A stretch of 64,000 bases of DNA, taken from positions 5,332,001 through 5,396,000 of the forward strand of contig NC_089434.1 of NCBI RefSeq assembly GCF_026210795.1, written 5' to 3'. Shown here piece by piece: positions 1 to 64,000 of the stretch; the stretch's first letter is position 1; every line of letters starts with the position of its first letter. Below the pieces are notes generated by a model, which had not been told where the DNA came from, did not search any database, and saw only the letters and a program-made list of their open reading frames with translations. This DNA is from Rhizophagus irregularis (Eukaryota > Glomeromycota > Glomeromycetes > Glomerales > Glomeraceae). The translations under genes and the position numbers were made by a program.

Positions 1-436
1 TAGTTCACGTGGATTTAAAAATAAAAATAAAAATAAAATAATACCAAAGTGTCGGTATCATATATCACATTTAGCAAAATGTATTACAAAATATGATTAA
101 TACCAAATCTTATTTTTTGATGAATTTTCCAGGAAATCTAGAAAAATCTTTTAAAATTTAGTTCTTTTACTATCGTCACTAAATTATGCTAAAATTTTTT
201 GTCTAAACATTAAAAAATTAAGATGACGAAAACACGATATAATGATTTTAGATGGGAAGGAATAGTACTTTATGGAATATTATTAGAACGGGACTTATCT
301 ACCCACTTTCAGTATCTTGGAACAATTAGTCTAACACATTTGGCATTAACATCTAAACCCATGATCATGAGGATGTTAAACAAATATAATAAAACGAATT
401 TTAAACGAATATAAGGATTCCTCAATTCCTTGGATT
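1..436. other. Gene-free left edge with an A-rich tail
   Basis: No gene is visible. Bases 1-44 resemble the 3' end of the retroelement family seen at 34011-34191 and 36290-37165: a short sequence followed by repeated TAAAAA units. The short open frame at 223-414 has no recognisable features. From about 420 the sequence becomes homologous to 13630 onward (repeat copy A/B). Confidence 0.4.
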
Positions 437-444
437 GTCCCAAC

Positions 445-1719
445 TAGAGTTTAGAACCGGTTCTATTTTCGAAAACCGAATTTAAAACGGGCGCAACCGG
501 TTCAATCCGTTTCAAACCGATTTTGCAAAACCTGAATAACCGATTCGTATATATTTGATGATTCTGGCCAGAATTAAATGTGATCGGCATAAATCCTGCC
601 AAGTTATAATTCCAGCCGGAATTACATCCCTTGTGTAACACAGTTCGAAATTTTGTGGGACACAAATATCTATAATAAAATTTTGTGTAACATAACTTAC
701 CCAGTGGCTAAACTATTTAGCCGTAGTCACGTGATTTAAATTTCGTAATTCGGGCCAGCACTATAAAGTTTCAAATATAAATTTTATAATTATTTCTTAT
801 TATTTTATATTACGTCAATTTTAAACTTATAATCAACTTAGGAAAAATATTTGAACAATTAAATATATTAGAAATCTGTTCATTTCATTTATTATTATTT
901 TTTTGACACTCATTTTATTCGATAAATTATCAATTTAACTAAACCATTTGAATTAAAATTTTTATTCAAAAATCTGGTGATTATTTAGAGAATTTCGAAT
1001 ATGGATTTGGTTATAATAGTCTATTATTAAATCAATAATTTCTTTAATTAATTAATTGTAAAATATTGTAAAAATATCAATTTTTTTTGATTTTTATGAA
1101 TTTGAAAATCAAACTTGAAAATCTTAATCATCTTTCTACATGTTGTTATAAAAAAAATTGAAAGAAAAAAAAATTAAAAATAAATTTGGGGGAAAGAAAA
1201 AGGATAAAGAAAGGAATTGGTTCAAAAAAAAGGGAAATTTCCAAAAAAAAAAGGAATCTGAAAAAAAATAAGTACCGAAAAAAATTCTGAAAAAAAAGGA
1301 CAATAATTCAAAAAAAAAAATATATTTTTCAGTTTGAGAAAAAAAATTAAACCTAAACGGGAAAAGAATGAGAAAAAACAAATTTTTTGGTTTGAAAAAA
1401 AACTAAACTGAAAGAAGAAAGGAAGAAAATTTTTTTTTCAGTTTAAAAAAAAAACGAAAAATTTAAAATTATTAATCAAAAAAAAAAATTCTAAAATTTC
1501 ATTAACTGAAATTGTATTAGTTGATTGGGAATAAATAGATCAGGTGGAGGTATGTCATCATTCACAAAAATTAAAAATCGGTTTTGATCGGTTTGATTAA
1601 TCGGTTTAAACCGGTTTGAATATAACCGGTTAACTGAATCGTAAACCGGTTAAATTTCGAATTGGTTAAACCCGGTTATAAATCCGATAACCGATTCTGG
1701 TTCTAACTTCTAACCTCTA
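445..1719. mobile_element. Non-autonomous hAT-type DNA transposon, 1275 bp
   Basis: The element is bounded by an exact 8-bp direct duplication, GTCCCAAC (437-444 and 1720-1727), the size expected of hAT elements. Its ends are imperfect inverted repeats starting TAGAGTTTAGAACC on the left and TAGAGGTTAGAA (reverse strand) on the right, with further AACCGG-containing subterminal motifs inside. Repeat copy B at about 13650 lacks this insertion, so an empty site can be compared. No transposase frame is present, so it would need enzyme supplied in trans. Its middle carries a long polypurine tract (1135-1470) that is annotated separately. Confidence 0.8.
1135..1470. repeat. Polypurine (GA-rich) tract inside the hAT element
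   Basis: Roughly 330 bases on the + strand are almost entirely A and G (runs such as GGGGGAAAGAAAAAGG). The Phe-rich open frame on the opposite strand (1136-1381) is a by-product of this composition and not a gene. Confidence 0.75.
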
Positions 1720-2244
1720 GTCCCAACTTCAAGGAAAATCTGGATCAGGGGATTCCCGCATATAATGAGTTACACATATAATGAGTTGCAGAAGTTTTGC
1801 CAAAGGAAGCATTGTGACCTTGTCCATACCGATCTTTGAATAAAATATTACAATGGGCGAGTGCGTGAATGGGGAGAAGACGAAGAGAGTAAAGGCCACA
1901 AATGCTTTTATAATATTTTCTTCTAGATACGGTGAAACAATCCAGAATACGTGAAATTAACAAATAATAAATGAATTGAGATTTTTTACGCCTTTTTTTT
2001 GTGTAATGCTTTTTTTAAAAAAATGAAATGTTATGAATTAATTAAATATAATTTTTCTTAATAAAAATAATATTTTTTTTTTTATATCTTTGAATATAAT
2101 GCATTATTTGTTATATTCCGACTATTCCATTATAATTAATTCATTTGAACCTGTTATGAACTTTCGCATTTAACGTTGATTTACCGTTTCAAAAAGAATA
2201 TAAGAGCTAATATAACTGTTCATTAGTAGCATGTTGTTTTAAGT

Positions 2245-2440
2245 TAGTGTTGTTCTCCGTAAATAGTTGTAAGTCCAAAAGTCAAGTAAATATAATGGTT
2301 GTAAATCAAAATTACCATCTTTTAGCTAACCACAATCGTGTAGTATTTACAGCCAATTTACAGATTACGTTTATAATATTACAACCGCTAAAAGTTGTAA
2401 TTCGATATATAATAATTGTTACTTACGGCAACCAACCTTA
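2245..2440. mobile_element. MITE, 196 bp, hAT-like
   Basis: It is flanked by TTTAAGT (2238-2244 and 2441-2447). The ends are imperfect inverted repeats: TAGTGTTGTTCTCCGTAAAT on the left and TAAGGTTGGTTGCCGTAAGT read on the reverse strand. Copy B (about 14110) has a single uninterrupted TTTTAAGTCAATAAA, which supports a recent insertion into copy A. Confidence 0.7.
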
Positions 2441-2571
2441 TTTAAGTCAATAAATCCTATTAATTATTGAAAGAAAAAAAGCGATATTAAAAATGATCCA
2501 ATTTGATAAAAACACAAGAATCAGTATAGTATCAGTATCCAAGAAAATGACATAATAAAAATGATTTATAT

Positions 2572-3176
2572 TTATCAATAATTGATTTTGTGATTAATGA
2601 TCTTCTAACATAAAAGCGGTTTATTAGATGAGTTGTTACATTTTCAGCTTCTACGATTGACTACACTGTATTACATCATCTACTTATGGTTTCCTTTGGG
2701 GTAAGGAGACGATGTAGTACACCAGTGTATGGGTGGCATGTACGTGAAACTTGACCCACCTATTCATGGTGAAGATGTGATCGACAACGTCGTACGTGGG
2801 CCAAAGATTCATATTTTTGCATATAGTATGGGTGCATTCACAAATTCAATCGGATTGGATTGAGTACGCCTCAATCAACCCACGTTCACAGATTACAACA
2901 TTGGATTGAATTGTATTGAATTGACTATTAAATTTCCAATCCAGGGTACCCACGATTGTCGTGCGTTTACCACTATAGTTCAATCCACTTATTTGTGAAT
3001 ACAATAGGATCGGAAAGTCCCACGGATTACAAAATTGATTTAGATTGGTCAATATACCAGTATACCTACAATTATGGACATGGAATTGATGGAATCCAAG
3101 ATTGGCAAATCCATAATTGTTTAAATCCAGATAACAAATCATTTGTGCAATTGCAGCACCCAATTAATTAATTATT
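2572..3176. mobile_element. Composite insertion with foldback and a MITE-like inner unit
   Basis: This interval is missing from copy B, where the flanks are joined near 14225. Its inner part (2831-3163) has inverted ends beginning TGGGTGCATTCACAAAT on the left and TGGGTGCTGCAATTGCACAA on the reverse right end. A second foldback pairs TACACTG (near 2665) with CAGTGTA (near 2725). No target duplication was clear, so the class is unassigned. The open frames at 2846-3171 are incidental. Confidence 0.5.
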
Positions 3177-4499
3177 CATATATTTTGATAGTCATTAAAA
3201 CTTTCATCTTTACAGAATTTCATTCAAAGAAGAAACAATTTTGTCCTTTTGTAACTGGTGGGGCAATTATCCAATTCTCAGTCCTGTAAGGACAACACAC
3301 ATTACACTAGTACAGTCAGCCAATTAGTTGACAATTATAATTAATTCATAGATATGACAATTAAATGATAAATATTGGATTATGATTCGGTAAGATCCAA
3401 TTTTTGAAGTTATTGCTTCGAAATCATGAAATTCATTCAAATTTATTATGGTGCAACTCATGTAATTACTCTAAAAAACAATAAACTGCCTAAATGTTTA
3501 AACGTGAATAAATAAAAATTGAGTTTATAATAATGCAGTATTGTCTGGTGTCTCTTTCATATTTTTTTTTGCGCTATAACATCACAATCGCGAAATAATT
3601 TGTAAATCGATCTTTGTAATTTGGAAACGAATCACTATAGTATCACTATAATGATGACGCGAAATTGATTTTTGAAATTGAGAATAAGAAAAATCTTATG
3701 ATGAGTATTATAATGAATTGTTTAAAGAATTTTTTTATTTACAAATTCTGCTGATATTGTAATATATATAGTTCATTGCATAATCAAATGAATCAAAAAT
3801 TCAAAATTATAGACATAATTTAACGAATTTAAAAACCACTTTACTAGGATTGAAAGAAGATATCAGCTAATTATTACCAATCACATCCAATCACGTAAGG
3901 TTAACGAGCCACATTCTTTTTTCTTATCCAGCATAAACACAATAGCATGAAATCTACTATTAATTAATTGTATATAAAGAAATCAGTCATATTTCTCTTT
4001 TTCCTGAAACTAACCAGCTTTATAACAAATACTTCGATCGATTGATCATTTCAATATAAATATAAAAGTATTTTATCAACTTTTTTTAACATGAAATCCT
4101 CTTAAAATCAATGATATAATCCTTTTCAGTAACGTTCAAAATAATTCTATTCAATATTTGAATCATATATTTAAAAAAAACTACATAAATATTAAATAAT
4201 ATTAAGTAAATAAATTTATTGAACATTTCAAACTAATAGAGTTATAATTTTTAAAATTTTTGATTATTTAGTATACAAGAAAAAATTTTATTATAATAAA
4301 AAGATTTTTCGTTATTTCTATATTATTTTCGGAAATTGTGTGATCTGTATTCTAAAATCTAAAGCGGGATGTCTAAGTTAAACAATAAATTTGTTGTAAT
4401 AAAGCTAATAAACATAATAACAGAATATCGGTAAAACAGAATGCTATTTTTTTTTATAATATAATAAAAAGAATTTATTGAATAAAATCAACATAAAAA

Positions 4500-4950
4500 T
4501 TTCCCTTTTTTTGATAACACCGGCCAGAATTACATAATTGCTAAGGCTGAAAAGCTTGCAAGACTATCATTATTATAACGAATCACGTGATGTAAAGCCA
4601 ATAGAATTCGTCAAAACCAACCAATTAAAGTCTTTAGATTCTTCGTTATAAAACTGATTATCAGTAACGAAGTTGACGACTTCAGAGTTGACTGTATTGT
4701 GTTCGGTGGTTTAGAAATCAATGATTACCGTCAGCTCTCTTATTTATTTAAACGTTTCGTGGCATCTCCTTTTGCCAGCATCTACTCCTTTCCTCATTTG
4801 AGGCATTTTAATTTTCTGAAATTCCTCCCGTTTCGCACATCGCGCAAGAGGGAAAGATATGCGGGCGTTGGGACTTATCAATATTTTTCGATTTCTGACT
4901 TCTCTTTACACGATTGCTTAAAGAAGGCGGGTACATTCTCCGCCTTTTTT
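4500..4950. other. Copy A-specific segment with hairpin and T-run
   Basis: This block is not found in copy B. It starts near a GGCCAGAATTA motif and holds a TCACGTGA octamer (4583-4590). It ends with a stem AAGGCGG (4924-4930), a 9-base loop, CCGCCTT (4940-4946) and a run of T, which resembles a transcript end. The 102-codon frame at 4699-5007 and its antisense frame look incidental. A small non-coding transcript is possible but unproven. Confidence 0.35.
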
Positions 4951-6180
4951 GCTTGTGCAAGTAAGTCAGTTGAACGAATTCACTTTGATCAAAGATTACC
5001 CACATGAATATTAGTGACCATAGAAATAACAGCTATTTGATTTACAGTTTTATCATTTATTGCATTATTACTGTGGGATAAAGGTTGGAAAGACGTCGTC
5101 TGGTAACTTTTTGGCCTTTGCGCGTTGTTCGGGGGATATAATTCTGCCCATATAAAGAAATGGAACCAAATTTTGAGCAACACGCGATATTGCTAGTAAG
5201 CAAGAAAGGAGAGGTTTCTTTAACCTTGACAAAGGGATTCCAGATATAAGGTATTTCGATTTTGGTGAATTACTTTTTTCGATTCAAATTTCTATTGATT
5301 GACCATACTTAATAATATTTTATAAATGGTTTACAGAACTATATATCCTATTTGATATTCGTCTTTGGAACCTAAAAGACTTATGTTGCCTGAAAATTCG
5401 TAAAGGATGGCAAAATCACCCGGAGTCGAATTTGAAAACGCACTTATATTACCCAATAGAGATATGAATTGCCAAAAGAAATCTTAACAAAAAACAAATC
5501 ACACCAAATTTCACGCAATTTGCCTTACAGTCTGGATCTGTAAATCAGATCCGTTTACAGTAAAGAAGTAATGTTTTACTATAATCATAGAAAATGAATA
5601 TCCTTAATCTCCAAAATTCGAGAAAGGGTGACTTGGGACAGGCCTCGATGAGACGATGACAAATATCTGGTTCTGAGATGACAATCGGCAATCGGATCCG
5701 TAAACTGATTATGTCGTATGTTAATTCTCTACGGGATTTTTAATCAAAAATTTTCAAATTATAGAAATACAACTTATCACATTAATTCCACTTATGTCGA
5801 TATATTTTTATCAAATTGAAAAGAAAACCTTCCTACCACATGGCGTATCTTCACCGATTATAATTCAAATTCTCAGTAAAAATTCTCTATTCGATACGTT
5901 CCTTTCTATAATCAAGTTTTCTTCTCGCTTGTAATTTTTCTGGACTAAGTACCAATGGAAGTTTTTCGAAGAAATTCTGTCGAATTACTCACCTTAACGT
6001 TGGGATCAAAGTCGGTATTATAATCGATCTCTGTTCTTATATTGATAAGCAAAAAGCATTTGAATTATATCAAATTGTAAATCTTTAAATATATAATTTT
6101 TGGCCAACAAGTCTGTAGAGGGAAATCTTTTGACACTATTGCTGGGTATCGCTCTAGATTTATGATATGATGGATGGTTA
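4950..6180. repeat. Block inverted relative to copy B
   Basis: Matches to copy B run in reverse complement: 4965-5060 with 17065-17150, 5490-5700 with 16575-16790, and 6080-6170 with 15850-15930. The flanking homology on both sides is direct, so one copy underwent an internal inversion after duplication. Parts of the block read like decayed coding sequence, but no family was recognised. Confidence 0.65.
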
Positions 6181-7172
6181 ATTTAGGATAATATTTCAAT
6201 GTCTATTAAGGAAGGATATATCTCAAAAAAAACTTTTCTCATGGCTTTGGTTACAACATATCGTCATCTAGATAACAGCTTCGAATCATAATAACCCAAA
6301 CAATGTGTGATGACTTGATGATCTTATTCTTAGTATTAAACACTTTTAGTTGTATGTGTTCAAAGAGTATAAAATGCCGTTGCGCATTCAGCTGCAACTT
6401 CTAAGCGGAAAATTGGACTAATAGTTATTAACCGTTATCAGGATGGGTTACGGCTTTTTCCTTGATGTCTTATTCTCCGATGAATGTAAGAGTTCATTCT
6501 TAATTACAATTCTCACCTGCAGTTGCTAATAAATATTATTGTAGAGTTGTTATTCCCATAATTTGGAGAGATCCTTTGCGACAAAATTAGAGTACACGAG
6601 TCCACGTTCTAATCAAATAATTTGACATTTGTATAATATTACGTTATCAGAAGGTAGAATATGGTTTTACCAACATTACCTACTGAATGTTTCTGGTACG
6701 ATTTGCAAAATCTCAATGAAAAATAAAATCGCATTTGGTGTAATGAGGTTCGCCAAGCAATAGAGTAAAAAGCCCAAGTCGACGTCGACAAAAATGCGTG
6801 GTCTGCGTGGATCATATATGAGAAATATATTGTCATATTTGTGATCGTCGTCTCTAATCTCATATATCATATGCCGAGTTTTTTTTGGATATATTATATT
6901 AAGGGCAAAAGGTATTATTAGCCAAAGCGAAGCTAGTATCGTTGTTTATCATTTGATGTGAATTGTTTAACATAATTTTCATTATTTGTATGAGATCAAT
7001 TAATAATTAAAGATAGTGTTTTTAATAACTACGCGTCCACCGGAATAATTTCGTAATTGAATATCAAGTGAATGATTAAGATTGTAAATCGCTCGCAAAA
7101 TATCTTCGTTATAATAAAAAAAATTCGATATATGTATATATTTAATAATTTAGTTCAAAGAAATAAATAACG

Positions 7173-7206
7173 ATTATGGCAAGCCGCCTCGGCGGCTTGC
7201 CATAAT
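7173..7206. repeat. Perfect 16-bp palindromic hairpin
   Basis: The arm ATTATGGCAAGCCGCC (7173-7188), a 2-base TC spacer and the exact reverse complement (7191-7206) form a very GC-rich stem inside AT-rich DNA. It lies in the copy A-specific part (about 6890-7930). There is no T-run next to it. Confidence 0.9.
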
Positions 7207-8429
7207 ATCTTCACATGAAAGATACAATTCAGCATCGGGTATATCCTTTTTTAGAAATGATTTAAAGATTATCCTCCTTAAATACGGTAATTCAGGTGTT
7301 AGGAACAATTTGGGCTTTTTTTTTTAAATTATAATGTTGAAAAAAATTATTTTTCAATTTGAATTATTTGCCCCGGTTGGGTTGTCATCTCAACGTGTCC
7401 TTTTTTATTTTATTATATAGAGAATTTATTCCAATTTGAAATATTGGCACAAAACATTCATAAGAAAATGCACTTTGAAACAATTGATTAGAGCAATATC
7501 AAAAAATTGTCCAAAGTTAATGGCCACTTTAAGTTAAAAACATTTTTCAAATAATAATTTTAGATTTTCTACAAGAAGTTTGAAGGCTGCGTTAATTTTT
7601 TACTTTAGATGCATAAGTATTAATGCAAGGAATCCAATTTTGTTGAATGTTGATGTAGGTTTAATTTCGTAAATTCTTTTTTTTTTCATGTTTTTTTTCA
7701 TGTATAAAACTTTTCTTCTAAAAAAAAAAGTTAAATAGATCATTAAATAAATGAAAAAATGACATTTTTTCAATATTGGTTATTTGATTTCGCTCAAACT
7801 TGGATAAGAAAGATATGAATCATTTTTCAAAATCTCCTTAAACGGCCAATCTCGAAGTATACATTTTTGCATTGAAATTAAAATTTTCCATATAAGTATT
7901 TTTATTAACATTTTTTTTTTTTAGCTTGAATGAAATTGAAGTTTCACATGCGTGAAGCTTGATGAGAAAGATGTTTGAACATGAAGTGGGATCAGTAATG
8001 CATGCTTACGATTCAAGATCCAATGTGTGCATTTTAATTTAAAGGATGGAAAGAACGCGAATTATTCGTTGCGATCCTAATCGTGAACGTAAACCGAATT
8101 GCTACGCCACGCGACGCTAGACAGAATCGGCTGTCTGAAAATGAAAAAAAAAACAAACATTATATTGTTAATATTTCTAAAGGGAAGAGGATGGGTAAGC
8201 ACCAATAATCATTGATATTATTTTATGTGCACAATTGCACTTAGTAAAACTATTGTTAATGAAACCTGATATAATAACAAATATATCTTATACAAATAGG
8301 TCAAGTATTAATAGGATGAATCAAGCGGTCGGAACCCATTAACAAATATCACAAATATAGTTATTATAATATCAACAAATCTGATCCACTAGCAACAACC
8401 ATCCCGAAGTATACTTGCCGCCCAAATAA

Positions 8430-8452
8430 ATGGGATGGGAACCCCATCCCAT
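8430..8452. repeat. 10-bp hairpin at the right edge of copy A
   Basis: ATGGGATGGG (8430-8439), AAC and CCCATCCCAT (8443-8452) form a perfect stem about 10 bases past the last base shared with copy B. It may belong to the repeat boundary. Confidence 0.7.
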
Positions 8453-8559
8453 AATTATTTATACAGATTGTAAACCAATAGTTGAAATGTTGAATGGACT
8501 AACAAGAAAAGTAATCATGAGTTTGATGGGAATAATAAATGATGTAAGCTTAGAATGAT

Positions 8560-8690
8560 GATGATGGGAAAAGAAACATATTAGTGAGAAAGATAATCAA
8601 TTTGCTGATTGTCTATCAAGAATAAGAATGCCAGAAGATATAAAAAGGGAAGAAAATTTCAAATATAAAAAAGGAAAAAATTAAAAACAA
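8560..8690 (+). pseudogene. Retroelement RNase H C-terminal relic
   Basis: One + strand frame reads KKHISEKDNQFADCLSR followed by a lysine-rich tail and a stop. The core resembles the end of retroelement RNase H domains (H-I-x-G-K-x-N-x-x-A-D-x-L-S-R). The upstream frame is broken by three consecutive stops near 8545. No reverse transcriptase core remains. Whether the parent was a DIRS-like or an LTR element cannot be told from this piece. Confidence 0.5.
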
Positions 8691-8732
8691 TAATAATGAT
8701 ATTTGAATCTCCCGCAAGAAGAAATTATTAAC

Positions 8733-8754
8733 CTTAGGGTTAGGTTAGGGTTAG
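8733..8754 (+). repeat. Interstitial telomere-like repeat
   Basis: The sequence is TTAGGG, TTAGG, TTAGGG, TTAG in a row, the fungal telomere-type motif. It is very short and could be a scar of end-joining or of a telomere-targeting element. Confidence 0.6.
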
Positions 8755-8984
8755 TTGATAGGAATATTATTGCGTTGAAGGTAGAACTTAGCGGTGATGA
8801 TCACCGGCGGCGACAATTAGAAAAATTCTTTATTTTAATATTAAAAAATTATAATCGATTGGCTTTATTTAAAAAAAAATTCTGACTGAATTTTATTAAA
8901 AATTCATAAACTTTATGCAATCCAAAAATCATCAATTTTGTAGAGTAGTGTATATACTCATGGTATAATAAGTTCCTATATTAA

Positions 8985-9329
8985 TAATTAAGTGATAAAG
9001 ATCAAGAATTATTAGAAATATTCAATACAGATCAAGAAATTTCATATTTTTATGTACAGCAAGAACCAATAAGGATGGAGGTAGAATGTAAATCGTTGAT
9101 AAAAGTTTTTAAAAATTTATTAAAGAATTTAAAGAACAACAAGAACAACAAAATAAAAAACTTAGAAAAGGGATTAATGAATTAGCAAATTGGATAGCAG
9201 ATGGACATGATAAAATAATCCAAGGATTGAATAATGATTTAGAAGTAGTTATTAAAAGAGGGAATGGAAGGAGAAACGCGATAGAAGAAGACGAAGATAC
9301 GGAGCAAGAAGAAAGAACCATCAAATGAT
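8985..9329 (+). pseudogene. Decayed charged coiled-coil-like ORF, unidentified
   Basis: Two overlapping + frames look protein-coding. The first (from about 8988) runs through DQELLEIFNTDQEIS to a lysine-rich stretch near 9115. After a frameshift the second runs from about 9125 through ELANWIADGHDKIIQGLN and an acidic tail EEDEDTEQEE to the stop at 9327-9329. The glutamine-, lysine- and glutamate-rich composition suggests a coiled coil. The family was not recognised; similar anonymous ORFs are plausible transposon or lineage-specific genes. Confidence 0.4.
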
Positions 9330-9586
9330 TTTTTAAATAAAGAATTTTGTTAGTTTAAATTAGTTCGTAATAAATGGATTGGATATGTTATGAGATTGTT
9401 TGAGTGCTCATGGGTATTATTGCATTTCTTCATTCTTGAAGATCCATGAAGGATTACACGACACCCTTATTTGCATATTTTGGCGGAATTTTGTTAGCAA
9501 CAAGGATCATTTTCTACCTCAGTTATAGTTTTAGCGTGTATGCATTTTTCCTGCTCTCTTTTTTATACTTTAAGACTTACTACCAA

Positions 9587-9770
9587 TAACCAATTCTAAT
9601 ATTAGCAGAAAATTACGGCGTAACAAAAATTGGCCGAGATTAATTGCTGAATGTAAAAAACATAGCAGAGCAATAAAGGCTAAATTCTTGGAATTATAGC
9701 ACAAGTCAAACACGACCACGAGAATATTGAACGAAATAAATAATTTATTGTATTTAAAAAAATTTTCCAT
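9587..9770 (+). pseudogene. Decayed ORF sharing a motif with 43290-43660
   Basis: A + frame reads through RKLRRNKNWPRLIAECKK and IKAKFLEL, then a stop, then continues open to about 9770. The AKFLEL block also occurs at about 43295 (IEAKFLELEIEFS), so both belong to one unidentified dispersed ORF family. Confidence 0.35.
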
Positions 9771-9918
9771 AAGATCTATTATATATTTAATCCATCAGTC
9801 ATCTATACTGAAAAGCTTTAAGATGCTTAATGAATAGCCCGACGTAATAAATAGAGAACATTAGAATTCAGATAAGATGTAAAACCCAAGTAAATATGAG
9901 AAAATCATGATAACTTGA

Positions 9919-10149
9919 ATGTGGAAGAAACTATTCGAAAGGATTGTACAGCCAGCTCTTAGATTTAGAGGAATTACAAGGATCTGTATTTTTAAACTTT
10001 CCATAGTGATAGATGGACTGATCTGTCATTTTCATGATAAAAAAGATCTTTTTTTACGTGTCCAATTTGTAGATGAGGCTTTGAGTAAAGTTAGTTGTTC
10101 ACCTAATGGTGATATTAATGATACTCCTAACCTTTGCTTTACATCATAG
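9919..10149 (+). CDS. Hypothetical 76-residue ORF
   Basis: The frame starts with ATG, and its second half (DGLICHFHDKKDLFLRVQF and the residues after it) has coding-like composition. No domain was recognised. It may be a fragment of the Argonaute-containing debris next to it, but no Argonaute motif is visible in it. Confidence 0.25.
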   Translation: MWKKLFERIVQPALRFRGITRICIFKLSIVIDGLICHFHDKKDLFLRVQFVDEALSKVSCSPNGDINDTPNLCFTS

Positions 10150-10748
10150 AGTTTATTATACTTTGCGTTATGGTATCACTATTGGTGGTTAAAGTGGAGA
10201 TGGTCAGACTTAACATTCAAGTTTAATTCATTATATTCAACTGAACATTGAATGTATCGAAACTGATAAAAAGAAAGAGAACATATCGAACCGACTAACT
10301 TAGAGCGCTGAGAGATTAGGACTTTGGCAAACGCGAGACAAGATGTCAACATACGAATGTGATCATATTCGATGAAAGTTTGGATCAAAAAGAAATTTCT
10401 CTTACAATGTTTATATATTTGCATACGGTTTGGAAAACTCACGTGATGTGAACAGTCCAGAGAACATTCTCAGGCATTGATGAAGTTTTTGATAAAGATT
10501 TCAAAAACTTGGATAAAATTTTGAGATTCACGTTCAATATATTGAAATTTATAACGAGACAACTAATTTAAAACACGAAAAATCATACAGGGACCACCAC
10601 AAGAACATATACAGTAAGTTGACCTTCTCTATAGTAACTTAAATCCTTTTCATAAGCACAATTACATTAACCCAAGTTACTAGCAAACTTATTACAAAAC
10701 CTAATCTTTAATCAACTATTTTTAAAATTTTCCATTACCATTCAGTTA

Positions 10749-10920
10749 TTGGCAATATGCATTAAACGACCAGCAGTTACTGCCTCTGTGGACGCTAAAG
10801 CATCCCGTTATGTTGCATCGATCAGAATCCAAAGAGGACGTACCGAAATCATCGCCGATTTGGCAAATATGGTTAAGAAGTTGTTAAAAGATTCTATTAA
10901 ACTTGTGGGCGTGGATAATT
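10749..10920 (+). pseudogene. Argonaute PIWI-domain fragment
   Basis: The frame contains RPAVTASVDAKASRYVASIR followed by IQRGRTEIIADLANMVKKLL. This matches the N-terminal part of eukaryotic Argonaute PIWI domains, where a DxTHP motif is followed by RPS-x-A-x-VAS-x-D and then by a R-x-E-I-I-x-D-L helix. The upstream DxTHP part and all downstream catalytic segments are missing; the frame runs into unrelated sequence and stops near 10962. It looks like an orphan exon-sized piece and not a functional slicer. A possible splice acceptor (TTACCATTCAG) precedes it. A second Argonaute piece lies at 17521-17858. Confidence 0.65.
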
Positions 10921-11079
10921 CGCCAAATTATCCGACTGAAACGCCTTTTTTTGGTGAAAATTAACCTTTGAAATTTTGATATCAACTAAATAATATATAT
11001 TGTTTATACTACAAGTTTTAATCTAAAAAAAAGAGTAATATGGATTTAATTGTTAAAAACCATAAATTTACAAACATGT

Positions 11080-11412
11080 TATCATAGAACTGAATAGTGA
11101 ATAAATATTGATTTGATGTATTACTCATTAAATCAAAATACTCAAAATATAAATCTATTCTTTCTTCACTACCGTCATCAAATTCAATTACAGCTTCTAT
11201 TGCTCCTGATATAGTGATAACTTCTTGAATTCTTCCATCTTTAGATGTACTTGCTATACTTGCTCTTAGTAGTCGACGTTGTGGACTGTGGTTACATCCG
11301 GAGTAGATTTCTTGATTCTCCCCTAACGGACTCCTCCAATAATTCCACTTAAAAGCTCTTAATTGGCTACTCCTTTTATTTTGCACATAAAAAGCCCTAC
11401 GAACCTAATATA
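11080..11412 (-). pseudogene. Unidentified ORF fragment
   Basis: A minus-strand frame without a clear start reads QLRAFKWNYWRSPLGENQEI, then RRLLRAS, then EFDDGSEERIDLYFEYFDLM. It is open for about 110 codons and has coding-like composition, but no domain was recognised. The end past about 11080 is low-complexity. It may be a partial transposon-encoded protein. Confidence 0.35.
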
Positions 11413-12144
11413 ATCTAAAATTTATCATAAATATTTTTAAAAGTTTTGGTCCTGAAATAGAACTTTATGTTCGACCAACAAGTACGTTGATATTTTCAAT
11501 TTTCCAATAAGTAGGTTTACCATTAACATCCATCGACCCATCAATTAACGATCATTGCCATCCACAAAAACTCAATTTCATCGTCTAAATATTATGTTCA
11601 ACTTTTTAAATCATGATCTAGTTCTCATCTTTGTTCTTGTACTTCGTATAAATTTACGAGCAGCGATTCCTCCTATTTTTGTCTTCATTTTTATAATTGT
11701 CATTCTCTTCTGGATGTTATGAAACTATAATTGGAAAAACCAACGTCCGGTGTCCAAATGTCATGTCTCACGAAGTCGAATTATATTAGTTTTCACTCAT
11801 TCAATTTCTAAAAAAGAAAATTAACCATCTTTTCACGGGATTTATTTAATAGAAGTTTAATGAGCCCCTGATTTTCTGTGTAAAAGCGCGTATGACGTGT
11901 TTTGTTGCACATGACATTAAAATAAGTATTTAACTACTTCCTCTACTTCTTCGTGTATTTCCTTTCAAGTTACTTGCTCGTTGCTTTTCTGTTTGGATTC
12001 ACCTACCAGGTATAATTTTAGAAGCGGCTAACAAAAAGTTTTATTTTGGTTGGTTAAGTTTAGGTCAGCTATTTAAACGAAATCAAATTTTTTTATCAAT
12101 TCAGTTTTTTTAAATCAACGCCGTAAAGAAGTTTATCAACAAAA

Positions 12145-12561
12145 ATGCCTTCAACTCCTTCTCAGAGTCGACGCAGAATACTTAGAAGACTCGTTAAATC
12201 ACGCCAAACTAACATGAATACTGACAACTTAGTGCGGGTTTTTTTATAAACTACCGTTTTTTTTGGTTGTCGTTCTTTTAGGCAAATTTATCGATTTGTT
12301 CTTATTGTTTTTTACGTGTTTATCTTTATTATTTTAAATTGTTTTAGATTTACAATCATTGCAAGTTATTTCTTCAAACATTGGCACAAGAAGCTAATAA
12401 TGAAGCAGAAACCGATAATACAAATGTAGTTGAAGAAAAACACGTTAAAGTCGCTCTGGAGGTTAGTCAAAATTGTGAACCAAACATCTCAATTTCAATT
12501 ATTTTACTCTAATATAATGATTTTATCTAAATAGAAAGTTTTACATGAGTTCCAAGGATAA
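12145..12561 (+). CDS. CENP-W-like histone-fold kinetochore protein
   Basis: There are three exons: 12145-12237, 12348-12461 and 12535-12561. They encode 77 residues. The introns start GT and end TTTTAG and AAATAG; the first donor (GTTTTT) is weak, while the second is GTTAGT. The protein has a basic N-terminus (SRRRILRRLVKSR), a central histone-fold helix (NHCKLFLQTLAQEA), then EEKHVKVALEKVLHEF and a terminal G before the stop. The central helix, the helix-starting EEKHV, the length and the end KVLHEFxG are characteristic of the CENP-W family, which pairs with CENP-T in the inner kinetochore and binds DNA. The start follows CAACAAAA and an AT-rich leader with a TATTTAA box about 70 bases upstream. 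It is apparently intact and lies between repeat copies A and B. The exons are too short to show in a simple ORF scan. Confidence 0.85.
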
Positions 12562-13629
12562 CTATAATGCTAGAAAAGAAAATTATTATTTACTAATTTT
12601 GAAATTATAGCTGTAAAGATTTAGCGAGAAGTTTTTTTCAAATAATTATATTTTTTTCTCATGTCGCCCTATGAATTCTCTTTAACCATTTTGTGAATCA
12701 TTAAATATTCTCTAAATATTTTGTACTCAAAGTAGCATTTTTTGCTTAATCAGCCTTAAAAATGTATTTTTTCTTTATTTCGATATTATCGAAAAGTCTG
12801 ATAAGCCGTTTTCACATTCTTTTTCACGTACTTATGACTGATTGTTTAATTATTTTCAACAAGTCTATTTTGAAGTTCGATTAAAATCTATGAAGACATT
12901 CAATTATACTTCGTTTTTGATAACATTCATAGCATTCTCCTAACCAACAGGTTTTCTTATTTAGGGCTTCCGAAGAACGAAAAAAGGAGACCCATCGGTT
13001 ATCTAAGTGAATTCTGCCTCTAACTTTAACAGTAGATCCATTTTGGAAACAGCAGTGCATATTGAAGCGGGTCATATGAAAGATGCAATATTCTTTGTAA
13101 ACTATCATCACGCAGTTTACTGTAAAAACTATATCCCGATTTGATGATAGATATCATAATTGCCGCGACATCAGAAGCAGTAGGAGTGTTATAATGGCAG
13201 GATCACAATAAATTCGCATAGATATATCATATATCGGCAACATCATTTGTCAGAAGTATATCTCTTATTTGGCGAAAATTCTGGATATATGGATTGTGAG
13301 CATCCAACATATCTTGCAAACATCCTACATAATGCGAAGCCGATTACTATTCTCATGATAAGGAATAGAATAGCTATAGTTACTTTATGGAGGGAGTCCT
13401 TTCTTACCAGAGGAATTGAAGAAATGCCTGATGTGAGGTTTTCGATTATATTAATAAAAGCCCAATATTTTTTTTAGGTGGGAACAATTTTGGATTCAGT
13501 ATTCAATAATAAGCCCTCAATCTAAACCCATAAATGACTGACGATCACGTGAGTGATCAGAGAGAAACGCCCGTGACCACAAATTTTTCATAGTGTCGAC
13601 AATTACTGCTTCGTCAATGCAGTTTCCTG
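12562..13629. other. Spacer with ORF debris between CENP-W and copy B
   Basis: No intact gene was found. A minus-strand frame at 12881-13111 (GSTVKVRGRIHLDNRWVSFF and beyond) and a plus-strand frame at 13247-13477 have partly coding-like composition but were not recognised. A TCACGTGA octamer sits at 13545-13552, followed by an imperfect dyad (GTGATCAGAGAG). Confidence 0.3.
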
Positions 13630-16434
13630 AGGATTGTCCAATTCCTTGGATTCAACTTCAAAGAAAATCCGGATCAGGGGCTCTAAGAGGATTCCCGCAT
13701 ATAATGAGTTGCAGAGTTTTGCCAAAGGAAGCCTTGCCCATAACGATCTTTGAATAAAATATTACAATGGGCGAGTACGTGAATGGGGAGAAGACGAAGA
13801 GAGCAAAGGCTGCAAATGCTTTTATAATATTTTCTTCTAGATATGTGAAAACAATCCAGAATACGTGAAATTAACAATAATAAAAATTGAGATTTTTTGC
13901 GCCTTTTTTTGTGGTGTTTTTTTTTAAAAAAAATGAAATGTTATGAATTAATTAAGTGTAAATGGTATACCTCATTTTTTTCTTAATAAAAAAAATATGT
14001 TTTTTGTATCTTCGAATCTAATGCATTATTTGTCATATTCCGACTATTCCATTATAATTAATTCATTTGAACCTACCACGGACTTTCGCATTCATTGGTG
14101 GCGTGAGTTGTTTTAAGTCAATAAAGCCTATCAATTATTGGAGGAAAAAAAGCGATACTAAAGATGATCCAATTTGATAAATACAAGAATCAGTATCCAT
14201 AATGACAAAAAAAATTATTTATATTTTTATATATTTTGATAGTAATTAACGCAAAAAATCTTTACAGAATTTTATTCAAAGAATAAACTGAAATTTGTTA
14301 TTTATTTAACAACAATTAGGATCTTATATGTAATTATTCAATTCTCAGCCCTGAAAGGACAACACACACTACACTAGTGCAGTTAGTCATTAGTCGACAA
14401 TTATAATTAATTCACGGATAAGACAAATAAAAATATTGGATTATGATCCGTTAAGATCCAATTTTGGGGTTATTGCATGAAATTCATTTATGTAACTTAT
14501 GTAATCACTCTAAAAAACAATAAAACGCCTAAATGTTTAATGCAAATTGTAAATAAATAAAAATTGGGTTTATAATAATGCAATATTGGCTGGCAGCCTT
14601 TCCGTATTTTTTTCTTTTTTACGTTCATTCGCACCCATAACACCACCATTGCGAAATAATTTGTGTAGTATGTATAATGAAATCGATCTTTGTACAGTAC
14701 TTTGGAAATGAATCACTATAATGATGACGCGATCCTCCAAAAAAAGGGAAATTGATTTTGAGAACAAGGAAAAATTTTATGATGAATATTATAATGAATA
14801 TTATCTTGTTTAAAGAATTTATTGGATTATTTTCACCAATTCTGCTGAAAACTTGACATATCTTAACGAATATAAAGGCCACTTTATTATGATTAAAAGA
14901 TGATATCATTAGATAGACAATCATGTTAGGTTAATGAGCCACATTCTTTTTTTTCAGGCATAGATACAATAGCCTAAGTCATGGAATCTACTATTTAATT
15001 AAAATTGTAATCATTAATTAATTGCGTATAAAGAAAGAATCGGGCATATTTTCTCTTTTTTCTGAAACTAACCATCTTTGTAACAAAAACTTCGATCGTG
15101 ATCGCTATAATATCATTATCATCAAAGATTTTGAGAAAACATTAGATTGAAATAAGTATTAAAAAATACTATTTGCTTAACTGTTAAAGATTCTCTTTTT
15201 TTTAACACGAAATCCTTTTAAAATAAATGTTATAATCCTTTTCAGTAACGTTCAACATAATTCTACGTAATATTTGAATCGTATACATAGTTAAACATAA
15301 ATATTATATAATATTAAATAAATAAACTTATTATTGAACATTCTAAACTAATATCATAGAGACATATCTTTGTTTTATTTCTAATATTTTTAAAAATTTT
15401 GATTATTTTAGTATAAAGAAAAAATTCTATATAATAAAAAATTTTTATACATTATACTACCTTAAAATTTCATTTCATCGTCTCTTAATAGGTTTAAGAA
15501 ACACATTTTATTAGTATTCACGGCGTTCATTTCTAGAAAATTGTGTGATCTGTATTCTAAAATCTAGAGCGCAATGTCTAAGTTAAACAATAAATTTATT
15601 GCAATAAAAGTCTTTGTGCTAATATACTGTATATTGCATAAAGAATTAATGAAATAAACTAAATAATATCCATCATGTTTTTTACAATGTTCGATAAAAT
15701 ATTTAATCTTAGAATCTGTCATCCACGATGGAAAAGCTTTTTATATGATTTACTAACCACAGTGTTGTTTCACGTGATCATATATTGAGATGTGAAATCT
15801 ATTTTTAGAAGCTAATAAATATTGAAGTATTATCTCCTAAATTAACATATCATATCATAAGTCTAGAGCGATAGTAATAGTGTCAAAAGATTTCCCTCCG
15901 CAATCTTGTTGGCCAAAAATTCACACATTATATTTAAAGATTATATTGTGCTACATTATGCAACATTTTGATATAATCCATCGATTCTCTACCAATGATG
16001 ATACCGACTTTGATCCAAAAGCAAGGTGAGTAATTTGATTAGATTTTTTTTAACTTCTATTGGTACTTAGTCCAAAAAAACTACAATCGAGAAGAAAGCT
16101 TGATTGCAGAAAGGAACGTATTGAACAAAGAATTTCTGCATTAGGAATTTGAATTATAATCGGCAGCTCTATTAGAAGATACACTAGAGATAGCAATGTG
16201 GTAGGAAGGTTTTCTTTTCAGTTTGATAAAAATATATCGACATAGATGGAATTAATGTAATTAATGTAATTAATGTGATAAATTATTTTAGAGAATTTTC
16301 ACATTAATAATAACATACTGTATATACTATATTCTTATTAAAACAGGAGATTCATTTTGGTCTGGCATAATCAGTTTGCGGATCTGTTTTGGCTCTGGTT
16401 CGGGTCCTCGATTCTTAAAACTCGATTTAAAAAA

Positions 16435-17010
16435 CTCGTGATATCAAATTATATTTCTTTCCTGGTTAATATTAGCAAGAACACGAAATTCTGAAGGTGA
16501 ACGCTGTTCAACCGTTGTCAAATCCATCAAACGTGTAATGATTTTGCGGTAAATGTAAGCAGCTTCGTCTACAGGATTAACGATTGTCGATTGTCATCTC
16601 AGAACCAGATATTTGTCATCATCGAGGCGAGGCCTGCCTAAGTCACCCTTTCTGGAATTTTGGAAATTAAGGATATGCTTATAGTAAAACATTTCTTCTT
16701 TACTGCAAACGGATTTGATTTACAGATCCAGACTGTAAGGCAAATTGCGTGAAATTGGTGTGATTTAATCCTTGTTAAGATTTCTTTTAGCAATTCTTCT
16801 CCATTAGGAAATATAGGATCCCAAATCCTGTTGTAAATATATTGAGTTGCGTCTTTAATTATTAAATCAAAGATCCAAAGAAGGAGTGTTTTTAAATTCG
16901 ACTCCAGGTGATTTTGCCAAGCTCCTTTATGAAATTTCAGGCAATATAAGTCTTTTAGGATCCAAAGATGAATATCAAATGGGATCTATTGTTCAACAAA
17001 CTATTTTATA
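16435..17010 (-). pseudogene. Decayed, unidentified ORF within copy B
   Basis: Minus-strand frames look coding: DATQYIYNRIWDPIFPNGEE with LLKEILTRI near 16800-16860, and NPVDEAAYIYRKIITRLMDL with TTVEQRSPSEFRVLANINQE at 16435-16573. The second stretch is a copy B-specific insertion bounded by sequence shared with copy A. Stops and frame changes separate the pieces. No family was recognised. Confidence 0.35.
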
Positions 17011-17520
17011 AAATCAATAAAAATTGAATTGAAAAAGTGACCGGTAGTTATAATGCGTACCAGTAGAACGGTAAAACTGTAAATCAAATAGTTGTCATTT
17101 CCATGATCACCAATATTAATCTTTGAACAAAGTGAATTCGTTCAACTGAGCAAGAACATATCAAAAAAACGACTTTTTGGTTACAACATATCGTCATTCT
17201 AGATTTGCATAGATACCAGTTTCGATACTGCATGTGATCATAATAATCACCAAACAATGTGTGATGAGTTGATGATCTTATTTTTATTTAATCTTAACAC
17301 TTTTAGTTATATGTATTCAAAGTTAATTTTTTTTCGTACTTGATTAGTGCTTGATTGAAATGCCGTTAATGCCGTTGCACATTCAGCTGTAACTTCTAAG
17401 CAGAAAATTGGACTAATGGTTATTAGTTGATATCAGGATGGGTTACGAATTTTTCCTTGACGTCTTATTCTCCGATGAATGTAAGAGTTCATTCTTCTTA
17501 ATTACAAATTCTCTGCACTC

Positions 17521-17858
17521 ACCTGCTACCCTGGAAGAGCCCGTTCTATTTCTGGAGGAGCTGAAGTATGGCAAGAGTATTATCAATCTGCCATCTCATT
17601 AGGGACAAAATAATGATAAACATTGACTTAAGTGCAACTGCTTTATATAAAGGTGGTCGTTCACTTGTCCAAATTGTTGAAAAATAATTGGAATTTAGAT
17701 TTCCTGATGATCTACGTGAGGGTCTTTCTGAAAGGGAACATCAAATAGTTAAGAGAATAATAAGAAACCTCAAAATAAGAGTTAACCATAGAGCCGAAGC
17801 TCGAACCAGTTCCAAGATTGAAAGATTAACACAAACTCCCGCATCTTCAAAAAGTTGA
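17521..17858 (+). pseudogene. Argonaute linker-1 (DUF1785-type) fragment
   Basis: The first frame reads ISGGAEVWQEYYQSAISLG to a stop at 17611-17613. A +1 shift then gives MINIDLSATALYKGGRSLVQ, an in-frame TAA at 17685-17687, DDLREGLSEREHQIVKRIIR, NLKIRVNHRAEA, and KIERLTQTPASS before TGA at 17856-17858. This order (GG-x-E-VW-x-G-YYQSVRP, then I-N-I-D-x-S-x-x-x-x-Y, a charged helix, L-K-x-x-V-x-H, and L-T-x-x-P) is that of the region between the N and PAZ domains of eukaryotic Argonautes. The segment is absent from the matching site in copy A (about 6525), so it arrived after the duplication or was lost from A. No introns are visible in it. Confidence 0.75.
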
Positions 17859-18664
17859 TATTATTGTAGAGTTGTTATTTCCATAATTTGGAAAGATCCT
17901 TTGCATCAAATAATTTGATATAAATAAATATTGTATAGTGTTACGATATCAAAAAGGTAGAATATATTTCTACTAATATTACCTACTGAATGTTTCAGGT
18001 ACAAAAGTTGACGATTTGCAAAAATCGTATTTGTTATAATGAGGTTTGCCAAAAGCAATAGAGTAAAAAAGCCCTAAGCCAACGTTGACAAAATGCGTGG
18101 ATCATAGTTTAGATATAAGAGAAATTTGTAGGTTTACATATTAATATTTTTGCAGAGTAACAAAAAAATTATTGGAAGCTTGGATGAGAAAGACGTTTGA
18201 ACATGAAGTGGGATTAGTAATGCATGCTTACGATTCAAGATCTAATGTGTGCATTTTAATCTAAAGGATGGAACGAATGCGATTTATTCGCTGTGACCCT
18301 AATCATGAAACGGAACAGAAGCAGCAACCGAATTGCTACGCTAGATAGAATCGGATGTCTGAAAATGAAAAAAACAAAACATTATATTGTTAATATTTCT
18401 AAAGGGAGGAGTAAGGGAAGGAGATAGGTAAGCATCAAAAATTATTGATATTATTTTATGTGTACAATTGCACTTAGTAAAACTATTGTTAATGAACCTG
18501 ATATAATGACAAATATATCTTATACGAATAGGTCAAGTATTAATTAGAATGAATCAAGCGGTCGAATCAATTTGGAACCTATACTGGCAACAACCATCCC
18601 GAATCTTATACCCATAAATCATGATACTCTTAACAGTTTGATCACTATCAAACTAATAACCTGT

Positions 18665-19010
18665 AAAGCAAATGTATCGACACACCAAAAGCTAAAAAGT
18701 TATTAGCTAGTGAAAGTGATTCTCCAGCAAGAGTAGAAATTATTTCACGTACCCTTTATATATATATTGATATATATTGAATATGGACAAATGGGAATAA
18801 GTTTTTAAAAAAAATGTTTATAATGATCCTGTTATAGTCAATTTATTATGAAGAAATTGAATAAAAGACAAGTAGACAAGATGATGATGACTTTCACTCG
18901 TCAGATTCTATCCGTTCATGCTACAGAGCTGAAAATAAAGACATTGAATATCAATTTATTATTAATAGAAAGATATAGATGATTTATATATGGAAAATAC
19001 TAATGGCCAA
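18665..19010 (+). pseudogene. Decayed ORF at the right border of copy B
   Basis: One frame reads KAKKLLASESDSPARVEIIS (about 18685-18750). After shifts, another reads MKKLNKRQVDKMMMTFTRQI with LSVHATELK (about 18850-18935). The composition is coding-like, but stops and frameshifts break it. The family was not recognised. Confidence 0.35.
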
Positions 19011-20330
19011 AAAATGTGTCAATCAGCTTAACAGAAGTTCAAAAAGTCTAAAACATTTTAAGTGAAACAATGAAGTTAATGGTTATTTTTGTAACATATC
19101 ATTTTTTTTTAAGAAAATAATGAAATAATGTATTTTATCATTTATATTTTTATATAGTTATATGATTGATATAAAGAATTTAGTTAGTTATCATATATAA
19201 GATTTTACATTATTTTAATAAAAACTTATTTTTTTTTATGTAATTAATTAAAATTAACATAAAACTCTTTTAATTAATTAAACTCTAGTTAACCTGTTAA
19301 AGCATTAAAGTTTTCAATTCTTTAATCATTGATATGCTAATCATAGTAATATTTAAAAAATTTATAAATACATCTAAAAAGTGCAAAATTATAATTATTT
19401 TACTATAAAATATTTCTTATTTCTAAATTAAACTTTCTGAATATAAAGATAACTTATACAGTGTATTGTACGGCATGAATATTGTAAAAAAACATAATAT
19501 TTCAGAGATAAAATGATGGTGGGTTTTATTTATTTTAATAATAAAAAACGTGTATGAAATAAAATGATGGTAGATTTCGGATCATAATAACTTCTTGATG
19601 GGTCTGAGAAATAGCATATTTTCGTGATAACATCAATTCTACAGCTATAAGATGTAGGTATGCATCATGAGGTATATTCTCTACATCTTGTATATATGCA
19701 ATTGATTGATTGCAATTTTTTTTTTTTAATATAATCATTATCATCATCAAATGTTTACACTATATTCTTTATTTTCTACAGTAAATCCAAAGCCTTTAAA
19801 CTACTCAATCTTTGGAATTGTAAAAGCCATAATTAAATTTTTGAAGTATATTTGTTCTTTTTTTGCAAGATCTTTACTAGCACGTTTAATTTGTATGATT
19901 CTTCATAAGATTTCTGAATTTCAGAAACAGCAATTCTATTATCTGGTGTTATAATCCAGTAAAATAATATTTAGGATTAGAGTAAAGATTAACACATATG
20001 TCATATGTATAACATCATTTATCCTAATTTAGAAATCATAAACAAATTTGCTCACAGTACAGTTTAAGAAATAATTAAAAATAATATTAAATTTATAAAT
20101 AAAGGAAGTTTTAAATTACATAAGTGATTTAAATTTATTTGATAAAAATTTTATATTTTACTTATAATTCTAATTCAGTTCAATTTAGTTCAGTTTGAAC
20201 TAAATTAATATAAATTGAATTGTGATTTAGTGATTCAGTTTAAAATACAAATGAACTGAACCATAAGTTGAGTTGACTTAATTCAAACTGTAATTTACTG
20301 AACTATAATCATTCCTAGTCCAGATTAAGG
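19010..20330. other. AT-rich stretch without convincing genes
   Basis: Short frames at 19535-19750 (-) and 19751-19954 (+) have no recognisable features. From 20170 to 20300 the sequence repeats variants of TTCAGTTTGAACTAAATT. Nothing else is seen. Confidence 0.5.
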
Positions 20331-20374
20331 TTGCTTGCTGAAACCTAGGGGTTTAGGCAAGATGGCGTTTCACC

Positions 20375-20530
20375 GAAAAGCGAAATTCTGCCGAAACTAT
20401 ATTAAAGTTATATTAAAAAACTGGCGAAACTTTGGAGAAAGGTGAAACTGCCGAAACTTATTATAAATGCCGAAACTGCCGAAACTCTGCCGAAACTATA
20501 ATAAATCTATAGTAAAATTTTGACGAAACT
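20375..20530 (+). repeat. Tandem GCCGAAACT repeats
   Basis: About seven copies of a GCCGAAACT core (variants GGCGAAACT and GACGAAACT) are separated by variable AT-rich linkers. No coding role is visible. Confidence 0.7.
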
Positions 20531-20589
20531 AATCGTAGGATTTTGAAGAGGTTTAGACAACACGTTAAAAATCAGATAAAAAAAAGTAA

Positions 20590-21115
20590 AAAAAGTAGAC
20601 AAAATTTAAATTTAAATCAAATTTGAATCAAATCCAAATTAAAACTGAATCAAATTTAAATCAAATCACTAAATCAAATCAAATTCAAATTTAATTAAAT
20701 CAAATAAAATTATGAATTAAATCAAATTAATTCAAATTATTCAAATTAAATTTGAATTAGATCAAATAAAATTACTGAATTAAATCAGATTTTAATTATT
20801 CAAATTAGATTTAAATCAAATTTGAATCAAATTGAATCAAATCAAATTAAATTATAAATCAGATTTGATCAAGTTTAAATTCAATTTAATTCAAATTTGA
20901 TTTAAATCAAATCAAATTTAAATCTAACTAAATTAATTTAATTCGATCTGTACAGAATATTATATATATTTATGAATTTTGCAGATTATTTGCAGATTTG
21001 TGAATTATTTGTAAATTTGCAGATTATTTGTAATTGCAAATTTGCGAATAATTATTTTTTAAAATCTGCAATATTTCAGTTTGCAATATTGCAAATTGCA
21101 AATAATCCACAATTA
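20590..21115. repeat. Low-complexity AATCAAAT and GCAAATTT repeats
   Basis: From 20590 to 20950 the sequence is built from AAATCAAATTTGAATC-like units. From 20975 to 21110 it is built from TTGCAGATTATTTGTAAA-like units, which produces the spurious frame at 20972-21277. Confidence 0.75.
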
Positions 21116-21520
21116 AAGTATTGTGAATATATTTTTAACTATAGATGTTTTATAATATTTTTAATTTTTTTAACTTTCAGAAATTTTATAAAATACAATA
21201 TTTTTTTAAAGTTATATAATATTCAAGAAATCAATCACCTCTATATAATGATTAAGAAACTAATAGATATACTTTAAGATATTTTTACTAAGAACTTTTT
21301 ATATAAGAAGCAATCAATAATATGATATCCTTTTAATTATACAAGTATCCTAAAACATTTAATAACTATAGAAAATTCAATCAGTTATTTGATACCTTTA
21401 GAAAGTGAAAGAATCTCTAATACTCCTAAAAGGACTTTTTTTAAAGTCATAAAGGTTAATAGATATCTATAAAGGGTGGGTAGGTAAGGTAGCATCTCAA
21501 ATCCCCCTAGTTTAACCCTA
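21116..21520. other. AT-rich spacer, nothing recognised
   Basis: No gene, RNA or clear element was found. The only mildly GC-rich part is GGGTGGGTAGGTAAGG at about 21474-21490. Confidence 0.4.
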
Positions 21521-21529
21521 TTATTTTTA

Positions 21530-21965
21530 TTTTAATAATATAAATATTTTTATTTACTAATATATAAACATTTAAATATTTTTATTTAAAATAATAATAT
21601 AGATAATTTTATTTAATAATAATATAACCATTTTATTTAATAATAGATATTTTTTATTTGATAATATAAATATTTAAATATTTTTAATAATATAAACATT
21701 TTTATTTAATAATATAAACATTTTTATTTAATAATATAAATATTTTTATTTGATAATATAAATATCTACTTATCAATGTTTACATTCTTCATTCTGCTCT
21801 TAATCTATGAAGATAATTTTTTAGTAATATTTATTAAATATTTTTTTTTTAATAATTTATATATATATGCTTTATTGATATTATATAAATATTTTTTATT
21901 TGATAATATAAATATTTTTATTTTATTTAATAATATAAATATTTTTATTTTTGAAATTTTATAAA
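21530..21965. repeat. AT-only tandem repeat (TATTTAATAATATAAA units)
   Basis: At least eight degenerate copies of ATTTTTATTTAATAATATAA make up the stretch. The frame at 21776-21964 is an artefact of this composition. Confidence 0.75.
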
Positions 21966-24900
21966 TAAATAAAAAATATAAATTTAATTAATTAATGCAA
22001 ATTTAACTATTAATTTTATTAATATTAAAACTTAAATTCATTATACTTTTCTCATTTTTATTGTTACTTTTATTATTATTCTTATTATTTAATAAATTTG
22101 AAAATAAATTAATAAAATTTAACTTTTAATTTATAATTATTTTAGTATTTACTTTCTTTAAATTTTCTGGTTTTTTTTTAATATTTTTAAAATATTATAT
22201 AATACTATATATAGTATTTTTCTTTAAATGTATTTCATTTTATAAGATCTACAATTAAATATAAAAATTTTTACTTTTGTTTAATACCTTTTCTTAATTC
22301 TGGTAACTTAAGCTTTAATGTTAATTCTAATAAAATATTTGATATTATATAAGGGATGTAAAATAAAATACCCTGTGTATTATTTTGTATAAAGTTCAGG
22401 ATATTATATGCAGAAGTGTTAAAAAGTAAAGTTAATTTCAAGATTATTATTATTATCAAATAAATCAATTCAGAAGTTTTAGAATTTAAATTGGTAAAAT
22501 AAAAGTAGTATATTACAATTAAAAAAAATTTATTAATAATCTTTTTATTCTCTAAATCTTTATAATAAACTATTTTGTTGTAAGTGTTTATAAATAATAA
22601 GAGACATTGAAATAATTGATCTAAATTTTAAAATTGCAATCATTCATAATGCAATGCAAAAGGAAATAATTAGAAATCATGATCTGAACTTTACATATCC
22701 TTATAGTAATTACAAATTTGAAGTGAAATTGGAGTTCAATGCTTAATAAACTCATAAATCATAATGTAATTGTTAGCTAACAGTCAAAATCTCGGAATAA
22801 TTCAAGGCAAGAAAATTTATAGTTTTTATTATTTTTGTAACACAATATGTTATTCCGCTTTGCATTATTTGCATTACACAATATACTATATAATTTAACA
22901 ATAAAAATAAAATTCGTAATAAAGTAAACGATTAATGAATCAATCGTACTAAAATTTTATTATTATATATTTTATAAATATTTACAGATCTCCTACTTAG
23001 TTAGAACGAAAGGTCTATTTTTCTTTATTAAAGAACTTTGTTTAAAGGATTAAAAGAAACTAAATTTAGAAATGATAAGGAAAGATAAAAATTTAATATT
23101 CAGACTGAAATGAAAAGAAATTCTTAAATTATCCGAGTTGACCCTGAGTCACCAATATATTCGGTACTTAAAATTACAATTGGGACAATGGACATTTTTT
23201 TGAAAGAAAATACTTAATTATTAGAACTAATTGAAGTAATACTTCGAAACAGAACAGAAAAAAATATTTACTAAATAAATACCTGATTATGTACAAGATT
23301 TTATACTTTTATAAATTAAATATAAATAATGAAAGTAAAAATTTCAATGTTTTATATAATTAAAGAAAATGAGATTTTGAACAAACGAGATTTAGCTTCG
23401 AAAGAAAGACCTTATCGTACAAATCAACAATTATTTACTAATTTAAGGGATTAATTAATTTCCTTATATTTTTTGCTCATTGTTTTCTGAATAATACAAA
23501 TGATGTTTCAATGATATTCTATAATAAGGATGGGTAAACAAATTCCCGAAACATATTATGTCGCACAAAGATCGATTAATTATCATTCCTGAACGAGAGG
23601 AACTCAAATTGAAAAAAGTATTAACTGTTAAAAATTAGTAATATTAATTATTATTTTATTTACAAGTTAAATAATATGATAAATAATGTCCGTCCGTGTG
23701 AATTTATAATCCACACCTTCAGCACAAATAAAATTTCATTTACGACTCCAGCACCAATTGAAATAGTGATACTATCAAATTTAATTTCGTGTATCAAATA
23801 ACTAACTGATTTATGGTGACAAATTTTTTTTGAAGATGAAAACAATATAATTTAGTAGAATATAATTTAATAGAACAATATTAGATGAAAACAATATAAT
23901 TTAATACAACAATATTAAATTGAAAGAAATCGGAATTATTATTATTAATTCTATTTTTATTTATCCTTTTTTATACAAAGAAATATCAATCGATTTATTA
24001 AATTTATTAGTGATCGTGCGTGTAACTGTATTTGTTTTGATAAAGAATTCAAATTTAGGAATGATTTATTGGCATACTCGGGAGATAAATTCGTATATTA
24101 AGGAGTATAATAGAGAATTTTTTAAATTTTGTGGTAGTTACAGGAACATCTTGTTATGTATATTCGGATTATTGTTTTTAATCTCAAGTTTATTCCTTAA
24201 ATTCGAAACGAAATATAGCATACAAATAAGAACAATCTGATCCGACTCATTTCCTAATAAATTTAAATATATTATTGTTGATCGCCATCGTGAACTTCGC
24301 TCCATAAGTTAAACAAATATTGACAAATATTGACAATAATTGTTCCTCAGATTTTTTAATTCATCAAATTGTGTAACAAATTGCCGTACTTTTTTTGATT
24401 CAGAATAGTAATCACGAGATAAAATAGATGCTAGCAATCAGCATATCGGAATATCAAGTCGAATGTTTGCGTTACGTTACTTGTATAATACGTACGTCAC
24501 TAAAATAATATGACTAATCTTAATTATAATAATTCTTTACGCATAATAAATACCTTTTTCTTCTTGATTATACCAATAGGTTACGATTATACCAATAAGT
24601 TACAAAATCGATAGAGATATATTTGTAGATCATTTTTCATGTATAAAAATATTTTTCAGCAGAAAAATTGATGTCGTACAACAAGGTTACATACAAGTCA
24701 TACAAGTTCAAATGTGAAAATGTGAACGAATTTGTTGATCTACGAGATATTGCTCTTGAACATTCAGTTAATTTGTGGCGTTATTTCTTGTTATATGTGG
24801 CAAAATTCCCGGTATCGGAACGATTATAAAAAACAATTACCGCATCTTTTATAGAAAATTCATAACGCAAAAATTTGTAAAATTATACGATACATTTTTT

Positions 24901-25240
24901 TCATATGTTTGTAGTTCCTTTTAAAGAATTTCATTTAAACTGGAAAAGTTTCATTCAAGTATGCTTTCGAAGATTCTATTGTTTATCGATCGGATATTAC
25001 GTTTTAATACGTACCCATAAATTAAAAGGGCCATTGTCCGATTTGTATCCATAACCAGAATTTTTATCAATCTATTTGCCATAAATGTAAAACAAGATGA
25101 GAAAATCATATTTGAAATTTATAACTTGTAATTTTAAAAAATATTTTTGATCTTTTATTCTTTTTTTTTTTTTGTATCGAAGACAAACTGCAAGAATATT
25201 CACATTGAACCTTTCGATAAATAGTGTATATTACCTTATT
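21966..25240. other. AT-rich, gene-poor region
   Basis: I see no supported gene. The largest frame, 23920-24240 (+, 106 codons), is rich in I, L, F and Y with two hydrophobic stretches, and this can arise by chance in such DNA. No splice-linked coding segments, RNA genes or clear transposon ends were recognised. Confidence 0.45.
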
Positions 25241-25248
25241 ACAAATAA

Positions 25249-26130
25249 TTGGAGTTTTTTTTCTCTTCAATAATTAAAATATTTGAACATGTACTTACTT
25301 TGACACTTCGTACTATTACATATGCTATTGCCAAAATTGGAAACAATAACATTGTTTATTTATTACCAAGTCATTTACTACTGTCATACTTGGATCGGGT
25401 ATCACCCCTATCGTTAAAATGGCTTGGCTTATTTGTGTGAAAATTCATCATAAAGCCATCAAACGATGGATCAATTAATACCAACCCATATATGGTAATA
25501 TATCGATAGACGATCATTAAAGTTTTAAATTTCCTTTTTGATAAATAAGGTAATAAAATTTCATAAGACTCAGATTATCCTCAAATGTTAATGTATTCTT
25601 TTATTGAAAATTTTCGATCATTTCGTGATTTCGATCTTTTCAGCTTGTTCCCATTAAAAACATATTCCAAATTAGAAAATGCAAGCTTCCAAGCCCCCTA
25701 AAGCCTTAATAAAACAAATTGTTGTTTTGATCACAAGGAATTATAAACTAATTCAATTAATCAAACAGGATGTCAATTATAATCGCCTTTTCATCGTCCT
25801 TGCCGTTGACTGTTGGCCGGTTTTCTACAAAGAAAAAACGAAAAAAAACAGCAAGCCTCCAAAAGCCTCTAAAGACCAAACTAGTTCATGTGTGAGTTGA
25901 CACAATCGGTCTTACCGTTAACTGGTTTTTGTAAAAAAAAAATCGAAAATTTTTTATATAAATAAGCTGTCCGTCCAGCGATTGAATTTTTATGACTTTA
26001 TTCATCTTTTCTTCTTTTTCCTACTTTGGTATTAAAACTTACTGAATTCATATACATTCCTTTATAATTACATTATTACAGTATTATAAATTCCTTATCA
26101 CTTTTTCTCGAAATTACCTCTTAATACATT
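25249..26130. other. Region with a diverged internal duplication
   Basis: AAGCCCCCTAAAGCC (25690) and AAGCCTCCAAAAGCC (25853) are followed by CCGTTGACTGTTGGCCGGTT (25803) and CCGTTAACTGGTTTTTG (25914) in the same order, a diverged tandem duplication of about 0.14 kb. The frames at 25249-25440 and 25679-25900 are not recognised. Confidence 0.4.
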
Positions 26131-26149
26131 TACTTCCTATCAAATCAAT

Positions 26150-26520
26150 ATTTAAATATTTTAAAAACATTATTATTATTTATTATTATTTATTATTAAC
26201 ATTTATTATTAATTATTATTTTATTATATCAATATTTAAATATTTAAATACATTATTTATTATTATTAATTATTATTATATACTGTATATATATATATAT
26301 ATTTTTACAAGATTCTAACTGAATTCTGTATGTTATAATATCATTTTTCATTCCTTTATAAAGAAAAGAAAATAATAAGGCTTGGAAGACTTTATTAAAA
26401 AATATTTATTACATCGACGAATTGCGCTAGATATATTTTTGCAGATTTTTTTTTTTGTAACACTTATCGACGAACTGTGCTAGATATATTTTTTATCGAC
26501 GAACTATACTGGATATAGTA
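26150..26520. repeat. TATTAT microsatellite and ATCGACGAAC repeat
   Basis: Bases 26170-26310 are TATTAT and TATA repeats. Three copies of ATCGACGAAYTGYGCTAGAT-like sequence start at about 26414, 26467 and 26498. Confidence 0.65.
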
Positions 26521-27230
26521 TATTTGCAGATTTTATTTATAAAACTCAATAATGTAAGTATGCAATATATTATTTACTATATTAATTGAATAACTATTCG
26601 TTATTAATTAAACATTTCTAATTAAAGCACCGGCCCAAAAAATTTGAGATTTAATTTAAGTAATAAAGAAAAGGCTGGTTTTGGTTATAAAAGGATGACG
26701 TGGTATATTTATAATTTTCGTAATAAATTGTGCAAAGATTCTTAATGAGTCTAAAATATAATTTAAGAATAATTTTACCTTTAGATAGTCAGAGGTCTGA
26801 CTGTTAATTTATTTTTTTGTAGACATTTAGCATTTAGATTAAAAGATAAAAATTTCAAAATAAAAGATTTATTTGATTTATTTGACTGATTTACTGATTT
26901 TATATGTAAAGTATATAATATATATAATTTTATTTTTTTAATAAATATAATTTTAAAAGGAACATAAAGTACAGTATGTGTATTTTTGTCTGTTCTGCAA
27001 GTTTACTTAAAACGTCAAAGTTGATTTTAAATGTCAATTTTGATTTATTTAATAAAATTCTTGTTTTTCGTTAAATTTATTAAATGATCAGCATAGACAA
27101 TTTACTTTTTGGGAAACCCGTGTCACGTTCAAAATAGTTATAAAAAAGCTTTATGTAATAGCGTAATATTATAAAACAGTGACATTCTTATGATGACAAA
27201 ACAAAATTTCATAACATATTTCTTTCTCAC
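26521..27230. other. AT-rich spacer
   Basis: No gene is recognised. A GTATATAATATATATAA stretch and an AACGTCAAAG motif are the only notable sequences. Confidence 0.4.
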
Positions 27231-27308
27231 TTATGAAACCACAAGTTCAGCACCCTTCGATGTAATGGCCTTTTGCCCAATGCCCAATTGTTTCCGGCGA
27301 ACCTTTGG

Positions 27309-27539
27309 CCAAAAGGAGGTGCTGAACTTGTAGATTCTGTATTAATAAACACAAGTTCAGGTAATGGCCTTTTGCTAAATTGTTTCCAGCGCCACTTGCT
27401 TTTGGTGGAGGCGGAGGCTAACGTACTGAGCCAGTACCTCCACAAAGGGAATGAGTAATTTGGAAACCTTGTAAACAGTCACAAGATACTGCTTCTTGTC
27501 TAATAATACAGAATCTACAAGTTCAGCACCTCCTTTTGG
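27309..27539. repeat. Perfect 35-bp inverted repeat (foldback)
   Basis: The arm at 27309-27343 and its exact reverse complement at 27505-27539 flank a 161-bp loop. Both arms encode the same peptide on opposite strands ([13 protein letters not shown]). The loop contains further partial copies (ACAAGTTCAG, GTAATGGCCTTTTG). It adjoins the proline-rich repeat and appears to come from an inverted duplication of its 5' end. Confidence 0.9.
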
Positions 27540-27873
27540 ACAACTTTTTCGTCCAGATAACTTTGCTTTTGGACAAAGAGAACCACCACCAAAAGAAACC
27601 CACCAAAAGAACCATCAAAAGCACCACCGCCCCCCACCTCCACCAAAAGAACCACCTAAACCTGCACCAGCATCAACACCTCTACCCAAAGAGCCACCAA
27701 AAGCACCAGCACCGCCACCTCCTCCTCCGCCAAAAGGGCCCCCACAAAAAAAAACATCAAAAACCCCAGCACCACCACCTCCACCTCCACCAAAAGAAGG
27801 TTCACCAAAAGGACATCCACCCAAAGAAACAACACCTCTACTAATCCAGAAAGGGATATGGAGTATAAAATAA
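27496..27873 (+). CDS. Proline-rich low-complexity ORF
   Basis: The frame is 125 codons with no ATG at its start; the nearest usable codon is TTG. It begins [20 protein letters not shown] and continues as repeats of [13 protein letters not shown] and PAPAS to IQKGIWSIK. It could be the tail exon of a proline-rich protein, as in formin-like or WASP-like linkers, or a transcribed minisatellite. The opposite strand (27615-27914) is a glycine-rich frame and cannot be excluded. No domain is visible. Confidence 0.35.
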
Positions 27874-27914
27874 TCTGCGTACAGTAAATTCAGTTTATCT
27901 ATACGCTGCGTCAA

Positions 27915-28740
27915 CTGCGCGGGACAAGGCCTAATCCGTTGCCAGAAATTACACTTCGGTCTTGTAAATCGATATCAGAAATTACGATACAGCTTTGTGC
28001 TGTATGTTTCTTTTAAAAAAATTATATATATAATATTGAAGTTTTGTAAGGTGAAGCTGGTTTGTGAGAGATCGTAATCGCTTATTCGAGTTTATCAACT
28101 TTGGATTGTAGTAGTATATAATTATTTTCTCGAGTGAGGTTTATTAAATCAGAAGTTTCCTGTTTTAATTTTTAAAAAAAATAAATAGGTATATATTTGT
28201 TAGTAAACCCGACGCATAATATCAAATATTCGTAAAAATTATTTTATAAGAAAAAAATTGAACCTTCGGAACCGAATATTTTTTTGGGAAGAGAAAGCAA
28301 AAAAAATTAACTCCTAGATCACGTCACGATTTTATAGGATTTTACGACGCGACGTCTACGATTTCATAATTAAACGTGTTCACCTTTTGGAAGATTAGCG
28401 CGTGTACTTTGCATTTTAGGAACATGTTATTAGTTTTATTAGTTTGTATATCACATGAAAGTTTTATTTATGCAGACTTCGTAAATCCGATCCTGGTGTA
28501 ACAAATAACAGGTGATCGATAAATCATAAATAAGGCCCATCAAAAAATAAACCGCGTCTAACCCATCCATTAAGGTATTTAATCAAAACTCATAAATACG
28601 ATAAATACGAAGCTTTTTTTAAGAAGGTATTGGTCAATTAGACAATATTTTAGTTGTGTAAGTGTTAATATAATAATAATAATATTTTATAAAAGTTATT
28701 TTATTCTTTATTTGTTCCGTAAGCGCTATTATTAATAAAT
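27915..28740. other. Spacer upstream of the zinc-finger locus
   Basis: No coding segment is recognised. The 28550-28740 part, with AT-rich boxes leading into the ATG at 28769, may contain the promoter of the zinc-finger gene. Confidence 0.35.
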
Positions 28741-28768
28741 TTGTATTTATAACTTTTTAGTTAACGTA

Positions 28769-29291
28769 ATGGCGTCAAATTCAAGTTCTAGTAATCTTTT
28801 CTTTCCTTCCCAAACACCTGCTTCGCCAAATTTTCTTTGTAAAGTATGCCTTCGTTCATTTCATTCAGAACGTGGATTGTTACTGCATCGCAAAGCTATC
28901 AGTAAATGTAATAGACTTACAGAACATATTACGTCAAATTCAAGTTCTAGTAATCTTTACTCTCCTTCCCAAACACCTTCTTCGCCAAATTTTCTTTGTA
29001 AAGCGTGCCTTCGTTCATTTCATTCAGAACGTGGATTGTTACTGCATCGCGACACTATCTGTGAATATAATAGACCTACAGAACATATTACCATCACGAA
29101 CAATTAAAGAATTCCATGAAATTTTTGTATATTATATTCATGAGAAATTAAGCAAAAATCACACCATAGCTTTGGCTGGACGTCGAACAATTTCTTCTCC
29201 CTGTACCTCAAAAGTCAATTTTTCTCATTTTCGTGGATTTATTCATACTTTTCAAGTCAAGAGGGGTATTTATATAATTATCTCAAATTAG
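28769..29291 (+). pseudogene. Duplicated C2HC zinc-finger gene, frameshifted and truncated
   Basis: The ATG frame encodes two near-identical 53-codon units (159-bp tandem repeat, starts 28775 and 28934). Each has a Ser-rich linker, then CKxCLRSFHSERGLLLHR, with C-x2-C-x12-H and a cysteine four to six residues later, so a C2HC finger is likely. The first frame stops at 29107. A continuation in the next frame (about 29092-29291) reads EFHEIFVYYIHEKLSKNHT and FRGFIHTFQVKRGIY, which looks like the rest of the original protein. That implies a frameshift or an unrecognised intron, and then truncation. It may be a lineage-specific DNA-binding or transposon-derived protein. It is probably a pseudogene, although the zinc-finger part alone could be translated. 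Confidence 0.6.
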
Positions 29292-29339
29292 AAGAAAAAT
29301 AGATTTATTTAGAAATTTATATAGAAATAATAAAAGGGC

Positions 29340-29474
29340 ATTGCTAAATCTCACCACAGGTGATTTTCACCGCACCAGCATCAGCAAATATCAATGGAGT
29401 TTCATGACATATTTATTTTAATTCTGCCCGAAATTCTTGTAAGATGACAATCAAAAGCGGTGATATTTAGCAAT
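29340..29474. mobile_element. Short MITE, 135 bp
   Basis: The inverted ends are ATTGCTAAATCTCACCAC (left) and ATTGCTAAATATCACCGC (right, reverse strand), 16 of 18 identical. A target duplication is not clear. It lies just downstream of the broken zinc-finger gene. Confidence 0.7.
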
Positions 29475-29764
29475 ACTCAATAAAATTGAAATTTACCACT
29501 AGGTTTGATTTTTTTTATTAATAATTTGAATTTTTTGAGGTTTATCACAAATAAAAGAAATATTATCAGATAATTTATAAAGTGATCTGCTTTCTTCTTT
29601 AAGAATTTCTACTATTGCAACCTTAGAATTAATAAGTTTGCCTTCATCTTTTCATAGTTTTGCAAAAAAAAATGATACATACATATCAATTACCGCGCAT
29701 ATAATAAAATTTATTTCTTATTAAAATCGGGTTTATTGGCTAAATTTGATTTTCGAATCCATAA

Positions 29765-29915
29765 TTCTGGCCAAATTGGATTAATTCCGGCCAACTTTAT
29801 TATGTCGGCCTAAATTTGATAAAAATTGAAAAATGCATTCTAGCCAAATTGGCTTAATTCCGGTCAACTTTATAATGCCGGCCTAAATTTGATAAAAATT
29901 GAAAAATGCAGTATA
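29765..29915. repeat. Two-copy tandem repeat, 73-bp period, with GGCC motifs
   Basis: The unit CCAAATTGGNTTAATTCCGG starts at 29771 and again at 29844. Each is followed by GCCGGCCTAAATTTGATAAA-like sequence. Related GGCCAGAATTA/TAATTCTGGCC motifs occur at about 565, 4521, 47040 and 60745, which suggests a dispersed element family with this terminal motif. Confidence 0.65.
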
Positions 29916-29919
29916 AAAT

Positions 29920-30550
29920 CTTGTTGATATTTAAAAGTATGTTAATGTTTTTTAAGGTATATATTTTATTTGCTAAAAATAAGAATTAATAAGAATTAAG
30001 AAAAACTTTAAATTTGTCAAATATAATAAATAATTTAAAACTTCAAATTAAGATAGAAAGTATTTTATATAATTTTATAATAAAAAAAAAGTTCAAAAAA
30101 ATATTAATTCAAAATCTATAAAGAAAAAATTTTTTTTTTTTTATTATATTTATATAATAATATTATCTGTTATTATTCTAAATAGTTTAAATATTTTGAA
30201 AAAATCATAATTTATTCCCAAATTTTGTAAATTTTAAAGAATTATAATATTACAAATATAGTAATTTTATTTTATAAAAAGCAATTAAAATTATTTGACC
30301 ATTTATTTTATATAGTTATATTAAATAATTAATTTATTATAAATAATAATAAACTTAATAAGATAAAAAATAATTTTATAATAGTAAAACTTGTATAAAT
30401 TTAATATTTTTAAAAAAAGCAATTATATTAATATAATTTGACATTTATTATATGTATAAATAAATAGAATTCTACCTACTATTAAAATAAGTCACTTTAC
30501 ATCACTTGAAATCAATATTCAATATATTTAATATGATTAATATATATTAT
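29920..30550. other. AT-rich spacer, no gene
   Basis: The sequence is almost pure A and T with many stops in all frames. Nothing is recognised. Confidence 0.5.
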
Positions 30551-30555
30551 ATATA

Positions 30556-31566
30556 CAGATGGCTTGCTAACAAACCATTTTAATACAAAATTAAATACCT
30601 TCACAAAATACATGAGTACAGGTTGGGTAATAATAAATGATAAAAATAAGGTAATACTGAAATGTAGTAACTTAATTACAGAATGGCCATCATCTATATG
30701 TGCAAAATTGAGAGCTATTCTATCAGCTATACTGGGTCAGAAAGCAAATATCTTTACAGTTTCTTAAGCCACGATAGATAGCATCAATTACATAAGAATA
30801 AATTTAATGAATAGAAAAAATAAAATATGAATATGGTATAAAAACAACAATTACAGCATAATTAGTACAGTTTACCCTTCCTATAGCGAATTTTGATATA
30901 ACAAATCATGTGACGCTTAGCCAATAAAATATCCCTCACTATAATGAAGTAACCAATCAAATTCTTCAAATTTTTCGTTAACTTGCTATAACAAATTTGA
31001 GGTGCAGAATGGCTTCTTCGCTATATCAAGGGTAGATTAGTATAATTAATCTTATTGATAGCAAACATTTAGAAGTGAAACTAATAAAGGTCAAAAACCA
31101 CTCAGAAGTTAAAGGTAATAAAAAAGCAGATAGAGTAGCAAAAATGATACAGGAAAATTAATCTGCATCATAATTAATGATTTATAACAAAAGGACTTAA
31201 AATATAATTTATATTGGGATGATAAAAAGGTAAACAGATATATCAGAAAATTTATAGATAATTTATATACTGTAAGTTTGTAGAAGCATCATGGTCTTTC
31301 AACAGAAGAATTTTCCAAGATATGATATACATGATATAAAAAAAAGTTACTTGGGCATTATTTAAAAAGAATATAAAATTTAACTGCACAACAACATCAG
31401 TAAATAACAATTTCATTAAACACTTAAAACTTATAAACAATTTATTACCAACTCTGAAAATTATGAAAGAAAGGAGATATGATTTATATGGAGATGTAAA
31501 GTGCAGGCTATGTCTTGTAGAAAATGAAGATGACGATCACATAATTTACAATCATATAATAGGTAA
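30556..31566 (+). pseudogene. LINE ORF2 C-terminal relic (RNase H plus zinc finger)
   Basis: The first frame starts TDGLLTNH, contains GWVIINDKNKVIL and EWPSSICAKLRAIL, and stops at about 30767. In a LINE RNase H these positions would be TDGS, GxGW and WPSSTRAEL. The catalytic glutamate of the last motif is replaced by lysine. After a MITE insertion (30868-31040) the domain resumes with KVKNHSEVKGNKKADRVAK (catalytic Asp kept). A later frame reads WALFKKNIKFNC, NNLLPTLKIMKERRYDLYGD, and a CRLC...H...H finger (31500-31560). The reverse transcriptase part is missing, so the copy is 5'-truncated and dead. It lies next to the truncated end of the XPF pseudogene. Confidence 0.8.
30868..31040. mobile_element. 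Tc1/mariner-like MITE, 173 bp, nested in the LINE
   Basis: It is flanked by TA (30866-30867 and 31041-31042). The ends are CAGTTTACCCTTCCTATAGC (left) and CTAATCTACCCTTGATATAG (right, reverse strand), both followed by CGAA. The LINE RNase H homology stops before it and resumes after it. The same CAGTYTACCCTTCC end occurs at about 42048. Confidence 0.75.
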
Positions 31567-31769
31567 AAATTACAGCTAATAAGTTTTTTTAGGAAGTTTG
31601 TATATTTAAAAACAAAAAATATTTTGATTATGATTATCAAATAGGCAAAAATTTTTTTTAAAAAATTTGTGCTATATGTAAGAATAAGAACTTTTTTTTT
31701 TAAAAAAAAATAATAATGTAATTTAATAATCACAAATTCGCTATTCTTGAGCTTTTCTTAAAGGAATTT

Positions 31770-33870
31770 AATTAAATTTAAACTATTTACTTCCTTACAT
31801 CTTTCTTTACCATTTTCATTAAACAAATTTTTACTCACTTTACTCATTCCACTTTTCCATTTAAATAATTTTTTAGTAATCTTTCCAACATAATACTACT
31901 TTTATCCAATCCTTGTCTTTCAGCAATATGCATAGTTGATAAATACTCCCTTAGTTGTGAATATTCCCTTTCATTTTCCATCATTATCAATATAGTATTG
32001 TTTAAATGATCTAAATCTTCTTCGGAAGAATTTCTTGAAGTTTCAGTAGCGTGACTTGTTATATCTTATTCAATCTCTTGTAATATTTCTGCCAATAAAT
32101 TCCATTTTGGAACTTCTTCTAATACAGGCTGTATATCCGGAGGTAATTTTGATGTCGGATATGTTTGAATAAGAATTTTTTTGAGTATTATCTGTAGGAT
32201 TTGTAGTTGATGTACGAACGAATACACATCTTTTCGCCACCTAAATAAAGTAAACCCCGATAAATTTGTATAACCAGTCAAACGTAAACTTTGTAAAAAT
32301 ATATCTATGAATATAATTACACTAAAAATCGTACAGCATCCAAAGATAACCAAGGAGATTCTTGTTGTTGTGATAAAGCAGAAGTGGGAGTTTGACTTGT
32401 AATAATGGTTTCTAAAAAACTATTAAATGATACGCAACCATAACTAACCAAGTAACAATAATATTAAAAGTTGATTCAGTTAAATTCAAAAAAGAACCCA
32501 AAAAGAAATTAACGAAAAAACTTAATCAAATACATACCCAAGTAACTTTCTTAGAGTAGTTAAATCATTAACTATCAACTTAGTTTTTGATCTGACACGA
32601 TGCCAGACAGGTTCCAAATTGTCGTTTTATTATTACATCGAAATGAATTTTCTACTGATAAATCATCAACGTTGAATTAATCACAAACTTTCGGTTAAAA
32701 TAAAAATACTGGAAATTTTATAACTTACCCAATTTCCATCCCCCTTTTTTGTTCACTTAAACAAGCTTCAATACATTTGGTAATAGCCTGTTGAATTTCG
32801 TTCATTGATGGGTTTAAAGGTTGATACAATCCTGCTACATCCGCTTTACGCTGTTCTAAGCAATCCCTTATCACATCACATGAAATCTGGTGAACATAAA
32901 TACAAGACAAACCTCGGATATAAAAAAACTTTACGTAATTGAAGTTTGTAAAGGTGATAATCCTGATGAAATAAATGACTTTATAAATCCCTCCTACAAT
33001 AAATACAGGGAGCATAACGATATTAAAAAAACAAATTATATATTAGAGTAATAAGAAAAGCATGAAGGTATGTACCTTATTCTCTTCTTTTAAATATTCT
33101 CAAGATGAATACTTCTGTTGAAGTTTCATTCACCCTAAAGCAAAAGAAGTACATATGTTAATCAATTCGATGTTAAATTTATACATAAACAAAAAACTTG
33201 TCCAACAAAGATATAACCAAAAAAGGTATCACCCATTTGTAAAAGAAAAAAATATGCAATACCTTTCAGCGTGCATAACTAAAATTCTAGTAATCAGATA
33301 AGTTTTTGTAAAAGATCAATTATAAGTATTCTTGAAGTTATAGACCAGAAACGTATAATTCTGATCTATAAATAAATTAAATAAATACTTTTAAATTATG
33401 ATTCTTTATTCATTGATCATTTTTATTTTCTCTCTTTTTTTTTTCCTTGATACAATAATATCAGATATATTTAAATTTGCGTTCCATTAAATCCATCCTT
33501 ATTTCCGATTTTCTTTTCTTCATAGCTTTTACTTATTAAAAATTTTAATTTTACTAATCTTTCATTTCTAATCTTTATTAATCTTTATAAATTTACTCCT
33601 TCTCAATTCTCTTATCGTGAATTAACCTTTCTCTAGAATTAGTTTCATTATTAACAACGCGAAGTCCAGGATTCTTGACAACCACATTCAGCAAGTTCTT
33701 CTTTAATAAAGTTTAACTCGTGTCCATTAGCATTCAGTAATATTACTAAAGATTCTTTATCAGAATAAATTTTTAGTAGTGCACTACGTAAGCCAAACCA
33801 CGGCTTAACATAAGTAAACCATCTTCAGATAACAATTTTTCGATAAGGTGACGATAGATTTCTAGTGGGA
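31770..33870 (-). pseudogene. XPF/ERCC4 (Rad1-type) repair endonuclease pseudogene
   Basis: XPF is the nuclease subunit of the XPF-ERCC1 nucleotide-excision-repair enzyme. Reading on the minus strand, matching segments occur in family order: EKLLSEDGLLMLSRGL (33830-33790), SLVILLNANGHELNFIKEEL, NPGLRVVNNETNSRER (about 33650), NETSTEVFILRIF (about 33130), SGLSPLQTSIT (about 32960), DCLEQRKADVAGLYQPLNPS with MNEIQQAITKCIEACL (32870-32740), EPVWHRVRSKTKLIVNDLTT (about 32600), CVSFNSFLETIITSQTPTS with SPWLSLDA (32430-32330), PVLEEVPKWNLLAEILQEIE (32130-32066), REYSQLREYL (about 31960), and SGMSKVSKNLF (about 31840). Introns with GTAAGT and GTATGT donors are still present, so it is a genomic copy and not a processed one. 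Several frameshifts, a stop after the LAEILQEIE segment, and the total absence of the C-terminal ERCC4 nuclease and helix-hairpin-helix domains show that it is broken. Confidence 0.8.
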
Positions 33871-34010
33871 GTGTGCAATAATATGTAAGCTGAGTTGAGG
33901 AAAGCGGAGGTAAGTTTGTATGAGAGCATATTTGAAAACGAGAGGAATAATGAGATTCGGGAGGTGATCTTACTGGAAAAAAGTCGGAATCATTTATGAA
34001 GACATTGTAG

Positions 34011-34191
34011 GTTCAGAAGGTGGTTCTGTTCTTTCTTTCTCTTCCAATCAAGGTGGCAACATCCTGTTTCCGTAAGGTACAGTCGTGTTTTGGTTATCAG
34101 TTTATCGAATTACTTTTAGTCTTAGTATGTAGAACTCGGTAATTTTTACTGTAACTCCGTTCGTTTTGTGAATTAAAAATAAAAATAAAAA
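34011..34191 (+). mobile_element. Short retroelement (SINE or truncated LINE) with 19-bp target duplication
   Basis: Flanks 33992-34010 and 34192-34210 are 18/19 identical (ATTTATGAMGACATTGTAG). The insert ends in an AAAAATAAAAATAAAAAA tail, which indicates target-primed reverse transcription in + orientation. Its 3' part (TACTGTAACYYCGTTC, TTTTGTGAA) matches 37100-37140, so a family exists. It sits between the XPF pseudogene and TPX2. Confidence 0.85.
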
Positions 34192-34320
34192 ATTTATGAC
34201 GACATTGTAGTAACAACTAATTTTTTTGTCGATCATTTTCCGTTAGATTTGAAATTGATTTTTTATTTCAAATGATTAATTTAATTGTATAGTGTTTTTT
34301 TCAAATTTGTCAACCATCTA

Positions 34321-36131
34321 CTAGTTATTATTTTCCTTTCCATTCTTTTTTAGTAGCTTTCTATTATTATTTTTGGATTGGGGAACTATTTTTGCTGTTG
34401 AAACGTTCTCCGACATCGTATTAGGTTCATTTAATGCTTGTAATTTTATACGTCTTTTCTCCCCAATCAGTGGTGAAACGGGTTTGGTTACTTTTCTGTT
34501 AAATTCTATTTTGACGGGCGCATACCTTTTGATTGGCTGAGCACGGTGTACTAATTCGGCTCTCAATTGACGAATTTCTCGAATTTCTCGTTTATTACGT
34601 TCCTGATTATAATTTTTAAATGCATTTCGAATTTATTTATGATCATCGTTTCTCAAATAAAAATGTTTTATATCGTACCTCCTCTTCGTTTTGCTTTCGT
34701 ATCTTTTCTTCTTGCTCACGTAAGTTTCTCTGTTTATCATATACCTTACGTTTTTCAAGACGTTCATCGGAATGAAGTTTGAATTCAACAGTTTTCGTTA
34801 TAGGTTTATCCGATTTTTTCGGACGATAAGGTACCACATTAGGCGCTGGTCTTGCACGAAATGGTAAATCTTCCTTTGTAATTTTTTCACGTAAAGATTG
34901 TTGGTATTTTTCTCCTCTAATGTCAGTCCTTAGTTTAAAAGGCTTAGTCGCAGTAGTAGGTAACGGAGGCAAACCCTATAATAAGAAATAATTAATTAAA
35001 ATACGAACGAAATTTTTTTTTTTTTTACCATAAATATATTTTGTCAAGTAACTTACACCATGTAAACCACTAGGAAGTGGTTGAGCCTTAAATTTGTAAG
35101 GTTCAGTTTTCTTGACGCGCCCAGAATTGTTATCAACCGGTTTTGATTGTATTTTATTATTATTAATTCCATTTTCATTGTTCTTCAATCTATAGAAATT
35201 ATTATAAATATTTAATATATAAAATATAAAATGGAGAAAAACTCTTTATTTAATTAAGTTTACCTGGTTCTTTCAGCCCTTAATTTAGTGCGCAAGAATG
35301 GAGACTTCGTTTTTGTAGGAAGATTAACATAATTCGATGTAGACTATAAAATTTAAATTTTTTAGCTTAGTTAAATTTAGCTTAGTTAAATTTAATTTAA
35401 TTATAACTATCAGAAATGACATGTTCCCTTACTCTCATTGTCACAAGCTTTGGTTTGAGTTTGTCTGGAGTTTTTTCTATAAATTGTTGTATACGCTCTG
35501 CCAATGAAATAATTGGCGATTTACGCGCATCCGAACACTTTCTCGCGTTAAATCTTTTGATAAGTTGTTGTCGTTTCTTAAAATATAAATAACAAAGGTA
35601 TTGACTATTTGAATAAGAATATGATTATATGATTAGGTATTATACGAATATTCATACCCGAATCCCTTGAGATTTACGACCAAGATATTTTTTTATTTGT
35701 TTATCAATATTAGTAGGTTTGATAATAACCTCGTTTACAGGTTTTTCTAAAAAGTTTACAACTGGCAGTTCATTATTTTTATCATCACTGGCTTTTACGT
35801 CGAGATTATCAAGAAATTTTATTCTTTTTGGTTCTCTCAAAGGACTCTTAGTAGTAAGTTTCTCAATTATAAATTTAGCATAATCCCTTGACGGTGTAAG
35901 AAGGGTTAGTCTCCTTGTTGCGGAACTTGTTGAGGAACCTATGGGATTTAGGAAACGTGTAGTTAATAAAATTAATAACAAAACCATATTAAATGCTTCG
36001 AAAAAAAATTCGTTCAATGTACCAAAAAAAGAATCTCCTTGACTAAAAGTTGCACTATTATTCAAGTTTCTGTAACGTGGAGCGAGGAAAGAAAAAGAAT
36101 TCGGTGTTTCAATTTCTAAATTCTTGGACAT
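34321..36131 (-). CDS. TPX2-family spindle assembly protein
   Basis: Exons on the minus strand are 36131-36023, 35938-35658, 35576-35433, 35343-35264, 35189-35057, 34975-34679 and 34602-34321. All phases agree and give 441 residues. The first intron (35939-36022, 84 bp) is open and in frame, so it may be retained (469 residues). Donors include GTATGA, GTAAGG, GTAAAC, GTAAGT and GTACGA; acceptors end AAG, TAG or CAG. The N-terminus (NSFSFLAPRYRNL, GDSFF) resembles the aromatic Aurora-binding start of TPX2. The middle has LAERIQQFIEKTPDKLKPK and SPFLRTKLRAERT. The C-terminus carries VEFKLHSDERLEKRKVYDKQ, a charged coiled coil, LRAELVHRAQPIKRYAPV and KPVSPLIG, the hallmark TPX2 C-terminal segments. 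The family binds microtubules and activates Aurora kinase at the spindle. The start at 36131 gives MSKNLEIE; an ATG at 36149 is also possible. The gene looks intact. Confidence 0.88.
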
Positions 36132-36289
36132 TATTATTTTTTTTAACAAAAATAAAGAAAATACAAGAAAATACGAAAATAAGTTGTAGTGTTTACTTAT
36201 GCGCAGTGTTTACAAGAAAGACGCGAATAGAATATTATGAATATTTATCGCGAATTTGCGTCACATGCTTTATTTGTAAATGATCTGCA

Positions 36290-37165
36290 TGGTCACATGG
36301 TGCAGTAGCAGACCTCTACGTTGGCCCAACCGCCCGAAGGGTGTGACTATATAGGGGTCGACTGACCCAACGTTTCCAGTTCATTAAGTTAGAATTTTAT
36401 ACTACTTAACATATTCCAAACATACTTTACCGCTACCAACTACCTTTTCATTTTTTTTCGGTTATTTATATTTTCGTGCTAAAAGAGTAAAAGTTAGGAA
36501 CAATCGTTACTTTACTTCTTCCAACAAACCCACGAAGTTCTTCCCAAAATACATTATGACCGTTTTACCACCACACCTGTTTCTCAGGCTGTTCTGCGTC
36601 TTTACAAACCTACAACATTCATTACTAATATCTTAGAGCTTCGACAAAGCGACTGTTCCTTCGCCCAATCACAGGCTCGTCGTGTCAAAATACCGTTTTC
36701 AGAAATATACAATGATTACACAAATTCCTATCGGAAGAACCTTCCAGAAATACACGATCGCCGATCTCGTGACAAATCTTACGAATATCACTTAGAACGT
36801 ACTAGACTACTAGGCCATTTCATTTTTTTGGCTTACGTATAAATAATTTGTATCGTGACTTTCATTTTCGATTGAATGAAAATGAAATAATTTTTATACG
36901 AAGGATCTTTATCTAACAACAGCATTCTATACCTGACAGTATTTACGTATAGTATTGCTTGATAAAGAAAAATACAGATGTAATTAGAAGTACCCTTTTT
37001 TTTACATTGTGTTATCCGGCGGAGCTCCCGTTCTCTCTCATTTTTACCACCAAGATAACATCGCCTTACTTTTGATTTTAGTTATTAATTTCTTTGTAAT
37101 TTGTACTGTAACCTCGTTCACTTTGTGAAATAAAAATAAAAAAATAAAAATAAAATTTCCAAAAT
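36290..37165 (+). mobile_element. Probable longer copy of the retroelement family
   Basis: It is more GC-rich than its surroundings. It ends with TACTGTAACCTCGTTCACTT, TGTGAAATAAAAATAAAA and an A-rich tail (37105-37165), like the 34011-34191 insertion. The left part (36290-36375) has weak similarity to Pol III internal promoter boxes (GGGGTCGACTGACC). A target duplication was not found, so the left end is uncertain. Confidence 0.5.
36498..36842 (+). CDS. Open 114-codon stretch without ATG
   Basis: The frame runs from just after a TAG that could also serve as a splice acceptor (AAAGTTAG) to TAA at 36840-36842. It contains VSQAVLRLYKPTTFITNILE, LRQSDCSFAQSQARRVKIPF and NLPEIHDRRSRDKSYEYHLE. 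Codon usage is richer in G and C than in nearby DNA. No domain is recognised and there is no methionine. It could be an element-encoded or terminal-exon sequence, or chance in a GC-richer patch. Confidence 0.25.
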   Translation, partial: EQSLLYFFQQTHEVLPKIHYDRFTTTPVSQAVLRLYKPTTFITNILELRQSDCSFAQSQARRVKIPFSEIYNDYTNSYRKNLPEIHDRRSRDKSYEYHLERTRLLGHFIFLAYV

Positions 37166-37196
37166 TAAAATTAAGAACCCCTTAATTATTATTACA

Positions 37197-37453
37197 TGTA
37201 TCTAATAAATTGATTTACGGGAATTCCGAAGCGTAAGCGGAGGACTAATAGATAAAAGATCAGTTCTTACAGCCAATAAAAATTTGTGCCACATATCACT
37301 GCGCAGATGTGATTTTTTTGTTCTCCAAAAATAAAATAAAATAAAATAAGGTTTAGGGATCAGATTAGACTATAAATAGTATAAGACAGCATTTATAGTG
37401 AAGACCCGTCTCCGTATACACATTATTATAGTAATAAATATCATTCTATTACA
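37197..37453 (+). mobile_element. Possible solo LTR
   Basis: The segment starts TGTA and ends TACA. It holds a TATAAATAG box (37370) followed by GAAGACCCGTCTCCG and AATAAATATCATTC, the order of promoter, R start and polyadenylation signal expected in an LTR. ATTACA stands on both sides of TGTATC...CATTCT, which could be an alternative 6-bp target duplication. No internal retroelement region adjoins it. Confidence 0.4.
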
Positions 37454-39420
37454 TTTTTTACATTGTGATTTAATTGTAATTACAAGAAAAAACTCCAGTA
37501 AATAAAATCTAAGTGAAATTCTAATAAATTAACAAACCTCCAAGTACAAAGTACAAGTGCGATTAAAATGCGTAAAATTAGATTAAAAGAAGTTCATAAA
37601 GAAATATATCACTAAAATTATTGGTGCGAATGTAGCGACACTTCAGGCCCCACAACGGACCCCGTTTCTTATTCTAGTAATAAATTTTTAATTATGCCAT
37701 TTTTAATATTCTTATTTCTAACATTTTCACGTAACACTAAAATATTGTGATGATGATATAATACATGTTAATTGTAAACACATTTTGGTTTTTATTTATG
37801 CAAAATAAACTGTTTGAACCCTACGTCTAATAAAATATTAGAGTTTTTTTTAATCATGTCATATGCTTACTATATGCATATGATGTATTTATTTATTCAT
37901 GTCCTTTGTTTAAAGTGTAATTGTTGATAAACCAAATTTGATAGAGGATCGCTGATCGACATTTTTCATATTCAAATAGGTTTATATCAATAAATCTTTT
38001 TTTTACAGATGCAGATACACAGAACGGCCAGAACGCCCCATAAATCTTTAAGTGAGTTCAAATCGGAAAATTTATTATGATTTGCAAAAGTTCTCAATGC
38101 AATATAGTTTAGTAAATTAATGAGAGCCACTAAAAACTTTCTTTTTGTTGTACACTATATGCGTATATATACAATTACGGAACTTTTGAAAGAATTTCCA
38201 TCATCACTAATTTTTTTTTTTTCAATAATTAATGATATTTTAACATCCACTTATGTCTAATAAGTCGCAAATTATTTCTATTTTTCTTTATTTCATTCAA
38301 TTAGTCATATGTCTAAATTGATCAATCTAATCTAAGCTTCCAGTCCTTCTTATAAATTTATATACATACAGTATATATTTCACGGAAACTTTATTCCGTG
38401 TCACATTATTTTATTTACTTTTATTCAATAAAATCATTGTATATTTTATTACTATCATACGTTCGCAAATGTAAAATCTTTTTGGACTAACTATTTTGAT
38501 TGAAGCGTATGTTCGACTGTTCCATGCATATGAACAAAAGAAAATAGGGTGTATATTATTTATGCCAAGATATTGAAATGAACGCGTCCGCGTATCCCCC
38601 CTTATTGTGTTTCATACGTCTTTGATGCTGCGATTGCTGCGTAAGGTTCAAATCAAATATAAAAGCGGCTATGATTTAATCTTGAGAAAATTAGTATGAA
38701 AAAAAATTATGATATTAAATTAAGCTTTATAAACTTAAGACACAATTAATAATACTTATATTATGAGGAATGAAGGATTCTACCTATAAATATTATATTT
38801 TCATAAAGTGGTTAGTGATACGAATTTATTAAATTTGTAACTCGTAAAAATGTCAATTATTAATCCTTTTTTTTTTTGCAACCCTTATTACACTTCTAGA
38901 GGCATTCGTACATGCCAAACATGCTGGGAATACATTCGTAAATTTCATGCGTTCCAATCGCTTTACCGTATATTTACAGAATCGTTAAATTCGTTATTAT
39001 TATTATTTTTTTTTTAAAAAAAAAATATCGATTTATTATTCATTGATTTAAGCACTACGATTCATTATTAGTTATTTGTTCCATTTATTTTTATTTCCTA
39101 GTAAAATGTAAATAGATTTTATATTTTTCATTTTTTTTTCTTTATTTTTATTATTTTTTGTTTTTTCTTTGTATTTCTATATATATATACATATTATATG
39201 TATTATTTTTTATTTTTATCCTTAGATTTCTATATATATGTGTGTATATGTATATAAAAATATATATATATTTTTGATATTCGAATAAACATATTATTGG
39301 ATTAACAGTACATTTATGGTTCACGTGGAATTTAATGTTTAGTGGCGATTAAAAAGATCGTGTGAAAAATGTGGCACAGTAGTTTATACCCGATCAGTAA
39401 TCGTAATTAAAAAAAATAGA
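37454..39420. other. AT-rich spacer between LTR and small gene
   Basis: No supported gene was found. A short exon-like piece at 38010-38053 follows a TTTTTTTACAG acceptor and precedes GTGAGT, but it could not be connected to other exons. Bases 39000-39270 are T-rich and TATA microsatellite. Confidence 0.4.
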
Positions 39421-39623
39421 ATTTTGAGATCTAAATTGCCCAGAGTTAATCGAATGGTTGGTAAGTCTGGAATTAAAAACTAACCAATTCATTTTAGACC
39501 GGTTAGTAACTTGGATCAAATCTTCTATGTAACCTGTTTTATCTGTTATGGCTTATTGTTTGGCCTTAGACTGTGTCTTGGTTGCCGTCTGGCACTGCCC
39601 AAGGATATTTGTTCTCCTGTTGA

Positions 39624-40078
39624 ATGAACAAATTCATTCGCAAAGTCGAAGAAACAGTAAAATTTGTGAAAACCGGGCGGCTATACACTGGCTATGCTGG
39701 GCTTTTGAAGGGCTTTTTTTCATTCACTTCAATTTTCATTGGATCTTTTCTTAACAATACAGCCTCCTCTTCACAAGGTTTTCCTAAATATTATTTTATA
39801 AAACATGTTTTTACCTCCTTTTCAAAAATTAGTTTATGTGTTACCAAGCGTTGGCCTTACCCTATATAATAAGCACCTAATCCTTCAATTCTTTCGCAAG
39901 CTCTTCATTCGTGAGTTTCCTCTGGTAAGGAAATCTGTAAATGTATAAGGATGTTATTGGTGATTATAATTGAGATTTCTAATCATTTTAATACGTATTT
40001 TTTTTATTATTTTTATATTTACAGGCTCAGAGTCGGAGTTTTATCTATAAGAATCGACCTACTTATTCAATTCACTAA
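39624..40078 (+). CDS. Small spliced gene, 99 residues, unidentified
   Basis: The proposed exons are 39624-39777, 39833-39924 and 40025-40078, with phases that join exactly. Introns are GTTTTC...ATTAG (55 bp) and GTAAGG...TTTACAG (100 bp). The product starts MNKFIRKVEETVKFVKTGRL, has a hydrophobic stretch FFSFTSIFIGSFL (about residues 31-43), then VYVLPSVGLTLYNKHLILQF and FRKLFIREFPLAQSRSFIYK before ending TYSIH. It is basic with one possible membrane segment, which would fit a small mitochondrial membrane protein, but I do not recognise it. A GTAAGT...TTTTAG pair at 39461-39497 may be a 5' leader intron. If the first intron is not used, the first ATG frame stops at 39869. Confidence 0.45.
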
Positions 40079-41300
40079 ATAATCATGTACTATCAATCGT
40101 AAACCTTTACCTTCTATTTTTTTAAACAAGCATCTTTTCTCTTTTAACTTGCTCACAATTCTGTTTTAATATTCTATTACATTATTATACTAGACAAACC
40201 AACCTTTTTCCCCACTTAACCTTACCTCATATATCACCGCAGAAAATGGGTCACCAACGAAACCGAATGCAGTTGAAAAGAGAAACTGGATTTTTTTTTT
40301 TCACTGGACAAAACAACCCAATCAATCAACCCGGATTATCGTGTTTTATTAATTGAACGTCTAAAAGATGTTTGATAAATTTTTAATTTGGACAAAAAAA
40401 AAGCTGTCCACTCGGATTTTTAGAATGAAAAAAAAAAAATATTCGGCATTCAGCAACAAATTTTAAATGACTACTCAAATAATTAAGGTCATTAAGGTCA
40501 ATTGCTATGTAAAAAAAAATTCTATTTCTCGTTTTTTATTTTTATTCTTCGCCTTCCTTTTCTTCGTAAAAAATTATTTTTTTCGTTTTTTTTTTCGTAT
40601 TTTCCTCGCGATTTGTACTAAGCTATTTAGATTAATTTACCCGAAATAAAATATGTTGAAAATAATTCAGATTTGCCAGTGTCATTATTTTAAAGTGTGT
40701 TGTGATGTGTGAATAATATTTGCTATGTAAAATCCTATTTGTCGTCTTATTATTTTGTCGCTCGATTAATTTAATCATTCCGACATACAAAGTTTAAGTC
40801 AATTATATTTCATACTTCCAAATAAAGCTCAAGTCTGTAACATTAGAGGATGTGGAATCTTTCTTTTCATTACTTATTCCTCACGAATTACGTTTGATTA
40901 CCTCGCTCCATTTTTAATTATCATGTACTTTTTTTTATCAGGTTTAAAGTCCCGATAGGAAAAATTTTGTCGGAAATCAAACTTCTCTCCCTTAAAATTG
41001 GATTTGTATTAAAGCACATGATTAGTGGTTAATAATTCCGAGTGAATTATTTGCATATTACGCAATTTCATATTTCACGTTCCAAACTTCCAATCTTAAT
41101 ATACAAAAACAAAAGTTTCCAATTTCGAATCTGTCGTACAACAATTTTTTATCTTCCATTTTGCTTCAAGTTCGAAATTCGTGTTGACTCTGTTATCTAA
41201 ATAACTTTCGACTATTGTAATTTCTTTGATTATACATTTATACTAATTATGAGATTCGAGCTAGATGCAAAAATTTTATTATAAAAGGAAGTTATATTAT
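40079..41300. other. Spacer with one exon-like piece
   Basis: Bases 40798-40917 (+) read as an open piece ending SVTLEDVESFFSLLIPHELR, LITSLHF and stop, with coding-like composition, but with no start or partner exon. The rest is AT-rich. The frame at 40467-40649 is Phe/Leu-rich noise. Confidence 0.3.
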
Positions 41301-41510
41301 GACTTTAATATACCTTTTACCACTTCGAGTTGTTCCCTATCATCGTAATCATCGTAATCATCGTCAAATTTTACATACTGTGATTGATCCTTCTTTCGTT
41401 AATTCTCCTACTGTCATCTCTCCTATTATTTTAGTTGCATCATGTTGCAATATGTCCTAACTGGTTACAATTATAGCATCATACTTCTCTTCTCGATTGT
41501 CAAATTTTGC
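41300..41510 (-). pseudogene. Retroelement gag relic with CCHC zinc knuckle
   Basis: On the minus strand, 41478-41437 reads CYNCNQLGHIAT, a stop and C, which is the C-x2-C-x4-H-x4-C knuckle of gag-type proteins with one residue changed to a stop. Another frame just downstream reads SQYVKFDDDYDDYDDREQLE. No further retroelement domains are seen nearby. Confidence 0.55.
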
Positions 41511-42041
41511 TTGGCGGTTAAACTTTTATCCGGTATCACGTGATATATTTTTGGCTGAAATAGCCAAATTATATAAACTTTTATACATATCCACCAATCT
41601 GCAAAATGTAAATAATAATTATAACACAAAAAAAAGGATACAGATATTGTATATCATAATTTGACTTTACTGATAGAAAAGAAGCAAATTTGGCCAAATT
41701 TAAAAATTTAAAAATCAGTTTTTTGTAATTATTTTATTATCCAATGATCCAATTTGGCCAATTTTTCTTTTAAATTGTAGCTAATAGCTATTAATAAAAA
41801 TGAACTATACAAAATAAAAAAAAAGTTTATTCAAAACTGATTACTAGATTTAAAATAATTACAAAAAACTAAAATATCAATTTAATAATTTTAATATATT
41901 AAATATTTAATTAACAGATATAGTACAGAATTTATATACTTAAATTACTTATGTATAATAATAATCAATTGATATAAATTTCTAAAAAAAAAGTTTTTTA
42001 TATTAAAATAAAAAATTTAATCAATAATTTGTTTAGGTATA

Positions 42042-42370
42042 CTACCCAGTCTACCCTTCCAAAAGTATCAGGTTAACCAATAAATATAACTAGTATTTAG
42101 TTAGCCATCATTATTTTTAATGTATGCTTCAATTTGGAATGGTATACTTTTAATTCAATTAATATAAGTTTTGGATGGAAATACTTCCTACTCTTCTTGC
42201 AATACTTTTTTAAGTTTATAAAAATTCTTTGGATGTGCAAATCATTTTCAAATAAAGTCATTGTTCAAGTTTATGTTATAAATATTCAATAGGATTAAAG
42301 TCCAGAGATTGGAAAGACCAATCTGGAAGAACTTTAATTATTTTCTGTACAATTCAATTTTTAACTTCTC
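42042..42370 (-). mobile_element. Tc1/mariner transposase relic and terminal repeat
   Basis: Minus-strand reading near 42330-42280 gives PDWSFQSLDFNPIEYL, corresponding to the W-P-x-x-S-P-D-x-N-P-I-E motif that holds the second catalytic aspartate of Tc1 transposases. The first Asp is kept, while the surrounding residues and frame are degraded. The end at 42048 onward (CCAGTCTACCCTTCC) matches the MITE end at 30868. The N-terminal half and the other terminus were not located. Confidence 0.55.
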
Positions 42371-43289
42371 TAATCAACTAGAAATCAGATATCTGATTTT
42401 AAACTGAAATTAGAGATAAAAATTGCCAATTTATTAATTTAAAGAAAATTCTGATTGGCAAGCCAATTTATGCAATTTCATATGATATAAATCATACTGA
42501 CACATATTTTACAGTGACTTTTTTTAATTTATTATTTAATTTACATTACTTAATAAAAAATTTAAATTTAGAATTAGAATTAAAAACTAGAAAAATGATC
42601 ATTTATTAGATTTTTTTAATAATAAAAAATATTGTAATTATATTTACTTGAATCTAAAAATAAATCAAAATTTAAACTAAAATAGAAAATATTGATGTTT
42701 TGTTATGGGAAATATCAAGTGGAAAACTATAATTCAAATATAATATATAAAATTTCAAAAAGCCAAATTATTTAACTTGTTTTATCTTAAATACTATTTC
42801 TAATACTTATAATAATTATTCTAATCATTTTCTTCAAATTTTACTTTTAAATATTGTCAAAAAGTACTACTGCTAGCTAATAAATAGAAATATAATTTTT
42901 TCATTAACATTAATTTAGACACATTAAAATAAGTAAGAAACAACAGTGATTTTCTAATTCTTGATCTAATATAAATCAAAAATTTGTCAAATGTCAGAAT
43001 TTTTTCCAGTTACTTTCTTTAAATTTTGCTTTTAAATATTGGCGAAAGGTATCATTATTAGCATATTCCATCACTAAATAACAACAATCATTTTCCAATT
43101 CTTGATCTAAATTTATCAAATGTTTGAATAGAAATTGTCATTTCTTTAAATTTTAAAGAATGCTACTATCAGCATATTCTATCATCAAATAACAATGATT
43201 ATTTTTTGATTCTTGAATTTAAAAATGAATCAAATTTTCTATAACAAAAATATCATTATAATATACCTCTTATGAAAACTATTAAAAAT
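42371..43289. other. AT-rich stretch
   Basis: Three diverged copies of a block around CAAATTTTACTTTTAAATAT followed by CTAATAAATAGAAATA-like text (near 42835, 43015, 43130) suggest an old tandem repeat of about 0.15 kb. No gene is recognised. Confidence 0.35.
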
Positions 43290-43665
43290 AGAGGCTAAAT
43301 TCTTGGAATTGGAAATAGAATTTTCAAGAACTCAATAATCAAGAAAGAATTTTTTTTTCATCTTGTTGTTTGACAGGATTTCCCAAGCATTAGATGAGTC
43401 ATTTGATGAACTGACTTTTTCTAACAAGAGTTGTCTAGTCGCAAAGCACCTGAATTTTCTCCTTATAATAATATTAGAAAATCACAAACGATTATATCAG
43501 GAGTCTTGAGTTTGAATATGACTCCTGAATTCTTTTTACGGCATTTAGGCCAATTGAGATTAAAGTTTGTAATGCTCCAATTGGACACATTAAAAGAGAA
43601 ATAGGAAATTAAAGGTAGATTAGATAAGAAGATTAAGAGAATGATTAGATGCATTAGGTGTAATA
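43290..43665 (+). pseudogene. Decayed ORF of the AKFLEL family
   Basis: One frame reads IEAKFLELEIEFSRTQ, then ISQALDESFDELTFSNKS. After a shift the next reads SRRKAPEFSPYNNIRKSQTI, PEFFLRHLGQLRLKFVMLQL, DTLKEK, a stop, then KGRLDKKIKRMIRCIRCN. The shared AKFLEL block ties it to 9587-9770. The function is unknown; it is probably part of a repetitive or lineage-specific gene family. Confidence 0.4.
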
Positions 43666-45365
43666 GTGTGAAGAAATTATAGATGACTATTTTCTTGCAA
43701 TAAATAATTATTAATATATTTTAAATTTAATAACAAAATTTTGAATTATTGAAAGTGATGGATTTATTTAAATGTTTACTATGTTTAATATAATTAAAAA
43801 TGGTTGAAGGTGAGAAGGCATCTCTTTTATAAGTAATCCAACAATCAAAAAAATGTGATTTATAAAATATATTATTTGTAAAAGGTTTTGATTATGTTTT
43901 ATTGAGGCCAATAAAATTTAATTACAAGAAAAATAGAAAAACTAAAAGAATTTCTTTTTATTCATTGTTTCAAATTTGTTATGAAACAAAGTAAAAGCCA
44001 AACTTTCCTTTCAATTTTGTACCTTTTTTAGATCTTTTGAAATCATGGTTATTTTTTTCTAATTTATGTGGGTCGTACAATTAAACTGTTTAAATACAAA
44101 TAAAGTTTTAAAATTAGTAAAAATAATACCAAATATTTGATCTCTAATATTCTTTAAATAATTTAATTTCTTCAGGTAATTACAACATAATTCCGTCTAA
44201 CTTTAAATATCCGCTTCATAATCCCTTAAATTTGTGTTAATAAAAAATATATTATTCATTTACAGTATGAAACAAACAATTTTCATACTGAAAGTCAACC
44301 GATTCTCGTACTTCATGTACGTAATTTTTAATCAATAATTTAAATATAGTAATATTTATACCAATGTCGCGATTATAAAAAAATATGCAGGTTATCAAAT
44401 GATGCATCACGGTATTCCCACCAACTTACAAACTTGGAACTTTGATCATCCAAAACTCCATTTAACAAGTCAACGCTCATGATAGTGTTACACCGATTTG
44501 ATGTAAGACGTCAGGTAGTAGCAGAAAATAAATAAGGATCGGACGATAGACAAATAACGTTAAAAGCGGTAGGTAAATTAAGGTCAATAGGGAACAATCG
44601 ATAAATGATCAAGGATGTAATTAAAATGTATATATAAAAGATAATAAACAAATAATAATAAAATAAACAAGTGATATATATGAGAAAATTAGTAAGCAAT
44701 GATAAAAACGATATGTGGTTTTATAAATTGATAACAATCGCAATATGACTTTTACACGATAACAAAGTTTATTAAGAAATCGAAAATGATCAGCGGGTGT
44801 CTTTATTAACAAATAAAAGAAATACAATATCACTGCCTCCTTCGGCGCCTATCTCTATGTTAATACCAAAATCACACACATTCATCGCGTTCTAAATCTT
44901 ATAACATCTCAAAACCTGGGACAATTATGTTCAAAGAACAATTTTGTCCTCGGACAATGTTGCCCTCCGGCCAATTTTGTCGATCAGCCAATTTTGGCCT
45001 AATAAGCCTCAACCGGAACTTTCCCAGCCACTCATTAACTAATCATCCGATTCCCGTCATTAGACAAATAACCCAAAATAAATTATATATAAAAATAAAC
45101 TATACTATATTATAAAATAACCTAAATTAAACCTAAAAAAAAAACTAAACTAAAAATTTCGTAACAAATGCATACAAAAAACTTTGATTATAAAAAAAAA
45201 GGTTTTTTATGTCCTTTTATTGCGTTTCAAAACTTAGTTAATTTAGGGCTCAATAGACAACAATCGATATGAAAAATATGACATACTTGGCATACTAAAA
45301 ATCTTGCCTTTACTAATAATAAAAAGTACTAATCTTGAATGATACTTTTTACGGAAACAACGTGA
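43666..45365. other. AT-rich spacer with GGCC-type motifs
   Basis: No gene is recognised. Bases 44925-45010 repeat motifs such as GGACAATT, TTTTGTCC and CAGCCAATTTTGGCC, resembling the GGCC/AATT motif family at 29765-29915. Frames at 44511-44833 are noise. Confidence 0.35.
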
Positions 45366-45430
45366 ATATCGATAATCTACTCTTGTAATATCGATAATCT
45401 ATTCTTGTAATATCGATAATCTACTCTTGT
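45366..45430 (+). repeat. Three-copy 22-bp tandem repeat
   Basis: The unit ATATCGATAATCTAYTCTTG followed by TA is repeated almost perfectly three times. Confidence 0.9.
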
Positions 45431-45690
45431 TGACCGTATTTGGTACTTGATATACCGATTCTTTGGTATATGATCTGCACACAGAGCCGAAGCTCTTCTT
45501 CATGTTGGATTTTCTGTTTTATACTAGAAAAGCAAAATTTTCAAATAGCAAAATAGCAAACCGCACAAATTATCCATTATAACTTATAATCGTTTTTTTT
45601 CAAAAATCATTCTTCCTGAATTTTTTTTTAAAAAATTTCCACGCCCGTTTTTTTTTATTACATTTTAATTTTAATTTTATGTAGCGAAAA

Positions 45691-45850
45691 TCACGTGATT
45701 GTGGAAACCAGTGTTTGCTGAATATCTACGCATATTACGCTTATCAGTGCTTTTGTTTTATTTTTTTCTTACTTCTCCTTTTTGACCATACATGACTTGG
45801 CCCTCTTACGGTTCAAGAAGGAGGGTCAAGTCGTCTTTTTTCTTATTATT
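45691..45850. other. Octamer plus strong hairpin and T-run
   Basis: A TCACGTGA octamer (45691-45698) is followed about 95 bases later by a stem GACTTGGCCCTC (45794-45805), a 25-base loop, GAGGGTCAAGTC (45831-45842) and then T-rich DNA. The layout is similar to 4583-4950 (octamer, pyrimidine-rich stretch, hairpin, T-run). It might be a small RNA locus; no known RNA family was recognised. Confidence 0.35.
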
Positions 45851-47064
45851 TGAAAGTTCACTTTTAACAATCGACATGAGGTATGTTGTTTAAAAATTTT
45901 AAATGTTACTTAATGTTACTTCCAGATGGTCTTTTTTTTAAAAAAAATTATATATATGTATTTATTTTCTAACTGTTTTAATGGTCTTTTTTTTTCAGTA
46001 CAAAAATGTCTTTTGCGCTTTGGTAGTTTGGTTTAACTAAATTAGGTTCTTTACTTGTTGTCCCCAGACCTACCCTTACTTTATTATAACGAGTTCAATA
46101 GTTTTATTTATTCATTAACTTTAGACACTTTTTGGTAGTATAGTAATATTCCTTTTAACAATGACATAATTAACATGAATAACGTATAAATATATTATAC
46201 GTTTGTCGAATGGGAAAGAAATCTAATATCCAGAAGAAAAAATTTTAACTCTTAATACTTTTAAAATACACATTTTTATATTCATCTTATATTTCTTTAT
46301 ATCATCTTTAATCTTTATTAAGACTACACAAGTTTTGTTATAATTGATGAAATTTGATAATTAATTATTCATTAAACAATGAACATATTGACGTACTTTT
46401 ACGTCTAATGGTAATACCATCGATGTAAGAACCTATTTCCAAACCGCGCACAATATGCGATGCGTTATTGTAAGAAGAAACATTTTCCTTCCTCTTGAAG
46501 TCTGCGACGTAATTCCGGTATAACAAAAACAATTAACAACAATCGCTTGGTAACTACAATAATGAATCAGTTAGGCAATGTTACAAGCACAAAAATATCA
46601 CAAGGGCTCTCTCATTTTTGGTAAATTTCTCCTTTAACAATTAACATAGTGTTATTTAAAATTTTTACATGTTTCTTTACATTTTTAAAGAAATAGGATC
46701 TTTATATTCCTAATTATTTTAATTATTTAATAATTTTTTTTTTCCATAGAGAAATATTTATACCTGGCGTACCCGCCGAAACATTTCCCGTTTAACAAGG
46801 GACGTAAATAACGTAATTTATTGAAGATGGACGAAAGAATAGAACCACTATAACGTAAAATCAACCCAAGAATTTTTATTTTTTATTTGACAACAAGCAA
46901 TTGATTTGGTCAACATATTGGACTAAATTCTGTTGAGGCTTTCAAAAAAAATATATATATGTATATATATTTTTTATTTACCGAATTTTGCAGTATATAA
47001 GCACACGTTTTTGCACTTAATGCCGGCCAAGATCCTCATAATTCTGGCCAAAATAGCCAGGAGT

Positions 47065-47566
47065 GATTATTTTTGGGGGTGCTTAATTTTGGGGGTGCAT
47101 TTTAGTCAATGCAAAGCAAATTGACTTGTTTTTGGGGGTGTATTTTAGTCAAGCAAATTGACTTATTTTTGGGGGTACTTAATTTTGGGGGTGCATTTTA
47201 GTCAAAGCAAATTGACTTATATGTGGGGGTACTTAATTTTGGGGGTGCATTTTAGTCAAAACAAATTGACTTATTTTTGGGGGTGCATTTTAGTCAAAAC
47301 AAATTGACTTATTTTTGGGGGTGCATTTTAGTCAAAACAAATTGACTTATTTTTGGGGGTGTATTTTAGTCAAAGCAAATTGACTTATTTTTGGGGGTGC
47401 ATTTTAGTCAAAGAAAATTGACTTATTTGTGGGGGTGTTTATTTTTGGGGGTGCATATTAGTCAAAGGCTCAAAGCAATTGACTTATTTTTGGGGGTGCT
47501 AATTAAGAATTTTAGTCAAAGCAAATTTGACTTATTTGTGGGGGTGCTTATTTTTGGGGGTGCTTA
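47065..47566 (+). repeat. 38-bp minisatellite with GGGGGT blocks
   Basis: The unit is approximately TTTTTGGGGGTGCATTTTAG, then TCAAARCAAATTGACTTA. I count 16 GGGGGT blocks. Each full unit contains AGTCAA and TTGACT, so every repeat can form a small hairpin next to a five-G run. Some units have an inserted TACTTAATTTTGGGGGT half-unit. Confidence 0.9.
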
Positions 47567-47570
47567 CTAA

Positions 47571-48035
47571 CAGCATGGCGGACATGCTTATATCACCTTA
47601 CCAATCATTTGCCGATCACATAATTCATGATTTAAAATTTATTGCAATATATGATAATTCATAATTTTTTGCCAATCATCAGACAAAATTTGATGGGCAG
47701 AAATGAATATGCATGGGCAAAACTCAAAACTTTGCTTATATTATGTAGAATCTATAAAAAAAATAATGCAGTGATCTGATTCATAATGCAGGTTTTTTAT
47801 TAGTAATATTTAGTGAATAATTTCATAAAATGAATAAATATATGCCAAATAATAATAAAAAAAAGTTTTTAATGAAATTTAATATATAATAAATTAAAAC
47901 CAAATTTAAGTTATTTGTGAAATTCGAGCATATAAATTTTTTTAGCAACGGTATTTATATTATGTAATATAATTGAATAAATGATCGACAAATGATCATC
48001 AGTATTGTGATAAATAGGGATGTCCGCTATGCTGC
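47571..48035. mobile_element. Foldback/TIR element, about 465 bp
   Basis: The ends CAGCATGGCGGACATGCTTA (left) and CAGCATAGCGGACATCCCTA (right, reverse strand) are inverted repeats. No transposase is present and no target duplication is obvious. The minus-strand frame at 47999-48214 is incidental. Confidence 0.65.
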
Positions 48036-49554
48036 AAAATACGGTATTTAAAAGCTTTGGACGATAATCGCTTGGTAGTTTGGACCGAGTGAAAAAATCG
48101 ATCTAGACCAGCAAAATTCTGGTGCTTTTGCCTTTCTTCTTTTTGTCTTTCATGTTTAACGATCAACAAGAGGTAAATTTGCGATGATGTATTTTGCCTG
48201 CCCTTTGTTAGCAATCTATTAAAAAAGAAAATAAACGCCTAAAGTCAATTCTAAAGTCGTCCAGTGAGTACAACCAAGAAAGTTACGTACGTCCAGTTCC
48301 TGGTGTATTTAAATGTCTTTGTTTTAATGAAATAATATCTTTATATTTATTTTTTTTCAATATAGAAATATCTGTACCTGGTGTACCTGGCTATCTTTCT
48401 CATACATGTTCAATTATATTCCTTTTAACAAGGGTATAATTAACGTAAATACTGTAATTACACAATTATTATTTATTAGTCAAACCCTTCTATAGTTACC
48501 TTTATAAAATTCCCCTTTATAAGTATAGTCATATATCATATGACTTTTTTATAATTACACTTATTTTTTTTGTCCAAGAGTACGAGAGGAAATGAAAATT
48601 TATTTATTGAAAAGAAATGAGTTATAGTATATCAACTTTTTATTTGAAGTCCGGTTACGACCCGATTTCCGACGGATGATTTAAGAGTTATGCAGAGTTA
48701 TTACACTAAACACGCTGTCGGGAAAAATGTCCTGTAAGCGCAACCGAAAGGAATTTGTCAGCAAATTATAATTCTTAATTTGCTTGGTAGTTTGGGCCAA
48801 GATCGATATAAACCTGAAAATATCACAAGAACTTTTTTCTTCTCACATTAAAAATTGAGGTAAATTTTTAAAATGTTTCTTTTTTTTTTAAAAAAAAATG
48901 ATCTTTACATTTCTAATTATTAATTTTTTCTTTCATTAAAGAAATATTTATACCTGACGCACCTGCCAAAATCCGCCAGGCATCCCCTCTCGAGTATTTT
49001 TTTAATTATACTCGTTTGATTAACGTACATAACGTAGTAGAAAATCTAAGCATTGCCAATTAAAATTTAGCAATGATACTTGCGTCATCTAAGGAAAAAT
49101 ATCTATATTTCTCACATTTTTTGTAACACGTGGTATGTTATTTAAATTTTTAGATAAAAAAAAATTGTTACTTTCGATCAAGTGATTAACTCCGTTGTTT
49201 TTGCCTATTAAATGATTAGAAACGTGAGGGTAAATCACATGTTCCATTATGTTAGAAAAAATTGAGACATATATAAGCTGGGGCGTATGGACGTAGAAAC
49301 GGGAAACGGGAAAGGACGAGAGCGCCGCGTGCGCTTTGTTAGCAAAAACGTCAATGTCAAAAAAGAAAGTAAGGTTACAAGAGGCTATTAAACCCCTGAA
49401 GTCAATTCTAAAGTCGTATCATATCAGAATATTTCCGCCGATCTGTACAACGGGACATTTTATAAGGGAGCATTGTAAATTTGACTAAGTTTACGATGAA
49501 AGATCTAATTGGTACGAAAATTTTGAATTAACAAGTAACAACATTCGAGCTAGG

Positions 49555-49600
49555 ACTTGATGACTTCTCAGGTAATGCTTCGATCCGGGTGAAATCCGTC
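49555..49600. other. Single hAT-like terminus
   Basis: GTAATGCTTCGATCCGGGTG resembles the terminus TAGTGTTTCGATCCGGAT of the MITE at 60649. No partner end was found, so it may be a truncated relic. Confidence 0.3.
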
Positions 49601-49945
49601 ATCTAAATTAATGATTTAATCTGAATGAAAGAAAATTATAAGAAAATCACCAATCAATATTGTTGTTATTAAATTCTTTTTTAACTCCAAGATAACTCAA
49701 CTCCAGCAATTGTTAAATCAACACTAATTAAACTAAAAAGGCTGTAAAGAAAATGAAAGCAGAGATCTTGAAAAAAAAAAATATATATATATATTTTTGT
49801 ATATACACAGTAAAAACTTTTAATTGATTTTACTTTAATATAAGGTAAATTTAAACTTTTTTTTGAGTTAAGAAGAGTATTTATCTTAGAATGTTAATAT
49901 ATTTTTTTTTTTAATCCAGGGATTTAATTAGTAAATTTCTTAATA

Positions 49946-50140
49946 GTGTTAAATGGTTTTTTATGTTCTCAATGGTTGGATACTTCTGCATTGAATACTA
50001 AAAGAATTTTAGCAATTGAGGGAATCGTCGGTTTAATTGAGATATCAACAATTGTTAAATTCGTAAATGCAAACTACCACAAACATATGAATATTACCAA
50101 CTACAACTATCCTCACCCCTATATTCAAAAGAAAGAATAA
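49946..50140 (+). CDS. Possible terminal exon or ORF fragment
   Basis: A TTTCTTAATAG acceptor-like sequence precedes an open stretch encoding LNGFLCSQWLDTSALNTKRI, LAIEGIVGLIEISTIVKFVN and a Tyr/His/Pro-rich end before TAA. The middle is hydrophobic. There is no ATG and no recognised family. Confidence 0.3.
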   Translation: MLNGFLCSQWLDTSALNTKRILAIEGIVGLIEISTIVKFVNANYHKHMNITNYNYPHPYIQKKE

Positions 50141-53100
50141 TACCATCGATTTAGGCGGGCTGAATTTTCACATCTCAGTTCCGACTAAAAATGAAAAAGA
50201 TGAAATATTAGATTCATTAAAATTAATAAAAAAAAAATATGGATTTCCGATTTCTTACCAAGAAAAATATTTGATTTCCTACCAAATTCACGTCCATACT
50301 CGTCTAAAAAAAAGGAAAGGAGAGTGAAAAGGGAAGGGGAGAACGAAAGAGAATGGGGAAAAATGAAATGAATAGGGAAGGGGAAATCATTTAGCGGCAT
50401 ATTTCTTAAACACTTACAAATGAGCGTTTAATCTATCCTTGCGTCGTTACAAGGAAAATTTTCTACCTCTCATCAGTTAGTTTCATCCATTTTCCAAATC
50501 TTTAATACCTTGACAAAGCTTTAATCCAAAAAAATTTTCAAAAATTATTTTTTCTAAAAATCTTCTCAAATGACTGTTGTAGATTGAATATTTTTAATAA
50601 TTACTATAATATTAAAAATTTTAAGTTTACTAAATTTAATCCAAAAAAAACCAGGCGTGGAAGAGCATCTTGGAGTGGAATGACAGGAGGTGTTCGACCA
50701 AAAATGTGATGGAAGATTAGGAATTTTGCGAAGTCCAATGAGGTTGACAGCGTCACAGATTGTGTCCTGAAAGACTTTATGTTTTCTCGTAGAATATTTA
50801 GCATCGTTCAGCAGTACAGCGGCTTTGAAGTTTAGGAGCATATATTCATAATGGTGGTCCTTCATTTTTTACTTTACTATACCTATACCTGCTGTTTCTT
50901 ATCATGTAATCTTTTAATGATATTCCTTTGATGTAATTAACATAATTAATATAATTAATGTATTAGTATTGTTTGGGAATTGAAAATAGGAAACTCAAAC
51001 TTGTTTTTACCTTTTAAAAACTATTATGTTCTATATGATGATATGGTTTTATATAATGAATCAGTTAATATTCAAAAGAAAATTTTAAAATAAAATACTT
51101 AATGAAGAGTTTTGCTAACTTGCCTTCTGGGTTAAATAACTTGGGTTAAATCACCCCCTAAAATTTATCAATAATTTTTTTTTAAAAAAAATTTATTTGT
51201 TATTATTCATTTCACTTTATATAGATTTTATTTATTTGAATATTATAGATAGAGTATAATGATCAAGTTTTCTTACATTTTGACAATGTCTCATTTTTTA
51301 TTGTAATCATAATTTACATTTTTTTTTGAAAATTCGGGCAAAATTATATAACTGATTGTATAAAAATTTACTAATAGGTTAAATTATTCTGATTAAATCA
51401 CCTTGGGTTAAAACTAGTCTTATATCTTAATGAAAATAAAATTTAAGTATTTTGGTTATGCAGCTTAATAAAGAAAATAAAGAAAATGACATTATTATAT
51501 GACAAATCATCTGATTATACTAATTAAAAGTCTAGAAAAATAGTGTATTTATGTTGTATATTTGAAATTGATCAAAAAAGAATTAAGGATTTAAAAATCA
51601 AGAATATGTTAAACTGAATTTTATATTGTTTTTTCTTAAAAACAATTTTTATAGGAATTTCAAAGTTAGCTGCTAGTTTTTTTTTTATAAATAAAAAATA
51701 GATAATTTAAAAAATTAAAATTTTCAATTTATTAAAAAAAAGAAACAAAAAATACATTTTTTTAATAAAGAAATTTTTAATGAAAAGTTTTTCTTATCAA
51801 AGAAATTCTAACCCATCTTTTTAATTAACTAAAATAAAAAAACAATTTCCAGTTTTTTTTTTTAATAATATAAAAAACTAATTGTTAGTTTTTTAATATA
51901 GAAAATACCAATTTTTGGTTTTTTTTAAAAAAAATCAAATAAAAAATGATTGTAAATTAAAACATTTAAAATATTTTGATAAAAAAAAAATGTTTTTTAT
52001 AAAGAAATTTAAATTAATCAATAGTTTAACAGATAATCCAATTATTTATTAACATGTGTATTAAAGAAAAAGAATATATTGTTATATAAATATAAATAAT
52101 AAGTAATAAAACAATAATATTTTTTTACTTTTTAAAATTACCAATTGCATTAAAAATATTAATTATTATACAATTATCCTTTCACAAATATCTATAAAAT
52201 ACAAAAGTAAAATTATCATTATATAATTATTCAAAAATTAAAAAGTTTACTGTACTTATCTAATATATATTTTAAATTTTATTTTTTTTTTGCTTTTTTA
52301 GTTTTTACAATTATTTTAGATAATAAAATAATTGCAAAAAACTGATTTTTAAATTTAAATTTAATTGAACTTGCTTTTTTTTTATTAATAAAATCAAATT
52401 ATAACTTGTTTTATATATATTTAAAGTAATATTTAAAAATTATATAACAGTTATTCAATAACTTAAGTATATTTAAGTATTTAAATAAGCTTTTAATAGT
52501 TATTTGTTTAGCCAAATATAATATAATTAAAAATTTAATTGGATGAAATTTAACTGAATTAAAATTATAAATTATGCCAAATTTACACAAATTATTACTA
52601 TATATTAAAAAGAAATTAAATATTATTCAAATATACTTTATAAATTTAAATGATATTTGAATATATTTGATTTAAAAATTATTTCAAAGTTTTATTTAAC
52701 TCAAGTTAAACTAAATCTAAATTGGTAATTTTAATTTTAATATTAAATTATAAAAAACCTATATAATTATATTAATATATTATTAGATACAGTTATTTGA
52801 AAATTTAATCCAATTTTTTAAAAATTAAAATATTAATAAATATTTTTGATATATATTAAATTTCATTATTTATTACTATTTAGAAGTTTGGATTAATTTT
52901 CAAAAAAAAAATAAAAATAAAAAATAGTAGTAAATAGTTTTAATATCTTAAAATTCATCTTTATTAATAAAAGCAAAAAAAAATATTAGTAAATATTCTT
53001 AATTTCTTAATTACTTTTTTGCATATTTTCATATTTTGGAAAATGGATTAATTCACTATTTATTATAAAATTTACTGTAATTCATCAATTTGATGAAAAT

Positions 53101-53285
53101 TATAAAAATTTCTAAAGTTTAAATTGATTTTTATCAAAAAAAAAGTAAAAAAGAATATTAATAAATATTTTTGATTTAAAAAAAAAATTCCTAGAGCCAA
53201 CTTTACCTTTTATAGTATTTTATTAACAAATAAATTTTGATTAACATATGATAAAGATAATCTCTTAAAGACACATTCGAAATTT
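50141..53285. other. Mostly gene-free AT-rich region
   Basis: Bases 50290-50400 are purine-rich. Two overlapping minus frames at 50566-50865 are open in a slightly GC-richer patch but are not recognised. From 51000 to 53200 the sequence is homopolymer-rich A/T DNA with no gene. Confidence 0.45.
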
Positions 53286-53289
53286 TTAA

Positions 53290-55068
53290 ATTCGCAGCCC
53301 TTCAGGAGTTGACTTCTTATATTACTTAATGCGTGGTTTAGTGCCGTCATCTTGGAAGACGTCCTTAATTTTACCGATATCAAACCACAAAACTTTAATT
53401 ATAATATTAATAATACACGCCCTATTACGCTTCTTTGATTGTATCAGAAAAGCGATCGCCAACTTGGTTACGAATAGGCTTAGCAGATAACAATGCCCTA
53501 AAAGGACTTAATTTCTGTGGATTAAAGTTGAAAGTACTATCAATTCTTACCAGTATCAAAAGACTCCAGAGAAATAAAAAGAATTATGGATAGCGGCGCG
53601 AGATAAAAAAAAGTAATAAGGTCCCGACAAGGTTTAGTGTTCAACAGGCTGGACATCATGGGGTCACTCAGAGTCGTAGACGATTATTTCTACTTGTTTT
53701 TCGAAACAAGGTTCAATTAATGTTTTACTACCAGATGGCACATCATTCACATATAACCATTGAAGAAAGCTTATGATTCTATAGGATAGAAGGATTGTCC
53801 TTAGCACTTCGATAGAATTGACGTTCCTCCGCGATGTCCGAACTTGCTTTTATCAAACACTCTTCCAAAGAGTGGAAGAAGACACAAAATTTGAAACTCG
53901 AATTCGAGAAGCTATCCAAGATGTCTTCTATTGAATTATTCATCTTTTTATGTATAGAAAAATGAGTGTCCTTACTTATATGGAACAAGTCCACAGTTTG
54001 TAGTCAACGATGAAATAGATCAGGGCGACGCACTCGATTACATGCCTACTCATCAAGAGTTAAAGTCATGTGGCAACTGACACTTGTATTTGGATAGAGA
54101 GGTAGATAGATAGATAGACAATCCTCAACCTAAACAGGAGCTATTAACAGTACGAAACAAGTTAGACATAGATTTTCAATTAATTTTAATTTTAATTAAT
54201 TGGCGTATAAAGAAATAGCATCACAAATGGGCGACATAGATTTAGAAACATAAATATCAATGGGCGCGGCTTTCATTGTTCAAGAAACTAATCAATCAGT
54301 TAACGCACGGACTTCCAAACACGAAATGCAGCAGAACACTCATCGTTAAAAGTTAACGAGTGTACACATGAACTAACTGGAAACGATCTCGAATGATCTC
54401 GAATGGGATATAACTTGGAGCATCTTCGAACAAATCAAAAGCTTCAAATGTGATTCGATGACTAAACACAAAATTTTCATATTTGTTACTAAACTATTTT
54501 ACAACCTTCTTCCTACTGCATATATGTTAAAAAGAAGGAAAGACGCGCTTTACGAAGATCTAACGTGTCCATCATGCAATTCAGCCACAGTTGAAACGAC
54601 AGCAATTGCCTGATTTATAGTAATCAAAATCATGAAATACACCGCTGCACTTATGAATTGCGGTTAATGCTGCGATTATTGCTCCGGAGTCAGCCAAATA
54701 AGTCCAAATAATTTCTCGGAAAAATTCGAACCTTTTTTCAAACAAGACATCAAAACGAGACTTCCGCGTCATATCAAAGCTGACGATGAGTAAACTCAGG
54801 ATATCAAGATCTAAGGCGCTAGCGTATTTGACGCACTTCTAGTCACACTTATTGAATTATTTAAAGAACTCGTATGGATTCTGAGATGCAAAAATATGAT
54901 CAATGGGGAGAAAGGACACAACATCGTGGTGCACGACAAAAGGGCCTCCTCATCACAATTTCCGAATATACATACGAACGAATCGAGCATACTTGACGTG
55001 CATATAATATATTATATAGAGATGAGAATTATATTGCTCAATCAAGTTTATAATAGTATATAAAAAGA
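53290..55068 (+). pseudogene. LINE ORF2 relic (reverse transcriptase, RNase H, C-terminus)
   Basis: Segments follow the order of a non-LTR retrotransposon polyprotein. PSSWKTSLILPI (about 53345) and CIRKAIANLVTNRLS (about 53445) correspond to early reverse transcriptase motifs. ELWIAARDKKK (about 53582) matches the region with the first catalytic Asp. VNDEIDQGDALDY (about 54003) matches the D-G-x-x-Q-G block. MGAAFIVQETNQS (about 54255) begins RNase H; KLFYNLLPTAYMLKRRKDAL and CPSC (54495-54580) form the zinc-binding end; LIELFKELVWILRCKNM (about 54850) is the C-terminal helix. Stops and frameshifts are frequent, and no YADD motif was found. It is a second, longer copy of the family at 30556-31566. 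Confidence 0.75.
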
Positions 55069-55880
55069 AAAAAAAGGTTGAGTACGATGAGTCGGCGATT
55101 CTATAACATTGTGTTATAGTGTTATTTTAGTAGTAAGATTTTTTATTATATCATCAAATCAATTCATTATTTTTATTTTAATTTTAATTAAATTATAAAT
55201 TAATATTCTTTTTTTTCCTTTTTTTTTGATTACAGGTAATCTTTAAAAAGAGATTGTGTTATCGGTCATAGCTGTGATCCTATAACTCTGTGAGTTTTAA
55301 ATTTAGTAAGAATTTTAGGGTTGGCAAAGATATTGTTATGGAGGAACTGTTTCAATTTTTAAACGCGAGAAGTAGCATGACCAACAATTGCAAAACGGGT
55401 AATTGTTGCATAATTAAACTGATAATATTTTTGATTATAAAATATTCTTTGGTCAGCTTTAACAAACGTACGGAAAACCTTTATTAGACGACTAAAACTG
55501 ATGCCAGTCAGGCCAATCAGAAGAAAAAGAGCAAAAAAAACTGATGGTCAATCAGGCCAATCAGGCCCGAAAGAACTGATTAGCAAAACGTCAGGTCCAA
55601 ATATGAGGGGCTAATGAAGTCTACCTTTTTCGGTCGAAATTGGGTGTGGGCGAGTAGTGACCATTGAATAAAATAAGGGTGATGCACCTGTCGGCCCTAT
55701 TATAGTGAGATTAGTCGCATCATCAGTACAAAACCAACAAGTAAATTAAAAAAGTTGGTGGGAAGAAGGATAAGATGAAGAAGCTGATGATAATGGCGAG
55801 ATTCAATGTCTATTTTGGTAAGTATTATACATTACTTGTGTATATATATATTATTAAAAAAAAAAGATAATAATCGTCTT
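55069..55880 (+). other. LINE flank and short open pieces
   Basis: After an AT-rich gap, a TTGATTACAG acceptor-like site precedes text whose open frame (55290-55487) includes VMEELFQFLNARSSMTNNCK. Bases 55500-55600 repeat CAGGCCAATCAG three times. TTTTGGTAAGTATTATAC at 55814 looks like a splice donor. No product is recognised. Confidence 0.3.
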
Positions 55881-56147
55881 TTAGGATCGATATATCTTGG
55901 GTCGGATCTTTTTATATTTCTTCAGGTTGTAGGAAGGAAATTCTAGATTTTTGGGTATGTCATAAGCTATCTCGCTCTTTCCCCGATGATTTCGAATTAC
56001 ATTTCTAAACAATCTTTTTTTCTTCGTAAAGGATATATTTATTCGCATGATGTATAATGGGCATTGTACACCAATTTGGATTGAAGACAGAGTCTTCAAC
56101 ATCATCTTTGAAAGAATACAGTAAATTTTACCATTAGATTCATACAT
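55881..56147 (-). CDS. Hypothetical 88-residue basic protein
   Basis: This is an ATG-started minus-strand frame: MYESNGKIYCILSKMMLKTL at the start, RNVIRNHRGKSEIAYDIPK in the middle, and a lysine/tyrosine-rich end KKYKKIRPKIYRS. The codon use and basic C-terminus look coding-like. No domain is recognised. It could also be the last exon of a decayed gene. Confidence 0.35.
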   Translation of the reverse strand: MYESNGKIYCILSKMMLKTLSSIQIGVQCPLYIMRINISFTKKKRLFRNVIRNHRGKSEIAYDIPKNLEFPSYNLKKYKKIRPKIYRS

Positions 56148-58120
56148 ATTACACGATTAGATCAAAGTGATGATGTTATTTTCTCGTATGGAAAGACTGA
56201 AATATTTTATTGTTATACATTATATATATTAATTGATTAATTTTATTCGTTATTATTTATAATATTATAATATGGCGTAATAGATCAATACTATAGGTTT
56301 TGTTGAAACAAAAGAATTAGTATTAGCAAAAATTGGAATCATTGCCAGAGAAGGAAAAATCAAAAAGATGAATGGCGAAAAAAAACCCATTTTATTTTTA
56401 TTTTATGTATCAAAGGTTAACTAATAATTAATAAATTATTAAATCATACGGTTAAATGCATTTTTTTTTGTGATCTCATGGATTAACAGTTAATTTCAGC
56501 CATTTTAATGTTAACATTTAGCAATTTCTGAATACTAAAATTGAATAATAAAAACAATCGGAGGTTGGAACACTATACCGTGCAATGAAAAAGCCCTCCC
56601 CCTCTTTTTTGGTGCTATTGAAAAAAATCTTTTATTAAAATTGAACGACGAATTGAAAAAATTGAGACACGAAATGCAATATTACATTATTTTAACCTAA
56701 AATCAATTTATTAAAAAAATTTTGGCGTTCATTATCTTGTTTAATGATAATTTTGCTTTTGTGTTGAAAAAAGGACAACTGCATGCGTCGCGTAAAAGAC
56801 TTCACCAACAAATTAGAAAACGTATATTTTCCTTAGACTTTTCCGAACTAACTCAAATTACATTGATTATGACTATAAAAAAAAAAAAAATTTTTTTTTG
56901 AGTTTTTCCCCAAAAATTTAATGTTTAATGATGTTTAATGAAGATCTTTTTTTTTTATCATTTTTATCACTAAAATTTCCCACAGGATTGTTTTATTGTG
57001 TTTCCGAATGATAGACCGTTTAATAGTCCAATATTGGCTTATCTGTTGTTTATATATCCGTTTTGTCTCTTTAATAAGTAATTTCTTAATAAATGAATGA
57101 AACTATACTTGTAAATGTTTGGTTACAATATTCGCCTCGTTTTTAGGTGGATCTGAGTGTGTTAAAATACTTAAATATCACATCAATACAAAAATATACA
57201 TTATAATAGCAGGCAGATAATTCTGCCTGCACATTGAATATCATAATGAGATAACAACAACAACGAATAATATTTTTTTTATTTATTTTATATAACTGAT
57301 AAATACATCAGATTCAGGTATTAAACAGGTATTTATATTTTAAGATCGAGGTTATATTAGTCCGAAATATTCCGGAGGGAAAAATCATAAAAAATTAATT
57401 AAATTAATTTATACCGTTTAAAATAACGCGTATAAATTTTTTTTTTTTTTCAAATACTACAAAAATTTTTTTTCAGATTATCGTAACTAATTTGTAATTT
57501 CATTTTAAAAAGCATGAGAAAATTTTTTATAATATATAAATACATAATTAGAAATTCATGAAAGATTTAAACGAGTACCTTAAAGGATATATTTAATACA
57601 ACTAATAATGATCTAGAATCTTTAATCAGTTCTTAAATAGAAATATCTTTAATCAGTTCCTAAATAGAAATAATAACTTCACCATTTAATAACCCGATTA
57701 GGGAGAAATAGATAGAGGGTACGAATTACAAATTGATCATTTGTTAATGCAATGTGATTGTAATGTCTTTCAAAAGAACATTATTAATACAAAATCCTTT
57801 GTGCAATAGAAAGTTATAAAAACAAATTTCATTGTAACATAATAAAACTTTCAGGATTATCTTTTAATGTTTTTAAAACAAGGAAATTTACGCGGAATGA
57901 TGTGGAATGATTGAGTAATGTTTATTTCAAATTTCATTGATAAAATGAAATGACATTAAAAACTTACCTTTTTAATAAAAGGAATTCCGTTCCAAGTTTG
58001 TGAATATATTCTATTAGTAAATTTCAAGAATATAAAATGGGCTCCTGTTCTTGCTTGTTAATCAAAAAAAAAAATAATAAATAATAAAATTCAAAATAAT
58101 ACACTCTCTCCTTATTTTCC
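56148..58120. other. AT-rich intergenic region
   Basis: No supported gene was found. An open piece without ATG at about 56697-56895 (+; GQLHASRKRLHQQIRKRIFS) is basic but unrecognised. The last 60 bases lead into the HMG gene. Confidence 0.4.
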
Positions 58121-58132
58121 TAAAAACATAAA

Positions 58133-58438
58133 ATGGCAGATACAAATATCCGTGAAACTCGATATAATTTCAGACCTCGAGCTCAAATGGGAAAGATACC
58201 TAAAGTAGCCAATTGTTTTCTCATATTTAACTCCAATCTTAGGCGATCAAAGCCTAAATACGTGTCGATGCCCGCCCTCGATTTCATAAGACGCTCTTCC
58301 CACGAATGGAGGAGACTTCCGGAGAAAAGAAAGTCCTTATACCGTCGCGAATATGAGATCAAAAAATACGACCTCGAGAAGTCATTCCAGGCATCTACTA
58401 GTCCCCAATACAGTTACATGGATATTTTGAATATGTAA
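58133..58438 (+). CDS. HMG-box protein, MATA_HMG-like
   Basis: This is a single-exon 101-residue protein. After a short N-terminus (residues 1-20) the HMG box covers about residues 21-86: KIPKVANCFLIFNSN, then SMPALDFIRRSSHEWRRLPE and KRKSLYRREYEIKKYDL. The P-x-x-x-N-x-F-L-I-F start, the W-x-x-L-P core and the Y-x-x-E-Y helix are typical of fungal MATA_HMG boxes, which bind DNA in the minor groove. Such intronless short genes are strongly multiplied in arbuscular mycorrhizal fungi, so a sex-locus role should not be assumed. The ATG follows CTAAAAACATAAA, and polyadenylation-like AATAAATAAATAAA lies about 200 bases after the stop. Confidence 0.88.
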   Translation: MADTNIRETRYNFRPRAQMGKIPKVANCFLIFNSNLRRSKPKYVSMPALDFIRRSSHEWRRLPEKRKSLYRREYEIKKYDLEKSFQASTSPQYSYMDILNM

Positions 58439-59566
58439 AAAGCTGCCATTTCGACAATCCCCTCCCCTTCCTTTTTCCACACAGTAATTTTAAGATAAAA
58501 GGGCTTTAAGTTTTAAAATAATTGGGCTTATGTAAATTATGCTTTAAGATTTTAATACGTTTTTTAATATATGTAAATAATATATAAATTATTAATATTA
58601 TGTAAATTTATATATGTATATAGAATATAGAATAAATAAATAAAATTGAAAGAAAGAAATATTTTATAATGAAAAATCATTTGCATATTTTTATTAATGA
58701 TATTCATATATATAAAGTATTACGTAAAATTATCTTATAAAATAACTATAAAGAAAATTGTACATAAACAACTAATTTTTTTTATATAAGGAAAAAAAGA
58801 ACAAAAATTCTAAAAAAATTTCAATACGTTAAAGTTGTAAATCACCCTTCAGGAAAAAAATAAAATAAAAAAAGTCAAAAGTTTTTAACACGTTTTATCA
58901 TTATATACACTGATAGGTTGACATATTGTAATTGTCTCCCAAATTGGTAATTTGAATTTGTTTCACCAAATTTTGATTTGGTTAAGTATCTTATTTTTTC
59001 TAAATAACTTACTTTAATTGTAGGTACCCTTTTTTTTTCTTTCAAAAATTATATTTTATAAATAGTGTTGCATAATAAGATCATTTCTTTAAAGTTAATT
59101 AACTTGTCCATTTTTGTTAAAGCCTAAAATTACGGGGATTAAATTCCGTAAAAAAAAAGCCTTTTTAATGATAATTTATACTAATAAAGACATTAATATC
59201 TAAATTTGATAGAGGCTAACTATAATTTATATTCATCACTTCTTGTATTATTAGAAGGAAAGTGACAAATGGCTCACGTGGTTATACCACATATAATAAT
59301 GTACTAACTGCGTCTTAGTTGAAAGTTGTCATATTTCTCTTATTTTTAAATTTTGTTTATAAAGGTGTGACAAATTAACGAATTTGTATTTCCTTTGACA
59401 TGATACTTCATTTAGTTTTATTCTTTATTTTAAACCCTTTTTTTTTATGGTTAATTCTGAAACGTCTATATGTATTGAAGCTTCTAATATGTATGCTTAT
59501 ATAAATTCAAAAAAAAAAAAATAATAAAACTTATGAAATTACATCTTTTACGCCATTTAATTTTTT
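58439..59566. other. AT-rich intergenic region
   Basis: Apart from the presumed 3' end of the HMG gene (about 58630-58650), nothing is recognised. Confidence 0.4.
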
Positions 59567-59691
59567 TTAGTCTCTTTTATCTGCTCCTTTCAAAGGCATG
59601 CTTTCGTTTTCTTTATGCATTACTTGCGTAGACGCCTTTAGAACCCATTTATCAAAAGAAAATTTTTTACGCCCACGGGTTTCTGTCGAAC
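59567..59691 (-). CDS. Possible last exon of an unidentified gene
   Basis: A minus-strand acceptor TTTTTGTACTCATTAG precedes an open piece reading STETRGRKKFSFDKWVLKAS then TQVMHKENESMPLKGADKRD and stop. The charged composition is coding-like. No upstream exon could be found in 59700-61000, which is repeat-rich, so this may be a stranded exon. Confidence 0.3.
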
Positions 59692-59699
59692 CTAATGAG

Positions 59700-59840
59700 T
59701 ACAAAAATGTTGTTTAGTTGGTACAAAAAATTTATACATGATACATGTTTTGGCTGGTACAAAAAAAGTTGTTTGGTTGGTACAAGAATTGTTTATACAT
59801 AATTTAAATGGTATTATACATGTTTTAGTTGGTACAATTA
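59700..59840 (+). repeat. TTGGTACAA repeats
   Basis: Four spaced copies of TTTRGYTGGTACAA occur between 59711 and 59837, with a TATACATG motif in between. Confidence 0.65.
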
Positions 59841-60648
59841 TCGTGTGAATTTTTTAAATTGATGTGATACGATAATGTATGTAGTTTAACTATTAGATTG
59901 CATATACATAAATATTTTTTTAACAATGGAAACTGTATTGTGTTTTTATTGTCATACAATATGATATGATGTGGAATGTTCATGGAGATTCCGAAATTTT
60001 GAATTAGGAAATGACTTATCACACTTATCACATATATCACGTGCATATGAAATTTTTTAATTCGTTAAATGAAAAAAACGAAAAAATTATAATAATTTAA
60101 TGCCAGTTTTTAATCCATTGTATACATGAAATAGATTTAATTCTTAAGAATTTACGTTACAAATTTACAATATGGGTTGAACCTATTATTCGTTCAAGTT
60201 CCTCTAACTTCCAAATAGACATCAAATACATCAAATGTTTTTAAAACAAAATTATGATTTATTAGAATAAACAGAATTATAAAAAGTACAAATAATAATA
60301 ATAGTAAAGGGGATGAAGGGGATTATTTTAAAAGATCCATTACTTAATATAATAAATGAATAATAGCTCACGGATATATAAAAAATCGATTACTTTGTTA
60401 ACAAATGCCGGAATCTCTCATTGTCTAGTAGATTTGTGTAAGTATTTGTTAGAATACATCATCTAAAGATTAAAGAAACAAAGGGTGATACAATTCCCTA
60501 AATATACCTAATGGAATTACGCTCGTTGCAGTCCCTATTTTCAAATCCCCCAGCAATTAAAACGGAATTGTTTTTACAGAACGCGTCATCGTCTCCTTAA
60601 GGGAGAAATTAACAAATCCGGAACCTCTCAAAATTCATGATTCACAAG

Positions 60649-60862
60649 TAGTGTTTCGATCCGGATAAAACCTCAAATATTTTAACGTGGGATTATGATT
60701 AAAAAAGGTTACAAATTTCGGCTTTGAGTGGACTATAATTTCGGCCAGAATTAAAATAATATTATTCCATAAATTTTTATTAATTTTGGTGGTCCCAGCC
60801 TAAATTAACCGAGCCGGTATCCGGATAAAAACCGGATAAAACCGCTACGGATCGAAACTCTA
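60649..60862. mobile_element. hAT-family MITE, 214 bp
   Basis: An exact 8-bp target duplication TTCACAAG (60641-60648 and 60863-60870) flanks terminal inverted repeats TAGTGTTTCGATCCG (left) and TAGAGTTTCGATCCG (right, reverse strand), 14 of 15 identical. Subterminal CCGGATAAAAC motifs repeat at both ends. There is no coding capacity. It also contains a TTTCGGCCAGAATTA motif. The sequence just upstream (60510-60640) has a coding-like + frame (NGITLVAVPIFKSPSN, stop, NGIVFTERVIVSLREK) that it interrupts. Confidence 0.9.
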
Positions 60863-61089
60863 TTCACAAGGGGGTACGCTAAAAAAACAAAGCACGGATG
60901 AGTATACGTAAGAATATATATATATATGTGAATATCTAATACAATATAAAATATATACCGATGAATGCAATATAATACCTACGAATAATCAAAAGAGCGT
61001 CTCATTTCATCAATCCTCAAGATCTATCTAATTCATTTATCATACTGGGAAGAACTACTCGCCTAATGATACACAGATACAGTACTATT

Positions 61090-62300
61090 CTGCATCGACA
61101 CCACCGTTAAGCTGGATAGTTTCATCAATTTGACCTATATTGGCTTCTTCTGTGGCGAAGATGATTGTTATGTCGTTTCATTTGACACTCCTGTTACAGA
61201 AACAATATTCTTTACTTGATGAAATTGCTAACAAATCATCTTGGATGGTGAGGCAATCGCAAAATCACCACCATCAACGATTGCATCTTCCTCATCGAGA
61301 ATCTCCTAAGTAGAATCATCTTTATCAGCAGTTATAATAGACTTAGTAGTTGTTATCACGTTTAAGGAGGAGGAAGTATGAACTGGCTTATATTTCCTTG
61401 TAGAAGTAGACTTTAATTTTAGTAGGTTTATAGCGGATTTACTCGTCTTCAAATTCTATGATAGCGTCGAGTGGTTTTTTGATTACCATGTGTTGATCTT
61501 GATGGCATCGCTCACATCATCGATTTTTGGTCAACCAAAAGCTTTTTGTTTTGACCTATATTTATTTATATGTCCAATTGACCTCCCATGAACGTAAATT
61601 ATGCAGGTGCACAAATAGAAAGGAATCTGTGATTGGCATAAGATTACATAAGATTCCGCTACCGTTGTGATCCATAGATAGATCGCCAGTAGAAGGCCCT
61701 CAGTTTCATGCGCGTATCTCGTTCTTGTCTCAACCAAATCACCATTACATTTCTTACAAAACACTGGTCCATAGTCCTAGGTTTTGTTGAATTAGCAGAT
61801 GCCGACGTAGTCTTTAATCGATTACTTTCTTGTTTGGTTTAGCCTTTTACGATAGGAAGTGGTTTGCCGAGTAAGCACATTTCTACATTTTAAGATATTT
61901 CTTTCGAGTAACTTCAACTTTTATAGAAACAGCATTGATCCCCACCGAATTATCCTGAACTTAAATTATAAGTAATATTCGTTTGTCCTCTTCTGATACG
62001 CCATCATCATCTGTGCTTTTTTGATCGAGATTGATTTAATAGCACGATTATTAGAAGATTATCTAATGCTGCTTTTTGTTCACGTTTCGTTTTCTTGAGA
62101 GGTAAAGTGGCTTTGAATCTTCATCTCAAAATCAACCATCATCATCAATCTTTGTTTTAGAGCTTCTCGGTTATTGCTTTTGGAGTTGTTTCTGTAGCAT
62201 TTCTCAAATGCCTAGTAGTAGATCTTGTTGTATTAGAGCGCTTGTGTTCTTTCCTTAGTTGTTAACATTGGTTGTTAACATTGGTTCGTATTCAAATTAG
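61090..62300 (-). pseudogene. Decayed Ser/Thr/Lys-rich ORF
   Basis: Minus-strand reading near 61450-61100 gives KSTSTRKYKPVHTSSSLNVI, TTTKSIITADKDDST, stop, EILDEEDAIVDGGDFAIASP and further pieces split by stops. Farther upstream, 61764-61531 gives FCKKCNGDLVETRTRYAHE, with a C-x2-C that may be half of a zinc site. KKTKREQKAALDN lies near 62080. The pieces are coding-like but contain several stops. The family was not recognised. Confidence 0.4.
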
Positions 62301-62778
62301 GTGGTTTTCTTCGATTAAGAGAGCGATATAGAGTAGATCTTTGAAGCAGAGATTTCTGTAAAGTAGAAACTTTGGAGCATTGTAATCAGCGAGTTCTCTC
62401 ATCTGAATACCGGCTGATTTAGGATTAACTATTACAACTAAGAACTTATTTATTGCAATATATAATTAATTATGTATTTAAAACTTTTGTTACGTACATA
62501 ATGTATATCATTTTCTTAAATCCTTTAAATTTTAGACTTTAAAGATTGTTAAGATGCTTTGGGATTCTAATTACATTAGAGCACCACTTCGGGTAGCACA
62601 ACTGCATATATGCAGATGACAAATAGAGATCAGGGAGATCAGGGTCCCTGAAATATATATAAACAGCGCGAACTCAACCATCACGAGACCAAGTAACATA
62701 AACATCACCACATCACCTGTACTACTCGATCTAGTATATGTTCTCAAGTCTCAACTTCTTCATCTTCGATTTGAATAG

Positions 62779-62820
62779 TGGCTGAACGCCTCTAAGTCGG
62801 AATCCATTGCCAGAATGGGA
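62779..62820 (+). rRNA. Large-subunit rRNA fragment (near the 3' end)
   Basis: GGCTGAACGCCTCTAAGTCG followed by GAATCCATTGCCAGAA matches the universally conserved eukaryotic LSU segment GGCTGAACGCCTCTAAGTCA followed by GAATCC, with small differences. The sequences on both sides do not continue as recognisable rRNA, so this is a displaced fragment and not a working rRNA gene. Confidence 0.75.
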
Positions 62821-63109
62821 CTTTTTTTTTATTTAACTTCTCCTATAAATTCTATACGTTGTCACAAATCCTATTGTGAAAACTATTATTTAGTTGGACG
62901 AGAGTATGAAGCATCGATAAGTAAGAATATTCCTAAATTTATTGATAATTGATTCAAATAATTTAAATTATTTATATCAAAAATCTCACAATCTTTGTAG
63001 AAAGTTACTTCACAGTTCGAACTACAGAATCAGATAGTACTATTATTGAATTCCAACTTTAGCAACAAATACTTTTAAACGATCTATAATCAATCTTTGT
63101 TCAATGGTA

Positions 63110-63697
63110 CTTGTTCGGGATCCTAAACATTGCAGTGACTATCGCTCATTTCTTAACATTTGGCACGACATCAGTTCAATCTGGTAATTTTCTAAAAGAA
63201 ATTACTCGCAATGATGGATCATTAAAATTATGCTGCATCATATAGAACTTTTTACATCAAATTTAAGGTAATTTTTATATCCATTTTTTTTAGATATCAT
63301 TTAATTATTTGATCTAGACCAAATAGGTTTAATTTATAATAATATTATAATTGATTTAATAGGCAAATGATGATAATTATTTAGTAAAACTATATATATA
63401 TTATCCCAGCTTAATGGATTCGTATGGTAATGAATACTTTTTTTGCATTTATGATGATTTCATATCAACATTAGCCAGAAATTATTCTGATTTTATTGAT
63501 ATTTTCTCGCAGGAAGAGTTGATAGTATTGTCATTGAAAAGCCTATTGTGAATATTATTCTTTATTTCCTTGGAAAGGATGTCGTGAACACTTTTGGAAT
63601 GACTGGACAAATAAATCCAGATTACGATTTCGCTGAAATAATCCAAATGCCTGCCAAAATCATAAAATTCTTAAGGAGAAAACGATTGGCATTTTGA
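63110..63697 (+). pseudogene. Gene-like relic at the right edge, unidentified
   Basis: The first piece (63115-63190) reads RDPKHCSDYRSFLNIWHDIS. A second exon-like piece follows a TTTTCTCGCAG acceptor (63512) and reads GRVDSIVIEKPIVNIILYFL, GKDVVNTFGMTGQINPDYDF, AEIIQMPAKIIKFLRRKRLA, F and TGA at 63695-63697. It is coherent and coding-like. The upstream part is broken by stops, so it is either a pseudogene or a gene with introns I could not place. No family is recognised. Confidence 0.4.
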
Positions 63698-64000
63698 AGA
63701 AGTGAAGGAAACTTGTATGAATAGGTGTTATGTTAAATGGATTATTGTTTTTTTTATTCTGATTTTAACTATTCAAGGATATCAGTTATTTCTTGATCAC
63801 GTAATATGTGTAATATGGATGGAATGTGAAATTCTTTATTGATGAAGTTAAGTTTGGTGTGACACGAGAATTATTATTTGTATTTGTAATTAAAGGAGAT
63901 GAGGAAGGTGAACGTTAAATTCTTTATTGAAGTTGATCAGGAGTGTTTAGAATTATTATTTTATTATTTTTTTCTTATTTTGTGTAGGCGAGGGAGATAA

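What the first reader, a model, noticed from the sequence alone, without database searches (positions are those of the whole stretch)
31770..33870. Broken XPF/ERCC4 gene with introns kept and the nuclease half missing
About ten segments match XPF in the right order on the minus strand, with retained splice sites, several frameshifts and at least one in-frame stop. Homology ends at 31770, just before a LINE relic, so the ERCC4 nuclease and HhH domains are gone. XPF is normally a conserved single-copy repair gene, so a genomic (not processed) partial duplicate is unusual. The segment identities come from known XPF sequences; the duplication and truncation history is inference.
Basis: partly seen in the sequence, partly recalled or inferred. 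Interest (0 to 1): 0.75.

Follow-up and report, generated by a model that had tools for sequence, protein, structure and literature searches.

The report
Dead duplicate of XPF repair gene
In a root-symbiotic fungus, a copied two-gene block left a dead copy of the DNA-repair gene XPF beside a living spindle-protein gene, while at the source the repair gene lives and its neighbour is broken; a sister scrap of the dead copy bears heavy C-to-T damage.

Summary
On the minus strand, window 34005-31734 matches XPF exons 1-8 and the last 21 nt of exon 9; homology runs through intron 9 to 31680. The copy is dead: 16 frame-breaking exon indels, two in-frame stops, lost or shrunken introns. The genome (very probably Rhizophagus irregularis) keeps an intact 17-exon XPF on contig C27, so XPF is not lost. 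The copied block also held the neighbouring TPX2-like gene, which is intact here (36131-34321) but rearranged and frame-broken beside the living C27 XPF. Locus tags suggest the two genes are neighbours in R. clarus, so each R. irregularis locus probably kept a different one: reciprocal loss after block duplication. Two further XPF pieces lie on C6. One, at 5.02 Mb, shares a 29-nt deletion with the window. The other, at 5.30 Mb, has 31 of 32 private substitutions C>T/G>A, on both strands: a RIP-like signature, the strongest among 97 repeat pairs tested. The pseudogene is an ordinary kind of thing. The hypermutated sibling is the surprise, since RIP signatures are cited as not detected in the AM fungus Gigaspora margarita.

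The parts
33627..34005 (-). XPF exon 1 remnant (start codon at 34005-34003, TAA as codon 4; 10-nt, 9-nt and 1-nt deletions, 1-nt insertion)
33263..33365 (-). XPF exon 2 remnant (two 10-nt deletions)
33076..33134 (-). XPF exon 3 remnant (1-nt insertion)
32913..32993 (-). XPF exon 4 remnant (21-nt and 14-nt deletions)
32729..32886 (-). XPF exon 5 remnant (2-nt insertion, 1-nt deletion); intron 4 before it shrunk to 26 nt
32538..32673 (-). XPF exon 6 remnant (splice acceptor removed by a 29-nt deletion shared with the copy at C6:5022039-5022842; 11-nt deletion, 1-nt insertion)
32321..32455 (-). XPF exon 7 remnant (acceptor AG>TG; 4-nt deletion)
31783..32240 (-). XPF exon 8 remnant (10-nt insertion, stop at codon 435, 3-nt, 1-nt and 20-nt deletions; donor site lost)
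31680..31754 (-). Last 21 nt of XPF exon 9 plus intron 9; homology to XPF ends here, exons 10-17 absent
34011..34191 (.). Dispersed SINE-like repeat (39 further full or partial matches listed in the genome) inserted at the XPF start codon
33992..34010 (.). 19-nt target-site duplication, copy 1 (copy 2 at 34192-34210, 95% identical)
34192..34210 (.). 19-nt target-site duplication, copy 2
34321..36131 (-). Intact TPX2-like gene, 7 exons (36131-36023, 35938-35658, 35576-35433, 35343-35264, 35189-35057, 34975-34679, 34602-34321), 441 aa, all introns GT-AG; PF06886 58 bits
30497..31548 (.). Dispersed repeat relic downstream of the break, LINE-like by its frames, with a second ~180-bp repeat inside (about 30846-31036)

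Best explanation
This is a non-functional, unprocessed (duplicated) pseudogene of XPF/ERCC4. Shown: neighbouring TPX2-like and XPF sequences exist both at C27 and in the window; XPF is intact and TPX2-like broken at C27, the reverse in the window; the dead XPF shares its intron-5 deletion with another dead copy on C6. Inferred: after the split from R. clarus the block was copied from C27 to C6. The C6 XPF then decayed, gaining deletions, a SINE-like insertion at its start codon, and a break in intron 9 near a LINE-like relic, while the TPX2-like gene survived on C6 and its C27 twin was rearranged. It makes no XPF protein; the intact C27 gene presumably supplies the repair nuclease. Pieces of the dead copy were duplicated again inside C6.
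For: Intact C27 XPF: 17 exons, all introns GT-AG, 996 aa; ERCC4 domain 99.6 bits; 99% identical to an annotated R. irregularis protein of 982 aa, which lacks 14 residues at the end of my exon 8; matches full-length solved XPF over residues 51-990. Window copy: exons and introns equally diverged (1424/1497 and 647/680 identical), 16 frame-breaking indels and 2 stops, Ka/Ks 0.59 over 497 codons. Of 43 codons that differ and have an R. clarus residue (the 2 stops included), R. clarus agrees with C27 at 33, with the window at 7, with neither at 3. Timing: of 454 codons, 10 are shared by C27 and window against R. clarus + G. cerebriforme, 0 support the opposite order, 1 conflicts. The 29-nt deletion over the intron-5 acceptor is identical in the copy at C6:5022039-5022842. 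TPX2-like: intact in the window, matched by annotated proteins of R. irregularis (441 aa, 99%) and R. diaphanus (439 aa, 92%); at C27 in pieces on both strands and in several frames, one exon piece with a stop. R. clarus tags RclHR1_04500012 (XPF) and RclHR1_04500013 (TPX2-like) are consecutive.
Against: The TPX2-like sequences do not single out the C27 relic as closest kin of the window gene: window-C27 719/838 (85.8%), window-C22 751/871 and window-C23 749/869 (86.2%), window-C6:5049 499/565 (88.3%). So one joint block duplication is likely but not proven; intron divergence of the two genes is compatible (18/236 against 33/680 differing, Fisher p = 0.14). Ka/Ks of 0.59 lies between constraint and neutrality, as expected when one branch stays constrained, but does not by itself prove death. 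Transcription was not testable.
Confidence: 0.9

Rival explanations
1. The window copy is a young functional gene making a truncated, nuclease-free XPF (for example a scaffold or decoy that competes with XPF).
For: Exon-intron order is kept and introns 1, 2, 3 and 7 keep both splice sites. Nuclease-dead members of the XPF family exist (recalled).
Against: Stop at codon 4, 16 frame-breaking indels, intron 4 of 26 nt, acceptors of introns 5 and 6 lost, start codon region split by a repeat. Changes fall on the window branch 33 to 7. A protein search with its 73-aa exon-8 frame found only 2 short R. irregularis models, whose residues match the other C6 copy by my reading; that search reaches only proteins of about 40-128 aa.
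Confidence: 0.02
2. The locus is transcribed as a non-coding or antisense RNA that feeds small-RNA silencing of XPF or of repeats.
For: 95% gap-free identity to XPF over about 2.2 kb. RNAi pathway genes are said to be encoded in AM genomes (passage of PMC8647823).
Against: No expression data could be tested; no Rfam family reaches its gathering score in the 64-kb window. No positive evidence.
Confidence: 0.06
3. Assembly or sequencing artefact: a haplotype or error-laden copy of the C27 gene.
For: Only one assembly was examined.
Against: Different contig and flanks; 106 substitutions and indels up to 177 nt. A deletion is shared with a second locus, and that second locus seems to be seen in public R. 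irregularis protein models P0121 and P0122. The window XPF copy itself was not looked for in other strains' DNA.
Confidence: 0.02
4. On origin only: a mobile element captured and spread the XPF-TPX2 pieces (several copies on C6).
For: Three sets of pieces lie within about 347 kb of C6, and other sequences are duplicated between the same stretches.
Against: Copies differ in extent and order, which looks like local segmental duplication plus breakage. Shared terminal motifs or target duplications around the whole block were not searched for systematically; none was noticed.
Confidence: 0.1

Closest known systems
Duplicated (unprocessed) pseudogenes from segmental duplication
   Same: Introns and flanking gene copied with the gene; frameshifts and stops; intact parent elsewhere
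   Different: The partner gene in the block shows the opposite fate at the two loci; the dead copy was re-copied and one scrap is C>T hypermutated
Reciprocal (differential) gene loss after duplication
   Same: Each of two duplicate loci keeps a different member of a neighbouring pair that is probably ancestral
   Different: Known mostly after whole-genome duplication (recalled); here from a block of about 4 kb, and two more intact TPX2-like paralogues exist on C22 and C23
Repeat-induced point mutation (RIP)
   Same: For the sibling scrap C6:5300690-5300939: almost only C>T/G>A, both strands, in one copy of a duplicated sequence
   Different: Classic RIP prefers CpA, hits both copies and long duplicates (recalled); here CpG 9/15, CpA 11/28, CpT 7/25, CpC 4/15, and the parent and the two other copies show no such burst

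Membership tests
XPF/ERCC4 homologue (window copy, by descent) | Collinear homology to XPF exons | tested here: met
   exons 1-8 and part of 9, 95.1% gap-free identity
XPF/ERCC4 functional endonuclease | ERCC4 nuclease domain and C-terminal HhH present | tested here: not met
   PF02732 search of the whole genome gives 3 places, none on C6; homology to the parent ends at 31680, exons 10-17 absent
XPF/ERCC4 functional endonuclease | Open spliced reading frame | tested here: not met
   16 frame-breaking indels, stops at codons 4 and 435, broken splice sites
Unprocessed duplicated pseudogene | Introns retained, parent elsewhere, disabling lesions | tested here: met
Unprocessed duplicated pseudogene | Flanking DNA of the parent co-duplicated | tested here: met
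   upstream TPX2-like homology at both loci; opposite states. The TPX2 distances do not prove that both genes were copied at once
Unprocessed duplicated pseudogene | Not translated or transcribed into product | not testable with these tools
   no RNA data
Processed (retro) pseudogene | Introns absent, poly-A tail | tested here: not met
   introns aligned at 647/680 identity
RIP (for sibling copy C6:5300690-5300939) | C>T/G>A transitions strongly over-represented in a repeated sequence | tested here: met
   31 of 32 against 46 of 106 in the window copy, Fisher p = 9e-9; 97-pair control
RIP (for sibling copy C6:5300690-5300939) | CpA context preference | tested here: inconclusive
   CpG 9/15, CpA 11/28, CpT 7/25, CpC 4/15
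RIP (for sibling copy C6:5300690-5300939) | Depends on a RID-type methyltransferase and a sexual phase | not tested
   a passage of PMC8298701 says the AMF clade has RID; PF00145 matches 6 places here, not assigned to types

The most novel reading that the evidence does not exclude
R. irregularis has, or recently had, a duplicate-targeted cytosine-deaminating process (RIP or RIP-like). The dead XPF lineage on C6 recorded it: one of its re-copies (C6:5300690-5300939) was hit at 37% of its G:C sites with almost no other change, while the parent and the two other copies escaped.
Probability: 0.3. Interest if true: 0.72.

Novelty: new member of a known kind. Interest (0 to 1): 0.42.

Why it matters
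As a gene it is ordinary: a dead spare copy, and the fungus keeps its XPF. As a record it is useful. It probably shows two neighbouring genes parting ways by block duplication and opposite loss within the genus Rhizophagus. It also supplies a set of copies with a known parent in which one shows a burst of C>T/G>A change. Dallaire et al. 2021 (PMC8647823, passages seen) write that RIP signatures have not been detected in Gigaspora margarita or Mucoromycotina, while Chaturvedi et al. 2021 (PMC8298701, one passage seen) state that the AMF clade has the RID methyltransferase. If the burst is RIP-like, a genome-wide scan could test whether these supposedly asexual fungi run a defence that elsewhere is tied to the sexual cycle (that link is recalled).

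Tried and rejected
A truncated but working XPF: rejected by the lesions. Processed copy: rejected, introns present. Loss of XPF from the genome: rejected, intact on C27. A second nuclease-half copy: only 3 ERCC4 places, read as MUS81-like, XPF and EME1-like from their ORFs (the MUS81 and EME1 labels are recalled, not searched). A longer collinear C27-C6 block: not seen in the 49.9 kb of C27 compared with the window and the held C6 stretches; five or so other C27-C6 matches there (for example C6:5018098-5018540 and 5302017-5302264) look like dispersed repeats but were not each checked. Hypermutation as general decay of repeats: not supported in held DNA, where 2 of 97 tested pairs (at least 120 bp, at most 97% identical, at least 12 differences) had a directional C>T share over 0.8, both involving the same scrap. 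Against a clean contrast: 8 of 97 pairs had an uncorrected directional p below 0.01; two are the scrap, two the C23 element, four are weaker (shares 0.33-0.68). More hypermutated XPF exons: none clearly above the reversed-sequence control in the held C6 stretches (best extra 125 bits, control up to 117). RIP indices were not distinctive in this AT-rich genome, although the scrap itself has CpG observed/expected 0.0. RNA families in the window: none at gathering score. Pfam scan of two frames of the LINE-like relic: nothing. Dating in years: not tried. Papers holding Rhizophagus, pseudogenes and segmental duplication: 5, none on the subject by title. PMC11075540 searched for RIP terms: 0 occurrences.

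A first version of the spectrum script failed with an index error and was rerun corrected. The raw three-way count (718 same, 31 copy-2-private, 21 window-private, 13 shared, 1 all different) includes misaligned ends; the trimmed counts are 21 window-private, 15 copy-2-private and 11 where window and copy 2 agree against C27.

Full report
WHAT IS THERE. The window is G000:C6:5332001-5396000 of a 146.7-Mb genome in 32 contigs. It is very probably Rhizophagus irregularis: the XPF model matches an annotated R. irregularis protein at 99%, and the C22, C23 and window TPX2-like models match annotated R. irregularis proteins at 569/572, 553/553 and 435/441 residues. A published R. irregularis assembly also has 32 chromosomes (PMC10234402, passages seen). 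On the minus strand, 34005-31734 matches exons 1-8 and the end of exon 9 of the genome's own XPF, and homology runs through intron 9 to 31680.

THE PARENT. Searching the genome for the ERCC4 nuclease domain gives 3 places, none on C6. The place on C27 belongs to XPF. Its splicing gives 17 exons, all introns GT-AG, and 996 codons ending in a stop; the annotated protein has 982 residues because it lacks 14 at the end of my exon 8. The protein has the ERCC4 domain (99.6 bits) and aligns with solved full-length XPF over residues 51-990. So the organism has a working-looking XPF, and the window copy is a spare.

THE LESIONS. Base by base the copy differs from C27 by 106 substitutions and 37 indels; 16 indels break the exon frame, and aligned codons 4 and 435 are stops. 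Exons and introns are equally diverged (1424/1497 and 647/680 identical). Introns 1, 2, 3 and 7 keep their sites; intron 4 is 26 nt long, introns 5 and 6 lost their acceptors and intron 8 lost both sites. A repeat with 39 further full or partial matches listed sits at 34011-34191 with a 19-nt target duplication over the start codon. Of 43 codons that differ and have an R. clarus residue (2 stops included), R. clarus sides with C27 in 33, with the window in 7 and with neither in 3, so most change is on the window branch. Counting shared states on 454 codons, 10 put the duplication after the R. clarus split, 0 before, 1 conflicts.

A TWO-GENE BLOCK WITH OPPOSITE FATES. Upstream of the dead XPF lies an intact TPX2-like gene, 7 exons and 441 aa, with PF06886 at 58 bits. 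An annotated R. irregularis protein (441 aa, 99%) and an R. diaphanus protein (439 aa, 92%) match it, and window-C22 Ka/Ks is 0.44 with bootstrap range 0.33-0.62. At C27 the TPX2-like sequence beside the living XPF lies in pieces on both strands and in several frames, one exon piece with an in-frame stop. That the two genes are neighbours there is read from tags and contig length, not from the DNA. The simplest history is one ancestral pair, copied as a block, each locus losing the other gene. Two caveats: the window TPX2-like gene is not closest to the C27 relic (85.8%, against 86.2% to C22 and C23 and 88.3% to the C6:5049 relic), and intact paralogues on C22 and C23 mean that TPX2-like was copied more than once.

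MORE COPIES ON C6. C6:5021307-5022841 carries the end of exon 5, exons 6-7, part of 8, part of 10, exons 11-12 and about 22 nt of exon 13, the first nuclease exon, with the stretch between parts 8 and 10 missing (exon limits against matches). It shares with the window the identical 29-nt deletion that removes the intron-5 acceptor, so both descend from a copy that was already damaged. Two short R. irregularis protein models, P0121 and P0122, match this copy by reading of their residues, so it seems to exist in other R. irregularis assemblies. C6:5299909-5300939 holds exon 1 in two parts and shares the 10-nt exon-1 deletion of the window; the 9-nt one probably too, by my reading. It agrees with the window against C27 at 10 sites and with C27 against the window at 5. 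TPX2-like relics lie at C6:5049285-5050270 and 5149114-5149554. Other sequences are also duplicated between these stretches, so this part of C6 looks like a zone of local copying and breakage.

THE HYPERMUTATED SIBLING. In the exon-1 scrap at C6:5300694-5300939, 225 aligned sites agree between C27 and window; 32 of them changed in the scrap: 31 are C>T or G>A (20 and 11), 1 is C>A/G>T, none T>C. 31 of 83 G:C sites are hit; contexts CpG 9/15, CpA 11/28, CpT 7/25, CpC 4/15. The window copy has 46 of 106 (Fisher p = 9e-9). In a purine/pyrimidine alphabet, 105 bp are identical to C27; the other 162-bp piece, which holds gaps, is 92%. Control: 97 repeat pairs in 193.9 kb of held DNA; the two pairs over 0.8 directional share both involve this scrap, and the next (0.79; 19:1:4) marks C23:2168986-2169159, upstream of a TPX2-like gene. 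Eight of 97 pairs have an uncorrected p below 0.01; four of these are neither the scrap nor the C23 element and have lower shares, 0.33-0.68. Slow decay would also have left other changes, so a burst is the better reading, but 225 sites are few. Literature: RIP signatures not detected in Gigaspora margarita or Mucoromycotina, as cited in PMC8647823 (passages); the AMF clade is said to have RID (PMC8298701, one passage). My searches on RIP with R. irregularis or AM fungi listed 20 of 20 papers, 14 of 14 and 12 of 484; none reports RIP in an AM fungus by its title, and of these only PMC8647823 and PMC8298701 were opened, for passages.

HOW IT WORKS. Best reading: it does nothing as a gene. Shown: lesions, intact parent, opposite state of the partner gene, shared deletion, biased spectrum. 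Inferred: direction C27 to C6, single block event, neutral decay, and the cause of the C>T burst.

Mended against the calls: the extent of the 5.02-Mb copy, the wording on stops in the C27 TPX2-like relic, the weaker asymmetric pairs, the margin, and the scope of the paper searches.

Noticed in passing
G000:C6:5300690-5300939 (L025): Exon-1 scrap of XPF with 31 of 32 private substitutions C>T/G>A on both strands: RIP-like hypermutation in an AM fungus
   Followed up: partly
G000:C23:2168986-2169159 (L028): A second copy with directional C>T/G>A excess (19:1:4 against its C22 copy, 13:1:4 against its C27 copy), just 5' of a TPX2-like gene
   Followed up: no
window 34321-36131, C22:1898477-1900673, C23:2166473-2168624: TPX2-like paralogues whose introns are more alike than their exons: window-C22 introns 421/452 (93%), exons 1119/1305 (86%); Ks 0.30 is far above intron divergence
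   Followed up: partly
window 53321-54620 and C6:5052251-5054499: LINE-like relic carrying a fragment that reads like a C-5 DNA methyltransferase motif (QAGHHGVxQSRRRLF; label recalled); PF00145 scores 29.7 bits on the C6:5052530 copy
   Followed up: no
window 34011-34191: SINE-like 181-bp repeat with 19-nt target duplication, 39 further full or partial genomic matches listed, no Rfam match
   Followed up: partly
window about 1724-8331 and 13653-18564: Six matches between these two stretches at 68-86% identity, two of them inverted (C6:5333.7-5340.3 kb and 5345.7-5350.6 kb)
   Followed up: no
window 21001-22500, 42001-44000, 51001-53000: AT-rich stretches (GC 8-25%) with almost no CpG (0-3 per 500 bp)
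   Followed up: no
C6:5381712-5382233 (window about 49712-50233): Weak match to the TPX2-like gene in a purine/pyrimidine alphabet (144 bits, reversed control up to 119), perhaps another decayed relic
   Followed up: no
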